In this document: positions 1 to 64,000 of the stretch, piece by piece
How the letters are laid out: each line of letters opens with the position of its first letter
Position numbering within the stretch: position 1 is the first letter of the stretch
Origin: a bacterium
GTDB taxonomy: Bacteria; Hinthialibacterota; Hinthialibacteria; OLB16
Direction: 5' to 3'
DNA: 64,000 nucleotides
Assembly (NCBI GenBank): GCA_022072055.1
Contig: JAJVIK010000023.1
Span: 1-64,000, forward strand
Made by a program: the position numbers and the translations under genes
Notes under the pieces: model-generated
Database searches by the model: none
What the model was told of the DNA's origin: nothing
Seen by the model: only the letters and a program-made list of their open reading frames with translations

Positions 1-178
1 CCACGGCGACCACCGAGCCCTCCTCGAGGAGCGACTTGAGCGTGCGATAGACCGTGGCGATGCCCAGACCGGGTTTTGGCAACCCAGCCTGATCGAGGAC
101 CTCGCCCGGGCATAGGGGGCGATCATTCTCCGCGAAGACTTCGCGGATCGCCTCGCGTTGTCGGCTGCGGCGTCTCAT
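1..178 (-). CDS. Fur-family transcriptional regulator (N-terminal part, truncated by window edge)
   Basis: This gene is absent from the ORF track because it runs off the window; I translated it by hand from the ATG at 178. The visible 59 residues are the winged-helix DNA-binding half of a Fur/Zur/PerR protein. They include PGEVLDQAGL and the family signature IATVYRTLKSL, which forms the recognition helix region. The metal-binding dimerisation half lies outside the window, so iron, zinc or peroxide sensing cannot be assigned. It diverges from a LolD/FtsX transporter across about 107 bp, which suggests that it controls that transporter and itself. No clear Fur or Zur box was recognised between them. 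Confidence 0.85.
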   Translation of the reverse strand, partial: MRRRSRQREAIREVFAENDRPLCPGEVLDQAGLPKPGLGIATVYRTLKSLLEEGSVVAV

Positions 179-285
179 GGTGGAGGTAGACTATGCTCCG
201 CTGGACAAAAACAACATCCCATAAGCCGCGCGTGCGTGTCTCACCCTTGACCTCCGCCGAATCCGTTCTCAAAATCCGCTCATAT

Positions 286-978
286 ATGCCCATCCTCGAA
301 ATCCACAACCTGGTCAAGACCTACACCGCGCCGGATGGGGAACGGACTACCATTCTCGATATTCCGAACTTCACCCTGGAGCCCGGCGAGCAGATCGCCC
401 TGGAGGGCAGCAGCGGTTCCGGAAAGACAACTCTCCTCAATCTGATCGCGGGAATCCTCACCCCTGATCGAGGGCAAATCCGGGTGGCCGGGAAAGACAT
501 CGCCCTCCTGCCCGAATCGGTCCGCGATCGTTGGCGCGCGGAGCACATCGGGTATGTGTTCCAGACTTTCAACCTCTTGCACGGATACTCCGCCCTGGAG
601 AATGTCGAGCTGGGGATGATGTTCGGTCCGGGGGTGGACAAGGAATTCGCCGCGCACCTGCTGGAGCGCGTCGGGCTGAGGGAGCGGATGCGCTATCGCC
701 CCTCGCAGCTTTCGGTGGGGCAGCAACAGCGAGTGGCGCTCGCGCGCGCGCTCGCCAACCATCCCAACCTCGTTCTCGCAGATGAGCCGACCGGCAATCT
801 GGACCGTCGCCACACCGACGAAGCGATCGCGCTGATCCGTCAGATTTGCGGAGAGAACGGCGCCGCCCTCCTCCTGGTCAGCCACGATTATCATGTTTTG
901 GGAAAGTTCGACCAGGTTCGGAAGCTCGACGAGATCAACCTGGCGGCCCAAGCGTTCGCGGAAGCCGCCGCCCCCTGA
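286..978 (+). CDS. ABC transporter ATP-binding protein, LolD/MacB type
   Basis: The product (230 aa) is the nucleotide-binding subunit of a type VII (MacB/LolCDE-like) ABC system. Walker A is GSSGSGKTT, the signature is [15 protein letters not shown] and Walker B is [12 protein letters not shown], all intact. The ORF track starts at 193, but the ATG at 286 ([13 protein letters not shown]) matches the usual family N-terminus, and the upstream 31 codons look non-coding. A possible promoter (TTGACC, 17 bp, CAAAAT) lies so close that the transcript could be nearly leaderless. It is separated by 3 bp from the FtsX permease gene and diverges from a Fur-family gene. A metal- or lipoprotein-related export role is inferred from context only. 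Confidence 0.9.
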
Positions 979-981
979 CCG

Positions 982-2265
982 ATGAGCGCCACGACCCACT
1001 CACCTTTTCTTGCCGGTCTGTATCTCATCGTCCGGAGAAGCCTGCGCCGTCACGCGCTCTCCACCACGGTGACCGCGGCCTCGGTCGCGCTCGCGAGCGG
1101 TCTGGTGATGGCGGTGTTCAGCATCGCCGATCAGACAAGGACCGCCTTTACCGGCGGCAAGATCGGCTACGACGCCATCCTCGGCGCGCGCGGCAGCCCG
1201 CTCCAGCTGGTGCTCAACACGGTCTATCACCTCGAAACCTCGCCGGGGAATATTCCGTGGAAGCTCTACCAGACCATTCGCGAGGATCCGCGAGTGGATC
1301 TCGCGGTGCCCTATGCCGTGGGGGACAACTACCGGGGGTTCCGGATTGTCGGCACCACCGAGGACATCTTCGGTCGTCTGGAATACCAACCCGGGAAGAG
1401 GTTCGAGTTCCAGGGCAAGGGGCGCCCGTTCGACGCCAAGCGACGCGAGGCGGTGATCGGGAGTTTCGTGGCTCAGCGGACCGGGTTGCGCCTCAATTCC
1501 ACGTTCAATCCCTACCACGGCCTCACCTTCGATGAAACCATGCGTCACCCGGAGGAATATGTGGTGGTGGGAATTCTCAAACCGACCAACACCCCCTCCG
1601 ACCGGGTGATCTGGATCCCCATCGAGGGCATCTTCCGGATGGAGGGGCATGTCCTGCGCGGATCCGGAGAGGAGTTCCAGGCGGAGGCGGGCAAGGAAAT
1701 CCCCGATGACCATAAGGAAGTCAGCGCGGTGATGCTCAAATTCAAGAACCCGCAAGCCGGGTTCGCGCTGGATCAGACCATCAACAAACAGGGGAAGGTG
1801 GCCACGCTGGCGTTTCCCATTGGGTCGATCATGGCCAGCCTTTTCGACAAGATGGGATGGGTCAACCGAGTCCTGATTCTCGTGGCCTACCTGGTGGTCT
1901 TGGTGGCGGCCGGGTCGATTCTCGCCAGCATCTACAACACCATGAACGAGAGAAGGCGGGAGTTTGCGATTCTGCGGGCGCTTGGCGCGAGGCGGCGGAC
2001 GGTGTTCAGCGCGATTGTCCTCGAGGCTTCGACCATTTCCGCGCTCGGCGTGCTCGCGGGGTACCTCGTCTATGCCGGGATTCTCGCGGGAGCGGCGCTG
2101 GTCGTGCGGGCGCAGACCGGCGTGGTGCTGGATGTCTTCAGCGGCCATCAGGTTCTGTATTTGGCCCCGATCGTGATGATCGTGGTGGGCGCGCTCGCGG
2201 GCGTGGTCCCCGCTTTCAAGGCCTATTCCACGGATGTGGCCGCGAATTTGACCCCGCACTCGTGA
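982..2265 (+). CDS. ABC transporter permease, FtsX/MacB-like
   Basis: This is a 427-residue permease with the FtsX topology: one N-terminal membrane helix (about residues 20-45), a large extracytoplasmic MacB-core-like domain (about 46-290), and three C-terminal helices. The first of the three begins around VLILVAYLVVLVAAG and is followed by the cytoplasmic ERRREFAILRALGA motif that couples to the ATPase. It sits 3 bp after the LolD-type ATPase gene and must form a complex with it. Vibrio zinc-responsive Zrg-type systems combine similar LolD/FtsX subunits under a Fur-family regulator, which makes a metal-related role plausible here, but no substrate can be read from the sequence. Confidence 0.88.
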   Translation: MSATTHSPFLAGLYLIVRRSLRRHALSTTVTAASVALASGLVMAVFSIADQTRTAFTGGKIGYDAILGARGSPLQLVLNTVYHLETSPGNIPWKLYQTIREDPRVDLAVPYAVGDNYRGFRIVGTTEDIFGRLEYQPGKRFEFQGKGRPFDAKRREAVIGSFVAQRTGLRLNSTFNPYHGLTFDETMRHPEEYVVVGILKPTNTPSDRVIWIPIEGIFRMEGHVLRGSGEEFQAEAGKEIPDDHKEVSAVMLKFKNPQAGFALDQTINKQGKVATLAFPIGSIMASLFDKMGWVNRVLILVAYLVVLVAAGSILASIYNTMNERRREFAILRALGARRRTVFSAIVLEASTISALGVLAGYLVYAGILAGAALVVRAQTGVVLDVFSGHQVLYLAPIVMIVVGALAGVVPAFKAYSTDVAANLTPHS

Positions 2266-2280
2266 AACGGCAAGGGGCGC

Positions 2281-3192
2281 TCAATATCCCTTGACCGCCG
2301 TGCGCTCATCCTCCGCGAGCACCAGATTCAATTTCTCCCAATAGCGCTGGTTGGACGCGCTTTTCCAACCGGAATAGATCTGCTCCCAGGTCACTCTTTG
2401 CATGTGCGGGAGCAGGGAGGAGGGGTGCACCGGCTCCGAGAGCGGAGTGGCGCGGACATCCATGGACAGTCGTAAGCAGTTCCCGGTCTGGTTGGGGGAG
2501 CCCGAATGGACTGTCAGCGAGTTGAAGACCATCACATCCCCGGCGCGGTAGTCGGTCCCGACCCAGCGGCCCTTAAAATCCTTGATCACAATCCCCTTGT
2601 TCCCCGCGCCGCGAGCCTCGACAAAGGGGAGCAACCCAAGATGATGTGAGCCTTCGAGCGCCATCAAGCCGCCGAGGTCCCTGGGGCAGTCTCCCAACGG
2701 AAACCAAGCGGTGAGGGTGTTCTTGCTCCCCCGGATGTGAATGTAGTCCTGGTGCGGCGGAGTGGTTTCCTCGGTGGCGTTTGGAAACACGATCCGGGCG
2801 ATATGGCGCGGATGAAGTAGCGGCTCCTCATCGAAAAGATCCCGGAAGAGCCGGACAAGCCGCGGGTGGTGGGGCAGGGAATGGAACGACTCGAGATGGA
2901 GGATGCGGTCATAGACCGGGGCGTATTCCGGGGAGACCGATTCCACGAACGGGCCGACTCCCGGATTCGCGCGCGCTTCAAGCGGATCGAAGCGCGGGTC
3001 GAGCCATCCGGCGCGCGCGAGCACGTTCGCGATGTCCGCCCGAACCTCCCGAAGGAGCGCCTCCGGCAGGAGTCCGCGCACGAAGACATATCCACGCTCC
3101 TCAAGGTCTTCTCGGAGTCGGATGGGATTCTCGATATGGGAAGTGGAGTCGCAAGGCGCGGCGGATGCGACCGGTGAGGGGAGGATTTGCAT
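2281..3192 (-). CDS. Phytanoyl-CoA dioxygenase (PhyH) family protein
   Basis: The 303-residue product is a cupin-fold Fe(II)/2-oxoglutarate oxygenase of the PhyH family. The metal facial triad is visible as H147-x-D149 (PPHQDYIHIRG) and H229 (LTVHSGSPN). A basic residue after the distal His (CLRLSMD) would bind 2-oxoglutarate. Length and motif spacing are normal, so it should be catalytically competent. The natural substrate cannot be predicted, because PhyH proteins act on lipids, secondary metabolites and osmolytes. It converges with the ABC permease gene, ending 15 bp from its stop, and no co-transcribed partner is evident. Confidence 0.88.
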   Translation of the reverse strand: MQILPSPVASAAPCDSTSHIENPIRLREDLEERGYVFVRGLLPEALLREVRADIANVLARAGWLDPRFDPLEARANPGVGPFVESVSPEYAPVYDRILHLESFHSLPHHPRLVRLFRDLFDEEPLLHPRHIARIVFPNATEETTPPHQDYIHIRGSKNTLTAWFPLGDCPRDLGGLMALEGSHHLGLLPFVEARGAGNKGIVIKDFKGRWVGTDYRAGDVMVFNSLTVHSGSPNQTGNCLRLSMDVRATPLSEPVHPSSLLPHMQRVTWEQIYSGWKSASNQRYWEKLNLVLAEDERTAVKGY

Positions 3193-3356
3193 ATTCTTGG
3201 GTGCCCTCCGGATGGGGGTGGTGGACAGTGGCGGTCAGCGGAAGCTCATCGTCCGTGTGACGCGCTCTTTGCCCCGGTTGCGGCACCGCTTGCCCGATTT
3301 GCCTTTTTCATCGGGAACTCCAATGCGGATGAGCCGCGCGGTCTTCGATTCCACCC

Positions 3357-4733
3357 CTAAATTCCATACTTCTCCCTCCGATATCCAAGCGTCCTGCGCG
3401 TGATTCCGAGGCGACGCGCGGCCTCGCTCTGGTTCCCGCCACTCTCGTGGAGGGCCTTCATGAGCAGGTGACGTTCCACGTCATCCAGCGTGGCGTGCGC
3501 CAGATCGATCTCTCCCACACTTGTGGAGTCGGTCACTCCTCGAGACAAGTCTTGACCAAAGCCGGCGCGGATGTAACCAGGGAGGTCGTTGGATTCCAGA
3601 CTGTCTCCTTCCCCCATGATCAGCGCGGCCTCAATGGTGTTCTCCAACTCGCGAACATTTCCCGGCCAGCGCCACTTTCGGAGCGCCGCCAGGAATTCAG
3701 GGGTCGCCGCCTTGAGGGGAAAGCCTTCCCGACGGGCCACTCGGCGCACGAAATGCTCGACCAAGTCCTCAAGGTCTTCGAGGTGTTCACGCAGCGGGGG
3801 GGCGACCAGATTCACAACGTTGAGGCGATAGAAAAGATCTTCTCGGAACTTCCCGTTTTGGGTCGCCTCCTCCAAGTTCCGGTTGCTCGCGGCGATGATT
3901 CGCGCTCGGGTCATCTTGGTCTGAGAGCTCCCCACGGGCTCATACTCCCGCTCCTGGAGGACTCGCAGAAGTTTGACCTGAAGAGGCGGTGGCAGCTCGG
4001 AGATTTCATCCAGGAACAGGGTTCCCTCGCCGGCCATCTCGAAGCGTCCGACACGACGCTCGGTGGCGCCGGTGAAGGCGCCCTTCACATGGCCGAAGAG
4101 CTCGCTTTCGAGGAGGTTCTCGGGGATCGCTCCGCAATTGACCCGCACCAGGGGGAGCGCCGAACGACCGCTCGCCTCATGGATGGCGCGCGCGATCAGC
4201 TCCTTCCCCGTTCCGCTTTCCCCGCGAATCAGAACGGTGCTCTGAGTCGGGGCCGCCTTAGCGATCAGTCGCCGTAGCTTCGCCATCGCCTCGGAGGATC
4301 CGACCAGTCCGCTCGGTCCCTCGTAAACCTCCAGGCGCTCGCGTAGGGCGGCGTTCTCGGTCGCAAGACGGATCTCGTTTTCGATCCGACCCATCACATG
4401 CATCAACTCTTCGTTGGGAAAAGGCTTGATCAGATAATCCACCGCCCCGGACCTGAGCGCCTCCACCGCGCTGCCCACCGTGGCGTACGCGGTCATCACG
4501 ACCACCTTCGGGGGGGACTCGGTCTTCTTGAGGGCGGCCATCAGATCGAGGCCGCTCATGCCCGGCAAGCGGAGGTCGGTTAGGACCACATCCGGGCAAG
4601 ATTCGTTCGCGGAGTCCAAGCCCGACTCGGCGCTATCCACGCACCGGACTTGCCACTGAGCCTGATCCTCGAAGGCTCGCGCGAGGAGCCTCAGGAGCTT
4701 GGCTTCATCCTCGACAATCAGGAGGCTTGGCAT
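3357..4733 (-). CDS. Sigma-54-dependent response regulator, NtrC family
   Basis: The 458-residue protein has three modules. A receiver (residues 1-120) carries the phospho-acceptor D53 in VVLTDLRLPG. A sigma-54 AAA+ domain (about 140-375) has Walker A GESGTGKE and the sigma-54 contact loop GAFTGA. A Fis-type helix-turn-helix lies at the C-terminus (NQSEAARRLGITRRTLGYRR). It would activate sigma-54 promoters when phosphorylated. No cognate kinase gene is adjacent; it lies beyond the tRNA-Thr downstream of the che operon. It may regulate unlinked genes or respond to one of the kinases at 20-26 kb. Confidence 0.93.
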   Translation of the reverse strand: MPSLLIVEDEAKLLRLLARAFEDQAQWQVRCVDSAESGLDSANESCPDVVLTDLRLPGMSGLDLMAALKKTESPPKVVVMTAYATVGSAVEALRSGAVDYLIKPFPNEELMHVMGRIENEIRLATENAALRERLEVYEGPSGLVGSSEAMAKLRRLIAKAAPTQSTVLIRGESGTGKELIARAIHEASGRSALPLVRVNCGAIPENLLESELFGHVKGAFTGATERRVGRFEMAGEGTLFLDEISELPPPLQVKLLRVLQEREYEPVGSSQTKMTRARIIAASNRNLEEATQNGKFREDLFYRLNVVNLVAPPLREHLEDLEDLVEHFVRRVARREGFPLKAATPEFLAALRKWRWPGNVRELENTIEAALIMGEGDSLESNDLPGYIRAGFGQDLSRGVTDSTSVGEIDLAHATLDDVERHLLMKALHESGGNQSEAARRLGITRRTLGYRREKYGI

Positions 4734-4753
4734 CGAATCGGAGGAAGGAAAGA

Positions 4754-4829
<76 letters not shown>

Positions 4830-4847
4830 CTCGAATCAACTGAGTGG

Positions 4848-4876
4848 ACATTACGGAGCCGCATGGCGCCTGTCAA
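4848..4876 (-). promoter_or_regulatory. Sigma-70 promoter of tRNA-Thr(GGT)
   Basis: On the minus strand a perfect -35 TTGACA (4871..4876) and a -10 TAATGT (4848..4853) are separated by exactly 17 bp. The -10 ends 18 nt before the mature tRNA 5' end, so a leader of about 10 nt would be removed by RNase P. Confidence 0.8.
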
Positions 4877-4933
4877 GGGATGGGTCGGTTTCGACCGGAA
4901 ACACACGAGAAAACCGCGACGAATGGATGGGAC

Positions 4934-6340
4934 TCACTCCGCGCTGGAACGGATCTCCCCTCGCTCGTAATAGAAGGTTGCATGCCGCATGGCGTGCCCG
5001 ATGTTCAAGGTGTCGGAACCGATCCGCAGAGTCACCCCGCCGAAGATTGTGTCATCCGCGCGGATCGTTCCCTTGCGAGCCTGATCCAGGTCCTTCCGCA
5101 TGGCGGCCAGGTTTGCCGCAAGCGCGCTCATCCGACCCTTGAGGTTAAACTTCTCTCGGATCACTTTGACTCGGATTGCCTCCTTGTCGGGAGGTAGCGC
5201 TCCGGTCTCGCCTCGGAGATGCTCCAGCCCCCCCAAGATTCGATGGATGTCCCCCGCCTTGACCTCCAGGTCCTTGAAGTCTTCGTCCAAGGCCGTGATC
5301 TTCCTGAGCAGGTCGCTGTCCAGACCAATCTGAACCAAGGTCTTGACTCCGCTGGAGCTTCCCACGGACTTGGCCCGGACATTCTGTCCGGATCGGACCT
5401 CACCCCCGACCATGGCGCCCGGAGTTCCCTCAACCACCACCTCTCCCTGGGCGCACACCCGGCAGTTCACAAGCTGCGTGTGGATCAAGACATCCCCGCT
5501 CGCCTCGATGTCGGCCTCGCTCGCGAACTTCGCGCTCACATTTCCACCCGCGCGGATGAAGGCCTTCCCACCCCCTTGGATCCCTCCGAGGATGGTGACA
5601 TTTCCAGTGGCTTCGATCCTCGCGGCTTCCACCGCGGCGCGGACCAAGATGTCCCCCTCCGCCCTGAGCTCAAAACCCGAGAGGACATTCCCCCCCACGT
5701 CGACGCTTCCACAGAAATCTATGTTCCCGGTCTTGTAGCACACATCGCCCGCGATGGAGTACAACTTGGAGAGGGTGAATCCATCTCGCCCTGAAACCAG
5801 CGCTCCGTCCTCGGTCGCGACGGCGAGGCGCCCGTCCTCAAGGAGCTCTATCCCGGATCCCACCGGAATGGAAACCTCGTGGCCATCCTCCGGAGGGACC
5901 GGGTTCCCGAAAACATCCGTTCCAGGTTCACCCGGAATGGGATCATGCTTGCGGACCAGTTGTTGACCCTTGGAGACATTCAAGATCAGGTTGAGGCGCT
6001 TGTGATCCACCCCTCCGTTCTCGGTTACCCATGCGCGACCATCCAATTTGAGCGGATCGACATAGTATTCGAGATAACCGTGGGCCGGCGGACCGGGCGG
6101 GACCCCCCTCGCCACAACAACCCAATCGGATTGAAGTCCTTGGAGTGCCGTTTCCAGGATTTCCCGGTCCACCTGAGCCGTTATTCCCGCGGCGCGAAGA
6201 GCCTCGATAATCTCATCACCGGTGGGGGAAGGCTCGGGGTCCGGAACGCCGCGGCACAGCAGGGCGAGCGAATCCACGCTGACCCGCCACTCAATCGAGC
6301 CGACCTTCCCCTTGCGTGTTTCCTGGTCAAGGACGGGCAT
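4934..6340 (-). CDS. FapA / DUF342 family polymer-forming protein
   Basis: This 468-residue protein has the DUF342 (FapA) architecture. An N-terminal region is followed by a right-handed beta-helix-like segment of short repeated strands (for example VDVGGNVLSGFELRAEGDIL, then similar units). The C-terminal part is predicted to be helical or coiled coil (about residues 330-440). FapA proteins in other bacteria form polymeric or membrane-adapting platforms; the biochemical role is otherwise poorly defined. The start codon is directly adjacent to the cheB stop, so it is the last gene of the che operon. That position suggests a link to the localisation or output of the chemosensory system (inference). 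Confidence 0.8.
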   Translation of the reverse strand: MPVLDQETRKGKVGSIEWRVSVDSLALLCRGVPDPEPSPTGDEIIEALRAAGITAQVDREILETALQGLQSDWVVVARGVPPGPPAHGYLEYYVDPLKLDGRAWVTENGGVDHKRLNLILNVSKGQQLVRKHDPIPGEPGTDVFGNPVPPEDGHEVSIPVGSGIELLEDGRLAVATEDGALVSGRDGFTLSKLYSIAGDVCYKTGNIDFCGSVDVGGNVLSGFELRAEGDILVRAAVEAARIEATGNVTILGGIQGGGKAFIRAGGNVSAKFASEADIEASGDVLIHTQLVNCRVCAQGEVVVEGTPGAMVGGEVRSGQNVRAKSVGSSSGVKTLVQIGLDSDLLRKITALDEDFKDLEVKAGDIHRILGGLEHLRGETGALPPDKEAIRVKVIREKFNLKGRMSALAANLAAMRKDLDQARKGTIRADDTIFGGVTLRIGSDTLNIGHAMRHATFYYERGEIRSSAE

Positions 6341-7861
<1,521 letters not shown>

Positions 7862-7872
<11 letters not shown>

Positions 7873-8251
7873 CGCTCACCCCCATTTGTTCCTCCACGAT
7901 TTCCCGGATCCGCTCCGGTGTGAACGGCTTGCGCACATAAGCGCGCGCGCCCAGATTCATCAGCTCCTCGATCCCCTGTTGATCCTGTTCGGCTGAAACG
8001 ACCACGACAGGAATTCGGTCAAGCAGCTCATCCCCCTTCATTCTCCGAACCAGCTCAAGGCCATCCATGACCGGCATATTGATGTCCGTGAACATGAGAT
8101 CGACCCAATGGTCGCTCAGGATCGATAGCGCCTCGGCCCCATTGCGCGCCTGGAACAGGGTTCCGACCGGAACTTGGGCCAGCCTGAGGGTCTTCGCGAA
8201 GAAATCGCGCACGGTCCCTGAATCGTCCACCACCAGTATGTTGAACGCCAT
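7862..8251 (-). CDS. cheY: CheY-like single-domain response regulator
   Basis: This is a 129-residue stand-alone receiver. Phospho-acceptor D56 lies in LMFTDINMPVMDG, the acidic pair is in LVVDDSG, the conserved Ser is in VVVVSAEQD and the Lys is in YVRKPF. The ORF track extends to 8416, but the ATG at 8251 is preceded by a strong GAAGGAGGT ribosome-binding site and the extension is not receiver-like. It would be phosphorylated by the CheA of this operon and dephosphorylated by the overlapping CheC/CheX gene product. The output target (flagellar, pilus or other) is not visible, because no motility structural genes are in the window. Confidence 0.92.
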
Positions 8252-8292
8252 GAGTCGCACCTCCTTCTTCCGAAGTCGCCTGGCGACCGGTC

Positions 8293-8811
8293 TCAAAGCT
8301 CCCGCCGGACTGTTCCGCTGCGGATCCGCGTTCGCCCCGTGGCAATCTCCAGGGAAACGGTTCTCGAGATCGATCCGCCGATGTCCTCGGCGGCAATCAG
8401 GATGTCGTTTTTCCAAAGAACTTTTCTCAACACCGCGTAGTTTCTCTCGCCGATCCGAAAGAACCCCTTTTCATCCTGGAGTTGCGCGCAACCCGCCACC
8501 TTGGCGACCAGGTTGCCGCGCTTGGCCCCACGGTCGAACAGCTCCTGGAGAAACGCCTGAACACCGGCATCCGTGAACATGAACGGGTTCTCACGGCACT
8601 TTTCGGGGGCGATCTTCGAGAACGGGAGCATCGAGTGGAGCAGTCCGCCGGTTCGAGTCCTGGGGTCATAGAGCGACAGCCCCAGGCAGGATCCGAGAGA
8701 GTAGGTGATAAGCGTGTCCCCCTGGTTGTCGGAGACCTTCATGTCCGACACCCCCACGGTGACAAGCCGGGCCTCGGTCACGGTTCCCATGCGGTCAGCG
8801 GCGGCCGTCAT
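8293..8811 (-). CDS. cheD: Chemoreceptor glutamine deamidase CheD
   Basis: CheD deamidates receptor glutamines and can interact with CheC-family phosphatases. The 172-residue product shows the catalytic Cys motif LGSCLGLSLYDP and the His motif GLLHSMLP. The substrate-handling Thr/Ser region is in the C-terminal half. The start overlaps the cheR stop by 4 bp. Its presence with cheX/cheC in the same operon fits the Bacillus/Thermotoga-style adaptation arrangement rather than the enteric one. Confidence 0.93.
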   Translation of the reverse strand: MTAAADRMGTVTEARLVTVGVSDMKVSDNQGDTLITYSLGSCLGLSLYDPRTRTGGLLHSMLPFSKIAPEKCRENPFMFTDAGVQAFLQELFDRGAKRGNLVAKVAGCAQLQDEKGFFRIGERNYAVLRKVLWKNDILIAAEDIGGSISRTVSLEIATGRTRIRSGTVRREL

Positions 8812-9608
8812 GATGGCTTCCTGTAAACGGTTGGTTTGACGCTCTTGAAATCGCTGACCATGCCGGTCAGCCCCTCGGCGTGACCGACGAGCAGGAGTCC
8901 GCCCGGTTTGAGCAGCCGGTACATGTCGGCGAGCAGCCGCGCGCGGATCAGGTTGTCGAAATAGATCAACACGTTCCGGCAGAAGATCACGTCCAGCGGG
9001 CCGCTCATCGGGTAGGGCGGCGTGGCAAGGTTGAGCCGCTTGAATGCCACAACGGATTTCAACCCCTGGCGCACCTGGAGTCTTCCGTCCGGCGTCGGTT
9101 CAAACAGACGGTTGCGCATGCTCTTGGGAACCTTGTCGACCTGCTCGGAGGCGTAAATCCCCGCCCGCGCCCGATCCAAGACCTTGGTGGACAGATCGGT
9201 CGCCAGGATGCGCACATCCGCTCCGGCGCCGTCGAGAGCCTCGGCGAGGGTGATTGCCATGCTGTACGGCTCTTCACCGCTGGAGCAGGCCGCCGACCAG
9301 AATCGAAATCTCTTCTGTCCCCGCTGGAGGCACTCGCGCGCATGGTCCCGCAGCAGATCAAAGTGGTGCGCCTCGCGGAAGAAACTGGTCAGATTGGTGG
9401 TGATGCAGTCGAGGAATTTGACCAGCTCGTTTCCGGATGCATCCCGCATGAGCAGATCCAGATAGACCCGGGGATCCTCGATGCGTAGTTCCCTCATCCG
9501 TTTGGAGACGCGAGTGTTGACCAGCGCCTCCTTATTGTCTCCGAGAGCGATGCCGCCCTTCTCATAGGCGATCATTCGGAATGAGTTGAATGTGGCCTTG
9601 TCCAGCAT
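8808..9608 (-). CDS. cheR: Chemotaxis protein methyltransferase CheR
   Basis: CheR methylates MCP glutamates using S-adenosylmethionine. The N-terminal helical domain has TSFFREAHHFDLL and the SAM-binding region is SAACSSGEEPYSMA. The motif IFCRNVLIYFD is typical of the family. The ORF extends to a GTG at 9635, but the ATG at 9608 follows a GAGGA ribosome-binding site with good spacing and gives the standard CheR start (MLDKATFNSFR), so I chose it. It lies downstream of two MCP genes whose last residues look like CheR-binding tethers. Confidence 0.92.
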   Translation of the reverse strand: MLDKATFNSFRMIAYEKGGIALGDNKEALVNTRVSKRMRELRIEDPRVYLDLLMRDASGNELVKFLDCITTNLTSFFREAHHFDLLRDHARECLQRGQKRFRFWSAACSSGEEPYSMAITLAEALDGAGADVRILATDLSTKVLDRARAGIYASEQVDKVPKSMRNRLFEPTPDGRLQVRQGLKSVVAFKRLNLATPPYPMSGPLDVIFCRNVLIYFDNLIRARLLADMYRLLKPGGLLLVGHAEGLTGMVSDFKSVKPTVYRKPS

Positions 9609-9663
9609 GGTCGTCTTCCTCGTCATTCCTTTCACTCAAACGCAACCGACCGGGAGTTGACCG

Positions 9664-9694
9664 GAGAGGGCGAGGGACACGCCCTCGCCCTCTC
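9664..9694. other. Strong intergenic hairpin between mcp and cheR
   Basis: The sequence GAGAGGGCGAGGG, a 5-nt loop, and its perfect complement form a 13-bp GC-rich stem between the MCP stop and the cheR start. No U-tract follows on either strand, so it is not a canonical terminator. It is more likely an mRNA processing or stability element that sets receptor versus enzyme expression within the operon. Confidence 0.7.
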
Positions 9695-9716
9695 ATTACG
9701 CCTTCGCGACCTCCCA

Positions 9717-11495
9717 TTAGAAGTCCTTGAAGTCGTTGTCCTCCAGCGGAATCACCTCATCGCCGCGAACATGATGATCCCTCACTCCCGCCTGAGCCAA
9801 GACGCCCAATGAGCCGTTTCCGTTCAGACGGTTGAAACGGGGCGCGACCGATCGGATGTGAGATTCGGTCCGTGGGTGGGAGTGGTCCGCCACCGCCTTT
9901 TGTGTTTCCTTCCTGGCAGAGTGCGCGGCCAAGTCCACTCGATTCTCGCGCGCGGCGGAGTCCCCGCGGACCACGGCGATCAAGCCCTCCACGATCTGCT
10001 TCAGTTCCTCGGCCTGGGCCGAGAGCTCCTCGCTCGCCGAGGCCGACTCCTCGGCGTTGGAGGCGTTGGACTGGGTGACCTTGTCCATCTGAGCTACCGC
10101 GCTGTTGATCTGATCGATGCCCTGAGCTTGCTCCTGACTCGCCGAGGTCACCTCCCCGATCAGCTGCGCCACCTTGCGGATCCCCGCGACAATCTCATTC
10201 AGGATCGCCTCGACCTCGCCAGAGGCCGAGACCCCATTCTCGGCGTTTCGCTGGGACTCTTCGATGAGCGAGGAGGTGTTCTTTGCCGCTTCCGCGCTGC
10301 GTTGGGCGAGATTCCGGACCTCCTCGGCCACCACCGCGAACCCTTTTCCCGCCTCGCCCGCGCGCGCCGCCTCCACCGCCGCGTTCAGAGCCAGCAAGTT
10401 GGTTTGGAAGGCGATCTCATCGATCGTTTTGACAATCCGGGCTGTCTCATCCGAGGAGCTCTTGATGCGCGACATGACCTGGGACATCCGGGTGACCGCC
10501 TGTCCACCCTTCTCGGCGGCGGATTGGGCGCTGGTGGCCATTTCGTTGGCGAGACGGGCGTTGTCCGCGTTCTGGCGGGTCATGGAAGCGGTCTCCTCCA
10601 AACTGCTTGAGATCTCCTCAAGCGCGCTGGCCTGCACACTGGCGCCCTCCGCCATCTGTTGGCCTGAGCCGGAGAGCTGACCGGAAGCCGCGGTCACTTC
10701 GTTGGCGCCGTTCAGGAGCGCCTCGGCGATGCGGGAAACCGGACGCTCCACGCTCCGGACGATGACCAGCGCGAACACCAGCCCCATGACCAGAAGCCCC
10801 CCGCCCACGGTCCCGCCCGCCATCCAAGTGGCGGCGGCGATGCGTTGATCCGCCTCGTCCAGCGACTGCACCACCTCAAAGGCGCCGTGAATCTCCCCCT
10901 CCTTCCAACCCTCCATCGGTTGGCCGGTCGGGTCGATCCCCTCGGGGTTGCCCCAGAGCTCCTTTGAGGTGGCCGGGTCGCCATGGCAGAGCAGACAGGT
11001 CTTGGAGAGCTTCACCGGACGGAAATACCGGACCGCGTTCTTCTGTTTGTCCACCTCGAAATACTCCGCCTGGTTCTGCTCCTCCAGGGCCTTGAGAGCC
11101 CGGGCCTCAAGCTCATCCGGTTCATTCTTGGGGTTCCGAGGCTGGAATTTCGGAACCTTGAACTCATAGCCGCCCTCCTTGGCCTTGTTCATCGCGGCCT
11201 TCCAGGCGGTCACCACCGGAATCGCATCCAACATCTTGGCCCGCTCTCCCTCCTCGGCCCACTTCCGAATCATCTCGGGGGTGAAGACTCCCTGCCGCCA
11301 CTTGTCTTCCATGCCCTCTCGCGTGGATTCGGCGGTCAGGCAGATCGCCCGCGCCTTTTCCACGTACGACTGCACCGCCTGCTTCCTGACATCCGCCCGA
11401 TACATGGCGAACAACACCAGCACGAGCCCCGCGGGCAACAACAAACCGACTGTCAGAATCTTGCTCCTGAGTGACTGGCTTCTCGTTCCCAACAC
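9717..11495 (-). CDS. Methyl-accepting chemotaxis protein with Tll0287-like (DUF3365) haem-type sensor
   Basis: The 592-residue receptor has a membrane helix (about 13-30), a periplasmic domain (about 31-225), a second helix (227-247), a HAMP-like region and a methyl-accepting signalling domain. The tip motif lies in [16 protein letters not shown]. The periplasmic part resembles DUF3365/Tll0287 domains and contains C167-LL-C170-H171, a covalent c-type haem attachment motif. This implies redox, oxygen or NO sensing (inference). The C-terminus ends in DNDFKDF, matching the aromatic-x-x-aromatic pentapeptide that tethers CheR, CheB or CheD. It is the second MCP of the operon. Confidence 0.92.
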
Positions 11496-11633
11496 TGTGG
11501 TGGTCCTCCGCTCAACTCCTTGTCTTATCCGTTCATCTGAACGGCTTATTCAAGGCTTCCGGCTCACTGCCCCTCCGCCCAAGGAGTTCGAGAGTCGGCG
11601 CCGCCTGGCGCACAGTCCCCATGCCCAGTTTTC

Positions 11634-14483
11634 TTAGAAGTCCTTGAAATCCTCTTCATCCAGCGGGAAGGCTTGCTCGCCGGAGCCAAGACTCTCTCCC
11701 ACGAGCGCCGGGGTCCGCCTGGAACGGCCGTTTCCTGCCGGCTTCATCGCGCCAACCTCAGCGGGTGAATCGTGATGCAGGATCGAGTGAATCCGACTGC
11801 CGGCGTGACCCTCCGCGACCTTCAAGTCGCTGACCTTGCGGATCTTCTTCCGCCCCTCGGAGGATGTCGGGACACCGTTTGAACGCGCCTTGTTTCCACC
11901 GATGATCGCAACCAGGACGCTGACCATTTGCTTGAGCTCCTCGGCTTGGGCGTTGAGCTCCTCGCTGGCCGAGGCGGATTCCTCCGCGGTCGCCGCGTTG
12001 GACTGAGTCACCTTGTCGAGCTGCGCCACCGCGGTGTTGATCTGCTCGATCCCCTGGGCCTGCTCCTGGCTTGCGGCGGTGACCTCGCCGATCAGATGCG
12101 CCACGCGCTGAACGCCCTCGACGATCTCCCGGAGGATTCCGCCCACCTCCTGGCTGGCGGCCACCCCCTCCTCGGCGTTTTTCTGAGAGCCTTCGATCAA
12201 GTTGGATGTGTTTTTGGCCGCCTCGGAGCTGCGCTGGGCCAGGTTGCGGACCTCCTCGGCCACCACCGCAAAGCCCTTCCCGGCCTCGCCCGCCCGCGCC
12301 GCCTCGACCGCCGCGTTAAGAGCAAGCAGATTGGTCTGGAACGCGATTTCGTCGATGGTCTTGATGATCTTCGCGGTCTCGTCCGAGGAGGTCTTGATTT
12401 TGGCCATCACCTCGGACATGCGATCCATCGCGCCGGTCCCTTTCTCGGCGGCGCGGCGCGCCTCCGTGGCCATCACATTCGCCTGGCGAGCGTTGTCGGC
12501 GTTCTGGCGCGTCATCGAGGAGGTCTCCTCCAGGCTGCTGGAAATCTCCTCCAGGGAGCTGGCCTGTTCGCTTGCTCCCTCGGCCATGGACTGACTGGAG
12601 GACGAAATCTCCCCGGAGGCGGCGGCGACCTGATCCGCCCCCTGGTTCAAGCCCTCGATCACGCGATTGATTGGGCCGGTGATCGAACGTGTCACCAGGA
12701 AGGCGATGAGGATGATCGCGGCGACTCCGACCGCGGCCACGATCAACATCATCGAGCGCAGCAGGGTGACCGCCGCGAACGCCTCGGCCTCATCCTTGCG
12801 CACTCCAAGCGCCCAGTTCACATCGAAAGCCTTCACGGGGGCGTAAGCGGTCAGAACCGGTGTTTCCACCCCGGTCACGGCCTTGGTGTAGGCGGTTCCG
12901 ACGGCCGCCCCGGTTTCGCCGGTCAGGGCCGCATCGATCATGCTGCTCTGGCACTTGATTCCCTTGGCGAAGGTGTTCGCCACCGAGAAATTCTCGCTGT
13001 CCAGGGGCGAATCCGCGCGCATGTGATGGTCCGGGCCAACCAGGAAGGTCTCCCCGCTCTCGCCCATTCCCTCCCGGCTTTGCACGACCTGGTTGATCGA
13101 GTCCAGGGAGAGCTGCAGGCCGACCACGAGTTCGACCTTGGAGGTTTTGGGATTGACCACCGGCTGGGCGATGAACGCCGCTGGGATGCCATTGCTGGGG
13201 GAGTAGGGGGCGAAATCCGCGAACCCGAACTCCTTGGACTGAACGACCTTCCGCACCAGGGACCCCATGTTGGAATCGGCCCACTTGCCGTTCACGAAAT
13301 TGGTTTGATAGTCCGGCTCCTTGGCGACCGTGTAGAAGCAGTAGCCGTCGGGATTGATCAGGAAGAGATCGTAGTAGCCGTAAAGGTTGGTGTATTTCTC
13401 GAAATAGAACTTGCCGTCCTCGTCCTTGGGGCAAAAGGCCTCCGAGACATCGATATCCGCGATGAGCGCCCAGGTCACATCGCCGGTGGTGATCGGAGTG
13501 TAGGCGGTCACAACCGGATTCCCCTTGTAGTTGGCATGCACCCCGGCTCCGGAGTCTCCAGCCAAAGCCAGTCTGACCGACTCGGTCTCAACCTTGCCCA
13601 GTTCGGGCTTCTGGAAGGAGGCTTGGACGCTCCTGTTCTCGGGGTCCATCAGCGAGTCGGAGCGCATGAGGAAATCCCGCCCCACCAGGTACGCCTCGCC
13701 GGTTTCCCCCATGCCGGTTCGCTCCTGCATGATCTCGGTGATTTGCTTCAAGGAGATCTGGAAGGCGGCCACGCCGGCGACAGCGCCCGAAGAGTCGGCG
13801 AGGGGAGTCGCCACGAAGGCCGCCGGAGCCTTGGAGGGTTCGTACCAAGCCAGGTCCACAAAGGTCGTGCCGCCGCGTCCCTGACGGAACGCCTGGGCCA
13901 GCACGCTGTCCTTTAAGGGGCCGGTCTCCAGGTTCGTTCCCCAATCTCCCTCCTTGGCCACGGTGAACACGACATTCCCGGCGCCATCAATCAACATCAC
14001 ATCATAGAATCCGAAGATGTCGCAGAAGATCTTGAGGCCCGCGAGTCGTTTCTCGTAGACAGACTTGTACTCCGGGCTATCCAGCCCCTTGGCGAAGGCC
14101 TCGGAGAACGCGGGCAGCCCTTCCACGAATCGGAGGTTTTTCTGCACATCGGTCATCAGCGCCAGTCGCTCGGAGAGGTATCGAGTGATCTGGGCCTTGC
14201 GCGCCTCGCGGATGGAAGTCAGCTTGTGGATCGCCTCTTCCCTTAGGGTCCCCACGGTTTCCACCAGGACCTGCATGTCCCCACGGCGTTCACCGAAATA
14301 TTTTTCAAGTTGGCTCTTCTTGATTTCCCGCACGCTTTCCAGCTGCCCATAGACCTGCTCCGAAAGGGAAGAGGAAGCCTTGTTCAGCGAAATGACCCCG
14401 ACAACCGTGAAGGGAATGAGCCCCACCGCGAGAAACGACAGGAGGAGCTTGGTTCCGAGTTTGAGCTGACGGCGAGTTGACAT
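11634..14483 (-). CDS. Methyl-accepting chemotaxis protein with duplicated periplasmic sensor
   Basis: This large 949-residue receptor has membrane helices at about 12-33 and 576-598. The long periplasmic region contains two homologous copies (about 148-349 and 358-569). Each copy has the pattern of a Cache-type module: [10 protein letters not shown] versus [10 protein letters not shown], and [15 protein letters not shown] versus [19 protein letters not shown] and an MCP signalling domain nearly identical to that of the neighbouring receptor follow. The last residues EEDFKDF again form a probable CheR/CheB/CheD tether. It follows cheW by 36 bp. Small-molecule sensing is expected, but the ligand is unknown. 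Confidence 0.92.
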
Positions 14484-14519
14484 CGATTCTCTCCTTGATT
14501 GTTTTCGAGGAGGCTGATT

Positions 14520-15059
14520 TCAGTCCTCGTCCTGGGATTCCACAACAGCTTGGTTTGAGTCCGCGACTTCCTTGGTGGTCAGGAGCAGATCGCAGTCGAT
14601 CACCATCACGCTCCGATTGCCCACCTTGCCGATCCCGGTGATGAATTCGGTGTGAACATCACAGCCGAACGAGGGGGGAGGCTCGATCTGATCGCCGACA
14701 ATATTGAGGACTTCGGAGACCTCATCCACCAGAAGGCCCATCACCACCGGCCCGCCGGGCGCGTTGATCTGCACCACGATGATGCAAGTGCGCTCCGTGT
14801 CGGCCTGGCGCTCCATGCCGAATTTGAGGCGCAGGTCCAGAACCGGGATGACCTTCCCTCGCAGATTGATCACCCCTCGAATGAAGTTGGGCGTCCTCGG
14901 AACGCGAGTGATGGGCATCAAACCGATGATTTCCTGAACCTTGAGGATCTCGAGCCCATACTCCTCGCGATCGAGGTGGAAGGTCAGGAACTTGCCTCCC
15001 CTTACCGAAGGGCGCTCCAAGACCGCGGGGCCGGTCCTGGAATTGGATTGTTCGGCCAT
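14520..15059 (-). CDS. cheW: Chemotaxis coupling protein CheW
   Basis: CheW links MCP tips to CheA. The protein carries the two SH3-like subdomains: KFLTFHLDREEYGLEILKV followed by the strongly conserved VPRTPNFIRGVINLRGKVIPV. Three starts are possible. The ORF-track start (15134) overlaps cheA by 46 bp; an ATG at 15092 overlaps the cheA stop as ATGA; the ATG at 15059 has a GGAGAGGAG ribosome-binding site at good spacing. I chose 15059. The 179-residue length is typical apart from a short acidic C-terminal tail. Confidence 0.94.
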   Translation of the reverse strand: MAEQSNSRTGPAVLERPSVRGGKFLTFHLDREEYGLEILKVQEIIGLMPITRVPRTPNFIRGVINLRGKVIPVLDLRLKFGMERQADTERTCIIVVQINAPGGPVVMGLLVDEVSEVLNIVGDQIEPPPSFGCDVHTEFITGIGKVGNRSVMVIDCDLLLTTKEVADSNQAVVESQDED

Positions 15060-15088
15060 TTCGTGTGTGTCTCCTCTCCTGTCGTTGT

Positions 15089-17992
15089 TCATGAGCAAAG
15101 CGCCTCCTCGGGGAGGAGGATCTCTTCGATCCATTCAAGGGGGTCCCCCTGGTCAAGTCCGCGCGCGGGGACGTTGCAGCCGCCGGCGAGCCGGACCAAA
15201 CCGGCCACGTCCAGGATCAACCCGACCCGACCGTCCGGCATGATCGCCCCACCGGAGAGTCCCACCATTCCGCGGAAGGTCTCGCCCAGCGGCTTGATGA
15301 CAATCTGCTGCTGACCCAGGAGCTGGTCGACAAGAATCCCGATCCGCTTGCCCTCGTTCTCCACAACCACCACCGTGGCCTGAGAGGGAGCCTGCTCGGC
15401 GCCGTGAACACGGAAGAGCCGATCCAGTCGGAAGAGCGGGATCAGGTTCCCTTGGACCTTGAGCATTTCCCCCTTTCGCAACACCGTGGAAATGTCGCTC
15501 GGGGCGGGGCGTATGGATTGGATGATGGAAAGGGTCGGGATGATGTAGCGCTCGCCGGCCACGCGCACCACCATGCCGTCGATGATCGCCAAGGTCAGCG
15601 GAAGACTGATGCTGAAGATCGTGCCCATGCCCGGCTCAGACAGGATCTCGATCTGTCCCCGCAGCGACTCGATGTTGCGTTTGACCACATCCATGCCCAC
15701 GCCCCGGCCGGAGACATCGGTGACCTTCTTGGCGGTGGAGAAGCCGGGTTGGAAGATCAAGTTGAAGATTTCGCGATCCGAAAGACTTTCCCCCTCGCGA
15801 ACCAATCCCTTCTCGATGGCCTTGGTCAGAATGGCGTCCCGGTCGAGTCCGCGGCCATCGTCCTGGACCTCGATGTAGATGTTTCCCCCCTTGTGAAAAG
15901 CGCGCAGTTCCACACGGCCGGTTTCCGGTTTTCCGCCCGCGAGTCGATCCGCCGCGTGGGCCTCGATCCCGTGATCGACCGAATTCCGGATCATGTGCAC
16001 GAGCGGATCCCCGATTCGGTCCACGACCGTCTTGTCCAATTCCGTGTCCTCGCCGGTCATGACCAGCTCCACCCGCTTGCCCGACTTCTTGCCGAGATCA
16101 CGAACCAGGCGCGCCATGCGCTGGAAGGTGGCCCGGACCGGCACCATGCGCAGGGAGGTTCCCATTTCCTGGAGCTCGCGGGTGATCTTGTTGAGTTGGG
16201 TGAGGTGCCGGATCAGCTGCGGGGAAGCGACCTGGCGGAGCTCCGAGGATTGGCTGACCATCGATTCGGCGATCACCAATTCCCCGATGGTGTCGATCAG
16301 GCGATCCAACCGCGCGGCGTCCACCTTGACCGGCTCGGCGATCTGCATGGAGGGCTGAGCCCCCGCGACCTTCTGGCCGCGGATGCCGCGCGCGACATCC
16401 CGCGCATCCACCTGCTTTTCCCGAACCAGGATTTCACCCAGCTTGGGTCTGACTGGGGGAAGCTCCTGTCTATCGAGGGCGCGCTCGAGATCCTCGGGGG
16501 ATATCTCTCCCCCCTCGACAAGGATTTCTCCAAGCTTCCGATCGGGGGCGTGTTCGCGTTGAATCTCAAGGGCCGCGTTCACCTTGCGCCCCGAGACCGC
16601 GTTGGCCTCGATCAGAATCTCCCCAATTTTCTTACGCGCCGGCGGGTGCCGCTGGGCTTTCAGCGCCTCGGCGACCGCCTCCTCGGTCACGATTCCATTT
16701 TCGATCAGAGTGTCCCCAAGGCGCTTGTTCGGACCGGGGGTCTCGGACTCGATTGGGGACGAGGCACGCTGGGGTTCCCCCGAGGCGATTCTACGGATCT
16801 TCTCAATCAGACTCGGCAGATCGGGTTCGATTGAAATCGGCGCGCCGCTCGCGAAGGCGTTGTTCGCGTCCTCGATCAGGCCCTTGAGCATGTCCACCGT
16901 GTCGAAAATCACATCGATGGCATCCTCGGCCAAAGCCAGCTTCCCGTCGCGCGCCAGCCCGAGCAGGTTCTCCGCTTCATGGGCGAGCTCGGCGATCTGA
17001 CGATGCCCCAACATTCCGGCGGAGCCTTTGATGGTGTGGAAGGCCCGGAAGACCGCGTTCAGTGATTCGGCGTTCTCCGGGTCGGTCTCGATGGTCAACA
17101 GGTGAACATTGGCGTTTTCCAGGTGCTCATTCGACTCCGTGATAAAGCAGCTCATCATCTCCGGACTGGCATCGATCACAAACGCCGGATCGAAGGTTGG
17201 GAGGGAAGCGCGCGGGCGCGAATCCATAACGGGCCCCGGTCCGACGCCGGAGTCGGCCGGCTCGCCCTCGGCCTTTTCGGAGCGTGGCCCGCAACGATGT
17301 TGGACCTCGCGTGAGATTGCCTGGAGCGCCGAGATCCCCTTTCCCACCCGCTCCCAGGCATCCTTGGGGGAGTCGGTTTGGGGATCGACCAGGATTTCCA
17401 GGAGCTCCACCAGCTCGAACACGATCTCACCGCCGCGGTAGTCGCAGGTTTCAACGGCCCCGCTTTTGACTCGCTGGGCCAACAAAAGCAGCTCCCGAAG
17501 GTCCTCCTGGCGGCCGGGGTCAGCCAGGACGTAGCACGAAGAGAGGCTTTCCACCCACTCTCCGAGCTCCCGGCAAGAACAGCCCGGGTCCCTGTCGCTC
17601 GCCCCTTTTTCGGAGGCCTCCCAACTTTCAACCTCCACGCTCACGACTTCCAGGCTGGAGGCAATGGCCTGAATCTCGTGGGGGAGCTTGTCGCTCGCGA
17701 GGCGCACGACCAGCGGGGCGCCATCCTCAAGGCTCCCGTCCGCGCGCACATCGGGAACCGCCTCTTCAATCGTTCCAATCTGCGCCAATCGCTGGAGCGT
17801 GAGCAGCGCGCGGAGGTTCAACATCGGCAGGTTCTCCACATGGTGAAGGGTGACCCGCCATCGTCCTTCGCCGGATGCGCTTCGGTCTTCCTTGGGGGCA
17901 ATGTCGGTGGGGCGAGTGTCTTTCTTGGTCACGATCGTCTCTCTCGTTGAGATTGGGTTTGCCTTCCGAACTCTGTTCCTTGTGGTCCTCAT
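15089..17992 (-). CDS. cheA: Chemotaxis histidine kinase CheA with four MshEN-like repeats
   Basis: The 967-residue kinase uses the start at 17992, whose ATGA overlaps the preceding ORF stop. Order of domains: an N-terminal region (about 40-125) with P2/ferredoxin-like features; a helical stretch; an HPt domain with phospho-acceptor His319 in AFHTIKGSAG; four short repeats (423-541) of the form LGEILVEGGEISPEDLERALDRQ; P3 dimerisation; a P4 ATPase (HMIRNSVDHGIE, DDGRGLD, GRGVGMDVV); and a P5 CheW-like domain. It phosphorylates the CheY and CheB encoded downstream. The repeats resemble the MshEN/GspE-N fold, which in some type II secretion and MSHA ATPases binds cyclic-di-GMP. Confidence 0.95.
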   Translation of the reverse strand: MRTTRNRVRKANPISTRETIVTKKDTRPTDIAPKEDRSASGEGRWRVTLHHVENLPMLNLRALLTLQRLAQIGTIEEAVPDVRADGSLEDGAPLVVRLASDKLPHEIQAIASSLEVVSVEVESWEASEKGASDRDPGCSCRELGEWVESLSSCYVLADPGRQEDLRELLLLAQRVKSGAVETCDYRGGEIVFELVELLEILVDPQTDSPKDAWERVGKGISALQAISREVQHRCGPRSEKAEGEPADSGVGPGPVMDSRPRASLPTFDPAFVIDASPEMMSCFITESNEHLENANVHLLTIETDPENAESLNAVFRAFHTIKGSAGMLGHRQIAELAHEAENLLGLARDGKLALAEDAIDVIFDTVDMLKGLIEDANNAFASGAPISIEPDLPSLIEKIRRIASGEPQRASSPIESETPGPNKRLGDTLIENGIVTEEAVAEALKAQRHPPARKKIGEILIEANAVSGRKVNAALEIQREHAPDRKLGEILVEGGEISPEDLERALDRQELPPVRPKLGEILVREKQVDARDVARGIRGQKVAGAQPSMQIAEPVKVDAARLDRLIDTIGELVIAESMVSQSSELRQVASPQLIRHLTQLNKITRELQEMGTSLRMVPVRATFQRMARLVRDLGKKSGKRVELVMTGEDTELDKTVVDRIGDPLVHMIRNSVDHGIEAHAADRLAGGKPETGRVELRAFHKGGNIYIEVQDDGRGLDRDAILTKAIEKGLVREGESLSDREIFNLIFQPGFSTAKKVTDVSGRGVGMDVVKRNIESLRGQIEILSEPGMGTIFSISLPLTLAIIDGMVVRVAGERYIIPTLSIIQSIRPAPSDISTVLRKGEMLKVQGNLIPLFRLDRLFRVHGAEQAPSQATVVVVENEGKRIGILVDQLLGQQQIVIKPLGETFRGMVGLSGGAIMPDGRVGLILDVAGLVRLAGGCNVPARGLDQGDPLEWIEEILLPEEALCS
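16370..16726 (-). repeat. Four tandem MshEN/GspE-N-like repeats inside cheA
   Basis: Four units of about 30 residues follow one another between the HPt and dimerisation domains. They begin KRLGDTLIENG, KKIGEILIEAN, RKLGEILVEGG and PKLGEILVREK, each followed by an acidic helix ending in Q. The linkers are Pro/Arg-rich. The pattern is the [RK]LGxxLxxxxxLxxxxLxxALxxQ half-motif of MshEN domains. Confidence 0.8.
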
Positions 17993-18399
17993 CGGGGGAC
18001 GGCCATCGCGCCTCGGCGCCATCCGATGTTTTCCGTTTCATGGGAAAGCCGCTCCAGCACCGCCGCGATTTCCATGAAATCGCCGTCGATATAGCTGATG
18101 ACTCTCGGATAGAGGGCGTGGGCCCTGGTAATGCTGTCGTCGCTCCGGTCCGGCAGGATCAGGATCGTGCGCAGGTCCTGAAAGAGATGGCTGACAGCGC
18201 AAAGATCCAGGAGGTCCCGTGGGGTCGCAGCGAGGAAGATCGCCAAGTCGCAGTCGTAATGGGGCTGGCGCAACCTGCAAGACAGGGTCTTTAGGGTTCG
18301 AAAGATTTCCAGTGTGTGCGCGGCTTCTATTTGAGCGAGGACCTGTTGGAGGCGCGCTCCGGGTCCGGATTCGGTTGGCAGATAGAGGAGCAGTTTCAT
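17989..18399 (-). CDS. Conserved hypothetical protein at head of che operon (receiver-like)
   Basis: The protein (136 aa from the ATG at 18399) begins MKLLLYLPTESG and contains hydrophobic strands (DLAIFLAATP, TILILPD, RVISYIDGD) alternating with helices, suggesting a receiver-like alpha/beta fold. I see no clear phospho-acceptor Asp. The first part of the ORF-track extension (to 18477) lies at and upstream of the sigma-54 promoter, so the 18399 start is preferred. I recall similar proteins in other chemosensory clusters, but the function is unknown. Its stop overlaps the cheA start (ATGA), so it is probably translated together with CheA and may act as a pseudo-receiver partner. Confidence 0.75.
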   Translation of the reverse strand: MKLLLYLPTESGPGARLQQVLAQIEAAHTLEIFRTLKTLSCRLRQPHYDCDLAIFLAATPRDLLDLCAVSHLFQDLRTILILPDRSDDSITRAHALYPRVISYIDGDFMEIAAVLERLSHETENIGWRRGAMAVPR

Positions 18400-18461
18400 C
18401 GTTCTGGTGTGTTCGCGTCCCTTTTCACCCGGAGTCGTTTCCCGGGCGATCTGGGTCAATA

Positions 18462-18476
18462 ACAATTGACGTGCCA
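18462..18476 (-). promoter_or_regulatory. Sigma-54 (-24/-12) promoter of the che operon
   Basis: On the minus strand the sequence TTGGCACG-TCAA-TTGTT matches the sigma-54 consensus YTGGCACG-N4-TTGCW at all but one position (T instead of C in the -12 GC). The start site would fall near 18450, about 50 nt before the ATG at 18399. A gene for an NtrC-type activator ends 125 bp upstream, so activator and target are adjacent. Confidence 0.75.
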
Positions 18477-18581
18477 AAAACGCATGAAATAATGGATATG
18501 AGTGAAGTCATTAAAACATGAGAAAAATGGAGGGAAGTGGATGTATTACAGTACCGCAAAGATGGAAATGTGTCCCACGGA

Positions 18582-18598
18582 ACAGGACGGATTCCTGT
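18582..18598. promoter_or_regulatory. Possible NtrC-type upstream activator site
   Basis: The inverted repeat ACAGGA-N5-TCCTGT lies about 105-120 bp upstream of the -24 element of the che promoter, a typical distance for an enhancer-binding site. It lies just after the stop of the NtrC-type gene and has no T-run, so a terminator is less likely. Assignment rests on symmetry and position only. Confidence 0.4.
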
Positions 18599-18601
18599 GG
18601 T

Positions 18602-20038
18602 TCAGGACTGGAGGGCCGGGGAGGGGGGAGTTTCTGCTCGGGTAAAGCCGTGTTGCTTCAGCAGAGCGTAAAGGCGTGAACGTGAAAGACCGGACCGCGC
18701 GCAGGCGAGCCGGATATCCCCTCGATTTTGAGCCAAGAGCGCCCGAAGATACTGTTGTTCGGCCTGAGCCAATGCGGCCTCGCGAAACTCCTCCCAGCGC
18801 GGAAGGGTGTGGGGGGGAACCCCAAAGTTCAGTTCCGCCCTATGCGCAAGCCCCCTGGCGGACAATCCGGCCCGGGCCAGTTCCACTCGGACATGCACCG
18901 GAAGATGCTGGGGGAAGAGGACGCCTTCCGGTCCGGCGGCCGCGATTGACCGTTCGAGGGTGTTGACCAGCTCGCGGATATTTCCGGGCCAAGCGTAATT
19001 CTTGAGGGCTTCGAGAAACTCCGGAGAGAACTCCTTTGGCTCGATGTCAAACTGGTTGCAGATGCGCATGGTGTGGAAGGTCGCCAGCTCCGGGATGTCC
19101 CCTTTCCTCGCGCGCAGGGGAGGAAGTTCCAGGGTGAAAGCCCGCAAGCGGAAGAGCAGATCCTCGCGCAAGGTTCCTTCCCGGACCATCTGATCGAGGT
19201 TCCTGTTGGTCGCCGCCACGAGCCGGAAATCGCTCTCGACCTCATTCCTGGATCCGATGGGACGAAACCGGCGCTCTTGAAGAACTCGGAGAAAACTCTT
19301 CTGGAGGGGGAGAGGAAGTTCCCCGATCTCATCGAGAAACAGAGTCCCTCCGTCCGCCTGTCCCACAAGCCCTTCACGGCTGCTCTCCGCTCCGGTAAAG
19401 GCCCCCTTTTCATGCCCGAAAAGCATGCTTTCGACCAGGGTTTCGGGGAGGACAGTGCAATCCACCACCACGAAATTCCTTGAAGCCCGGCGGCTGTTGG
19501 CGTGAATGGCGCGCGCGAACAGCTCCTTTCCGGTGCCGGTTTCTCCGAGGATGAGGACATTGCTGTTCGATTGCGCGGACTGGGCCACCATGTCCAAGCA
19601 CTCTCGCAGGGGCGGACTATCTCCGATGATCCCGGCTCGCTTGATTTCCGTGGCCGAACGCGCCGCCAGCCGTTGCTCCCGGTACTGGAGCGCGCGGATG
19701 AACGGGAGCACGATTTCATTGAGGGAGGAGCCCTTTTCCACGTAATCCCAAGCCCCGCTCTTGATGGCGATTTCCGCCCCATCGGGATCACCCTGGCCGG
19801 TGAAGATGATCACCTCGGGCGGATCTGAACCTTCCCGGAGGCTCGGGAGGGCCTGAAGCCCGTTCCCGTCGGGCATGTGAACATCGAGGAACACCACATC
19901 GGGCGCGAATTGGCGCGCCAAACGGAGTCCCTCCGCAAGCGTGAGCGCCAACATGGTCCGGTGTCCCATGCTGGTGAACCGTCTTGCGAGCGACTCTCCC
20001 ACTTGGCGGTCGTCGTCTATTACCAGGACCTCAGCCAT
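18602..20038 (-). CDS. Sigma-54-dependent response regulator, NtrC family
   Basis: The 478-residue regulator has a receiver with D52 in VVFLDVHMPDG. Its AAA+ domain has Walker A GETGTGKE and GAFTGA loop, and a C-terminal Fis-type helix-turn-helix (DIRLACARSGLSRSRLYALLKQHG) follows. It follows the hybrid kinase gene by 17 bp and precedes the sigma-54 promoter of the che operon. The simplest model is that the kinase phosphorylates this protein, which then activates che transcription (inference from gene order and promoter). Confidence 0.94.
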   Translation of the reverse strand: MAEVLVIDDDRQVGESLARRFTSMGHRTMLALTLAEGLRLARQFAPDVVFLDVHMPDGNGLQALPSLREGSDPPEVIIFTGQGDPDGAEIAIKSGAWDYVEKGSSLNEIVLPFIRALQYREQRLAARSATEIKRAGIIGDSPPLRECLDMVAQSAQSNSNVLILGETGTGKELFARAIHANSRRASRNFVVVDCTVLPETLVESMLFGHEKGAFTGAESSREGLVGQADGGTLFLDEIGELPLPLQKSFLRVLQERRFRPIGSRNEVESDFRLVAATNRNLDQMVREGTLREDLLFRLRAFTLELPPLRARKGDIPELATFHTMRICNQFDIEPKEFSPEFLEALKNYAWPGNIRELVNTLERSIAAAGPEGVLFPQHLPVHVRVELARAGLSARGLAHRAELNFGVPPHTLPRWEEFREAALAQAEQQYLRALLAQNRGDIRLACARSGLSRSRLYALLKQHGFTRAETPPSPALQS

Positions 20039-20055
20039 CTGCGCTCCCCATGGAA

Positions 20056-22992
20056 TCAGTTATTCAACACCCGCCGGATCTGACTGGCGAGCTCCTGCAT
20101 TTGGTACGGCTTACGCAGGAACGCCTGGACTCCGTAGCCCATGGCGGTCTCATGGATTTCCGAGTTGTAGTATCCGCTTGAAAGGATCACACGGGCGTCG
20201 GGACGGGTTCTCAGGATCGCCTGGCAGCACGCGAGTCCATCCATGCGGGGCATTTGCAGATCAAGCAAAACCAAGTCGATGAGCTCCTTCCTTTCGGAAA
20301 AGATCGCAAGCGCCTGCTCGCCATCCTCGGCCACCAGCACCCGGTAGCCGAGCTTTTCCAGGGTCCTTTGCAGGAGGGTGCGGACCGGCTCCTGGTCATC
20401 CACCACCAGAATCTGCTCGCTTCCTCCCGGCAGGCTGGAGCGCTGGTCCGCCTCCCCAATCTTGGGTTCATCGCCCTCCCAGGCGGGAAGGTAAACCCGA
20501 AAGGTGGTCCCTTCGCCCTGGCGACTCTCGCACTCAATAAACCCACCGTGCTGCCGAACGATATTGTACGTGGTCGCCAGCCCAAGACCCGTGCCTTTCC
20601 CACGCTCCTTGGTGGTGAAGAACGGCTCGTAGATTCTTGGGAGGTCCTCGGGCGCGATCCCCTCGCCGGTGTCCCGGACCGACAACATCACATAGACGCC
20701 GGGGTTCACATTGTGGCGGAAACGCGCGGCGTCCGGGGACAGCACAAAGGGGCGAGCCGCGAGCGCAAGGCTCCCGCCTTCCGGCATGGCGTCCTTGGCG
20801 TTGACGCACAGATTCAGGAGCACCTGGTGCAGGTGCGCCACATCCCCCATGATGCGCGGGAGGTTCTCGGGCGCTTCATGGGTGATCGCAATGCTGGGGG
20901 GGACAGTCCTCTGCATCAGGCGGACGATCTCCTTGACCAGGAGACGGGGATCAAGCGGGACGATGGAGAGCTCGGTCTGACGGCTGAAGGAGAGGAGCTG
21001 CCGAGACAGTTCGCCCGCGCGGTGAGCCGCCTTGATCACCTCCCGAAGGTCTTCGGACGACCTGGAATCCGCCGGGAGCTCCTCCTGGACAAACTGCCCA
21101 TAGTTCAGGATCGCCTGGAGGGTGTTGTTGAAGTCGTGGGCGATACCCGCCGCCAGTTGACCGAGCGCCTCCATCTTCTGGGACTGGAAGAGCTGCTGCT
21201 CCAAGTGCTTGCGCTCGGTGATGTCCATGACTGTCCCGAAGAACCGGATCGGACGCCCCGATTCGTCCATCGTGACCTCCGCCTGCTCAAGGACAATCCG
21301 GACTTCGCCGCTCGGCACGACGATTCGGTGCTCGATCCGGTAAGGAATGCCGTGCTCGATGGTGCGATCCACCGCGGCGATCACCTTGGCGCGGTCATCC
21401 GGATGAATGAGCTCCAGGAATCGCCTGTAGGACGGAAAGAACTCCTGGGGGGAGACTCCAAAGATTCGGTAGACTTCATCCGACCAAGCGAGGACATCCG
21501 ACACCGGGTCCCACTCCCAACTTCCGAGGCGGGCGATTTCCTGCGCCTTTGCCAGCGTGGCCTCCCGCTTGCGCAGGAGCGTTTCGGCTTCGTGGTGGGC
21601 AATCTTGGTGCGGAGAGCCTTGATGCCGTAGGCCAGGTCGTCCATCAACTCCCGTAGCAAGTGGATTTCCTCGGGGTCCAATGCGCTTTTCTTCGCCTCG
21701 TAGATGATCAGGACCCCAAGCACCTCCTCCTCCACCTTAAGGGGAAACGTGATCAGGGAGGAAAGTCCGCAGTCCGCCGCTCGCCCCCGGCAGACCGCGC
21801 AGGAAGGCTCGGATTGGATGTCCTGGATGAAATGGGACACTCCGGTCTGAGCCGTTTCAAGGATCGGGCACTGCCCCCAGACACTCGGTAGCTCCGCGAT
21901 AGCCTGAGACCGGTAAAAGATCTCCCCGCTTCCACGCGAGACAACCGGGCTCATGTCCCGTCCACCTTCTCTTCCATTCAGTCCGATCCACGCGAAGCGA
22001 TACCCGCCGTATTCGACAATCGCGCGGCATATCTCACGGAGGAGCTCGCGTTCGTCACTAGCCCGCACCAACGCCAGATTGCATTCCGAGACCGCTTTGA
22101 GCGCGCGATTCGCCTTGTTGAGCTGCGCGTGGGCCTGTTTGCGGCGGGCGTCCAACTGAAACAAGGATCTTGCGTTCCAGCAGATCAGAAAGTGGAAGGT
22201 CACCACGTTGGAAACCGCGAAGAGAGTGAGACCGAAGGCCGTATCGAAGAAACCCAGTCGTTCGGCCTGCAATCGGAGTCCGCCAATGCCAACCGGCAGG
22301 AGAACCGCGGCGGGGATCAGTCGCCGCAGGGCCAGCCCTCCGACCCCGTCATCCGTGATGATTTGGACAAACCCCTTGTCCGGTCGCGCTGTCAGGGTGC
22401 CCAGAAAGAGAGCGAAGAACGGCAGCGCGACCGGGAGCGGGATCCACAGGTGGGGTTCGATTCCGAAATCCGGCTGGACCCCGTAAAGAGAGCCCACGAA
22501 GCTGATAAAGGCCGGCAGTCCGGCGCCCAAGGCCAACGCCTGAGAGACCCGGGGGAATTTCTCCGCAACCGCAAGACCGAGACCGAGAACGAGGAAGGCG
22601 AACCCCGGAAGGCAAGGTTCATGGAAAGGGCCCTCCGAGCGGAATGCCGGAACCACGACCCGATCCAAGCTCCCCCAGCCGGCGAGGCCGCTGAGCAGCA
22701 TGCAGGCGCCGCCCCCGGCCACCATTAGCGCGAGCGTCACCGCGAGAGTCCTTTTCCACTTCGGACAGCGCCTTCCTTGAAGGAGCCAAAGGGAAAGGCC
22801 CGATTGGACAAAGCAGAAAGCCTCCGAGGGGGTTATCCCAAGGCCTGCAACCCACCGGGGAGAATGGAATAAAGGAAGCCAAGTCACGATCCCCACAATC
22901 CCAAAAAGGAAGACCGTGATACTTGCAAGCTTGGACAACACTCGGAGGCGCCCGACATGTCTTTCGGCGGCCGGCGATACTCCAACGATCAT
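20056..22992 (-). CDS. Membrane hybrid histidine kinase (multi-TM, GAF, PAS, HisKA, HATPase, receiver)
   Basis: The 978-residue kinase has an N-terminal block of about seven to eight membrane helices (residues 20-270) resembling MASE-type sensors. A GAF domain (about 305-465) with a Cys cluster CAVCRGRAADC and a PAS domain (about 485-610, ending FFGTVMDITERK) follow. HisKA has phospho-acceptor H619 in GIAHDFNNTLQ. HATPase motifs are NLCVNAKDAM, DTGEGI and GKGTGLGLAT. A C-terminal receiver carries D911 in LVLLDLQMPRMDG. The terminal receiver may hold phosphate back from, or relay it to, the NtrC partner encoded 17 bp downstream. The Cys cluster in the GAF could bind a metal or respond to redox. 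Confidence 0.93.
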   Translation of the reverse strand: MIVGVSPAAERHVGRLRVLSKLASITVFLFGIVGIVTWLPLFHSPRWVAGLGITPSEAFCFVQSGLSLWLLQGRRCPKWKRTLAVTLALMVAGGGACMLLSGLAGWGSLDRVVVPAFRSEGPFHEPCLPGFAFLVLGLGLAVAEKFPRVSQALALGAGLPAFISFVGSLYGVQPDFGIEPHLWIPLPVALPFFALFLGTLTARPDKGFVQIITDDGVGGLALRRLIPAAVLLPVGIGGLRLQAERLGFFDTAFGLTLFAVSNVVTFHFLICWNARSLFQLDARRKQAHAQLNKANRALKAVSECNLALVRASDERELLREICRAIVEYGGYRFAWIGLNGREGGRDMSPVVSRGSGEIFYRSQAIAELPSVWGQCPILETAQTGVSHFIQDIQSEPSCAVCRGRAADCGLSSLITFPLKVEEEVLGVLIIYEAKKSALDPEEIHLLRELMDDLAYGIKALRTKIAHHEAETLLRKREATLAKAQEIARLGSWEWDPVSDVLAWSDEVYRIFGVSPQEFFPSYRRFLELIHPDDRAKVIAAVDRTIEHGIPYRIEHRIVVPSGEVRIVLEQAEVTMDESGRPIRFFGTVMDITERKHLEQQLFQSQKMEALGQLAAGIAHDFNNTLQAILNYGQFVQEELPADSRSSEDLREVIKAAHRAGELSRQLLSFSRQTELSIVPLDPRLLVKEIVRLMQRTVPPSIAITHEAPENLPRIMGDVAHLHQVLLNLCVNAKDAMPEGGSLALAARPFVLSPDAARFRHNVNPGVYVMLSVRDTGEGIAPEDLPRIYEPFFTTKERGKGTGLGLATTYNIVRQHGGFIECESRQGEGTTFRVYLPAWEGDEPKIGEADQRSSLPGGSEQILVVDDQEPVRTLLQRTLEKLGYRVLVAEDGEQALAIFSERKELIDLVLLDLQMPRMDGLACCQAILRTRPDARVILSSGYYNSEIHETAMGYGVQAFLRKPYQMQELASQIRRVLNN

Positions 22993-23346
22993 GAGGCGAG
23001 CCTGTGCAAGCTGTATTTCGGCGCCCTCGCAAGAGCCGACCGAGGGGGAGCCGTTAACCTATGCATCTGACGTCAAAACGACAAAAACACAAGTCTGAAG
23101 TCTACGCAAGACATTTCAGATTTTCAACCGTGAATCGCGTAAGCGAAATGCCGAATTTCGTGTAGGACAAAGACTGACATTCGGGGGAATATCGTGAGGA
23201 TCCGGGCGATTCCTGAGGATTTTCCTGAGATTGTCTCGTGAGATTCGAGTTAGGATTCTTGAATTTTGATCGGATTAGGACTTTGGGCTTTTGATCCATC
23301 TCCTTTTCGGTTAGTGTATGTTTCCGCAAGGGGGTTTGTTCCAGTC
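22993..23346. other. Divergent intergenic region with repeated TGAG motifs
   Basis: This 354-bp gene-free stretch separates the hybrid kinase (minus) from cheX (plus). It contains four related motifs [C][CG]TGAG[GA]: at 23193, 23212, 23224 and 23237, spaced 12-19 bp, which look like regulator half-sites. An imperfect symmetric element CGAAAT-N5-ATTTCG lies near 23135. I found no confident -35/-10 pair and no sigma-54 consensus for cheX. Confidence 0.4.
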
Positions 23347-23817
23347 ATGAAAGTCGAATACATCAATCCGTTCATCGAAGCGGCCACTGAAATCCTCCGC
23401 GCCACCACCGGGATGGAGGTGACGAGGGGGAAACCGAGAGTGGATGATGGAGATTTCAATGCTCCTCAGGTTTGTGTGGTTTTGGGAATCATCGGAGACC
23501 TCAAGGGACAGGTGATCTATGGAGTTTCGATGACCTCCGCGCTCGGAATCGCGGGGAAGATGATGGGCGGGGCCGAAGTCAAGGAAATGGATGAGCTCTC
23601 GCGCAGCGCGGTCGCCGAACTCGGCAACATGATGGCGGGAAACGCGACTTCCCGGTTTGAAAAGCTTTCCATCAGCATGAATATATCCCCTCCCACGGTT
23701 ATGATCGGACAGGGGGTCACGGTTGGGTGGCCGCTCCACCGCGCACTTGTTGTTCCCATTGTAACAGAAGTGGGGGAAATGGTGGTTTGGGTGTGTCTAG
23801 AGGAGGCCAAGAGCTGA
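23347..23817 (+). CDS. cheX: Chemotaxis phosphatase CheX
   Basis: The 156-residue protein starts at MKVEYINPFIEA; the 27-codon upstream extension in the ORF track is not family-like. It shows one phosphatase motif, SAVAELGNMMAGNA (pattern SxxxExxNxxxG), and the CheX beta-sheet pattern VVLGIIGDLKGQVIYG. CheX dimers dephosphorylate CheY-P. It is 216 bp upstream of a second cheY, its likely partner, and is the second CheC/CheX protein of the island. Confidence 0.9.
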   Translation: MKVEYINPFIEAATEILRATTGMEVTRGKPRVDDGDFNAPQVCVVLGIIGDLKGQVIYGVSMTSALGIAGKMMGGAEVKEMDELSRSAVAELGNMMAGNATSRFEKLSISMNISPPTVMIGQGVTVGWPLHRALVVPIVTEVGEMVVWVCLEEAKS

Positions 23818-24033
23818 TTCATGGGCCGGCTATGGATTGGGTTATATGTACGCCTGGAGGATTGTAGTGATGACGGTGAAGGAATTAGCGCATGGGGAGA
23901 TCTTGAGTTTTCGCGCGCGGCTTCGATTCCATAATAACCATAAGATGCATAGATTAGGTGAGATTGCCCCTTGAAACCTTCGATTGGAGAAACAAATAGT
24001 CAACACAACCTAGCGGTTTAAGGGAGATGTGCC

Positions 24034-24390
24034 ATGCCAAAAGTTCTCGTTGTTGATGATGCCGCGTTCATGCGCGTGACCTTGAAGAAGGTCCTTGAGC
24101 CGGCCGGATATCAGGTGGAGGAAGCGACAAACGGGGTTGAAGCTGTTTCACGATACGGTGAAGTCCGGCCCGACGTGGTTACCATGGACATCACCATGCC
24201 GGAAAAAGATGGCATCCAGGCCACCAAGGAAATCGTGGCCTCGGATCCGAACGCGAGAGTCATCGTGGTCAGCGCTTTGGGGCAGGAAAAGATGGTCAAG
24301 GACGCGATCCTCGCGGGGGCCAAGGACTTCATCGTCAAACCTTTCCAGCCCGATCGCGTCCTCGACGCAATCGGTAGGGCCTTGAGCTGA
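24034..24390 (+). CDS. cheY: CheY-like response regulator
   Basis: This compact 118-residue receiver has phospho-acceptor D52 in VVTMDITMPEKDG, the acidic cluster VDDAAF, the conserved Ser in IVVSALGQ and Lys in FIVKPFQP. It most resembles the CheY proteins of Bacillus/Thermotoga-type systems. A GGGAGATG ribosome-binding region precedes the ATG. It ends 6 nt before the NarX-like kinase gene, so it may share a transcript with that two-component pair as well as act with the CheX encoded upstream. Confidence 0.93.
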   Translation: MPKVLVVDDAAFMRVTLKKVLEPAGYQVEEATNGVEAVSRYGEVRPDVVTMDITMPEKDGIQATKEIVASDPNARVIVVSALGQEKMVKDAILAGAKDFIVKPFQPDRVLDAIGRALS

Positions 24391-24396
24391 ACGCTG

Positions 24397-26124
24397 ATGT
24401 CGCGGGCTCGAACGCTCACCCGGGCGCGGGGGGGATGGACCGAGGAAATGCGCGCGCGCGCCAAGCCGGATGTCCGCCCCGGGTTTCTTGAAACCGGGGC
24501 CCGCGGGCCATCCACTCCACGCGCGACCCGCATGGAAGTCGAACCGGCCCCAGCTAGCCTCACTTGGGACATGCCGAATGAAAACGAGCGGCGTTTCCGA
24601 ACGCTGATCGAAAACGCACGCGACATCATCTATCGCTATGAGTTCCTGCCTGAACCGAGGCTACGTTATGTCAGCCCGGCCGTGACCGAGGTTCTCGGAT
24701 ACACTGAGGAAGAGCACTACGCCGATCCGAATCTTGCGTTCAAGGTCATCCATCCCGGCGACCGCCTTTTCTTCCTGCGAATTTGGAGGGGACGGGTGGA
24801 GGTTCCTGACCTTTTCGGCCTACGCCTGGTTCGCAAGGATGGCCGGGTGGTCTGGACCGAGCACCATGTCAGATTCCTGTACGACGGTAAGCGCAGTCTG
24901 ACCGCGATCGAGGGGGTTGGGAGGGATATCAGCGACAGGCGACGACTGGAGGACGGACTTCGAGTCCGCGAGGAGACTGAGCGTCAGTTCCGAAAACAAT
25001 TGACAGTGCTTGTGGATGTGACCAACCGTCTGTCCAGGGTCGGGTCCACGGATGATTTGGCGCGCTTGGCCGTGGAGTTGGGGCAGCGGGAGCTGGGTTT
25101 TAGTCGTCTATCCATCTGGTGCGTGGACAACAATGGCGAGTCCTTGAAAGGAATGTACGGAGTGGATGAGGACGGGCAGGTTCGGGATGAGCGCGCAATC
25201 CGTTCGCCCATACATCCGGGAAGCACGCACGAGCAGACCTTCAAACGGAAGCGGGGATTCGTGTACGAGCGGCGAAGCGACCTACGGGACTGTACGGGGA
25301 AAATCGTGGGCAAGGGCGACCATGTGGCGGCGGCGATCTGGGACGGGGAAAACGTGATCGGAGTCCTGCACGCCGACAATCTCCTCAGCGGGAAGCCGAT
25401 CACTCCACCCATGCGTCGGATCCTCAAGCTCTACGCCTCCGTGCTCGGCCACCTCTGCGCCCGTCTCCATTCCGAGGAGAAATTCCATAAGCTGTCCATG
25501 CACCTCCGAACCCTGAGGGAGCAGGAGAAGACAAGGATAGCGCGCGAGATCCACGATGAGCTCGGACAATCCTTGACCGGCATCAAGCTGCAGCTTTCCT
25601 GGCTGCGGGAGAATCTGGACTCCGACAAGGAGGCGCTTGCTCGAAAAGTCCAATCGGTGATCGGGATCGTGGACTCCTCGATTCTGAGCCTCCAGCGAAT
25701 CTGCGTCGAACTTCGCCCCGCGATCCTTGACGACCTGGGGTTGCTGGACGCGATTGAGTGGATGTCCCAGGAGTTTGTGGCCCGGACTGGGATCGAGTGC
25801 CGGGTGAGCGCTCGACCCCGCCGGATTCCCCTCAAAGGCTATCCCGCCACCGCGCTTTTCCGAATCTGCCAGGAAGCGCTCACCAATGTGGCCAGACACG
25901 CCAACGCGACCCGCGTGCGGATCAGCTTGAGGTGGGACAACGGCAATTTGATGATGCGAGTTGCGGACAACGGACGCGGGATCACCGAAAGGGAGGTTAC
26001 AGCGCCGGATTCCTTTGGGATCACGTGCATGCGCGAGAGGGCCGTTGAACTGGGGGGAAGTGTCATGATCAACGGGAAAATGGGAACCACACTGACCGTG
26101 CGGCTTCCCGTTCGGATGCCATGA
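24397..26124 (+). CDS. Cytoplasmic sensor histidine kinase, NarX/DegS type (PAS-GAF-HisKA_3)
   Basis: The 575-residue kinase has no membrane segments. A PAS domain (about 65-190, ending GVGRDISDRRR) is followed by a GAF domain (about 205-360, SRLSIWCVDNNG). A HisKA_3 dimerisation/phospho-acceptor domain follows with the motif REIHDELGQSLTG. The ATPase domain has TNVARHANAT and VADNGRGI. The N-terminal 58 residues are low in structure, and later starts (for example MPNENERRF) are possible. Its stop overlaps the start of the LuxR-type regulator as ATGA, which identifies the cognate pair. Confidence 0.92.
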   Translation: MSRARTLTRARGGWTEEMRARAKPDVRPGFLETGARGPSTPRATRMEVEPAPASLTWDMPNENERRFRTLIENARDIIYRYEFLPEPRLRYVSPAVTEVLGYTEEEHYADPNLAFKVIHPGDRLFFLRIWRGRVEVPDLFGLRLVRKDGRVVWTEHHVRFLYDGKRSLTAIEGVGRDISDRRRLEDGLRVREETERQFRKQLTVLVDVTNRLSRVGSTDDLARLAVELGQRELGFSRLSIWCVDNNGESLKGMYGVDEDGQVRDERAIRSPIHPGSTHEQTFKRKRGFVYERRSDLRDCTGKIVGKGDHVAAAIWDGENVIGVLHADNLLSGKPITPPMRRILKLYASVLGHLCARLHSEEKFHKLSMHLRTLREQEKTRIAREIHDELGQSLTGIKLQLSWLRENLDSDKEALARKVQSVIGIVDSSILSLQRICVELRPAILDDLGLLDAIEWMSQEFVARTGIECRVSARPRRIPLKGYPATALFRICQEALTNVARHANATRVRISLRWDNGNLMMRVADNGRGITEREVTAPDSFGITCMRERAVELGGSVMINGKMGTTLTVRLPVRMP

Positions 26125-26789
26125 ATCAATCGCTGCTGAGACCCATCAAGATCCTCATCGCCGATGATCACGCGGTGGTTCGGGCCGGACTGAGGCAAAT
26201 CCTGTCGGACTACCCGGAAATCATCATCGGGGGCGAGGCCTGCAACGCGGCGGAGGTGCTTGAGAAAGTGAGCTCCGAGCGGTGGGATGTCATCCTGCTC
26301 GATCTCTCGATGCCTGGAAGGAGCGGACTCGAAATCCTCCGGGAACTCCGGTCCCACGCCAATCGGTCGACGATTCTAGTGCTCAGCATCCACCCCGAGG
26401 ACCAGTACGCAATCCAAGCGCTCAAGCTTGGCGCGGCCGGATACCTCACCAAGGAAAGCACTCCGGATGAGCTGATTGACGCAATCCGCAAGGTGGTGAC
26501 CGGTGGAAAGTATGTCACTCAGGGGCTCGCCGAAAAGCTCGCGTTCAACCTGGAGGAAGACTCGGACACCCCTCCCCACGCGCGACTGTCGGGGCGCGAG
26601 TACGAGGTCTTCCGGATGATCGCCGCGGGGAAAGGCGTTTCCGCAATTGCCGTGGAACTCTCGCTGAGCGTCAAGACCGTGAGCACCTACCGCGCCCGAA
26701 TCCTGGCCAAGATGCGCATGCGCACCAACGCCGAACTGACTTTTTACGCTGTCAAGAACGGCCTGGTGGACGGCCCGCTTTTGAATTGA
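26121..26789 (+). CDS. Response regulator, NarL/FixJ (LuxR) family
   Basis: This 222-residue regulator has a receiver with phospho-acceptor D61 in VILLDLSMPGRSG and a C-terminal LuxR-type helix-turn-helix (LSGREYEVFRMIAAGKGVSAIA). It overlaps the preceding kinase gene by 4 bp and is its expected phosphorylation target. A GC-rich segment follows the stop, with the xylose isomerase family gene converging 48 bp away. Confidence 0.94.
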   Translation: MNQSLLRPIKILIADDHAVVRAGLRQILSDYPEIIIGGEACNAAEVLEKVSSERWDVILLDLSMPGRSGLEILRELRSHANRSTILVLSIHPEDQYAIQALKLGAAGYLTKESTPDELIDAIRKVVTGGKYVTQGLAEKLAFNLEEDSDTPPHARLSGREYEVFRMIAAGKGVSAIAVELSLSVKTVSTYRARILAKMRMRTNAELTFYAVKNGLVDGPLLN

Positions 26790-26837
26790 GGCGGGCCGCC
26801 CTGGCCCCACCGATCGTGTGTTCGGTCGAAACCCCGC

Positions 26838-27884
26838 TCACTTCATCCCCATCAAGTGGTCGAGGATCATCCGGTCCAGAGTCTCGTAATCCCGTTCGGC
26901 GCGGAGACGTTCGACTTCCTTCTGGTTGATGCTCCGAGCGACCTTTACCAGGCGCATGAAAATCTCCCGGCTGTTCCTCAGGTGCTCGAAGGATCTCTCC
27001 CGCTTCTGTGTCCGCATCACCTTGACATCCAGCCCGACGAATTCGCCCTTCTTTCCAAATCCGCCGTTCTCCAGGACCTGAACCTGGTTGAACGCCCGGC
27101 GGAGATTCGCGGAACCGAACGCCTTGTCCTGGTCGTACTTGAGGCTGTTCTGGTCGTTCAGGTGGACGCTCCACAGCTTCTTGTGGGAAAGGGCGTAGGC
27201 CATCTCGTCGGAGGGATCGAGGTTCGCCAGGATCGCGTGGGCGGACTCAACCAAGGCTCCGATCCGCTTCGGGTCCACCGTGCGGTAAGCGATGCCAATG
27301 GCGTGGCCGATGGTGGGGCAATAAGAAAGATCCATCGGCTCGTTCGGCTTCGGCTCGATCATGATCCGGATCTTCTTGTCGTATTCGAGCAACTTGTTGA
27401 GGCATTCAACAATCCGGTCCACCGCCACAATGGCGTCCTTGGATTCGCGGATGTAGGTTCCCTCGCGGGCCGGCCAATACACCGCCTCATGGCAGCCCAT
27501 CGCGTTGCCGATGTCGATGGAGCGCTTCCATCGATCCACGGCCCATTTGCGCGAGGCGGGATTGTTGGAGGTGAACGCCCCATCGATTCCGCGCGAATCC
27601 TCCCAGAGACGCGCCGCCACGAATTCCGTGACCAGCCCCTCTCCATCCAGAATCTTCTTGACCTCCTTGGCCCGTTTCATGGCGGCCGAGTGGGGCAGGG
27701 AGGCGTCCGCCACGTCATCATCGTGGAATTGGACCCCCTCGAAACCGAGCTTGCGGTAGGTCTTGATCTTTTCGTCGAAGGTGAAGGGCGCGCGGACCGG
27801 AGGGCCGAAGGGATCCGCTCCTTCATGGATGTTCCAGGGACCGAAGGAGAAGCGATAGCGGGTGGGGCTGTTCTTTCCGGACAT
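26838..27884 (-). CDS. Xylose isomerase family protein (TIM barrel)
   Basis: The 348-residue product aligns by motif with the actinobacterial-type (class I) xylose isomerases. The catalytic His region is GVQFHDDDV, and the metal site is in EPKPNEP, ESAHA, the Asp in HLNDQN and KYDQD, and LDVKVMRT. All predicted metal ligands and the catalytic Lys are retained. It is about 40 residues shorter than Streptomyces XylA, mainly at the C-terminus. It could isomerise xylose/glucose or a related aldose. No xylulokinase is adjacent, so I do not give a symbol. Confidence 0.8.
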   Translation of the reverse strand: MSGKNSPTRYRFSFGPWNIHEGADPFGPPVRAPFTFDEKIKTYRKLGFEGVQFHDDDVADASLPHSAAMKRAKEVKKILDGEGLVTEFVAARLWEDSRGIDGAFTSNNPASRKWAVDRWKRSIDIGNAMGCHEAVYWPAREGTYIRESKDAIVAVDRIVECLNKLLEYDKKIRIMIEPKPNEPMDLSYCPTIGHAIGIAYRTVDPKRIGALVESAHAILANLDPSDEMAYALSHKKLWSVHLNDQNSLKYDQDKAFGSANLRRAFNQVQVLENGGFGKKGEFVGLDVKVMRTQKRERSFEHLRNSREIFMRLVKVARSINQKEVERLRAERDYETLDRMILDHLMGMK

Positions 27885-28176
27885 TGAATACAGTTCCTCC
27901 TAGATGAGTGCGGCTCAAGGCCCGAAGGCGAGCTAACGGAGGATCATGCCAGAATGAACCGCGCGGAAGAAGGGGACAATCTCAGTGCCGTGACCGAACA
28001 CTCGTTCTTGATCCCTCATCCGGGCTCCCGTAGAATTCAAGCATTCTCAATTGTACATGAGCACATCAATCCCAACGAGTGGAAAAAACCTCGACGGACG
28101 TTTGGCCGGGTGAGCAAAGACCCGCGCGGATGGGCTGGGTTCAATTGCCTCGAAGACCCCAAGGGGAAAAGACGCG

Positions 28177-29598
28177 ATGGAATTGCGGACTCTAATTGCC
28201 GCGGGTCTGATTCTCGGATGGGTTCTCGGGGGCGCCACAACGCCCCTTGATGACTATGTTGCGACACCCGACCCGAATTACTCCTATACCCTCGCCAACT
28301 CCCTGAGCGGACCGGGCTACACGGCCAGGATTTGGGAAATGACTTCCCAAACCTGGCGTGATCCCTCAGAAGTGGACCGGACTCTTTGGAAACACTGGCT
28401 TCTCGTCATCGTCCCGAATACCGTTGTTCACACCAAGGCCCTCCTGTGGATTGGAGCGGGGGACAATGGAGGCGCGGTCCCGGGGAATCTCGACTCCGGT
28501 TTGCTTTCGGGAGCCTTGTTGACCAACTCCATCGTGGCCGAAGTGAGAATGATCCCCAACCAGCTCATCAAGTTCTCTGACGAGACCGACCCGCGCTACC
28601 TCTCCAATGGGCGTCGAGAGGACCAGTTGATCGCGTATTGCTGGGACAAGTACAAGAAGAGTTTGGATGCGGGCCACGAAGACCCCGAATGGCTTCCGCG
28701 CCTCCCCATGACCAAGGCCGTCGTTCGCGCGATGGACACGGTCCAAGCGGAGCACCCGACGGTTACAGGGTTCATGGTGGCGGGCGCTTCAAAACGCGGT
28801 TGGACAACTTGGACAACCGCCGCGGTTGATCCCCGGGTGGAGGCGATCGTCCCCCATGTGATCGATGTGCTGAATGTTGACGAGAGCATGCGACATCACT
28901 GGGAGGCCTATGGCTATTGGGCGGATGCCATCGGCGATTATGTCGATGTGGGTATAACGGACTGGCTCCGCACTCCCCAGAGCCGAGCGATGTTCGAGAT
29001 CGTTGATCCATATTCATACCGCGACCGCCTGACCATGCCAAAGTTCATCGTGAATTCGGCGGGCGACCAGTTTTTCCTTCCGGACTCATCCCAGTTCTAT
29101 TTCGACCAACTCGCGGGGGAAAAGCACCTTCGCTACATGCCCAACACGGATCATGGTTTGAACGCCGAGGCGGCTCAGAACTTTCTGGTCTACTATTACT
29201 CCTACCTCAACAGCATCCCCCGGCCAGCCTACTCGTGGACAAAAGAGGCGGATGGATCTCTGAGCGTGCAAACAATCACAACCCCCACCACCGTCCGCCT
29301 ATGGCGGGCCACCAACCCCAATGAGCGTAACTTCCGTCTGGACACAATCGGACCGACTTGGACAAGCAGTCTGCTCACCGATCAAGGTGGAGGCTCCTAT
29401 ATTGGAAGCGTTCCCCCACCTGCCCATGGTTGGACCGCCTTCTTTGTGGAACTCGAGTTTTCGAGTGGAACCCCGTATCCGTTCAAATTCACGACGGAGG
29501 TTAGTGTCGTCCCGGATTTCCTTCCGTTTGCCGCAACTCCGACGGCCACGCCGACGGAGGGCTCCTCGAGTGTCACGGAGTGGGATCGCTACGAATGA
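28177..29598 (+). CDS. PhoPQ-activated pathogenicity-related (PqaA) family protein, exported
   Basis: The 473-residue protein has a Sec signal peptide (LRTLIAAGLILGWVLGG) and an alpha/beta-hydrolase-like domain of the PqaA type. Family features include DPNYSYTL near the N-terminus and the nucleophile-elbow-like FMVAGASKRGWTTW. The motif KFIVNSAGDQFFLPDSS and a final His in NTDHGLN are also present. The SKRGW serine, the Asp and the His form a plausible triad. It ends in a short Thr/Pro linker (TPTATPTEGSS) with no anchor. PqaA homologues were linked to peptide resistance in Salmonella; the biochemical reaction is not established. It diverges from the sugar isomerase gene. Confidence 0.85.
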   Translation: MELRTLIAAGLILGWVLGGATTPLDDYVATPDPNYSYTLANSLSGPGYTARIWEMTSQTWRDPSEVDRTLWKHWLLVIVPNTVVHTKALLWIGAGDNGGAVPGNLDSGLLSGALLTNSIVAEVRMIPNQLIKFSDETDPRYLSNGRREDQLIAYCWDKYKKSLDAGHEDPEWLPRLPMTKAVVRAMDTVQAEHPTVTGFMVAGASKRGWTTWTTAAVDPRVEAIVPHVIDVLNVDESMRHHWEAYGYWADAIGDYVDVGITDWLRTPQSRAMFEIVDPYSYRDRLTMPKFIVNSAGDQFFLPDSSQFYFDQLAGEKHLRYMPNTDHGLNAEAAQNFLVYYYSYLNSIPRPAYSWTKEADGSLSVQTITTPTTVRLWRATNPNERNFRLDTIGPTWTSSLLTDQGGGSYIGSVPPPAHGWTAFFVELEFSSGTPYPFKFTTEVSVVPDFLPFAATPTATPTEGSSSVTEWDRYE

Positions 29599-29750
29599 AA
29601 TGGTGGATTCTTCCTTGGAGGGAGTGAGAGCGGGAGAGATTTGAATGATCCCGCCGCTCGGGCCGGGATCGATGTTTCGCCGCCGATTCCACAAAACCCT
29701 TCCGGGAGAAGGTAGTCCCTCAGATTGAGGGGATTCTTCGCCTAAGTGTT

Positions 29751-29791
29751 TCAAAAATTACAACTCCCAAGCCAAATGGTGTAATTTTTGA
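29751..29791 (-). terminator. Inverted repeat downstream of tRNA-Thr(TGT)
   Basis: TCAAAAATTAC and GTAATTTTTGA form a perfect 11-bp stem around a 19-nt loop, 34 nt after the tRNA 3' end on the minus strand. The AT-rich stem ends in a T-rich run, so it may terminate the tRNA transcript, although the GC content is low for a strong Rho-independent terminator. Confidence 0.45.
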
Positions 29792-29825
29792 GGAGGGTGC
29801 AAAACCGTAAGTCCAGTAAAATCAA

Positions 29826-29901
29826 TGGAGCCGAGACGGGGACTCGAACCCCGGACCAACTGATTACAAATCAGTTGCTCTACCAGCTGAGCTATCCCGG
29901 C
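29826..29901 (-). tRNA. tRNA-Thr (anticodon TGT)
   Basis: On the minus strand a complete cloverleaf is visible: acceptor GCCGGGA/TCTCGGC with one G-U pair, D-arm AGCTC, anticodon stem ACTGA/TCAGT with loop TTTGTAA (anticodon TGT), T-arm GGTTCGAGTCC and encoded CCA. It is the second threonine tRNA of the window. GGT and TGT isoacceptors together read most Thr codons. Confidence 0.96.
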
Positions 29902-29980
29902 CCCGCGGCGCTCGTGTGGACTTCGGACCCGGTTGACCCCAAGGGAATTCCGGCTGTTCCTCGCCACGGCGCCATTCGGT

Positions 29981-30008
29981 ATGATAGCCCGGCATCCTGA
30001 TCTTTCAA
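29981..30008 (-). promoter_or_regulatory. Possible sigma-70 promoter of tRNA-Thr(TGT)
   Basis: On the minus strand TTGAAA (30003..30008) and TATCAT (29981..29986) are separated by 16 bp. The predicted start is about 70 nt before the tRNA, a longer leader than for the other tRNA-Thr, so the assignment is tentative. Confidence 0.4.
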
Positions 30009-30031
30009 GCGCGCAATCGCGCTTGGCCGCG

Positions 30032-31819
30032 ATGGAGAACTGGCCGGTGACTCTCGACTTGGTTGAAATCCTCTCCGGCCTCCTCGGCGGGCTGGCGCTG
30101 TTCCTGTTCGGGATGGAGCGCATGGCGGAGGCGCTCAAGCAGATCGCCGGGGAACGGATCAAGGCGATTCTCGCCACCCTCACCAGGAACCGTCTGCGCG
30201 GCCTCATCACCGGCGCTGTGGTGACCGCCGCGATCCAGTCCAGCTCGGTCACCACGGTCCTGGTGGTTGGCTTTGTCAGCGCCGGGGCAATGAGTCTGCC
30301 TCAAGCGATGGGAGTGATTCTCGGCGCGGATATCGGAACGACCATCACCGCGCAGCTGATCGCCTTTGATGTCACCCGCTACGCGCTCCTCCTGGTCGCG
30401 ATCGGATTCGGGTTTTCGTTCTTCTCCGGGCGTGGGGCTCCGCGACTGTATGGAGCCTCGCTGATGGGCACTGGCTTGATTTTTTACGGCATGGGGCTGA
30501 TGAGCCAGGCGATGAGTCCGCTGCGGGGGGAGGTATCCTTCACCCAGTTCATGGCCGCCCTGGAATCTCCGCTCCTCGCGGTTGTGTGCTCGGCGGCGTT
30601 CACCGCTCTCATACAGGCCAGCTCCGCGACCATCGGAGTCGCCATCGCGCTCGCCTCCCAGGGCTTGGTCACCATCGAGACCGGCGTGGCGATTCTCCTC
30701 GGGGCCAACATCGGCACCTGCGCGACCGCGGGGCTGGCCGCGATCGGGAGGACCCGCAACGCAGTTCGCGCGGCGATTGCGCATGTGCTCTTCAAGGTGA
30801 TCGGAACGCTGCTGGTGCTCCCCTTCATCCCCCAGTTTGCCGAGCTTGTCGGCTACCTCTCGCCTCTGGTCCCTCCGGGACTTTCGGAACTCGAGGCGCG
30901 CGCGAAACTGGTCCCGAGACAGATCGCCAACGCCCACACCCTCTTCAATGTCGGAATCGCTTTCGGGTTCCTCCCCTTTTCACGGCTCTTCGCCGAATTC
31001 CTGGCGCGGCTTCTTCCCGAAAGGGAGCGAGAGCTTTCCGACTTGGCCGAAACCGAGATCGCTCTGGACCGAGGTCTGATTCAGGTCCCCTCCCTGGCGC
31101 TCGAACTGGTCCGTAAGGCCTCGCGAAGGATGGGCGCCGCTTTGCTCCGGATGTTCGATGAGGGAGCCCGGGCGGTTTACGGCCTCGATTCGGAGAAGAT
31201 GGAGCGAGTCCGCGACATGGACACGGATGTGGACAGCCTTCACGCGCGGCTCGTGGAATACCTGGGCCACATCGGGCGCTCCGAACTTTCAGCGTCTCAG
31301 TCCCGAGATGTGATCCGGGCCATGAGCGCCATCGGCAACCTGGAGTCCATCGGGGATGTCATTGAAACCAACTTCTCCCATCTGGTGGAGACCGGCAACC
31401 GCAACGGGATCCGCCCCAGGGAGGCGATGGTTGCCGAATTGGAGCGTTTCCGAGCCCCCGTGCGAGAGGCGGTCGAAAAGGCCGTCGAGGCGTTTGTCCA
31501 GAACAATCCCGCCCTCGCGCGGGAGGTCGTGGATCAGAAAACCTTGATCAACGAGCTGGATCTGGAGTTCAAACGCATTCAGCTTGCGCGCTTTGGGGGC
31601 CAATCCGATCCCGATCCCCGCGAGCAAACCTTCGAACTCGGGGTGGCGGATGCCTTCAAGCGAATTCATTACCACGCCCGCAGGGTGGCTAAGCGGGTGG
31701 TGGAATCGAACTCAACGGATGGGGCCGGAATCGAAAACGCGAAAGAGGAGGACCACCAGGATCGGAAGCTGGAAGCACAGGAGCGCTCCCAAAAGGACCA
31801 GAGTGACCCATCCCCTTGA
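30032..31819 (+). CDS. Na/Pi cotransporter family protein (NptA/YjbB-like) with PhoU-like domain
   Basis: The protein (595 aa from the ATG at 30032) has two inverted membrane halves, each with the family motif: IQSSSVTTVLVVGF and IQASSATIGVAIAL. Glycine-rich GANIGT/GADIGTT signatures follow each. The C-terminal cytosolic part (about residues 370-560) is helical and PhoU-like. It should transport phosphate with sodium or act as an exporter. The ORF-track start at 29933 would add 33 non-homologous residues near the tRNA promoter; the chosen start lacks a strong ribosome-binding site, so it stays uncertain. The 3' end overlaps a convergent gene by 108 bp. Confidence 0.88.
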   Translation: MENWPVTLDLVEILSGLLGGLALFLFGMERMAEALKQIAGERIKAILATLTRNRLRGLITGAVVTAAIQSSSVTTVLVVGFVSAGAMSLPQAMGVILGADIGTTITAQLIAFDVTRYALLLVAIGFGFSFFSGRGAPRLYGASLMGTGLIFYGMGLMSQAMSPLRGEVSFTQFMAALESPLLAVVCSAAFTALIQASSATIGVAIALASQGLVTIETGVAILLGANIGTCATAGLAAIGRTRNAVRAAIAHVLFKVIGTLLVLPFIPQFAELVGYLSPLVPPGLSELEARAKLVPRQIANAHTLFNVGIAFGFLPFSRLFAEFLARLLPERERELSDLAETEIALDRGLIQVPSLALELVRKASRRMGAALLRMFDEGARAVYGLDSEKMERVRDMDTDVDSLHARLVEYLGHIGRSELSASQSRDVIRAMSAIGNLESIGDVIETNFSHLVETGNRNGIRPREAMVAELERFRAPVREAVEKAVEAFVQNNPALAREVVDQKTLINELDLEFKRIQLARFGGQSDPDPREQTFELGVADAFKRIHYHARRVAKRVVESNSTDGAGIENAKEEDHQDRKLEAQERSQKDQSDPSP

Positions 31820-32107
31820 GCCGGAGCGCCAACGTCGGGCGCCAAGCCACGCTTGCCCCGGCAGAAAGAACGCCATGAGGATCGAGGCGGCCACGCGCAG
31901 GCCCCATTTCCAATCATCCGCCTCGGTCCAGGACCAAGCGAAGAACAAGCCGATCAACGCGCTGTTGGACAACCAAGCCAAGCCGACCTGGTCCATCTCC
32001 GGAAGAGGGCGCGCCCTTGACAGGGCGATCCCCGCCAGGACGGCAAGGGACGTAACCACCAGCGGGCTGAAGTAGAGGAACGCGTCGAGCTCGGATAGTT
32101 CACCCAT
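31712..32107 (-). CDS. Hypothetical four-helix integral membrane protein
   Basis: The 131-residue product has about four hydrophobic helices (near residues 10-30, 44-60, 69-86 and 98-125), joined by short Arg/Trp-rich loops such as EADDWKWG and RRWRSGSRG. I recognise no family. The start overlaps the stop of the tetrad-repeat gene by 8 bp, indicating translational coupling in the nadD operon. Its last 108 bp overlap the 3' end of the convergent Na/Pi gene. A role alongside the repeat protein is inferred from coupling only. Confidence 0.65.
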   Translation of the reverse strand: MGELSELDAFLYFSPLVVTSLAVLAGIALSRARPLPEMDQVGLAWLSNSALIGLFFAWSWTEADDWKWGLRVAASILMAFFLPGQAWLGARRWRSGSRGWVTLVLLGALLCFQLPILVVLLFRVFDSGPIR

Positions 32108-35100
32108 GGACAGTGGAAAGAATCCCCTTGTAATACAGAAGGTCCCGCCGCATTTCGCCGGAAAGTCCGGGGAGATGGCTTGCGGCCTCCAGGACTGAAA
32201 GCGCCTCAGCGGAGCAATTCTTCTCCATGAGGCACTGCGCGAGCATTAACGAGGCGTAGCCCTTGTCCTCTGAGGGGATGTCCGCCTCGCAGGCGAACCG
32301 GAAGTGGGGAATGGCTTCGTCGTATCCATTGCGCTCGAAGGCCTCATTCCCAAGGGCGATGGCCTGACGGGCGTCCGGCGCGCGCTGGCCGCCATTCCCG
32401 CCGATCGCCACGATCGCCTCGGACGCCGGCGGGATCTCGGCTTCGCGAGATTTCTCAAGCATGCCCTCGGAGCGCTTGATTTCAACCGGTCGCGGCCCCG
32501 CCGGAATCTCTTGGCTGGGAGGCTCGGACTTGGTCGCCGAAGGAGGCTCGACCTTTTCACTCAAGACCGCGAAATAATCCTCGGCGGTCCCCAAGGCGTG
32601 AGTGGCCGCTTGTCGGGCGGATTCCCGGACCACTCCGGTCACCGCCTCCTCGGCCACCTGACGCGCCACTTGCTCGGCGACAATCTGCGCGATTTCGGTC
32701 ACGACCATCTGGGCGGCCTGGATCGCGGTCTTGCGCGCGACCGCCTCGGCGGAATGGGCGACGACTTCCTCGGCGGCGGCGCGCGCGGCCTGTTCGGCGA
32801 CACTCCGCGCCATTTCGCGCGCGGCCTCCGCGGCCATCTGTTCGGCGACCTCGCGCGCCACCTGCATCGCCACCTCCCGCGCGGTGTCCGAGGCCGCGAG
32901 AGCGACCACCTCATGGGCCGCCTCCGTCGCGGCCTTCCGAGCCACCTCCACCGAAAAAGTCCGGGCCTGCTCCTCGGCGGTGGCGCGCGCCACCTCGGCG
33001 GCGGAGGCTTCGGCCACCTGTTCAGCCGCCTGTTTGCCCACCTCGCGCGCGACCTCGCGGGCCTTGCGCGTGGCGGCCTCGCGGACGGCGTCCCGGGCAA
33101 ACTCCCGGGCCGCTTCCTCGGCGATGCCGCGCGCGGTGGCGCGGACCGTTTCCTCAACCACCTGGCCCGCCACCTCGCGGGCAATCGCCTCGGTGTGGCG
33201 GTCCACCATTTCACCGACCAGCTCCTCCGCGACATACTGGGAAATGCGGGCGGAAGCCTTTTCCACAACCTCATCGGCGGTCAGGCGCGCGACTTCCTCG
33301 GCGATCCCTCCGGCGCGCTCGCGAGCAACCGCCTCAATCGCCTTGATCGCGGCTTCCTGAACCAACGGGCGGGCCGCTTCCTCTGAAAGGGTTCGGGCCA
33401 ACTCGGCGGCTTGGCTTGAAGCGATCCCTCGAACCGCTTCCTCGGCGGCGGCGCGCGCGCTTTCAGTCGCCACTTGCTCCGCGAGCTCGCGAGCGACTGT
33501 CTCCGCGACCTGCTCAGCGGTGGTCCGGGCCACCTTGCGCGCCACATTGGCGGCCCCCTTGCGCGCGATTTCCTCGGCGGCGGCCATCGCCGCCTCGCGC
33601 GCCACCTCGGCGGCCACTTGTTCGGTCAATTCCCTGGCCGCCTCATGCGCTACCCTCTCGGTGACCTCGCGCGACATCTTGCGCGCGGTTTCGGTGGCGA
33701 TCTCTCGCGCCGCCTCCGCCGCGGTGTCGGTGGCGACACGATTCGCGGTCTCTCGCGCCACTGATGCGGCCACCTCTTCCACCGCCGCCACCGCCGCCTC
33801 GGCGGCGACGCGCTTGGCGGTGTCCACCGCGACCGCCTCAGCCACCTCGGCGGCGGATTTCTCGGCGATGCGTCCGGCCACATTCGTGGCCGCTGAGATC
33901 GCGACCTTGTGCGCGATCTCTCGTGCGATCCCTTCCGAGGCGCCTCCGGCAACCTCCGCCGCCACCGCGCGGGCGGTTTCTCCCGCAACCTGCTCGGCGG
34001 TTCGCGTGGCCACCTCGACTGCTTCCAGTTCGGCGATTTCAGTTGCTCGCGCTTGAGCCGCCCGCGCCGAAACATCGCGCGCCGTTTCGCCCGCGACCCG
34101 AATCACCACTTCATGCGCCGCGGCCGTGGCCGCCTCACGGACCGCTTCCTCGGCGATCCCGCGCACCACCTCCTCGGCGATCCGCCTGGCCGCGGCCTCG
34201 GTGGCCTCGCGGGCCGCCTCTACAGCGACTTGCTCGGCCACCGCCGAGGCAAGGGCGGGCGCGATCTCTTTGGTTTTTTCCACCGCCGCCTTGTCGGCCA
34301 CTTCCCTCGCGATGGCTTCGGCGACGCGCTGGGCGGCCTTGTCCGCGACCGAGCGCGCGACCCCTCCCGCCACCTGCTCGGCGGTCTCGCGGGCCACCTC
34401 GGCGGCGTGGGTTCGAGCGATTTGTCCCGCTTCCTTGGCCGCCACTCCCTCGGCAACGCCAAAAGCGGTCTCCTCGGCGACCTTCCGCGCGACATCGCCC
34501 GCGACTCGCGCGGCGATCTCCTCGGATAGGACGCCAGCCACTTCGGAGGCGGTCTTTCGGGCTTGGAATTCCGCGACCCCCTGGGTGGTTTCGCGCGCGG
34601 ACTCCTCCGCCAGCGCGGTGGCGATCTCTCGAGCCGCGATCTCCGCGACCCGCGCGGCCACGCGCTGAGCGGTCTCCTCGGCGGTCTTCTGGGCCACCTC
34701 GCGCGCGGTCGCCTCGCTGATGGCGTTGGAAACCGAGCGCGCCACCTCCGCGGCGGTGCGTTCGGCGATCTCCCGCGCGCTCTCCTCGGCGGTCTTGCCG
34801 GCGATCTCGCGCGCGGCGAGGGTCGCGGTCTTCGAGGCGGTTTCCTCGGCGGTCTTCTCCGCGATTTCGGCGGCGGTCTTCTCGCTGATCGCTTGAGCGA
34901 CCTGGAGAGCGACCACTTTGGCGGTGCTTTCGGCGACCTCCGAGGCGGCCTGGTCGGCTTCGCGAGTGATCGGGGCCGGGTGCGCGGACGATTGCAGCGC
35001 GACCACGTTGGAGGGAGTGGGAGTCGGCTCCGCCGTTGGGGCCGTTTCCGTCGGGGCGTACCCCTCAAGGAGCGAGGAAAGGTCCACGGGCGAGGACTCC

Positions 35101-35477
35101 TCGGGCGCGGCCTCCTGAACCGTCCCTCCCGGGGTCGATAGGTCGTCCGGATGAATGCCTGTGGTGGGAATCTTGAGTTCCTGGGCCCAGCCCAGCGCGG
35201 CCTCCGAAAGGGGGATCTTCCGCGCCTGGGCATACAACTCCACCAGATTTCCCCCCTTGTGTCCCGGGCATTGGCCGTAGGAGCACCGGAAAGTCCTCTT
35301 GGACACATCGATGGTGAGGGTTCGGATGACCTCGTCCCGATGGATCGGGCAGAAGGAGCGCAGCTGAGCTCCGAAGCGCTGCACCTTGTCCACTCGGAAC
35401 CCGATCTTCTTGAGCGCGACCTCCGGATCGAGTTGGAGGCAGACCGCATCCAGGAGTTTCTGTCCCTTGGGTGTCAT
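32100..35477 (-). CDS. CHC2-like zinc-finger protein with 198 tetrapeptide (x-x-x-Ala) repeats and TPR-like tail
   Basis: The 1125-residue protein has three parts. Residues 1-110 resemble a primase-type CHC2 zinc region: C43-PI-H46, then C65-SYGQ-C70 followed by PGHKGGNLVELY. Here the second pair is C-x4-C rather than C-x2-C. Residues 110-170 are a Pro/Thr linker. Residues 171-962 are 198 consecutive tetrads such as REVA, EQVA, EETA, with the fourth position Ala in about 161 and otherwise Ser, Thr, Val, Ile, Leu or Gly. The register never shifts. Residues 1035-1125 look like TPR-type helices (LGNEAFERNGYDEAIPHF). It overlaps nadD by ATGA. I recognise no family for the repeat region and assign no function; a long charged helix and a nucleic-acid-binding head are suggested by composition. 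Confidence 0.85.
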   Translation of the reverse strand: MTPKGQKLLDAVCLQLDPEVALKKIGFRVDKVQRFGAQLRSFCPIHRDEVIRTLTIDVSKRTFRCSYGQCPGHKGGNLVELYAQARKIPLSEAALGWAQELKIPTTGIHPDDLSTPGGTVQEAAPEESSPVDLSSLLEGYAPTETAPTAEPTPTPSNVVALQSSAHPAPITREADQAASEVAESTAKVVALQVAQAISEKTAAEIAEKTAEETASKTATLAAREIAGKTAEESAREIAERTAAEVARSVSNAISEATAREVAQKTAEETAQRVAARVAEIAAREIATALAEESARETTQGVAEFQARKTASEVAGVLSEEIAARVAGDVARKVAEETAFGVAEGVAAKEAGQIARTHAAEVARETAEQVAGGVARSVADKAAQRVAEAIAREVADKAAVEKTKEIAPALASAVAEQVAVEAAREATEAAARRIAEEVVRGIAEEAVREAATAAAHEVVIRVAGETARDVSARAAQARATEIAELEAVEVATRTAEQVAGETARAVAAEVAGGASEGIAREIAHKVAISAATNVAGRIAEKSAAEVAEAVAVDTAKRVAAEAAVAAVEEVAASVARETANRVATDTAAEAAREIATETARKMSREVTERVAHEAARELTEQVAAEVAREAAMAAAEEIARKGAANVARKVARTTAEQVAETVARELAEQVATESARAAAEEAVRGIASSQAAELARTLSEEAARPLVQEAAIKAIEAVARERAGGIAEEVARLTADEVVEKASARISQYVAEELVGEMVDRHTEAIAREVAGQVVEETVRATARGIAEEAAREFARDAVREAATRKAREVAREVGKQAAEQVAEASAAEVARATAEEQARTFSVEVARKAATEAAHEVVALAASDTAREVAMQVAREVAEQMAAEAAREMARSVAEQAARAAAEEVVAHSAEAVARKTAIQAAQMVVTEIAQIVAEQVARQVAEEAVTGVVRESARQAATHALGTAEDYFAVLSEKVEPPSATKSEPPSQEIPAGPRPVEIKRSEGMLEKSREAEIPPASEAIVAIGGNGGQRAPDARQAIALGNEAFERNGYDEAIPHFRFACEADIPSEDKGYASLMLAQCLMEKNCSAEALSVLEAASHLPGLSGEMRRDLLYYKGILSTVHG
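32592..34967 (-). repeat. 12-bp-periodic tetrapeptide repeat array
   Basis: This is the DNA for the 198 tetrads. The period is 12 bp over 2376 bp with no insertion or deletion of other length. Copies are highly diverged at base level, so it is not a recent microsatellite expansion. The periodicity also creates long spurious ORFs on the plus strand. Confidence 0.9.
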
Positions 35478-36112
35478 GCGGTCGCCTCACGACGGGAGCA
35501 TTCGGCGCGCGCGCGACCCCTCGGGCTGTCCCCGGAGTACAGGCTCTTCTCCCGGATCACCTCGAAGACCGATTCCGGGACCAAGTACCGGATGCTCTTC
35601 CCGGCGCGTACGAACTCTCGGATTCGCGTGGAGGATATCTCCAGCTTGGGGGCCTCGAGGAACCGGACTCTTTCGCGCACATCCGGGGCGAGGGCCAAGG
35701 TGGGCGAGGATGAACGCGGCGCGACCACGACCCGCGCGATTTCGAGGATTCTGCGGTGTGACTTCCAGGTGGGAAGCTCCTCCGCGGAGTCCGCGCCGAT
35801 CAGAAGAAAAATCTCATCCTCCACGCTCAGTTCCTTCCTGATTTGGATCAAGGTGTCCACGGTGAATGAAGGGCCTGTTCGTTCCATTTCCAACGGCGAG
35901 GGGATCAGGCGCGGGTTTCCCTCACAGGCGAGCTGGAGCATCCGCCATCGAATGGGCGCGGGAGTCATCCCCTCGATCCCCTTGTGGGGCGGCGCCGCCG
36001 ATAGGACTAGGAGAACCCGGTCCAACTCGAACGCATCTGCGGCTTCTTCGGCGAAGCGGAGGTGGCCATGATGAACCGGGTCAAAGGTGCCACCCAACAA
36101 ACCAAGCCGCAT
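35474..36112 (-). CDS. nadD: Nicotinate-nucleotide adenylyltransferase NadD
   Basis: NadD converts nicotinate mononucleotide and ATP into deamido-NAD in NAD biosynthesis. The 212-residue product starts at MRLGLLGGTFDPVHHGHL, which carries the nucleotidyltransferase HxGH motif (HHGHL). The C-terminal ISSTRIRE motif is also present. The ORF-track start at 36244 adds 44 residues without family similarity. It ends with a basic tail, SPRGRARAECSRRE. The stop overlaps the start of the tetrad-repeat gene (ATGA). Confidence 0.93.
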   Translation of the reverse strand: MRLGLLGGTFDPVHHGHLRFAEEAADAFELDRVLLVLSAAPPHKGIEGMTPAPIRWRMLQLACEGNPRLIPSPLEMERTGPSFTVDTLIQIRKELSVEDEIFLLIGADSAEELPTWKSHRRILEIARVVVAPRSSSPTLALAPDVRERVRFLEAPKLEISSTRIREFVRAGKSIRYLVPESVFEVIREKSLYSGDSPRGRARAECSRREATA

Positions 36113-36281
36113 GCGGTCCCCCAATCCTTGAATATTCGGTTCCAACTTTCTTGACTTTAAGTCTAGGGCAAAGAAAACCCCCGCGTAAACACTCCCCCGG
36201 CACGATCTCCGGGAAACCGCGTGACAGGTGGAAGGTACCTTCAAAAGAGCCCGAAATGTTCACATTCCGTCGTTGACGTGA

Positions 36282-36310
36282 ATGACAACCCCAGTTCAAG
36301 CGTGTATATT
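36282..36310 (+). promoter_or_regulatory. Putative sigma-70 promoter of the HDOD gene
   Basis: ATGACA (36282..36287), a 17-bp spacer and TATATT (36305..36310) give a good sigma-70 match. The predicted start near 36317 would leave a leader of about 180 nt before the ATG at 36496. Confidence 0.5.
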
Positions 36311-36364
36311 CCCGATGAGCGGCAGGCGGGGAGGGGCCTGTTCTTGCCGTCTTGAGAATGGAAC

Positions 36365-36395
36365 GGGGGGCATGGATTTCCGTCGCTCCCCTTTT
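36365..36395 (+). terminator. Terminator-like hairpin in the HDOD leader (possible attenuator)
   Basis: GGGGGGCATGG-ATTT-CCGTCGCTCCCC folds into an 11-bp stem with one bulge and a G-U pair, followed by TTTT. It lies about 50 nt after the predicted start and about 100 nt before the HDOD ATG. A terminator inside a leader suggests attenuation. No known riboswitch was recognised. Confidence 0.4.
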
Positions 36396-36495
36396 CCGGG
36401 AACCTCTAAAGGGTTGCCGGTTTTTGGTGCGACAACGCCATCCTGATGGAAACACTCGGCTCCGGAAAGGAAAGTTCGGGTTCACTCATTGAGAC

Positions 36496-37383
36496 ATGAT
36501 TGGGACTAACTCCAAGCGAATCGATTTGGACACTCTACGGGCCGAGCTTCAAGGGATCGAGGCGGTCAAGTGTCCACCCAGCATCCTGCAGGAGATCCTT
36601 CTGGTGGTGGAAAACCCCCGCTCCGGCGCCAAGGAAGTGGAGAACATTGTCGAGCGGGATATGTCCTGCTCGCTCAAGTTGCTCAAGCTCGCGAACTCGG
36701 CTTATTACGGTTTCAGCCGCCAAGTGAAGACCATCCGCGAGGCCATCGTCATCATCGGCCTGGATGGCGTGAAGAACGTGGCCATGAGCCTGGCCGTGGC
36801 GGACGCCTTCAAGAAGGGGACACCGGCCGAACGCAAGTTCCTGGAGGACCTCTGGGTGCATTCGATGGCCACCGCGACCGCGGCGTCGATGTTGGCCAAG
36901 GAGGTCGCCAGCGAAATCTCCCCCTCTCTCGCGTACTGCTCTGGGCTGGTGCATGACATCGGCAAGGTCATCTTCAAGGAGCATTTCGGCGCGAACTACA
37001 TGGAGGTTTTCGGCAAGGCCCGCGAGGGGAAGCTTCCGATTTCGCTGGTCGAGGAGGAGGAACTGGGCGTGGATCACGCGCGCGTCGGGGGCTGGGTCGC
37101 GGACGCATGGGATTTGCCCGAGGTCATCACCTGGGTGCTCCGCGAGCACCACTCCAAAACCGGTCCCTGGGACCGCGCCGAGAAACCCATCGGCCTTCTC
37201 GCGCTTGCGGATGCCATCGCCTATGAATCCAAGGCGGGGCACGGCGGGAACTTCAAACCGCGACGGACCGATCACCCCACCTTTGCCTCGCTCGGCGTAG
37301 ACGACAAGACCATCAAAGCGGTCCAGGCGGAAATCATCAAGCGCGCCGGCCGATTCAGCGAGCTCCTGCGCCTGGCGGGGTGA
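36496..37383 (+). CDS. HDOD domain protein
   Basis: The 295-residue protein is almost entirely an HDOD domain, a non-catalytic HD-related signalling fold. Family motifs are CPPSILQEILLVVEN, ERDMSCSLKLLKLANSAYYG and the pseudo-HD segment GLVHDIGKVIF. HDOD proteins are found in motility and chemosensory regulation, which fits the che-rich surroundings. Its stop overlaps the start of the downstream phosphatase gene (GTGA), so they are probably co-translated. It has an unusually long, structured 5' leader. Confidence 0.9.
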   Translation: MIGTNSKRIDLDTLRAELQGIEAVKCPPSILQEILLVVENPRSGAKEVENIVERDMSCSLKLLKLANSAYYGFSRQVKTIREAIVIIGLDGVKNVAMSLAVADAFKKGTPAERKFLEDLWVHSMATATAASMLAKEVASEISPSLAYCSGLVHDIGKVIFKEHFGANYMEVFGKAREGKLPISLVEEEELGVDHARVGGWVADAWDLPEVITWVLREHHSKTGPWDRAEKPIGLLALADAIAYESKAGHGGNFKPRRTDHPTFASLGVDDKTIKAVQAEIIKRAGRFSELLRLAG

Positions 37384-38231
37384 GGACGCGAGTGAAATCT
37401 GTCCTGTCGGCCACGGTCTTTCTGGCGCTCGCGGTCGCGCCGGTGGACGCCGCCTCGGAATTCGCGGCCTTGACCTTCAACATCCGTTACGGAACCGCCA
37501 AGGACGAGGGGCACGAGTGGGAGAAGCGCAAGGAATCGGTCCTTGCGGTCATCCGGGACTCCTCGCCGGACGTGGTCGGGCTCCAGGAAGCGCTCGACTT
37601 TCAGAACCATTTCCTTCTCGATCAACTGGCCCCTCGGTATGCCTTCGTGGGCGAAGGGCGCGAGGGTGGAACGCGGGGCGAATACGCCTCGATCCTCTAT
37701 CGGGCGGACCGGTTCTTTCTTGCGCGCGCCGGTCGTTTCTGGCTTTCGGACACTCCCGACATCGCGGGGAGCATGACATGGGCGGACCTCCCGCGGATTG
37801 TGACCTGGGTCGATCTCATCCAGCGCGACGGAGCCCTGAGGATTCTGGTGCTGAACACTCATTTTGCGCACAACTCGGAGAATGCGCGGCTCCTCAGCGC
37901 GCGGCTGATTCGGGACCGACTCAAGGACCTTGCGCCCCCGGAAATCCCCGTGATGGTCATGGGGGATTTTAACTGCCGACCCGGTTCGCCGCCGCACACG
38001 GTCCTGCTCCAGGAAGCCGGTCTTGCTGACACCCAGGCGACCCTCTCGGTCCCGCCTCAAGGAACTTTTCATGGTTTCAGCGGCAAGGCGCGAGATGAAG
38101 CCCCGATTGACTGGATCCTGTTTCGAGGGCTGGCGCCGATTGGGTATAAGATCCTCACCGGGGAGTTCCTCGGGCAACTCCCTTCGGATCACTATCCGGT
38201 GTTCGCTCGTTTCGCGGCCGAGGGCAAGTAG
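37380..38231 (+). CDS. Exported endonuclease/exonuclease/phosphatase (EEP) family protein
   Basis: This 283-residue protein begins at a GTG overlapping the HDOD stop and has a Sec signal peptide (KSVLSATVFLALAVAPVDA). The EEP catalytic motifs are complete: LTFNIRYG, VVGLQEALDF, the Asn-containing NTHF region, GDFNCRPGS and the terminal SDHYPVFA. EEP enzymes hydrolyse phosphodiesters in nucleic acids, phosphoinositides or sphingomyelin. Export argues against a DNA-repair role. The 8-bp GC hairpin just after the stop has no T-run. Confidence 0.88.
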   Translation: MRTRVKSVLSATVFLALAVAPVDAASEFAALTFNIRYGTAKDEGHEWEKRKESVLAVIRDSSPDVVGLQEALDFQNHFLLDQLAPRYAFVGEGREGGTRGEYASILYRADRFFLARAGRFWLSDTPDIAGSMTWADLPRIVTWVDLIQRDGALRILVLNTHFAHNSENARLLSARLIRDRLKDLAPPEIPVMVMGDFNCRPGSPPHTVLLQEAGLADTQATLSVPPQGTFHGFSGKARDEAPIDWILFRGLAPIGYKILTGEFLGQLPSDHYPVFARFAAEGK

Positions 38232-38319
38232 GGGCGCGCGCATGTCCGCGCCCCCTCGCGTCTCCCCTGGAATCGAAGGAATGGCCGACTCTATACTCCT
38301 TCCGGGAAGGAGAATGTGA

Positions 38320-38523
38320 ATGACCTCGGAAAACGGGCAATCCGCAAATCTTGAAGATCCCCTTTACGACCCGGAAGTGGAGGAGTTTGGATGGTCTTTC
38401 CACAAATGGCCGCTCCTGATTTCCGTGGCCATCGTGGTGGTTCTGTATTTATTGATCTTTGTCTTCGTGGATGAGTTCCCACCTTATTTCGATCCCGCGA
38501 AGCTCCCGCCTCCCCCCAAGTGA
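38320..38523 (+). CDS. Small single-pass membrane protein
   Basis: The 67-residue ORF has an acidic N-terminus, one membrane helix (PLLISVAIVVVLYLLIFVFV) and a short proline-rich tail ending PPPPK. A GGAGAATG ribosome-binding site precedes the ATG. Its clear hydrophobic helix and placement 12 bp upstream of the next gene support it as real. No family was recognised. Confidence 0.65.
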   Translation: MTSENGQSANLEDPLYDPEVEEFGWSFHKWPLLISVAIVVVLYLLIFVFVDEFPPYFDPAKLPPPPK

Positions 38524-38535
38524 GGCGCCGCGCCG

Positions 38536-38985
38536 ATGATTGTCTCGGGCGGGCAGACCGGCGTGGACCGGGCCGCCCTGGATGTTGCGCTCGAACTCGG
38601 CATTTCCTGTGGCGGGTGGTGCCCGCTGGGGCGACTCGCCGAGGATGGGGTCCTGCCGGACCGCTATCCGCTGCGTGAGACTGAGTCCGCGGACTATTCC
38701 CAACGAACGGAGTGGAATGTGCGCGACAGCGATGGAACCCTGATCATCGCGCGCGGAACGCTCACGGGCGGAACCGCGCTCACAGAAAGCCTGGCCCGGC
38801 GCCTTGGAAAACCCTGCCTTGTGGCGGATCCCGACCTGGAACCGGATCTGACCTCCATCCGGGAATGGATTGAGGCGAAGGATATTCGAAAGCTGAATGT
38901 GGCCGGACCGCGCGAGTCCTCCCAGCCCGGAATCTATTCCCAGGCAGCGGGGATCCTGCGCGGGATTCTCGACCCCCCGGAATAA
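38536..38985 (+). CDS. Molybdenum-carrier-like (SLOG/YpsA-related) protein
   Basis: The 149-residue protein begins [17 protein letters not shown], the nucleotide-binding signature of the SLOG superfamily and molybdenum cofactor carrier-like proteins. It continues with the Rossmann-like segment [17 protein letters not shown]. Length matches the family. It may bind the cofactor or a nucleotide; no molybdenum genes are adjacent. It follows the small membrane protein gene by 12 bp and converges with the hydrolase gene. Confidence 0.82.
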
Positions 38986-38989
38986 GCCT

Positions 38990-40522
38990 TTACTGGATCC
39001 GTTTCCATTCCCCCGAGGAGTATTGGAAAGAACTTCCAGGCCCTCCGCGACGGAACCGAATCCAGGCGTCCGCCATCTCCACGAAAGGCAGGGAATGGTG
39101 GACCAGAAGCTGGTGACCGTTGGTGTTTTCGGGAGTGTGGAACTGCAGGTGCCAGAGAGATTCCCCGGACGGATCGCGGTGGAGGTCCTCGAAAAGGTCC
39201 GCCACCAGCGCCTTGGCTCGCTTGTCGTTGGAATAGAGCAGGTCGTTCCTGCCGATGGCGACCAGGATCGGGACTTTCATCTGTGGAAGGGTGTCCTGGT
39301 GATCTTGCCCGTAGCGCAGGAGGTCGCGGTAAGCCTCCATGTCATAGCGCCAACGAACCCATCGGTCGCAGGCGCGTAGAAAGAGCGCGACTCCATCGTA
39401 ATAGTTGCGCCAGTCGGTGTTTGCCCACAGGCTGTCGCGCCCCTCCATCCAGCCCGCGATCAGTCCTCCCGGAAAACCGGAGCGCAACCAGCGCATCTTC
39501 GATTGCGGCGCGGTCTCCGCGGTGTTGTAGATGTCATGGCAGATGACACTGTCGAAGGGGAGAAAAATGCCGAAAGCGGCTTGGCCCCCCTGTCCGGTCC
39601 CACGCGGGTCCGCGGCCCAGAAGGCGGTTTCTCCCCCCTGGCTTGTGCCGATCAGGGTGACATGGGTGAGCGCGTTGGCCGGCTTCCCGTACCAGACCTC
39701 ATCGCGCTGCTCCGTGGGCTTGGTGAGGATTTCGGAGTCCAGGTGTTTCAGATTCTCACGCTCGAACTGGGCGATGCGCCTGCCGATGGACTGGATGACC
39801 GTAACATTGTATCCCATCTTGAGCGGGCAAGGTTCACGCTCCTCCCATCCGTCCTCCAAGGCGTTCTCGAATCTCCACTGCCCGTCTCCCGAAATCGCCT
39901 TCTTCAGAAACACCCCCGTGCCCTTGCCCTCCAAATTGCGGGCAATCACCTTATGACCGTGACTTCGACCGTGGTACATCAAGTCCGGAACATAAACGAT
40001 GTAGCCCTTAAGACAGGCCATGGCCAAGGCGAACTTGATGTAGTTCCCGCCATAGGATCCCGTTCCCGGCACCAGTAGAATCGCTCCGGAGTATTTCCCC
40101 TCATAGCGCGGATCGGCGTAGCGGTCGATGTGAATCGAGTATGTCCGGGCCGCCCCTTTCGGTTCAAGGCCCTCTAGGGGATGCGGCTCGAAATTCCTGT
40201 TGAACACAAACACTTGGCGCTCCTCGAAGGAGTGCGGATCGAATTTCAGCTGGAGGGACTGGTAGACATGCGGGAAGAGGTCCACGAATAGGGCGGGATC
40301 ATTTCCCCACTCCGGAAAATCCTTGGCCAGCGATTCGAGATCCAACGAGGTCAGACGCAGGGACTGCATTCGGTGAAGCTCATGGATGAAGGGGTCGGTC
40401 TGCCCGACCGGATACCCTTCGATCATATCCACCCACGCGTTGGCGGGATCGGAATCTCCCTCGGCGAGAACCGGGCACGCAAATGCCAGAAACAGCGGGA
40501 TGAACAAACGGGCAATGGACAT
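38990..40522 (-). CDS. Exported alpha/beta-hydrolase-like protein
   Basis: The product (510 aa) starts at an ATG (40522) followed by a Sec signal peptide (ARLFIPLFLAFACPVLA); a GTG 33 bp upstream is an alternative. The fold is alpha/beta hydrolase: a nucleophile elbow VTLIGTSQGGETAFW, an acid region PILVAIGRNDLL and a His in NTNGHQLLVHH. Large insertions surround the core. Its family is not recognised and the substrate is unknown. Confidence 0.72.
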   Translation of the reverse strand: MSIARLFIPLFLAFACPVLAEGDSDPANAWVDMIEGYPVGQTDPFIHELHRMQSLRLTSLDLESLAKDFPEWGNDPALFVDLFPHVYQSLQLKFDPHSFEERQVFVFNRNFEPHPLEGLEPKGAARTYSIHIDRYADPRYEGKYSGAILLVPGTGSYGGNYIKFALAMACLKGYIVYVPDLMYHGRSHGHKVIARNLEGKGTGVFLKKAISGDGQWRFENALEDGWEEREPCPLKMGYNVTVIQSIGRRIAQFERENLKHLDSEILTKPTEQRDEVWYGKPANALTHVTLIGTSQGGETAFWAADPRGTGQGGQAAFGIFLPFDSVICHDIYNTAETAPQSKMRWLRSGFPGGLIAGWMEGRDSLWANTDWRNYYDGVALFLRACDRWVRWRYDMEAYRDLLRYGQDHQDTLPQMKVPILVAIGRNDLLYSNDKRAKALVADLFEDLHRDPSGESLWHLQFHTPENTNGHQLLVHHSLPFVEMADAWIRFRRGGPGSSFQYSSGEWKRIQ

Positions 40523-40736
40523 ATTCTTGGAGATTATCCGCGCAAAGACATTCACGTTCGCAACGCGCCGGTGTCACGCAAGCGTCAAGACCTGGGATCA
40601 GCCGGATTTCCCCGAGATGGGTTCCCCCCCGTGGGGAATCGCGTGTATAACACGATTTCTCTAAGCATACCGAGAAACTCCCCATTTCCAAGGGGTGGGA
40701 AGCCAGGGAAGGGGATCGGAACTCAGGAGGGGTGAA

Positions 40737-41489
40737 ATGATCCAAGTGATCGTGAATGGCGCCAAGGGACGGATGGGACAGGAGACCGTGAAGGCGGTCC
40801 GGGCGGCCGAGGGGCTGGAACTCGTGGGAGCTCTGGACCTGGGGGACGACCTGGCGAGAGAACTTGCCGGGAGGCGTGGGACCGTGGTCGTGGATTTCAC
40901 CCATCCTTCCTCCGTGTATCCCAACGCGATGACCATTCTGGAGGCGGGGTGTCATGGAGTGATCGGAACCACGGGGTTCACCGAGGAGCAGATCGACAAC
41001 CTCCGGGAGCGTTGCGCGGATTCCCGGCAGGGGTTTTTCGTCGCGCCCAACTTCGCGATTGGGGCCGTGCTGATGATGCGTTTCGCAGCCGAGGCCGCGA
41101 AACACATGGAGCGCGCGGAGATCATCGAGCTCCACCATCCGGGGAAGGCGGATGCGCCCTCCGGGACCGCGCACAAGACCGCCCAGATGATGGCTGAGGC
41201 GCGCGTCGACGCGGGGCTGCCCGAGTTCGAGGGCCCGGAAGCCGCGACCAATCTGATTCCCGGAACGCGAGGAGGGAGCCTCCGCGGCATTCGCCTTCAC
41301 GCGGTCCGAATGCCGGGAATGTTGGCCAACCAGGAGGTGATCCTGGGCGCGGCGGGGCAAACCCTCACCATTCGGCATGATTCCATTGATCGCTCCTGCT
41401 TCATGCCGGGCGTGATCCTCGCGTGCAAGAAGGTGAAGGACCTCAAGGGCCTTGTCGTGGGGCTGGATCGGTTGATTTGGGGAGATTGA
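40737..41489 (+). CDS. dapB: 4-hydroxy-tetrahydrodipicolinate reductase DapB
   Basis: DapB reduces the product of DapA with NAD(P)H in lysine and diaminopimelate biosynthesis. The 250-residue product has the nucleotide-binding start IQVIVNGAKGRMG and the conserved VIGTTGF and APNFAIG. The catalytic/substrate motif is ELHHPGKADAPSGTA. The ATG at 40737 follows a GGAGGGG ribosome-binding site; the ORF-track extension from 40695 is rejected. No other dap gene is in the window. Confidence 0.95.
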   Translation: MIQVIVNGAKGRMGQETVKAVRAAEGLELVGALDLGDDLARELAGRRGTVVVDFTHPSSVYPNAMTILEAGCHGVIGTTGFTEEQIDNLRERCADSRQGFFVAPNFAIGAVLMMRFAAEAAKHMERAEIIELHHPGKADAPSGTAHKTAQMMAEARVDAGLPEFEGPEAATNLIPGTRGGSLRGIRLHAVRMPGMLANQEVILGAAGQTLTIRHDSIDRSCFMPGVILACKKVKDLKGLVVGLDRLIWGD

Positions 41490-41498
41490 GACTCCCTG

Positions 41499-41804
41499 AT
41501 GTCTGCCGGCGCCTTGAGGAGAATGCCGGACCCGATCCGGGCGGGTGAGTATGTCGTTACCCTTCACGCCGAAGAGGTAATGGCGGATGAGGAGATTAGG
41601 CTTTCCGAATTCGAGCGCTGTTTCCTGACAGGTGAAGTCCTGGAGCGTCAGAGGGACCGAAAGTCCACCGAGTGGCAATACAGGATTCGCGACTCCACGG
41701 CTGAAGGTGGAGTTGCCGAGGTATTGGCCAAGATCGGTGTGACCGGAAAGGTCGTCGTGACTACCGTCTATCGAGTAGACCGAGACCGATGGATCAGAAA
41801 TTGA
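41499..41804 (+). CDS. DUF4258 family protein (toxin-like)
   Basis: The 101-residue protein carries the DUF4258 pattern: a His-containing start (TLHAEEVMADEEI), acidic helix (LSEFERCFLTGEVLE) and C-terminal strands (KVVVTTVYRVDRDRW). DUF4258 proteins are often paired with YgiT-type zinc-finger genes in MqsRA-like toxin-antitoxin arrangements, as here. It overlaps the next gene by 16 bp. Toxicity itself is not shown by the sequence. A second start at MPDPIRAGEY is possible. Confidence 0.75.
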   Translation: MSAGALRRMPDPIRAGEYVVTLHAEEVMADEEIRLSEFERCFLTGEVLERQRDRKSTEWQYRIRDSTAEGGVAEVLAKIGVTGKVVVTTVYRVDRDRWIRN

Positions 41805-42028
41805 TTTGTGACAATTGCGGGAGGGGCGCGGCCACGGTCAAACGGGTGACCCGGACATATGGTTGCGGCGAGGACTTAACTGTCATCGAAAACATCCCGA
41901 TTGTCCTTTGTCGCCATGGCGGGGAGAGCTGTTTTACAGCCGAGACCATGCGTGAGCTTGACCGTCTGAAGGGCTGCGGAAACTCTCCTAGCAAGAGGCG
42001 TTCAGTGGCGGTCATCGGATTTTCCTGA
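41789..42028 (+). CDS. YgiT-type zinc-finger protein (MqsA N-domain-like)
   Basis: This 79-residue protein has Cys pairs in ICDNCGRG and LCRHGGESCF. They are separated by a strand-rich segment (VIENIPIVLC) as in YgiT/MqsA zinc domains. The second pair is C-x6-C rather than C-x2-C, so metal binding may be altered. It lacks the DNA-binding helix-turn-helix of full MqsA. It overlaps the DUF4258 gene and probably acts as its partner. Confidence 0.72.
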   Translation: MDQKLICDNCGRGAATVKRVTRTYGCGEDLTVIENIPIVLCRHGGESCFTAETMRELDRLKGCGNSPSKRRSVAVIGFS

Positions 42029-42059
42029 TTCGTGGGAAGGTGGAGTCAGATGCCCCCCC

Positions 42060-43577
42060 TCACTCCCCGCTCGCCCACGTGAGGGCGCAGCCGACCGCCC
42101 GCTTCCACTGCGAGTAGGCGGCCTGGCGGCGCTGCTCATCCCATCTCGGCTCGAAGACTCGATCCACCTTCCACATCCGCCGCAGCCCCTCCAAGTCCGC
42201 CCAACACCCCGCTGAAAGCCCGGCCGCGTAAGCGGCCCCCAAGGCCGTGGTCTCGTTGACCCTTGGGCGAACAACCGGGATTCCCAAGATATCGCTTTGG
42301 ATTTGGCACAAGAGGTTGTTCCTCACCGCTCCGCCATCGACCTTAAGGGCCGGGAAGCGGGATTGGAGTGTGCCGCCCCCGAGATCGGCCGCCGCCGCCT
42401 CCAGGACATCGCGAGTTTGAAGGGCAATGGACTCCAGCGCGGCCCGCGCCAGATGCGCCGAAGTGGTTCCGCGCGTGACCCCCACCAAGGTTCCCCGCGC
42501 GCGCGAGTTCCAATGCGGCGTCCCCAGTCCGGCGAAGGCGGGTACGAGCGCGAGGCCACCGGTATCGGAGACCGATCCGGCGAGCGCTTCGATCTCTTCC
42601 GCCGAGCGTATGATCCCCAGCCCATCTCGGAGCCACTGAACCGCCGCGCCCGTGACAAACACCGACCCTTCCAGCGCATAGGCCACTCGGTCCCGCCCGA
42701 GATCATGGGCGATTGTGGAAAGGAGACCCATCCCGCTCCAGACCGGGTCCGAGCCGACATGCGACAGCAGGAAAGAGCCGGTGCCGTGCGTGCACTTCAT
42801 CTCCCCGGCCGAAAATCCCGCCTGCCCAAAGAGCGCGGCCTGCTGGTCCCCCAAGTTCCCCAAAATCGGAGGGCTCCCGGTCAAGCGTGGATCCGAAACG
42901 GAAATCTCGCCGAATCTCCCCACGCTTGGCAGGACTTTCGGGAGCATGGCCCTTGGTATTCGGAAGAGAGTCAGGAGCTCCTCGTCCCACTCGCGGCTCT
43001 TCAAGTTGAACAGCAGCGTTCGCGACGCGTTGGTCGGGTCCGTTGCATGGACTCCGGTGAGATTCCAGATCAGCCAACAATCAATCGTTCCAAACAGGAC
43101 TTCGCCGCGCTCGCCGCGTTCGCGAAGCCCCTCCACATGGTCCAGCAACCACTCCAGCTTGGTCGCCGAGAAATAAGGATCCGGAGGCAGTCCGGTCCGC
43201 TCGTGGAGGAAGGGTTTCAGGCCCTCCTCCACAAGGTTGGAGCACCGGGTGGAAGTCCGACGGTCCTGCCAGACAATCGCGTTGCGCACCGGGAGGCCGC
43301 TTGCCGCCTCCCAGACCACGGTGGTCTCGCGTTGGTTTGTAACCCCAACCGCCGCAAGGTCCTCCAGGGACAGGCGGGCTGTCTCCAGCGCCTCGGCCAT
43401 GGCGTCCAGGGTGTTCCGCCAAATCTCCAGCGGATCATGCTCGACCCAGCCAGGTTCGGGAAAGACCTGACGGTGCTCACGGTAGGCGGAGGAGACCGGG
43501 AGACCCGCTTGGTCAAAGACCATGAAGCGGGTCCCGGTGGTCCCTTGGTCAATCGAACCGACAAAACGGGCGGGCAT
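42060..43577 (-). CDS. glpK: Glycerol kinase GlpK
   Basis: Glycerol kinase makes glycerol-3-phosphate from glycerol and ATP. The 505-residue product has the FGGY-fold phosphate motif GSIDQGTTGTRF. The glycerol-binding YREHRQVFPEPGWVEHDP, TNQRETTVVW and the ATP-site GTGSFLL are also present. Length and motif order are standard. No glycerol facilitator or glycerol-3-phosphate dehydrogenase is adjacent. It follows the propeller gene by 20 bp on the opposite side of the same strand, but shared transcription is uncertain. Confidence 0.94.
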   Translation of the reverse strand: MPARFVGSIDQGTTGTRFMVFDQAGLPVSSAYREHRQVFPEPGWVEHDPLEIWRNTLDAMAEALETARLSLEDLAAVGVTNQRETTVVWEAASGLPVRNAIVWQDRRTSTRCSNLVEEGLKPFLHERTGLPPDPYFSATKLEWLLDHVEGLRERGERGEVLFGTIDCWLIWNLTGVHATDPTNASRTLLFNLKSREWDEELLTLFRIPRAMLPKVLPSVGRFGEISVSDPRLTGSPPILGNLGDQQAALFGQAGFSAGEMKCTHGTGSFLLSHVGSDPVWSGMGLLSTIAHDLGRDRVAYALEGSVFVTGAAVQWLRDGLGIIRSAEEIEALAGSVSDTGGLALVPAFAGLGTPHWNSRARGTLVGVTRGTTSAHLARAALESIALQTRDVLEAAAADLGGGTLQSRFPALKVDGGAVRNNLLCQIQSDILGIPVVRPRVNETTALGAAYAAGLSAGCWADLEGLRRMWKVDRVFEPRWDEQRRQAAYSQWKRAVGCALTWASGE

Positions 43578-43597
43578 GCGAGGAGTGATCGACCGGA

Positions 43598-45757
43598 TTA
43601 CTCTTCAGCCACATACCCGTAATACAAGCCCATGTAGTATGGCAAAAGGTAAACCGCGCCATCGGCGAGCTCCATGCCGTTCCCGCCGTAATCCAAGGTG
43701 TATGGGTTGTGATTCCAGTGCCCCACGAAGCGCTCGTCGATGGGGAGAACTTGCCCGCTGACCTTTCGACAGCCGCTTCGTCCACGCCCGCGGATGCCCC
43801 TCGTGATCGGTTTGATGTCCAGACGGTGGCTGTTGCGAAGCTCCCAATGGAAGCGATCCGCGGGGAATCGGACGAGCGAGTCGGCGGCCTCCTCGAAGGC
43901 CGCTTGCGGCGGGGAGACATCGCTTGGACCATCAAAGGCCGGCGAGGCGGTCCCGCCGTCGGCCACAGCGGCGTACATGTAGTTGAAAAGCGGGTTGAGC
44001 TCCGGGCGCTCCAACATCCAGTAGCGCTGGAACGATCCGAGCGCGAGCGCTTTCACCTCCGGGTCCTTCTCATACTTGATCAGATTGTAGAACCCCATGA
44101 AGGCCATCTCATCATCCGAGTGGTTCCCCGTGCCGGGACCGGCGTGAATCTTGGGCACCATCAGATTGATCGCGTAGCTGTGCTTCTCGACAAGCTCCTT
44201 GGCCGCGGCGGCGTACTTGCCGGCGCCGCTCATGTGTTCGGCGACCGCGAGGTAAGCCAGCATGCTGAGGGAATTGAGACCCCGCTCCTCCCACCACATG
44301 GGGTCGTGATTGAGCTGCTTGGGCCCGAACTGGGCCCAGCGAGTGGGCTTCCCGTCCCAATCCACCAGCGTGAAATCGTGCTCGATGAGGTGGTCGGTCG
44401 TGTTGAGGACCACCTCGCGGACTCGGGCCTTCTCCTCCTCGGTGTCCGCCGCCAGGTCGTAATAGATCGCGTTGAAGAAATAATGCCCATCGAGTTCATC
44501 CGAGCTGGTGTCGCACTTCCAATACCATTCCCCATCCGCGCTCTTGGGCCAGCGCGGGTGCATGACCTTCCAGAGAGAGTCTCCCTGCTCCTTTTCTCTC
44601 TGGTCCTTCTCCAAGGTGTAATGTTCGGCGTTCGGATTCCAGCCGGATGTGGGGAGGATCGAGCGCGCGGGGAAGCCTTTCGGGGCCGGTTTCTCTCCGC
44701 CCTGGGTCACCACGCTCAGAAACCGCAAGGCCTCGAAGGCCTTCTTGGCGCGCTCCTTGTGGAAGGAGTCCCCGGTGGCCGCATAGGCGTAGCACTCGCC
44801 CGCCCCATACATCGAGGTCCAGAGCCCATCGTTGTCGCTGTCGCTGTTGTGCCACTTCGATTTATCACCCGGCTTTTCGAGGCGGACCCCGAGGACATAC
44901 CCGAAGGGAGTGCGGCGGTGATACTTGTCGATTTCATCCTCCAAGAATCGAGCCTTTTCATACAGGCTCATGGGCTTCTTTTCGATCTTTCCCACGCCTC
45001 CGTCGGTGGCGAACCAAGCGGTTCCATCCTCCGCGATGGCGATCTGGCGAATTTCGTCGCCGGGAAGCCAGCGTTTGCCCTGACGGTACTCCCAGACCTC
45101 GCCATCAAAACGGATCGCCCCGATCCTTGTTCCCAGCCACAGCGAGCCATCCTGAGAAACCGCCATGCAGGTGAAATCCGCATAGGGCAGGCCATCGTCG
45201 CCGGTGTAGAGCGTCCATTTCCCGGCCTCCAGCTTCCCGAGTCCTTGCGGGCAACCGACCCATAGCGCGCCCTTGGAGTCAAAGGCCGCGCAGCGACAGT
45301 CGGCGGCGCTCCAGCTCCGCGCTCCCTCACCGGGGTAGACTTTGCTCCATTCTCCATTGGACTTCAGAAAAAGCCCGCTTTCGGAGGCCACCGCCAGGGC
45401 GCCATCCTTGCCGGACGCGACTTGGCGGACAGCCCCCTTCCCGCCGACCAGCTCAAGCGCCGTTTCATCCAGCAGTCCAAGATTTGGAGCCGACTCGGGG
45501 GGTATGGCTTCTGATGGAGTCCATCTGGAACCATCCCAGCGAACACTTCCCATCATGGTGTGGGCCACGACCCCTTCGGAGATCTCGATCCAGCGGACAT
45601 CCGCGGAGGGAAGCCCCTCCGCCTCGGTGAATTTCGTGGCGACTTCCGCGCGGACCTGGTTGAGCCGGACCGTGCGCTCCGATTTGAGCGGCGCGGCCGA
45701 GCTGTGATGGATGAAGACAGCAAGAGCTGCAAGGAGGAATGAAGACAAACGGTTCAT
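43598..45757 (-). CDS. Exported two-domain protein: propeller repeats plus alpha/alpha-toroid-like domain
   Basis: The 719-residue product starts at MNRLSSFLLAALAVFIHH, a Sec signal. Residues about 60-260 hold propeller-type repeats (DGSLWLGTRIGAIRFDGE, DGTAWFATDGGVGKIE) like those in two-component regulator propeller domains. The rest is helical and aromatic-rich (WNPNAEHYTLEKDQ, NHSDDEMAFMGFYNLI), resembling (alpha/alpha)n toroid glycosidase or epimerase folds. No catalytic residues can be assigned. A carbohydrate role is an inference from the fold and the neighbouring glpK and oxidoreductase genes. Confidence 0.7.
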   Translation of the reverse strand: MNRLSSFLLAALAVFIHHSSAAPLKSERTVRLNQVRAEVATKFTEAEGLPSADVRWIEISEGVVAHTMMGSVRWDGSRWTPSEAIPPESAPNLGLLDETALELVGGKGAVRQVASGKDGALAVASESGLFLKSNGEWSKVYPGEGARSWSAADCRCAAFDSKGALWVGCPQGLGKLEAGKWTLYTGDDGLPYADFTCMAVSQDGSLWLGTRIGAIRFDGEVWEYRQGKRWLPGDEIRQIAIAEDGTAWFATDGGVGKIEKKPMSLYEKARFLEDEIDKYHRRTPFGYVLGVRLEKPGDKSKWHNSDSDNDGLWTSMYGAGECYAYAATGDSFHKERAKKAFEALRFLSVVTQGGEKPAPKGFPARSILPTSGWNPNAEHYTLEKDQREKEQGDSLWKVMHPRWPKSADGEWYWKCDTSSDELDGHYFFNAIYYDLAADTEEEKARVREVVLNTTDHLIEHDFTLVDWDGKPTRWAQFGPKQLNHDPMWWEERGLNSLSMLAYLAVAEHMSGAGKYAAAAKELVEKHSYAINLMVPKIHAGPGTGNHSDDEMAFMGFYNLIKYEKDPEVKALALGSFQRYWMLERPELNPLFNYMYAAVADGGTASPAFDGPSDVSPPQAAFEEAADSLVRFPADRFHWELRNSHRLDIKPITRGIRGRGRSGCRKVSGQVLPIDERFVGHWNHNPYTLDYGGNGMELADGAVYLLPYYMGLYYGYVAEE

Positions 45758-45845
45758 GGGGAATCCTTTCTTAGTGAAGTTTGGATGGCGCGACGGTTGA
45801 GGCCCTTCCCTCACTGGCTCTCATCCTTCTTGCCGGGTTCATCTC

Positions 45846-47084
45846 TTACGAGGCCCTACCGAAATCCGGAATCTTCATTTGCTCTCCGCCCTTGAGTGCC
45901 GATTGGTGCGCGACAATTCCCGGGGCGGTGTAGGCCACCGCTTCATAAACATCCACGGTGGGACGACGGCCGTGGACCAGGGCGTCGATGAATTCATGAG
46001 TCAGAAAAGTGTGGGAGCCTTCGTGTCCGCTGTTGTGACGGAGCGGTTCCGGGAGCAGGTTGGTTTTCCACCACTCGGGTTGCTCGTACGGCTCCAGGAT
46101 GTTGGCCGCGCGCTTGAACCCTCCGCTGTCGATCTCGGCGAGATCCCCCTGGCGGACAACCACAGGTCCGATCCCGTTGGGATCCGGAAAGAAGAAGCTC
46201 ATCTTGTCCCCATACCACTGCGCGCGCTCCGTGCCTCGGTGCGCGCCCCGCCAATAGACCGCCACCCGGAAGGCGTTGCCGGCGTCTGTCTTGAAGAACG
46301 CGGTCTCATTCCAAAACGGGTTGTTGTAAGGGTTGCCCCGGATGACTTCATCGTCGCGCGCCCACCCGAGGCAGCTCACCTCGACCAATCTCTCGCCGGT
46401 CACCCCGATCAGGTGCGCCGTGCAGTGCGTGGGGTAGTGCATCGGAGGAAGCCCGTGCCGCCATGTCCACTTTCCATCCTCGAACCAGAGCTCCTCCAAG
46501 CCCGCGTGGTGATACTGGGATTCGGTGTAGAAGATGTTTCCGAAGGCCCCCTCACGAAAGAACTTGCGGGCGGAGATGGTCGCCTGTTGGTAGTAGCTGG
46601 TTTCGGCCATCATGTAGGTGAGACCGGTCTTGCGGACTGTGTCGACAAGCTTCTGACACTCTTCGAGCGTCATCGCCGCGGGCACGGCGGAGATCACATG
46701 TTTGCCGTGTTCAAGAGCGAGAGTGCAGTGGCGGACATGGTCCGGGGCGGGAGTGAAAACCCCAATGGCTTCGAGGTCATCCGCCAAAACCATCTCCTCA
46801 AGGGTCGGAAAAGTCTGCTTGCAGCCGTAGGTCTCCACCAGGGCCTGGAGGCGATCCGGGCGTGGATCGGCCACCGCGGCCACCACACAGTTCGGATGCT
46901 CGTGCCATTGGAAGGCGCAGCCAAATCTTCCCCCGGCGATGCCGATCCGGACCTTCTTGTCGGAGGAAGGCTCCACGGCGGAACCCCGGTCCGCGAGCGC
47001 CGCTCCAACTCCCACGGCGCCGGCCCCGCGGAGGAAGCCGCGACGGCTCAGGATGAGGTCCGTCCTGTCCAATGGCGCATTCAT
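45846..47084 (-). CDS. Gfo/Idh/MocA-family oxidoreductase with Tat signal
   Basis: The 412-residue protein starts at MNAPLDRTDLILSRRGFLRG, a twin-arginine signal of the type common in exported sugar oxidoreductases. An NAD(P) site follows (RIGIAGGRFG) and a C-terminal Gfo/Idh domain with HCTAHLIGV and GHEGSHTFLTHEFIDAL. It probably dehydrogenates a sugar or cyclitol in the periplasm. The ORF-track start at 47567 would run antisense to iscX and is rejected. It lies directly upstream of the propeller-toroid gene on the same strand. Confidence 0.88.
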   Translation of the reverse strand: MNAPLDRTDLILSRRGFLRGAGAVGVGAALADRGSAVEPSSDKKVRIGIAGGRFGCAFQWHEHPNCVVAAVADPRPDRLQALVETYGCKQTFPTLEEMVLADDLEAIGVFTPAPDHVRHCTLALEHGKHVISAVPAAMTLEECQKLVDTVRKTGLTYMMAETSYYQQATISARKFFREGAFGNIFYTESQYHHAGLEELWFEDGKWTWRHGLPPMHYPTHCTAHLIGVTGERLVEVSCLGWARDDEVIRGNPYNNPFWNETAFFKTDAGNAFRVAVYWRGAHRGTERAQWYGDKMSFFFPDPNGIGPVVVRQGDLAEIDSGGFKRAANILEPYEQPEWWKTNLLPEPLRHNSGHEGSHTFLTHEFIDALVHGRRPTVDVYEAVAYTAPGIVAHQSALKGGEQMKIPDFGRAS

Positions 47085-47249
47085 TCTCTCACTCCTCCCA
47101 TGGCCCCGTGCTCCGTCCCCCTTGCCTTCCGTTTCGAGGGGAGGCCGAGGCGGGGAATGGAATTCTAAGGGAAGCCCGCGGGACAATCCACTAGACAGAG
47201 GCCCGAACAAGCGAACAATAGAAGAAACGCCACTCGGAGGTGTGCGAGC

Positions 47250-47462
47250 ATGGGACTGAAGTGGACCGATATTGAAGACATTGCCATAGGCCTCCAAGAG
47301 CAGCATCCGGACATCGATCCGCTTGGCGTCCATTTCGTGGACCTCCGCGAAATGATTTCCCAACTTCCAGGTTGGGAGGATGACATCCACCGCTCCAACG
47401 AAGCCAAACTGGAGGCGATCCAGATGGCTTGGCTGGAGGAATACCGCGAGAATCAAGGATAA
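47250..47462 (+). CDS. iscX: IscX (YfhJ) iron-sulfur cluster assembly protein
   Basis: The 70-residue product matches IscX along its length: MGLKWTDIEDIAIGL at the start, HPDIDPLGVHFVDLREMI in the middle and SNEAKLEAIQMAWLEEY at the end. IscX is a small acidic helical protein that binds IscS and modulates Fe-S assembly. A GGAGGTG ribosome-binding site precedes the ATG. No isc genes are nearby, so it is an orphan here. Confidence 0.9.
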   Translation: MGLKWTDIEDIAIGLQEQHPDIDPLGVHFVDLREMISQLPGWEDDIHRSNEAKLEAIQMAWLEEYRENQG

Positions 47463-47479
47463 GGGGAAAAGATGCTGAG

Positions 47480-47517
47480 GGGGAAAAATTCCCCGAACGG
47501 CTTGGGAAAAGTTCCCC
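47480..47517. repeat. Tandem A/T-core palindromes GGGGAAAAATTCCCC and GGGAAAAGTTCCCC
   Basis: Two palindromic sequences of near-identical core lie 24 bp apart, immediately after iscX. Both have the GGGRAAxxTTCCC arrangement and could be protein-binding sites. No regulator with this recognised site is known to me. Confidence 0.45.
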
Positions 47518-47648
47518 GACGCGGTTTCTGTGCCTCCGGACAGGTTGGGCGCCGAGGACGGGGCCAACCCCCTTTTTTCCTAAGGATTGTTTGAGTTAGG
47601 CTCTCCTTAGGACGTCCGTGTTCGGTTGGCGCGATTCTTTCATTAGCG

Positions 47649-47786
47649 GTTGTTAACCGAGTGTCAAGAAGACCCCGAAAGGGGGAGGGGGCAGTTGGGT
47701 TTTCGGAAAGCCTCCTCGGGATCAAGGAAAGCGCAATGTCCCCTTCCCCTGTCGGGGTTGCCACTCGAAGAAGTTGGGTTAACAAC
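47649..47786 (+). ncRNA. Candidate structured RNA (multi-helix junction)
   Basis: A 10-bp helix GTTGTTAACC/GGTTAACAAC is extended by GAGTG/CACTC. It encloses four local helices: CCCC-GAAA-GGGG with a GNRA-type loop, AGGGGGC/GCCTCCT, GGGA/TCCC and CCCC-TGTC-GGGG. A strong terminator on the plus strand lies about 130 bp downstream. I found no coding ORF that explains the conservation of these helices and no match to tmRNA, RNase P, SRP RNA or common riboswitches. The assignment is from hand-folding only. Confidence 0.4.
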
Positions 47787-47913
47787 AAGGTGAAGGGGGT
47801 GTTTGGGCGTCGATTGCCCTGGTGCCAGGTCGTTCACAGCCTCGCTTTGCACATCATGGGAACGCTCTGGTAGCGTCCAGACGCCCCCTGTTACATCGCT
47901 GACCACCCAAGGG

Positions 47914-47949
47914 AAGGCGGATTCGCCCTGGCGAATCCGCCTTCCATCT
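47914..47949 (+). terminator. Strong Rho-independent terminator
   Basis: AAGGCGGATTCGCC and its perfect complement form a 14-bp stem (functional loop about 6 nt), followed by CCATCTTTTT on the plus strand. No plus-strand gene is closer than iscX, so it ends either the iscX transcript or the candidate RNA. It also lies 25 bp after the stop of the 1252-residue gene on the other strand, where no T-run follows. Confidence 0.8.
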
Positions 47950-47967
47950 TTTTGTCCGCCCCCTTTT

Positions 47968-50900
47968 CTATGGGCGCTCGCTCGAGGGGCGCGGCGGCGG
48001 GGTGCCGGGCTTAAGCAGCTGGACGAGGTCCCTGGCGTCGATGCGGTGTTCCGCTGCATCCAGGTCGCAGCGTCCGTCATACCCCTCATCCCCGATGGAG
48101 AGCCTCCAAGTCCGTGCCGTCAAATGGACCCAATCCGAGCTCGATAGGGAAACGTCCGGCCCACTGAACATCCTTGACACGGGAGTCGAAACGACTGGTG
48201 GAGCGGGCCAATCCGGTGTCCGCAGTTTGCGAAAGTCCTTCCCTTGCGGGAGTGGGGACAGCCCTTTGGTCGACGAGGCGCTGAGATCGAACGCGGAGTC
48301 TTCGAAACAAGCCAGGCCAATCCAGTAGCCGCCGGATGTCAAGGCCGAGAAGTTGATCTGATCGATTACCTCGCCGATGTTTGTGCTGGATAAGTCGGGA
48401 TTCGGCGACTGATTTCCCGGAAACCAAGCCGCGAGATCACAATCCCCAAACAGCGGGTCAAACACAAAGTCGAGGAGCTGGCCACTGTTGAGGGGAATCA
48501 GAAGCCAGGTCACTTGACCCGAGAGCAGTGTGTCAAAGGGCTTCGCGACCGCCACGCTCGCATAGACGGGGAGTGAGACATTCCCAGAGGGGTCAGAGTA
48601 ATACACTTCCAGGTAGTACGATCCGCTCCAGAGGATGCGGTAAGCGGGGTCGATGACATGGTAAGGGATCCACCCGGTGTCCCAAGTCTGGACCCACCTC
48701 CCGGAGTCGTTCAACCACCATTCGCGGACATACAGCGACTCGACGACCCCGGAATCGTCACCGGCGGAATAGGAAATCCAGATCGAGTCTCCATTCACCA
48801 GTTTCGCCCCGCCGTTGATGGTCACCGTTCCGGTGGGGGCGTTCGGGTCAGAAGGAGGGGAGCCGGAAAGTTTCAGGTAGGACCACGACTGATTATTGTT
48901 CTCGTTGCTCTCCGCCACTGTGTGGCCGGGGTCCACCTCCGCGGTCAGGCTGTAACTCCCTGAAAGCCCCGCGGGATCGAATTCGGCCTCGAATGGAACC
49001 CATCGAGAAAAGGAGCCTTGCGACAAGTCCACGTAGGCTCCAAGCCCGGACGCGTGAAAGGTGGCGCTGTCCATGGAGTTCACGCTCAATTGGATCAAAA
49101 CCGTTTGGCTCCTCGGCTCTCCCGTGTAGGTCACAAAGACCGAGAAGTGGAAGGCGGCGTTCAGCGGGGCGTCGGTCGGATCCGTGCTGATCCCATAGGT
49201 TGAGAGCAAGGCAAGATCGGGGAGCGGGGGCGCGGTCGGGGTGACCGTCGGGGGGGATGTCGCGCTGGCTGTCGGAGTCTCCGTGGGGAAGGGCGTGGGG
49301 CTGAGCGTGAGCGTGGGGGTCTGGGTGACCGTGGGGGTCGGGCCGGGGGTGGGGATTTCCAGCGCTTCCGCGAAAGCCCAAGGGGAAAGCTGAGTGGCCG
49401 ACTGGATGGTCGCGGTGTGGGCCACTGAATCCACCCATGTGGCAGCCTTGCTCCATCCCAGATTGCCGTACCGGTGCAGCAGCGCGTGGTCCAGGGGGAA
49501 GTCTCCCGGAAGGGCGGCCGGATCGTAGTTCACTCGGAGCAGGGAAGGGGGCAGAGCGCTCCCGGACATGAAAGTGTCCTGGAGCAACATCCAGTATTGG
49601 TCGGCCACCGCAAGGTCCGTTGCCCCCCCAACTCGAAACAGAGCAGGGGCGTGATCGAGGCTCCAGGCCGCGACCAGGGGTTTCCCGGGTTGAACCACGC
49701 CCGATTGAACCTCCACGCCGCTCACGCCGAAGGAAGTCCAGGTGGCGGAGGAGAGATCCACACGGTGTAACTCCTGAGTGGGCGCGCCCGGTCCTTCTCT
49801 CAAGATGCTGAATCCACTGCTTCCCACTCCCACGCCAAACAGGGTTCCCGTGGAAGCGGTCGCGAGCGCTTCGATCGAACTCGACAAGCCGGCGAGGACT
49901 CTTGTCGCGCCGGCCCCTGAGAACTTCCAAAGCCGTCCGAGTCCCCCGCCGATATAGATGCCGGGGGTGGTCTGCGCGGCGTAGACCCCATCCGGCCCCG
50001 CGACGATTGCGAGGAAATCATCCCCTGGGCGGATTTCGACTCCCGTCATCTGCTGCCAGTTCGTCCCAGACCTTCGCCACGCGCTGCCGTCCACCCCCAC
50101 CGCGTAGACATCCGGACCGAAACCCGAGATCCCCGCGAGAGCCACCGCGCCCGGCGTGGTTTCCTCGCTCCAGGTGTTTCCGTTGTACCGCCAGATTCTT
50201 CCCTGGTCGGAGGCGATGAAGATTTCGGTATCCGAACGGCCCCAGATACAGGTGAAACCCACCCCCACCGGAACCTGCTCGAATGGAAATATCGTGCTCC
50301 ACTCGGGACCGTCATACCGTTGGACCCGAACCGTCTCACAGGCGTACAAGACACCCGTCGGCGAGCGCCAGAATTCCTTAACGCTGAATGGAGTGGACCC
50401 GTAATTCGAGGTTCCCAGGGATTCCCATGTGGCTCCATTCCAATGGTAGGTCCCATGGCTGAAATCACTCATGGCGGACCAGTTGACCACGATGTCATCG
50501 AAGTCGCTCGCCAGCATGGCCCGGACCCAGGTTTGCGTGTTCATTCCAGCCGGGAGGACCGGGAAACGCATCAGTTTTCCGCCGTCGAAGTACTGAATCG
50601 GGTAGTCCTGGGTGAGCTCCGTCATCCCATACAGGAGGAACCCATGCGGACCGCACCCTGTGGCGCGGACTTGGCTGACCAGGGCGGAGGCGGTCTCCCC
50701 CGCGGACAGCGGAGACAGGACTCCGCCGCTTGGCAGAAACTCATGGGTGACTCCCCCGGGGCCGGCGAGGTACAAGCGTCCCGGCGCGCCGGTCCCCGTG
50801 AACCACTGGTTTCGGATTTTGCCGAAAAACTCGTGTCGGACCGGGTTGCCGGTCCCATCCCAGACCCGGATATGGTGGTTCCCCATCAGATAGATCTCGG

Positions 50901-51726
50901 TTGCTGAAGCCCCCCAAATCGCGTTGATGGTGTCGTCTTCGCCAGGCGCCTGAGGAAGAACAATTTCGCTCCAAGTCCCATTGGCGTTGCGCTTGTAGAC
51001 CTGACCGTGGTTACCCGTCGCGTACAAATGATCCAGATCGGACCCCCACAGGTCCATCAGCAGATTGGTGGAGAAGGAGCCTGTCTCCAGCTTCTGTTCC
51101 AGCTGCCAGACCCCATGATCGCGATGGACAATCTGACCGTGGGTCCCCGCCGCGAAAACATGGTCCGGACCAAGCGCAAAGACAGCGAGGAAACGTCCCT
51201 CCAAGGCCGAGGGAAGGAGGTCAAAGCTCCACGTTGCTCCATCCCAATGAACCAGCGAGGGCCCTCCATCGTTGGTCGCCCAGGCGTTGTCGGGCGCGAT
51301 GGCGAAGACGGACCCGAGGACATAGGTGTAATCCAAGAACATCGGGGGAGGCACATCGCTCCACGTCGATCCGTCGAAGTGGAGCACCAGGCTGCGCGCG
51401 TGCTGATCGGACGCGTAGGCATCGCCACCCACCGCCCAGATGTCGGTGGCCGAGGTTCCATGAATCGAGAAGATGGTTCGCTGGGTGGGGACAACTTCCT
51501 GGTTCCAGGCATTCCCGTTCCAGTGAAGCAGGGTTCCACCCTCTCCCCCGAAATAGACATTGTCCGGGCCCATCGCCCAGGCGGCGTGCAGGGTGTTCCC
51601 CTGAGGTAGCGGGGAGTGGAAGCGCCATTCGGCGGCCACGGCGACAGCCCAGAGTGCAAGCAGAATTCCGATCAGGATGGCTCGCAGAAGGATGCGGGCG
51701 GGGGTGAGGCAGTGGGAAAAGTGCAT
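47968..51726 (-). CDS. Large secreted beta-propeller protein with CARDB-like domain
   Basis: The 1252-residue protein has a signal peptide (RAILIGILLALWAVAVAA). About 780 residues of propeller repeats follow, with motifs such as HWNGNAWNQ and TDIWAVGGD. A Pro/Thr/Ser linker (about residues 789-842) precedes a CARDB-like adhesion domain (LPDLALLSTYGI, SNENNNQSW). The C-terminus (CDLDAAEHRIDARDLVQLL) weakly resembles half a dockerin repeat. The protein is probably cell-surface or secreted; ligand unknown. Low-complexity repeats may allow recombination. Confidence 0.8.
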   Translation of the reverse strand: MHFSHCLTPARILLRAILIGILLALWAVAVAAEWRFHSPLPQGNTLHAAWAMGPDNVYFGGEGGTLLHWNGNAWNQEVVPTQRTIFSIHGTSATDIWAVGGDAYASDQHARSLVLHFDGSTWSDVPPPMFLDYTYVLGSVFAIAPDNAWATNDGGPSLVHWDGATWSFDLLPSALEGRFLAVFALGPDHVFAAGTHGQIVHRDHGVWQLEQKLETGSFSTNLLMDLWGSDLDHLYATGNHGQVYKRNANGTWSEIVLPQAPGEDDTINAIWGASATEIYLMGNHHIRVWDGTGNPVRHEFFGKIRNQWFTGTGAPGRLYLAGPGGVTHEFLPSGGVLSPLSAGETASALVSQVRATGCGPHGFLLYGMTELTQDYPIQYFDGGKLMRFPVLPAGMNTQTWVRAMLASDFDDIVVNWSAMSDFSHGTYHWNGATWESLGTSNYGSTPFSVKEFWRSPTGVLYACETVRVQRYDGPEWSTIFPFEQVPVGVGFTCIWGRSDTEIFIASDQGRIWRYNGNTWSEETTPGAVALAGISGFGPDVYAVGVDGSAWRRSGTNWQQMTGVEIRPGDDFLAIVAGPDGVYAAQTTPGIYIGGGLGRLWKFSGAGATRVLAGLSSSIEALATASTGTLFGVGVGSSGFSILREGPGAPTQELHRVDLSSATWTSFGVSGVEVQSGVVQPGKPLVAAWSLDHAPALFRVGGATDLAVADQYWMLLQDTFMSGSALPPSLLRVNYDPAALPGDFPLDHALLHRYGNLGWSKAATWVDSVAHTATIQSATQLSPWAFAEALEIPTPGPTPTVTQTPTLTLSPTPFPTETPTASATSPPTVTPTAPPLPDLALLSTYGISTDPTDAPLNAAFHFSVFVTYTGEPRSQTVLIQLSVNSMDSATFHASGLGAYVDLSQGSFSRWVPFEAEFDPAGLSGSYSLTAEVDPGHTVAESNENNNQSWSYLKLSGSPPSDPNAPTGTVTINGGAKLVNGDSIWISYSAGDDSGVVESLYVREWWLNDSGRWVQTWDTGWIPYHVIDPAYRILWSGSYYLEVYYSDPSGNVSLPVYASVAVAKPFDTLLSGQVTWLLIPLNSGQLLDFVFDPLFGDCDLAAWFPGNQSPNPDLSSTNIGEVIDQINFSALTSGGYWIGLACFEDSAFDLSASSTKGLSPLPQGKDFRKLRTPDWPAPPVVSTPVSRMFSGPDVSLSSSDWVHLTARTWRLSIGDEGYDGRCDLDAAEHRIDARDLVQLLKPGTPPPRPSSERP

Positions 51727-51812
51727 GGCGAGCCTCCCTTCGACTCAGCAAGGCGTGGGCGGCTCGAATCAGTGGGTATTCTACACCTCCTTTACCTCAA
51801 TTTCATCAGACC

Positions 51813-52478
51813 TCAGACCCCAGCCCGATAAGGGCTGTAATCATCATTCACATTCCCGAGCGGGGATTTTTGAGTCCGGATGATATCCCCAGCGGTCACC
51901 AGGCCATTGGTGGGACTGTAAGGGAGGTTCGGGTTCCATTCTCGGTCCGGCCCGACACAGTTGAGGCGCCATGACCCACTCCAAACCAAAGTGTTCGGGT
52001 TGCCATAGCGATTCACCAGAATCGGGAAACTCGCCGACTTCTCGCGGAGCTCGATGATGTTCTCGTAGCTGTATCGTCTCCAGAGCTCCTCGGGAAACTC
52101 AAGGTGACGGGCGTAGTTTCCACCGAAAGGGCAATAGAGGCTCGCGCTTTCCAAGTACTTGATCGGGGTGGTGAGAGAATCGGGGACATACCACCACTTG
52201 AGGTCGGATCCGGCAAGCGGGGCGATCCCTCCCGTGAAACCTGGCTCAATCATGGTCGGGTACTTGCGGTAGTCGATCTGATATTCCTCGAGCGCGGTCG
52301 CAACCGTGCGCAGGTCGGCGGAGGCGCGGGTGACCTTGGCGCGAGTCATCGCCGCCAGCATGTTCGGGATCGCGATGGCAATCAGAATCAGAACAATGGC
52401 GATGACAATCAGGAGCTCGATCAAGGTGAAACCGAACCCCCGGCGAGGGTTCCACGCGGAACAAGGATGAGAGTTCAT
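51813..52478 (-). CDS. Type II secretion / type IV pilus pseudopilin (GspG-like)
   Basis: The 221-residue protein has a prepilin peptidase site and N-methylation signal at GFTLIELLIVIAIVLILIAI, following a 15-20-residue leader. The conserved NMLAAMTRAKVTRASADLRT helix follows and a C-terminal globular domain. It should be processed by PilD and assembled into a pilus-like fibre. It is a solitary pseudopilin here; the type II machinery is elsewhere. Such multi-copy pseudopilins are common in Planctomycetes-like genomes. Confidence 0.85.
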   Translation of the reverse strand: MNSHPCSAWNPRRGFGFTLIELLIVIAIVLILIAIAIPNMLAAMTRAKVTRASADLRTVATALEEYQIDYRKYPTMIEPGFTGGIAPLAGSDLKWWYVPDSLTTPIKYLESASLYCPFGGNYARHLEFPEELWRRYSYENIIELREKSASFPILVNRYGNPNTLVWSGSWRLNCVGPDREWNPNLPYSPTNGLVTAGDIIRTQKSPLGNVNDDYSPYRAGV

Positions 52479-52572
52479 GGGCGGTGAACCAGTCCCTTTC
52501 TAACAGAATGGAGGATTGGATCGGCTTAAGAACCAAGCGGGGCTTACTTTACCATCCGGATCGCTCTCCTGC

Positions 52573-54744
52573 CTATCCTTGTGGGGATGCCGGTGTGGCG
52601 CGATGGATTTCCTGGAAGAGATGGACCCATGTTTCAAGGTATTCGGATTTCTCGCGCGAGACCCAAGCTCGAAAACCAGGCAGGACCCAAGGGCGATGGC
52701 GGAGAGGATTGTGCGCGAGCAGTTCCGGCATCTTGGAGCTCACCTGGACAAAGAACTCTCCAGCGGATGGACTCACTGAAAGGTGGAGTCGAGGGTCGTT
52801 GAAAACAGTTTTGAAATCGGATGCTCCCAGGCCGATCAGGAGACGGTCCAAGTAGGGTTCCCAGACCCACAGGACATTTAACCCTGGCCTTTCGAGGAAG
52901 CCCCTCAGGTGAAACCCGAGTCCGACACCGAGAACTGTCGGAAGGCCTTGGCGGTCCCCGCTTGGCGCGGAGGTCCATTCCCTCACCTCCCGCCAAGGGT
53001 TCGCCACGGCGGGGGTTTCCGCCAGGGTGTGACCGTTCCGATCCATGATGAGCATCCGAGGATAACCCTCCTCATCGCGCGACCACTCGCAGCGCTCTCC
53101 GCGTTCCAGGACACCCTCCTGAAGGATCGACAGTCTTCCCGCGAGCGCCTTGGCCGGCTCCGGCCACCTACCGGCGAGCACTTCAAGGTTTGCCTGGGCC
53201 ATGCTCAACCGCGTGGAGGGTGCGAGCTCCCCTCTCCATCGACCGACGCCATCCGGACCGACCGAATCCGAGGCGCGCCGTCCGGCGCGCCGTTCCCGGG
53301 GCGGTTGACAGAGCTCGCGGAGAGCAAGATCGGCTTCGCCCTGCAACCTGTGGGCGGGCGCTTCGGATGCGGATCCGGTCAATTCCTCGAGCACGAGAAG
53401 CCCTTCCGAGCGCCCCATGGCGCCCTCGATGATCGCGCCCTGACGAGAGAGGTTATACACCGGGACTGAGGCGAGACGAACTTGATGCGTGATGCCGAGG
53501 AGACTGATCAGGAAGGCTGTGCAGGTGGCCACCGCGCCGCCTTCCACGGAGGGGACCTCGAAAACGCCCGGTTGGGACCGCGAGAATTGGTCCGATCCAT
53601 CGTATATCGTCCCGGAGGCGTGGTGACGGCCCCCGCAGTAGGCCAGATCGATGCCGGCGAGGAAAACCGGCGACCCGCCAAGCTTGAGCGCGAGATCGAG
53701 CGCGGTGGAACCGACAGTCTGGTTCAGCACCAATGCTCCCTTGGAGCTGAAGTAACGAGTCGGGTGCATTTCGAGTTCCAGGAGTTCCGCGGTCGGGAAC
53801 GGGGAGGCGCTCGCAATCCATGCTGTTTCTTGGTAATCGCGCAGAAGGGGAGGAAAGACCCCGCCATAAAACACCGGGAGGAATTCGACTCCTCGCGCCC
53901 TCAGGAAGTGATCGCGGTTCCTCTCCCCCGAATCCATCGCCACCGCGATGTCCACACGAATTCCCGCGCGCGCTAGAGCCGCCACCGCCGTATCGCAGGC
54001 CACGGTGAGAACGCGGTCTTGGGCGACTCGCAGAATCGGCAGAAGCTCCTCGAGACCGGGACCAGCCCCCACCGCCACGATGGGCGCGCCCCTGAGCCTG
54101 CCGAAAAGGCGGCGGATTCCCGGACGGTTCTGAATGATCGGCCAGTTCACCCCCAAGTTGGCGGGCTTGGGGTAGTAGTCGAGCAGCGAGCGGAGGAGGA
54201 ACGAGGCCAGCTCGGGCGCCACGGCCGCGAGCGCCTCGAACCAATCGCGGAGGAAGGTGGGCTTCGGGAAGAGAGAGGGAGGATCGACCATGAAGCGCAG
54301 TTGAAGCTCAGGGCCCCCCAATCGCCTCAGCCACGCGTGGGTCCGTTCGGACGCTTCTCGGGGGGATTCGGTGACGAGAACCTCCACATTGGGGTGGTCA
54401 AGGACTGGGCGGGCGTCCGTCGTGGCCAGGCACAGAGAGAAGGTCCAGGGATCGGACTCGACCAGCAGGAAGCGTGTTCCCCGTTCGGCGCGCTCCAGGA
54501 TGTGGGGGAGGTGATAACCCAAGCCAAGCCCGTGGAACACGCACAGCGGGGTATCCGAATTCCACCGCTCCCTCCACCACTGCTCGGCGCGCCGTTCCGG
54601 ATCCTCGATGTGATTGAGGATGCCCTGTTGACCCAATTCGTTTCGGTACAGGAGCGTGCGGGCGCCGTTCGGGAGGGAGAGGAGATGGTGGGAGAGGGGA
54701 AGGGGGGAAGAGGGGGGAGGGAGGGGCAAGGGATCTCTATCCAT
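52573..54744 (-). CDS. DUF115 / motility accessory factor (Maf)-like protein
   Basis: The 723-residue protein contains a DUF115 (6-hydroxymethylpterin-pyrophosphokinase MptE-like) domain at about residues 200-420. It shows VAVGAGPGLEELLPIL, followed by VAMDSGERNRDHFL and VFLAGIDLAYCGG. In flagellated bacteria such Maf proteins participate in flagellin glycosylation; here no flagellin gene is nearby. It starts 3 bp after pyrB and appears to be the last gene of the yajC-pyrRB operon. Confidence 0.82.
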   Translation of the reverse strand: MDRDPLPLPPPSSPLPLSHHLLSLPNGARTLLYRNELGQQGILNHIEDPERRAEQWWRERWNSDTPLCVFHGLGLGYHLPHILERAERGTRFLLVESDPWTFSLCLATTDARPVLDHPNVEVLVTESPREASERTHAWLRRLGGPELQLRFMVDPPSLFPKPTFLRDWFEALAAVAPELASFLLRSLLDYYPKPANLGVNWPIIQNRPGIRRLFGRLRGAPIVAVGAGPGLEELLPILRVAQDRVLTVACDTAVAALARAGIRVDIAVAMDSGERNRDHFLRARGVEFLPVFYGGVFPPLLRDYQETAWIASASPFPTAELLELEMHPTRYFSSKGALVLNQTVGSTALDLALKLGGSPVFLAGIDLAYCGGRHHASGTIYDGSDQFSRSQPGVFEVPSVEGGAVATCTAFLISLLGITHQVRLASVPVYNLSRQGAIIEGAMGRSEGLLVLEELTGSASEAPAHRLQGEADLALRELCQPPRERRAGRRASDSVGPDGVGRWRGELAPSTRLSMAQANLEVLAGRWPEPAKALAGRLSILQEGVLERGERCEWSRDEEGYPRMLIMDRNGHTLAETPAVANPWREVREWTSAPSGDRQGLPTVLGVGLGFHLRGFLERPGLNVLWVWEPYLDRLLIGLGASDFKTVFNDPRLHLSVSPSAGEFFVQVSSKMPELLAHNPLRHRPWVLPGFRAWVSREKSEYLETWVHLFQEIHRATPASPQG

Positions 54745-54747
54745 CCC

Positions 54748-55701
54748 CTACTCCCCCGCGGCGGCGAGCTCCTCGGCCACATCCCGCCGTTGCGGAGTGG
54801 CCAGCAGGAACAACACCGCCATGCGAACCGCCACGCCGTTGGTCACCTGATCGTGGATGCGGGCGGCGGGACCATCGGCCACGTAATCGTTGATCTCCAC
54901 CCCTCGATTCATCGGACCCGGGTGCATCACGATGGCATCCGGCTTGGCCAGCGCCAGACGGTCCGGAGTCAACCCGAACAGGTGATAGTACTCGCGGATG
55001 GTGGGGAAGAAATGCGACCCCTGGCGCTCCTTCTGGATTCGGAGCATGTACACGACATCCGCGCCATCAAGCGCCTCCTCCAAGCGGCGGCACACACGCG
55101 CGCCCATCTCCTCGATTCCCCTTGGGACAAGCGTGGCCGGACCGGTGACTCGCACATTGGCCCCCATCTTGGTCAGCGCCCAGATGTTCGAGCGCGCCAC
55201 TCGGCTGAAGGTGATGTCCCCGATGATCGCGACCTCCAGCCCGGCCAGGGTCCCCTTGTTCTCCCGGATGGTGAAGAGGTCCAGCAGGGCCTGAGTCGGA
55301 TGGGCGTGCGCGCCATCCCCCGCGTTGATGATCGGCACGGGTATCCGCTCCGCGAGAAAATGGCAGGCTCCGGCGAAGGAATGACGCATGACAAACAGGT
55401 CGGCCTTCATCGCCAGAAGCGTGTGAAAGGTGTCGATCAGGGACTCCCCCTTCACGAAACTGCTGCGCTCCGAGGCGATGTTGATCACATCGGCGGAAAG
55501 GCGCTTGGCCGCGAGCTCGAAGGAGGTTCGAGTCCGAGTGCTCGGTTCGAAGAAGATGTTGACCACGGTCTTCCCGCGCAAGGAAGGGACGCGCTTGACC
55601 GAGCGCATGAAGATTTCCTTGAATGGCGCCGCCGTGTCGAGTATCTCGTGAATCTCCTCGGCGGATAGAGATTCGATGTCAAGAAGGTCTTTTCGATCCA
55701 T
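54748..55701 (-). CDS. pyrB: Aspartate carbamoyltransferase catalytic subunit PyrB
   Basis: PyrB joins carbamoyl phosphate and aspartate in pyrimidine synthesis. The 317-residue product has the carbamoyl-phosphate motif [13 protein letters not shown] and the ATCase motifs [15 protein letters not shown] and MHPGPMNRG. Its length is typical. It follows pyrR by 22 bp; PyrR regulation of this gene is expected but no attenuator was recognised in that gap. Confidence 0.96.
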
Positions 55702-55723
55702 GGCGTTCCGGCCCCCACCCGGT

Positions 55724-56263
55724 TTACCCGCGCACTAATGTGACCTCGTCCAACCCGTCCAGCTCCTTCATTCTCACCCGAACCCTGTCGTCTTTCCGGG
55801 TTTCGACCACGATCCCTGCCGCATCCGGCTGAATCGGGAGTTCGCGGTGCCCGCGATCCACCAGGACGGCGAGGCGGATCGAGGCTGGGCGCCCGTAGTC
55901 CCCAAGCGATTCAATCGCCGCGCGGATGGTCCGACCGGTGAAAAGCACATCGTCCACCAGGACCAGCTCCATGTCGTCCACCGGAAACCGGATCCGGCTG
56001 CTCTGGAGTCGTGGTTTCACCCCCCGCAGGTCGTAGTCATCCCGATACAGGGTGATGTCCACGGTCCCGGAGGGCGCGTTCACCCCGTGGCGGCGGTCGA
56101 AAATCTCTTTGAGACGATCCGCGAGCGGGACCCCGTGCGTGTGAATCCCCACAAACGCCACTCGTTCCGGGCGCGAGGTTCTCGCGTCAATCGCCTCCGC
56201 CAGGGAGCGCACCGCGGCTTCCACCTGGGCGGCGCCGGCCAACACCTCGCTGGGTCCGTTCAT
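55724..56263 (-). CDS. pyrR: Bifunctional pyr operon regulator / uracil phosphoribosyltransferase PyrR
   Basis: PyrR is a UMP-responsive RNA-binding attenuator protein with uracil phosphoribosyltransferase activity. The 179-residue product has the PRPP-binding motif [13 protein letters not shown] and the family segment [16 protein letters not shown]. It follows yajC by 12 bp and precedes pyrB by 22 bp, so it is the regulator of its own operon. Confidence 0.95.
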
Positions 56264-56275
56264 CGACGTGGTTTC

Positions 56276-56671
56276 CTATTCTTCCTCATCCTCGTCGCCC
56301 CCCGGCCTGGACTTGGGCGCGGAGCCTTCAAGGACCGTGGCGACCGCCGAGCGATTGAGAGTGACCTTGACCCCTTCGGCGACCTCGAGAACAAGAGTCT
56401 TTTCCTTGGTCGCGCGCACCACGCCATGGATTCCGCCGCTGGTGACCACGCGATCCCCCTTCTGCAGGTTGTTGATCCGCTCCTGGTGTTTCCGTTGCTC
56501 GATGTGCTGGGGGCGGATCACGATGAAATAAAAAATCCCCATGAAGACCGTGATCATGATGAGGACTTGAAAGAGGTCGCCGCCTCCGCCTTGGCCGCCG
56601 CCGGGCGGAGGCATGAAGGCCCAGGCGCCCTGGGTCAGAAAGGCAAGGCTTAGGAGAAAAAATCGGATCAT
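56276..56671 (-). CDS. yajC: Preprotein translocase accessory subunit YajC
   Basis: The 131-residue product (ATG at 56671) has an N-terminal hydrophobic segment that may be a signal, a Gly/Pro linker and the YajC membrane helix (LFQVLIMITVFMGIFYFIVIRPQ). The conserved KGDRVVTSGGIHGVV follows, then an acidic tail. YajC assists SecDF. The ORF-track start at 57007 is far too long. It is the first gene of the pyrRB operon. Confidence 0.92.
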   Translation of the reverse strand: MIRFFLLSLAFLTQGAWAFMPPPGGGQGGGGDLFQVLIMITVFMGIFYFIVIRPQHIEQRKHQERINNLQKGDRVVTSGGIHGVVRATKEKTLVLEVAEGVKVTLNRSAVATVLEGSAPKSRPGGDEDEEE

Positions 56672-56714
56672 GGTCTTGTTGGACACCCACCCCCCCGGTT
56701 TCAACTGAGCGGAC

Positions 56715-56743
56715 TCTACCAGCCTTCCCCTCCGGTCGCAATT
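56715..56743 (-). promoter_or_regulatory. Putative sigma-70 promoter of yajC-pyrRB
   Basis: On the minus strand TTGCGA (56738..56743) and TAGAGT (56715..56720) are separated by exactly 17 bp, about 45 nt before the yajC ATG. This is the best match in the divergent yajC/dnaB region. Confidence 0.5.
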
Positions 56744-57032
56744 GGAGCTCCCGGCCCTCTCGCAAGCCGTTCGACTTCCTGAAGATGCGAAATATCCACA
56801 AAGCTCGGCTGTGGGTATGCTGTTATTCCTGAAGAAAACAGCCGACCCCCCTCGGTTGGAGCTTGACCGGGCGGGCTTCGCGGGTGGAGACTCTTCGCCG
56901 AACAGGGGCCGGGGGGGAGATCCTCGACATTCCCCTTGTGAAGCATTTTGTTTTTCTGGGCGCGCCCGCGATGGCCCGCCGGACATGCAACCTTGAACAC
57001 GACACACTACACTATGCGTTCACGAGCGAGTC
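56744..57032. other. Remainder of yajC/dnaB divergent region
   Basis: About 290 bp upstream of dnaB contain no credible ORF. A 7-bp stem CGGCTGT/ACAGCCG with an alternative inner stem GCTGTT/AACAGC lies near 56795-56835 and could switch conformations. A TTGAAC element lies just upstream of dnaB, but its spacing to a -10 is unclear. Confidence 0.35.
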
Positions 57033-58532
57033 ATGGCTGAGGTGATCGCCGCTCGCAATCTGCCTTTCAGCCTGGAGGCCGAAAAGGCTGTCCTTGCGGC
57101 CATGCTCCACGATGGGGCCGCCCTGCTCGCGGGCCTTGAGGTCCTTCGCGAGCTGGATGAAATGGCCAAGCGCGAGAGCGCCTCTCGTCGCGGAGCCAAG
57201 GGTAAGGATTCGCAGCCCACGGTCACCCTCTTCCACCACTCCCCTCATCAGATCCTCTTTGACCTGATCTCCGATCTGGAGAACCGAGGGCGCGCTCCCG
57301 ATTTCACCACTCTGATCGAGGAGGCGCGCGCGGGTGGGGTTTTGGACCGGGTGGGAGGGGCTTCGGGCATTCTGGAGATTGTCTCAGCCGCCGCGACCGG
57401 GGCCGGAGTTCGGGACTATGCCGAAATTGTCAAGGAGAAATACCTCAAGCGCAGGCTAATCTTTTCCTCTCAAGATGTCCTCGAGCGCGCCTACCAGGAT
57501 CAGGCGGACGCGGAAACCATCCTCGATCAAGCCGAGCGGGAGCTCCACGCGATTTCGGATAGCCGTCAGTCCGGCTCGTTTGTCCGCATCGGCGACATGC
57601 TGGCCTCGGTGGAAGAGAACCTGCTGGAGGCCTACCGCAAAAAGGGGATGGTCACCGGGGTTCCCACGAATTTCACCGAACTCGACAAGATGACCTCCGG
57701 GCTTCAGAAGACCGACTTGATCATCCTCGCCGCGCGGCCCTCCGTGGGCAAGACCTCTCTCGCGCTCAATATCGTGGAGAATATCGCCACGAAGTCGAAA
57801 CTCCCGGTGGGGATTTTCAGCCTGGAAATGAGCGCTGTTCAGGTCATCCAGAGGCTGATCTGCTCGATGGCCAAGGTGGACCTCAAACGTCTTCGGACCG
57901 GACACCTCTCAAGACGCGAAAGCGCGCAGGTGTTTCAGACCCTGGCGAGCCTTTACCCGCTTCCGGTTTACATCGACGACACGGCGGGACAGACCATCGC
58001 GGCCGTGCGAGCCAAAGCGTTGCGTCTCAAGCACAAGGAGCCGAACCTGGCGCTGATCGTGGTGGATTACCTCCAACTCATGGAGGCGGGTCACGCGCGA
58101 GGCGGCCAACGGAACCGTCAGGAGGAGGTTTCCGCCATCTCACGCGGACTGAAGGGCCTCGCGCGCGAACTGGGAGTGCCGGTGCTGGCCCTGTCGCAGC
58201 TCTCCCGTGGCGTGGAAAGCCGCGAGGATCAGTTACCGCGGCTTTCCGACCTGCGGGAATCGGGCGCGATCGAGCAGGATGCCGACGTGGTTCTGTTCAT
58301 TCACCGCAAGCGCCCCCGCAAGGATAGCGAGGAGGCCGAGGAGGATATCGCCGCCGAAATCATCATCGGGAAGCAGCGTAACGGTCCGGTCGGAAGCGTG
58401 CCTGTGGCGTTCATCTCGCGCTACGCCTCGTTCAATAACTTGGCGAGCTTCGATGCACCCGAGGAGATCCGTTCCCCTGAGGATGTCGAAGAGTACCTCG
58501 GGCCGGACGTGGAGGATGGAGTTCCTTTCTGA
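57033..58532 (+). CDS. dnaB: Replicative DNA helicase DnaB
   Basis: DnaB unwinds DNA at the fork as a hexamer. The 499-residue product has the N-terminal DnaG-binding domain (PFSLEAEKAVLAAML). The RecA-like ATPase has Walker A ARPSVGKTS and Walker B ALIVVDYLQLM. The conserved SQLSRGVESREDQLP and DLRESGAIEQDADVVLFI also occur. The N-domain carries an insertion of about 20-25 residues (MAKRESASRRGAKGKDSQ) not seen in enteric DnaB. The 3' end overlaps the convergent TPR gene by 101 bp. Confidence 0.95.
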   Translation: MAEVIAARNLPFSLEAEKAVLAAMLHDGAALLAGLEVLRELDEMAKRESASRRGAKGKDSQPTVTLFHHSPHQILFDLISDLENRGRAPDFTTLIEEARAGGVLDRVGGASGILEIVSAAATGAGVRDYAEIVKEKYLKRRLIFSSQDVLERAYQDQADAETILDQAERELHAISDSRQSGSFVRIGDMLASVEENLLEAYRKKGMVTGVPTNFTELDKMTSGLQKTDLIILAARPSVGKTSLALNIVENIATKSKLPVGIFSLEMSAVQVIQRLICSMAKVDLKRLRTGHLSRRESAQVFQTLASLYPLPVYIDDTAGQTIAAVRAKALRLKHKEPNLALIVVDYLQLMEAGHARGGQRNRQEEVSAISRGLKGLARELGVPVLALSQLSRGVESREDQLPRLSDLRESGAIEQDADVVLFIHRKRPRKDSEEAEEDIAAEIIIGKQRNGPVGSVPVAFISRYASFNNLASFDAPEEIRSPEDVEEYLGPDVEDGVPF

Positions 58533-59940
58533 TCCCGGAGGGGCCCGCGCGCCGGCTCCGGCGGCGCAAAGCCCCCGCTTCTCCAAACCTGCCCAACTTC
58601 GCGAGCAAACCGGCCCAGGCATCCCGGACTCTCCGGGTTTCCGAGTGGAATTCACCGAACGACGCGCCGCAGGCACGGTGCGCCGCGCGCAGACACCCCT
58701 CAGCCCCCTCGGGATCGCCTCGATTCACGCGCAGGTCGGCGAGCTCAACAAGCGCCGGAACCAGATCGGGGTGGAGCGCGCCCCGTGAAGCCTCAAGCAA
58801 CTCCAAAGACAGACGGAGAAGTCTCTCCGCCTCTTCGTTCATCCCCTGCGCGGCGTACAAGCGCCCCAGGTTGCTCAGAGAGAGCGCGACATGCGGGTGG
58901 TTGGGGCCGAAAGCCTGTTCGAGGATTCTAAGCGCGCGCGCGAGCAACTCCTCGGCGGACGCGTGGTCGCCCCGCGAGAAACAGACTCCCGCGAGGTTGT
59001 CCAGGGTGATGGCCACATCGGGATGATCCGGTCCCAATGACCGCTCTTGGATGTCGAGGACCTTGCGAAACATGGACTCGGCCTGGTCGCTCTTGCCTTC
59101 CGCGTGGCGCACGGCCGCAAGGCCGAGCATCGCGGCCGCGGTCCGCGGATGCTCCTCGCCCAGGATCTCCGCCCGAACCGCGAGGACCTCCCTGAACAGG
59201 GTCTCGGCGGAAGCGCGCTTTCCCCGCGCGTACAGCAGTCTCGCCAGATTGTGGCGAGCGGAGGCGGTTTCCAAAGGCAGCGGGGGATCCGCGGTCTCGA
59301 GAATCGAAAGGGCCTGCTTGAACTGCAACTCAGCCTCGGCCAAGCGCCCTTGCTCCTGGTGAAGGAGCGCAAGTCCGATCAGGACAAACGCGGTGCGGGG
59401 GTCGCAGGGGCCGGTCAGTCGGCTCCAGAGAATCCGCGCGCGGGCATGGAGGAGCTCCGCCTCCTCGATATTCCCGCGCAGCCTCAGAAGGCCCGCGAGT
59501 TCATGGAGGATCTGAGCGGCGACGACCGTCGAGTCCATTCCGCGCCGCTCCAGGATCGACAGGGCGCGCCTGTAATCTTCCGCGGCGTTCGAATAGCGAC
59601 CCAACGTGGCCCGACACCGCGCCAGGTCGTGAAGACTTGTGGAGACTTGCGGGTGAAAAGGTCCAAGGCACTCCTCGCTGATCCCGAGGGCTTGCTCAAG
59701 GAGGCCTTCGGCCTTGGAGTACCTGCCCAAGATTCGGTGCACGCGCGCCAGGTCGCAAAGGGCCTCAGCGAGTCGGGGATCGTCCATGCCGAACCGCGCC
59801 GCCTCCACAAGCGCCGCCTCGAAACGGCCTTGCGCCTCGACTAGCCGCCCTTGGGAAAGGCAGGCCTCTCCCAGTTCACGCAACCTGTCCCAATCGGATG
59901 GCAAGACCCGCGCGCCCGGCGGATCCAGGACTGCCCCCAT
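58432..59940 (-). CDS. Tetratricopeptide repeat protein (kinesin light-chain-like TPRs)
   Basis: The 502-residue protein has about nine 42-residue TPR units of the kinesin light-chain type. Examples are VSTSLHDLARCRATLGRYSNA, VAITLDNLAGVCFSRGDHASA and VALSLSNLGRLYAAQGMNEEA. It is a protein-protein interaction scaffold with no catalytic domain. The C-terminal 40 residues are basic and run antisense to dnaB; the true end could be earlier by frameshift, but the reading frame is open. No signal peptide is visible. It lies upstream of and away from the GH2-like gene. Confidence 0.82.
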   Translation of the reverse strand: MGAVLDPPGARVLPSDWDRLRELGEACLSQGRLVEAQGRFEAALVEAARFGMDDPRLAEALCDLARVHRILGRYSKAEGLLEQALGISEECLGPFHPQVSTSLHDLARCRATLGRYSNAAEDYRRALSILERRGMDSTVVAAQILHELAGLLRLRGNIEEAELLHARARILWSRLTGPCDPRTAFVLIGLALLHQEQGRLAEAELQFKQALSILETADPPLPLETASARHNLARLLYARGKRASAETLFREVLAVRAEILGEEHPRTAAAMLGLAAVRHAEGKSDQAESMFRKVLDIQERSLGPDHPDVAITLDNLAGVCFSRGDHASAEELLARALRILEQAFGPNHPHVALSLSNLGRLYAAQGMNEEAERLLRLSLELLEASRGALHPDLVPALVELADLRVNRGDPEGAEGCLRAAHRACGASFGEFHSETRRVRDAWAGLLAKLGRFGEAGALRRRSRRAGPSGIRKELHPPRPARGTLRHPQGNGSPRVHRSSPSY

Positions 59941-60093
59941 GTTTCCCCCTCGATCCTCGGAACAGGCGGGGAAGCCTGTCCCACGGTTCCGACCGTCAAC
60001 CTATGGGGACATCTTCAGGCATGGTGGGATGAACGGGAAGAGGGTGAGCGAAAACCCGGGAGGCCGGGAAGGTCCCAGCAATGGGGCCTGGGA

Positions 60094-63000
60094 TCAGGGG
60101 GTGGCCCCGCCTTTGCGGACCTCGATCGGACCGAACACCGCCTCTCCCTGGCTGACTGTCAAACGGAAGTCGCAGTTTCCGAATTGACGGTTCTCAAAGC
60201 GCGCGTCCGGCACGGAAAACACCAAGATTTTCCACGCATTGACCTCGAGCAACGGACGCGGGGCGGTCTTCTTGTAGGCGCTCTCCGAAAGGAGGTCTGA
60301 GTCCGAGGAATCATAATCCAGGCGGATTTCCGAGGGGGTCTTTCCATAAACCTGCACCTGAATCTCAGCGGGGCCCGATTTCTTTCCCCAGAATCGATCA
60401 TCGATGTCGTAATACACCTGGGGGGTCTTCGGATTCGGAATAATCCCGGTGAAAGTCACTCCGCTTTGGTCCGTTGTGGCTTCGACGGTGTAATCGCAGC
60501 CCGTGTCCTTGATGGCCAGTATCGGTTCATGAGTGCTGGTTCCGGACTCCTCGGCAAAGACCCGATCCGTGGCGACGAAAGGCGCCAGGAATGGGATCTC
60601 GTTCGGTGGATAATTGGCCAGGACAGGACGTCGCGCGCCCCCGACCCACACCAGCGCGTTCTTCAGGATGCGGGAAGCCACCGGATCCAGCGCGGCCTTT
60701 TCGACCAGTTTCAATTGGCAGAGTAGGATGCGCCCCTCCCCTTGTTCGATTTCAGTGACCACTTCCTTCCAGGAAAGCGTGTCGCTGTCGGGAACCACAT
60801 CGGCGAGCACGGTCGAACGCGGTTTCCCGGAGGTGTCGTCGCCGGGCTGACAGACTGTCGTGGCCACAACCCCATCGGCTCCCCACTCCGCGAGATCCTC
60901 CCGTCGGACCCCATCAAAGAGCGGGTGCTCGGCGAGGCGTGGATTCACTCGATCGATCCCGGTGGGCCACCCCGTCGGCCTCAGGAGGGAACGACCTCCC
61001 GGCAATGGGCCTGAATACTCCCATCGCCCCCTTGGCGGGTCTTGATCCAGAACCAGCATCCTCCCACCCGCCTCGACCCAGACTCGAAGCGAAGGCCAGG
61101 CGCGGTCGATGTAGGAGTCAAAGCTCCCGGGCCCGACAATCAGTCCGGAGATCGGCTTTTGCTCCTCGGTCGACTTCAGCTGCCCGAGATCGTTGAAGGC
61201 TGGGATTTCGATCTTGTGGGTCTTGAGCAGCTCGGCGAGCGTTCCTTTCACGTCATGGAGCGCGAGGCCGTCCGCGACATCCTTCGGGATGGGGTCGGCG
61301 AAGGCATGCGAGGCGATCCGGATGGAACGGTCCGTGGTGACAATTTCGTTCGCGCCGGAAACCAGTCGCACGCGGACCTTGGCGGTCTGAAGGCCCTCGA
61401 TGTCCGGGAGGCGCAGGGGGATCGAGCGGCTCAGGCTGGTGTAATAGGGAACGGCTCCGATCGGCACCTCTCCTCGCGCCGCGGGTGAGGTTTGATCCCC
61501 CGGCCCGAAGACCTCGCAGATGAGCAGTCCCGCGCCCACCGTCCCCGAACGAATGTCATCGTTTGCCACGGTGAGAGTGGCATCCAGGATTTCCCCGGAG
61601 TAATAGTGCGCGCGCAAGCTCCGCGCCGCAACGACGACCGGGCGATAGGCGCGTCGAACTGCGGCGAGTATGGGTTTCGGGACGGAGGCTCCATCGGTGA
61701 GCGGGTTGAAGAACCAATTGGCGCACGAATAGGGGAAGATTCCCGCGATGCGGTTGGATGCCGGGTTGCGGAGGGCGCGGGCCTCCTCGATGAATCTCTC
61801 GATTCGATTGGACTGGTATTCCATGAGCGCGGAGGCGTCATCACCGGGCGCGCCGATCCGCATTCGAGAGGCCGCCTCCTCACGCGGGTCGGTCAGGACT
61901 TGTCCCTGGCCATCCGAAGAGAAACCGGCGCTCAACTCGGAGCAGACCCAGGGAGCCGTGCCCCCGGCGATCCCTTCCCGGTAGATCGAGAGCTGCTGGA
62001 GGAACACTCCCCAATCCGCGATTCGACCGGAATACCAGCCGTCATGGGCATGCCAATCCTCGATCAAAGGCGACCCGGCGCCTCGGTTGTCTGATTCGGG
62101 AATCGCGATTCTCCCCAATCCGAACACCGACTTGTGGATGCGACCGGCGAGGTCCGACAGAACCTTTCCCGCCACCTCGTAGGCGTCCACATTCTTCCGA
62201 GTGATGACGGTTTGATTGCTCGCGCCGTTTGACCACACGACCAGACTGGGGTGGTTCCTAAGGCTCCTGGCCGCCTCAAGGAGCTCCGTGGCGGCTTGGT
62301 TTACAAAGTCGGCGCGCGAGAAGTTGTATGGGCCTTCGTGCGCGAGAAGGGGACCCTCCACCCAGGCGAGCAGCCCGAGTTCATCGCAAAGGCTCAGCCA
62401 CTTCGAGGACGGAGGTTCATTCGCGAATCTCACCGCGCGGACTCCGGCCTCCTTAAGCGCCGTAAGGTGCGCGCGCGCCAACTCGTCCGACACATTCTCC
62501 TCGTGCGGCGGCGACCCCGCCCCGAACAGAAAATAACGGCGCCCATTCAGCAGGAAAACGCCGCGACCTGACTGGAACGTGCGGAAGCCGAAGTCCACCA
62601 CTCGGGAATCCGCCTCCCGCGCGCCGACGAGCAACTTGAGTGTGAGACGGTGCAGGTTAGGGGTCTCGGGCGACCAAGCCTTCACCCCGGGAAGGTTAGG
62701 GATGGAGAAGGTTTGATGGCGATACTTTCGGCTGTCGAACTGGACCTTTTCCTTGCGCGGACCGTGGACCACTTTGCCGGTGGCCTTCTCCTCGATCAGC
62801 ATCTCCAATGTGCTGTTTCCGATGGCGGCCTCGGAAACAGAGACATCCAGCGATAAGCTTTGCAGCTTGGGATTCACGAAGACATCCAGGATCCGCTCCT
62901 TGGAGTGGATCGCGAGGGACACCGAGCGATAGATCCCGCCGGCCTCGGTTTCAAGGCCAAGGGGGATTTCGCTCGCAAGGTTGCCCTTCTCCCCTCCGGC

Positions 63001-63582
63001 GCTTCGCTTGAGGACCGACTTGTCCGCCACGCGGACCGCGAGGACATTATCTCCGCCGGTCAAAAGGCTCGCCGCGAACTCCAGTTCAAAAGGATCAAAG
63101 GCGCCGAGATGTTTTCCCACGAAGGTCCCGTTCAGCCAGACCGAGGCGCGCGCGGAGACGGCTTCAAATCGGAGCACCCCAACCAGGCTCTGCTTGAGGG
63201 CATCAGTGGCGCCACCCTCCGGGAATAGAGTCTCTGGAACCTGGAAATGCGCGCGGAGCCAAGCTTCCCCGTTGTGGCCGGGAAAAAGCGCCGGGGAACG
63301 CGAAGGGTCCATCCACGGGGAGTCCTCGGAGGGGGTGTCCCAATAACCCGGGACCTTGATCACCGTCCACGAAGCATCCGGGAGGTCCGCCGCGCTATAC
63401 CGCTCGACCAGCTGGGTGTCTGAGAATCGTGAGGCGATTTCTGGACGGATCGGGTGAATCCGCCAATCCCCATCCAGGGAAATCGAACCGGCGAACACCA
63501 GGTGGGGCAGGCACCCGAGGAGAGGAGCGGCAAGGATCCGCCACCTCCCTTGAAACTTCAGGATTCCGCCCACTCGCCGCAC
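60094..63582 (-). CDS. Exported glycoside hydrolase family 2-like protein with altered acid/base site
   Basis: The 1162-residue protein has a Sec signal and a GH2 sugar-binding domain (SLDGDWRIHP, VSARASVWLNGTFVG). An Ig-like domain follows (DSRVVDFGFRTFQ) and a TIM-barrel region. In the barrel the usual W-S-x-G-N-E motif is WSNGAS (residues 450-455), so the acid/base Glu appears replaced by Ser. The nucleophile-like Glu is kept in VCSEL (E549). A long C-terminal extension with beta-sandwich-like segments follows. It may be a beta-galactosidase or related enzyme that lost activity, or use another residue. Confidence 0.8.
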   Translation of the reverse strand: MRRVGGILKFQGRWRILAAPLLGCLPHLVFAGSISLDGDWRIHPIRPEIASRFSDTQLVERYSAADLPDASWTVIKVPGYWDTPSEDSPWMDPSRSPALFPGHNGEAWLRAHFQVPETLFPEGGATDALKQSLVGVLRFEAVSARASVWLNGTFVGKHLGAFDPFELEFAASLLTGGDNVLAVRVADKSVLKRSAGGEKGNLASEIPLGLETEAGGIYRSVSLAIHSKERILDVFVNPKLQSLSLDVSVSEAAIGNSTLEMLIEEKATGKVVHGPRKEKVQFDSRKYRHQTFSIPNLPGVKAWSPETPNLHRLTLKLLVGAREADSRVVDFGFRTFQSGRGVFLLNGRRYFLFGAGSPPHEENVSDELARAHLTALKEAGVRAVRFANEPPSSKWLSLCDELGLLAWVEGPLLAHEGPYNFSRADFVNQAATELLEAARSLRNHPSLVVWSNGASNQTVITRKNVDAYEVAGKVLSDLAGRIHKSVFGLGRIAIPESDNRGAGSPLIEDWHAHDGWYSGRIADWGVFLQQLSIYREGIAGGTAPWVCSELSAGFSSDGQGQVLTDPREEAASRMRIGAPGDDASALMEYQSNRIERFIEEARALRNPASNRIAGIFPYSCANWFFNPLTDGASVPKPILAAVRRAYRPVVVAARSLRAHYYSGEILDATLTVANDDIRSGTVGAGLLICEVFGPGDQTSPAARGEVPIGAVPYYTSLSRSIPLRLPDIEGLQTAKVRVRLVSGANEIVTTDRSIRIASHAFADPIPKDVADGLALHDVKGTLAELLKTHKIEIPAFNDLGQLKSTEEQKPISGLIVGPGSFDSYIDRAWPSLRVWVEAGGRMLVLDQDPPRGRWEYSGPLPGGRSLLRPTGWPTGIDRVNPRLAEHPLFDGVRREDLAEWGADGVVATTVCQPGDDTSGKPRSTVLADVVPDSDTLSWKEVVTEIEQGEGRILLCQLKLVEKAALDPVASRILKNALVWVGGARRPVLANYPPNEIPFLAPFVATDRVFAEESGTSTHEPILAIKDTGCDYTVEATTDQSGVTFTGIIPNPKTPQVYYDIDDRFWGKKSGPAEIQVQVYGKTPSEIRLDYDSSDSDLLSESAYKKTAPRPLLEVNAWKILVFSVPDARFENRQFGNCDFRLTVSQGEAVFGPIEVRKGGATP

Positions 63583-63818
63583 TCCTCCACATCAGGTGTT
63601 CCGGGTCTCGCGCAATACTAACAAGGATGCTCTCGGGTTGCACCAGTTATCCCCGGTTTTCTCAACCAGAAACAATGTCAGGCAATGCGGCACAACCCAC
63701 GAAAGTTAAAACGCTTTTGAACCGGGGCGCAACCCCGTCGGGGATCGGAAGATCAAAGTCTCCGGTCAAGCGTCGGTTAGCGACTCCCGATTGGTCAGCA
63801 GGAGGCCGGTCGCCGGAA
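63583..63818. other. Gene-free interval before the truncated terminal ORF
   Basis: About 236 bp with no credible ORF, no tRNA and no recognised promoter or terminator. The sequence is of ordinary base composition. Confidence 0.5.
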
Positions 63819-64000
63819 TCATTCACCCAGGAGAATCCGGTTGTACTCCGCCACGGCCTCTTTGTATTCGGGAGGAACTGGCCGCTGGAGGAATTCACGC
63901 GCCTTGTCCTCCGCCAGGGTGCCTGAAAGGGCGTTCTGCATGAGCTGGACCTGCGGGGTCGTTAGCGTGACCGTGTCCGGATCGAGCGTGTACTCGCTGG
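63819..64000 (-). CDS. Unknown protein (C-terminal part, truncated by window edge)
   Basis: An open frame enters from the right edge and ends at the TGA at 63819, giving about 60 residues (SEYTLDPDTVTLTTPQ near the edge, EYKEAVAEYNRILLGE at the end). It is not in the ORF track because it starts outside the window. Composition is plausible for a real protein, and no terminator follows. No family is recognised. The ending with a tyrosine-rich helix suggests a cytoplasmic or periplasmic helical tail. Confidence 0.65.
   Translation of the reverse strand, partial: SEYTLDPDTVTLTTPQVQLMQNALSGTLAEDKAREFLQRPVPPEYKEAVAEYNRILLGE

Follow-up and report, generated by a model that had tools for sequence, protein, structure and literature searches.

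We identified a chemotaxis operon on the minus strand of the window, the whole 64,000-nucleotide stretch of DNA analysed here (contig JAJVIK010000023.1, positions 1 to 64,000). Its genes run in the order cheA-cheW-mcp-mcp-cheR-cheD-cheY-cheX-cheB-fapA (Table 1). FliG is encoded elsewhere in the genome, and the combination of a che operon containing fapA with FliG in the same genome makes flagellar chemotaxis the likely output. The genome has a second che operon (L197) of similar order, whose CheA is 76% identical to that of the window in the kinase core. In both operons, a protein of 162 to 169 residues with no Pfam family lies directly upstream of cheA (positions 7030-7539, plus strand, in L197). 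These two proteins are 32% identical (E 6e-18), and are possibly degenerate receivers.

The cheA product is identified as a CheA by its HPt domain with a phospho-acceptor histidine, its P3, HATPase and CheW-like domains, and its setting in a che operon. The kinase boxes and His 329 are intact. Four tandem units of 24 residues each, designated R1 to R4, form a block at 16373-16723 between the HPt and P3 domains. The first-pass annotation had described this reading frame, domain order and set of four units, and all of them were found where it had placed them; its residue numbers did not stand, being ten lower than ours, as if counted from the methionine at residue 11. It was also correct in putting the P2-like domain before the HPt domain, with a PF07194 score that is barely above the Pfam cut-off. 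The paralogous CheA reaches only 18.3 bits with the same model (cut-off 23).

Table 1. Chemotaxis genes, CheA domains and half-motifs in the window, with one further open reading frame (positions are those of the window).
Feature	Position	Strand	Basis
FapA family protein (flagellar assembly protein A)	4934..6340	-	PF03961/PF20250
cheB	6341..7405	-	
cheX-like phosphatase	7402..7872	-	PF13690
cheY-like receiver	7862..8416	-	
cheD	8293..8811	-	
cheR	8808..9635	-	
Methyl-accepting chemotaxis protein, Tll0287-like sensor	9717..11495	-	
Methyl-accepting chemotaxis protein, dCache	11634..14483	-	
cheW, overlapping the cheA 3' end	14520..15134	-	NCBIfam NF007903
cheA, 977 aa: P2-like, linker, HPt, four MshEN half-motifs, P3, HATPase, CheW-like	15089..18022	-	ORF, Pfam, NCBIfam
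P5 CheW-like domain, residues 816-944	15191..15577	-	PF01584
P4 HATPase, residues 672-810, N-box RNSVDHGIE at 679	15593..16009	-	PF02518
P3 dimerisation domain, residues 565-620	16163..16330	-	PF02895
Half-motif R4 KLGEILVREKQVDARDVARGIRGQ, residues 527-550	16373..16444	-	Matrix score
Half-motif R3 KLGEILVEGGEISPEDLERALDRQ, residues 496-519	16466..16537	-	Matrix score, NF053729, structural match
Half-motif R2 KIGEILIEANAVSGRKVNAALEIQ, residues 465-488	16559..16630	-	Matrix score
Half-motif R1 RLGDTLIENGIVTEEAVAEALKAQ, residues 434-457	16652..16723	-	Matrix score
HPt (P1), residues 288-379, phospho-acceptor His329 in FHTIKG	16886..17161	-	PF01627, 69.9 bits
P2-like response-regulator-binding domain, residues 55-132, N-terminal of HPt	17627..17860	-	PF07194, 25.0 bits, cut-off 23
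162-aa protein without known family, directly upstream of cheA	17989..18477	-	
1125-aa open reading frame	32100..35477	-	No Pfam match at E 1e-4

MshEN half-motifs were defined as at least two tandem copies of the 24-residue pattern (R/K/L)LGxx(LVI)(LVI)xxG(LVI)(LVI)xxxxLxxxLxxQ, of which the window CheA has four. With a position matrix built from non-CheA half-motifs only, R1, R2, R3 and R4 scored 35.8, 40.8, 50.6 and 27.4 bits, while the next-best segment of the CheA scored -5.0 bits. Chance or low complexity as the source of the half-motifs was excluded by shuffling, the best of 2000 shuffles scoring 12.8 bits. The copies depart from the consensus mainly in the turn, with N10/A11 in R2, E11 in R3 and K10/Q11 in R4, so that the glycine at position 10 is missing in R2 and R4 and the hydrophobic residue (L/V/I) at position 11 in R2, R3 and R4. 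Position 17 is valine in R1, R2 and R4. All three spacers are seven residues long, and the canonical five-residue spacer and 53-residue total are not matched.

The curated NCBIfam model NF053729, "cyclic di-GMP-binding domain-containing protein, MshE-related", describes 53 residues with two motifs. It matches the window CheA with 83.1 bits (cut-off 38, E 8.8e-24), the best match falling on R2 and R3, and the isolated half-motif segment with 102 bits. A sequence search of the PDB with this segment found Thermus PilF (E 3e-14), PilB and Vibrio cholerae MshE. A match to the Pfam MshEN profile, PF05157, had been put forward in the first-pass annotation as the check on the family; none was found at E up to 10, either in the window CheA or in the isolated segment, yet this profile also misses true half-motifs. 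In a control PilB (L058), PF05157 covers residues 86-171 and the two half-motifs lie at residues 32-84; when isolated, they too have no PF05157 match. The miss is uninformative because the model covers the subdomain that follows the half-motifs, which has no counterpart in the window CheA. As the control PilB illustrates, the absence of PF05157 from a protein in Pfam should not be taken as the absence of c-di-GMP half-motifs. Weak matches to DUF4388 (PF14332, 26 bits on the isolated segment) and FumaraseC_C were rejected as a separate identity, since true PilB half-motifs match these models as well and the repeat is therefore the same.

In MshE, the guanines of c-di-GMP are stacked by arginine 1 and by leucines 17, 21 and 2 of the motif; the amides of G3 and of the next residue hydrogen-bond the guanines, and Q24 holds ribose and phosphate (PMC5013675). 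Work on PilF has widened position 1 to R, K or L, with 6 nM for lysine and 150 nM for arginine, and has found that isoleucine in place of leucine at position 17 or 21 costs only about 2.4-fold, large hydrophobic residues being allowed there; the rules call for G3 and Q24, both of which proved important (PMC11731258, PMC12002112). We applied the contact rules of these three papers by Wang 2016 and Neissner 2024/2025 (R/K/L at 1, hydrophobic at 2, G3, large hydrophobic at 17 and 21, Q24), and R1 to R4 conform to them throughout: position 1 is R/K/K/K, position 2 is L/I/L/L, position 17 is V/V/L/V, position 21 is L/L/L/I, and G3 and Q24 occur in all four. The loss of contact residues that the first-pass annotation named as grounds for rejecting its proposal was thus not seen. 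The absence of the C-terminal subdomain MshEN_C is no obstacle to binding, because Wang et al. 2016 (PMC5013675) reported a c-di-GMP affinity of 0.35 µM for MshEN_N by itself (residues 1-62). Across 87 CheAs from three phyla, G3 is conserved in 98-100% and Q24 in 94-96%, and both are among the three positions of lowest entropy, in a sample drawn with motif-bearing queries and so biased towards G3 and perhaps Q24.

An AlphaFold2 model of the segment, made from an alignment of eight four-motif CheAs, has eight helices alternating between about 7 and 12 residues, with a mean pLDDT of 83 and a pTM of 0.55. In this predicted model, R2-R3 forms a four-helix bundle of the MshEN_N type and superposes on c-di-GMP-bound PilF-GSPIIB and MshE with Z 10.9-11.1 at 1.5-1.6 Å over 57-58 residues; the first match outside MshEN/PilB domains has Z 4.8. 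Foldseek ranked the same PilF-GSPIIB and MshE chains on top, though its E-values exceeded 0.1. A longer model that includes the HPt and P3 domains gave the R2-R3 match again and recovered the CheA P1, the pTM across models being only 0.55-0.58. The structural prediction agrees with the first-pass proposal of MshEN-like repeats and, together with NF053729, the PDB sequence matches and the contact residues, makes the assignment of the repeats as MshEN-type c-di-GMP half-motifs well supported.

How the four half-motifs pair is less uniform in the evidence. The pair that matches known MshEN structures is R2-R3 in both models. By likeness to two-motif CheAs, R1 and R3 are of the first type, R4 is of the second type and R2 is ambiguous, which suggests the pairs R1-R2 and R3-R4. 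Compared by eye with R1 to R4, the second of the two half-motifs of the window CheA's own paralogue resembles R4, and the first resembles R1 or R3. Each CheA protomer most likely has one or two sites for c-di-GMP.

The first-pass annotation implied that this architecture was singular, which proved mistaken: it is widespread in sampled genomes of three phyla, and an MshEN-CheA was already mentioned in 2016. A whole-CheA query against named genomes gave no match; a repeat-based alignment query found half-motif CheAs in Hydrogenedentota, Sumerlaeota, Zixiibacteriota, Fibrobacterota, Gemmatimonadota and others, as well as in Desulfobacteraceae and in Planctomycetota including Brocadia and Scalindua. 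Using a profile of the last two motifs plus P3 (E 1e-18 or better), we found module-bearing CheAs in 33 of 68 genomes, other than the window's own, sampled from the phylum of a Hydrogenedentota member, in 126 of 297 (about 42%) from the phylum of a Desulfobacteraceae member, and in 31 of 294 from the phylum of a planctomycete. Four motifs, mostly with 7-residue spacers, are present in 24 of the 30 CheAs inspected from the Hydrogenedentota member's phylum, and two motifs per CheA are the rule in the other two phyla. Shorter spacers, of 1-2 residues, occur in CheAs of Myxococcota, Rhodospirillales, Spirochaetia, Geobacteraceae and Scalindua (L063, L074, L084, L085, L036, L076); these half-motifs may form a different bundle and not the same site.

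A phylogenetic tree of CheAs had the window protein beside Hydrogenedentota proteins. A FastTree analysis of the kinase core puts the window CheA in a four-motif group, with the two-motif paralogue from its own genome as its sister; CheAs of the same class that lack the motifs form a clade nested in this group, with moderate support. This nesting suggests that half-motifs were lost, their number falling from four down to two and to zero. Where the half-motifs would stand, other CheAs of this class have a linker rich in Pro and Ala, and the module is therefore dispensable.

Half-motifs also occur in proteins other than CheA. A 1066-residue Hydrogenedentota protein (L199; G014:C129:22500-28500, 1458-4658, plus strand) has three tandem cassettes of an HPt-like domain and four half-motifs. 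Its HPt-like copies lack the phospho-histidine (FYSSKW in one, FYTIKW in two), and the cassettes are followed by TSP3 and dockerin-like repeats, with no kinase. Three proteins of about 360-370 residues (L029, L057, L059) have six half-motifs in three pairs, with spacers of 5 or 6 residues within pairs and of 18 and 12-13 between pairs; no CheA kinase box was found in the frames read.

The window's genome encodes c-di-GMP cyclases, with GGDEF matched four times and an intact GGEEF in two or more of these matches, as well as five PilZ proteins. The half-motifs of its three motif-bearing PilB/GspE-type ATPases (L003, L006, L007; G000:C7:139409, C7:71649, C6:106474) are degenerate, and these enzymes may no longer bind c-di-GMP. 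The best-preserved MshEN motifs that we found in this genome are therefore those of its two CheAs.

We establish here that the motifs exist, where they lie, how widely they occur and that their contact residues are intact, and the fold is predicted. The best overall explanation is that MshEN_N bundles in the P1-P3 linker bind c-di-GMP and gate CheA, to which we assign a probability of roughly 60%. In this flagellar-type chemotaxis kinase, the linker contains four MshEN_N-type half-motifs in tandem, and pairs of them would fold as four-helix bundles with one c-di-GMP per bundle, giving up to two ligands per protomer and up to four per dimer. Bound c-di-GMP would close the stretch that joins P1 to P3, or make it stiffer, altering the access of P1 (His 329) to the P4 ATPase domain or the phosphate handover to CheY and CheB, and chemotactic output would thereby be weighted directly by the cellular c-di-GMP level. 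Binding by the half-motifs of the window CheA is probable. An effect on kinase activity or phosphotransfer lies further from the evidence, and the odds for it are about even.

The module occupies the position of P2 in the E. coli enzyme, and it could have become a docking platform in P2's place, for a response regulator, a PilZ protein or some other partner, with c-di-GMP binding lost. Among our structural matches is Xanthomonas PilB, whose MshEN-like N-terminal domain serves as a surface for PilZ binding (7lkm/7lko), and the five PilZ proteins would be available as partners. We nevertheless consider docking alone unlikely, since it leaves unexplained the near-invariant G3 and Q24 (94-100% in CheAs of three phyla), which have mostly disappeared from the copies in the genome's own ATPases, and since the window CheA still has an N-terminal P2-like domain. 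Slightly less probable again is that the repeats do bind c-di-GMP and act mainly in the placement of CheA or the assembly of arrays, at a pole or with type IV pili, and not on kinase activity. Pilus and secretion ATPases are where MshEN domains natively occur, and the motifs lie in a linker dispensable for catalysis, where CheAs of the same class have Pro/Ala-rich sequence. A pilus role is not indicated by a chemotaxis operon with FapA in a genome with FliG, however, and the repeated cassette of L199, in which an HPt-like domain and four motifs multiply as one unit, points to coupling with the HPt domain.

The motif number of zero, two or four among close relatives, including two in a paralogue with so similar a kinase core, could also be explained if the module were a ligand-free spacer of helical hairpins kept for its length. 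Such hairpins need a hydrophobic core and not Q24 or G3, yet these two residues are among the most conserved positions. Of the rival readings, the near-invariant glutamine and glycine weigh most against an inert spacer, which we regard as very improbable.

c-di-GMP is known to influence chemotaxis through the receptors, through their methylation and through the motor. In the literature searched, we found no direct control of CheA by c-di-GMP, and neither binding or kinase data nor dedicated work on any MshEN-CheA. The pairing of MshEN with CheA is not new, being named in the text of Wang et al. 2016 (PMC5013675). The present analysis adds a four-motif form that lacks MshEN_C, the placement between P1 and P3, the frequency and the conserved ligand contacts. 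Since MshEN-CheAs are common in several phyla, c-di-GMP may tune chemotaxis signalling directly, and the frequency of about 42% in the phylum of the Desulfobacteraceae member means that the question concerns a large bacterial group. It is an evenly balanced proposition that many Hydrogenedentota, Desulfobacterota and Planctomycetota share a large, overlooked class of CheA gated directly by c-di-GMP through MshEN_N motifs between P1 and P3, with the four-motif dimer reading four sites. If so, four sites per dimer could yield a steep or graded response, there would be a direct control point linking c-di-GMP to chemotaxis, and the motile-sessile decision would be placed inside the core complex. 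Some carriers of an MshEN-CheA are cultivable, such as Desulfospira joergensenii (L077), whose CheA has two motifs.

E. coli CheA has the order P1-P2-P3-P4-P5, with P2 between P1 and P3. The window CheA shares P1, P3, P4 and P5 with it, including the intact phospho-histidine and N-box, and differs in having MshEN motifs and no recognised P2 in the linker and a P2-like domain at the N-terminus. With the MshEN_N of V. cholerae MshE (PDB 5HTL; PMC5013675) it shares the 24-residue motif with R/K-L-G, paired hydrophobic residues and the LxxxLxxQ tail, as well as the predicted four-helix bundle at 1.5 Å; unlike MshE, it has four motifs rather than two, 7-residue rather than 5-residue spacers, K1 in three motifs and no MshEN_C subdomain, and the context is a kinase rather than an ATPase. 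Lysine at position 1 is also found in a GSPII-B motif of Thermus thermophilus PilF (8PDK; PMC11731258). PilF GSPII-C has, by alignment, three consecutive motifs with a 7-residue spacer between the first two, as in the window CheA, and still binds c-di-GMP with proline at position 1 of motif II; PilF differs in being a pilus ATPase with a C-terminal subdomain and measured c-di-GMP binding (PMC11731258). The fusions of Wang et al. 2016 have the same pairing of MshEN and CheA and are named in one sentence that cites a supplementary table, the text containing no CheA experiment (PMC5013675). Direct control of a histidine kinase by c-di-GMP is known from Caulobacter ShkA, where a pseudo-receiver domain binds the ligand and there is no relation to MshEN or to the arrays of chemotaxis (PMC7010744). 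MapZ and the PilZ chemoreceptors Tlp1 and Cbp1 likewise couple c-di-GMP to chemotaxis, but they do so with PilZ domains, through chemoreceptor methylation or at the receptors, and not within CheA (PMC6370697, PMC6454048).
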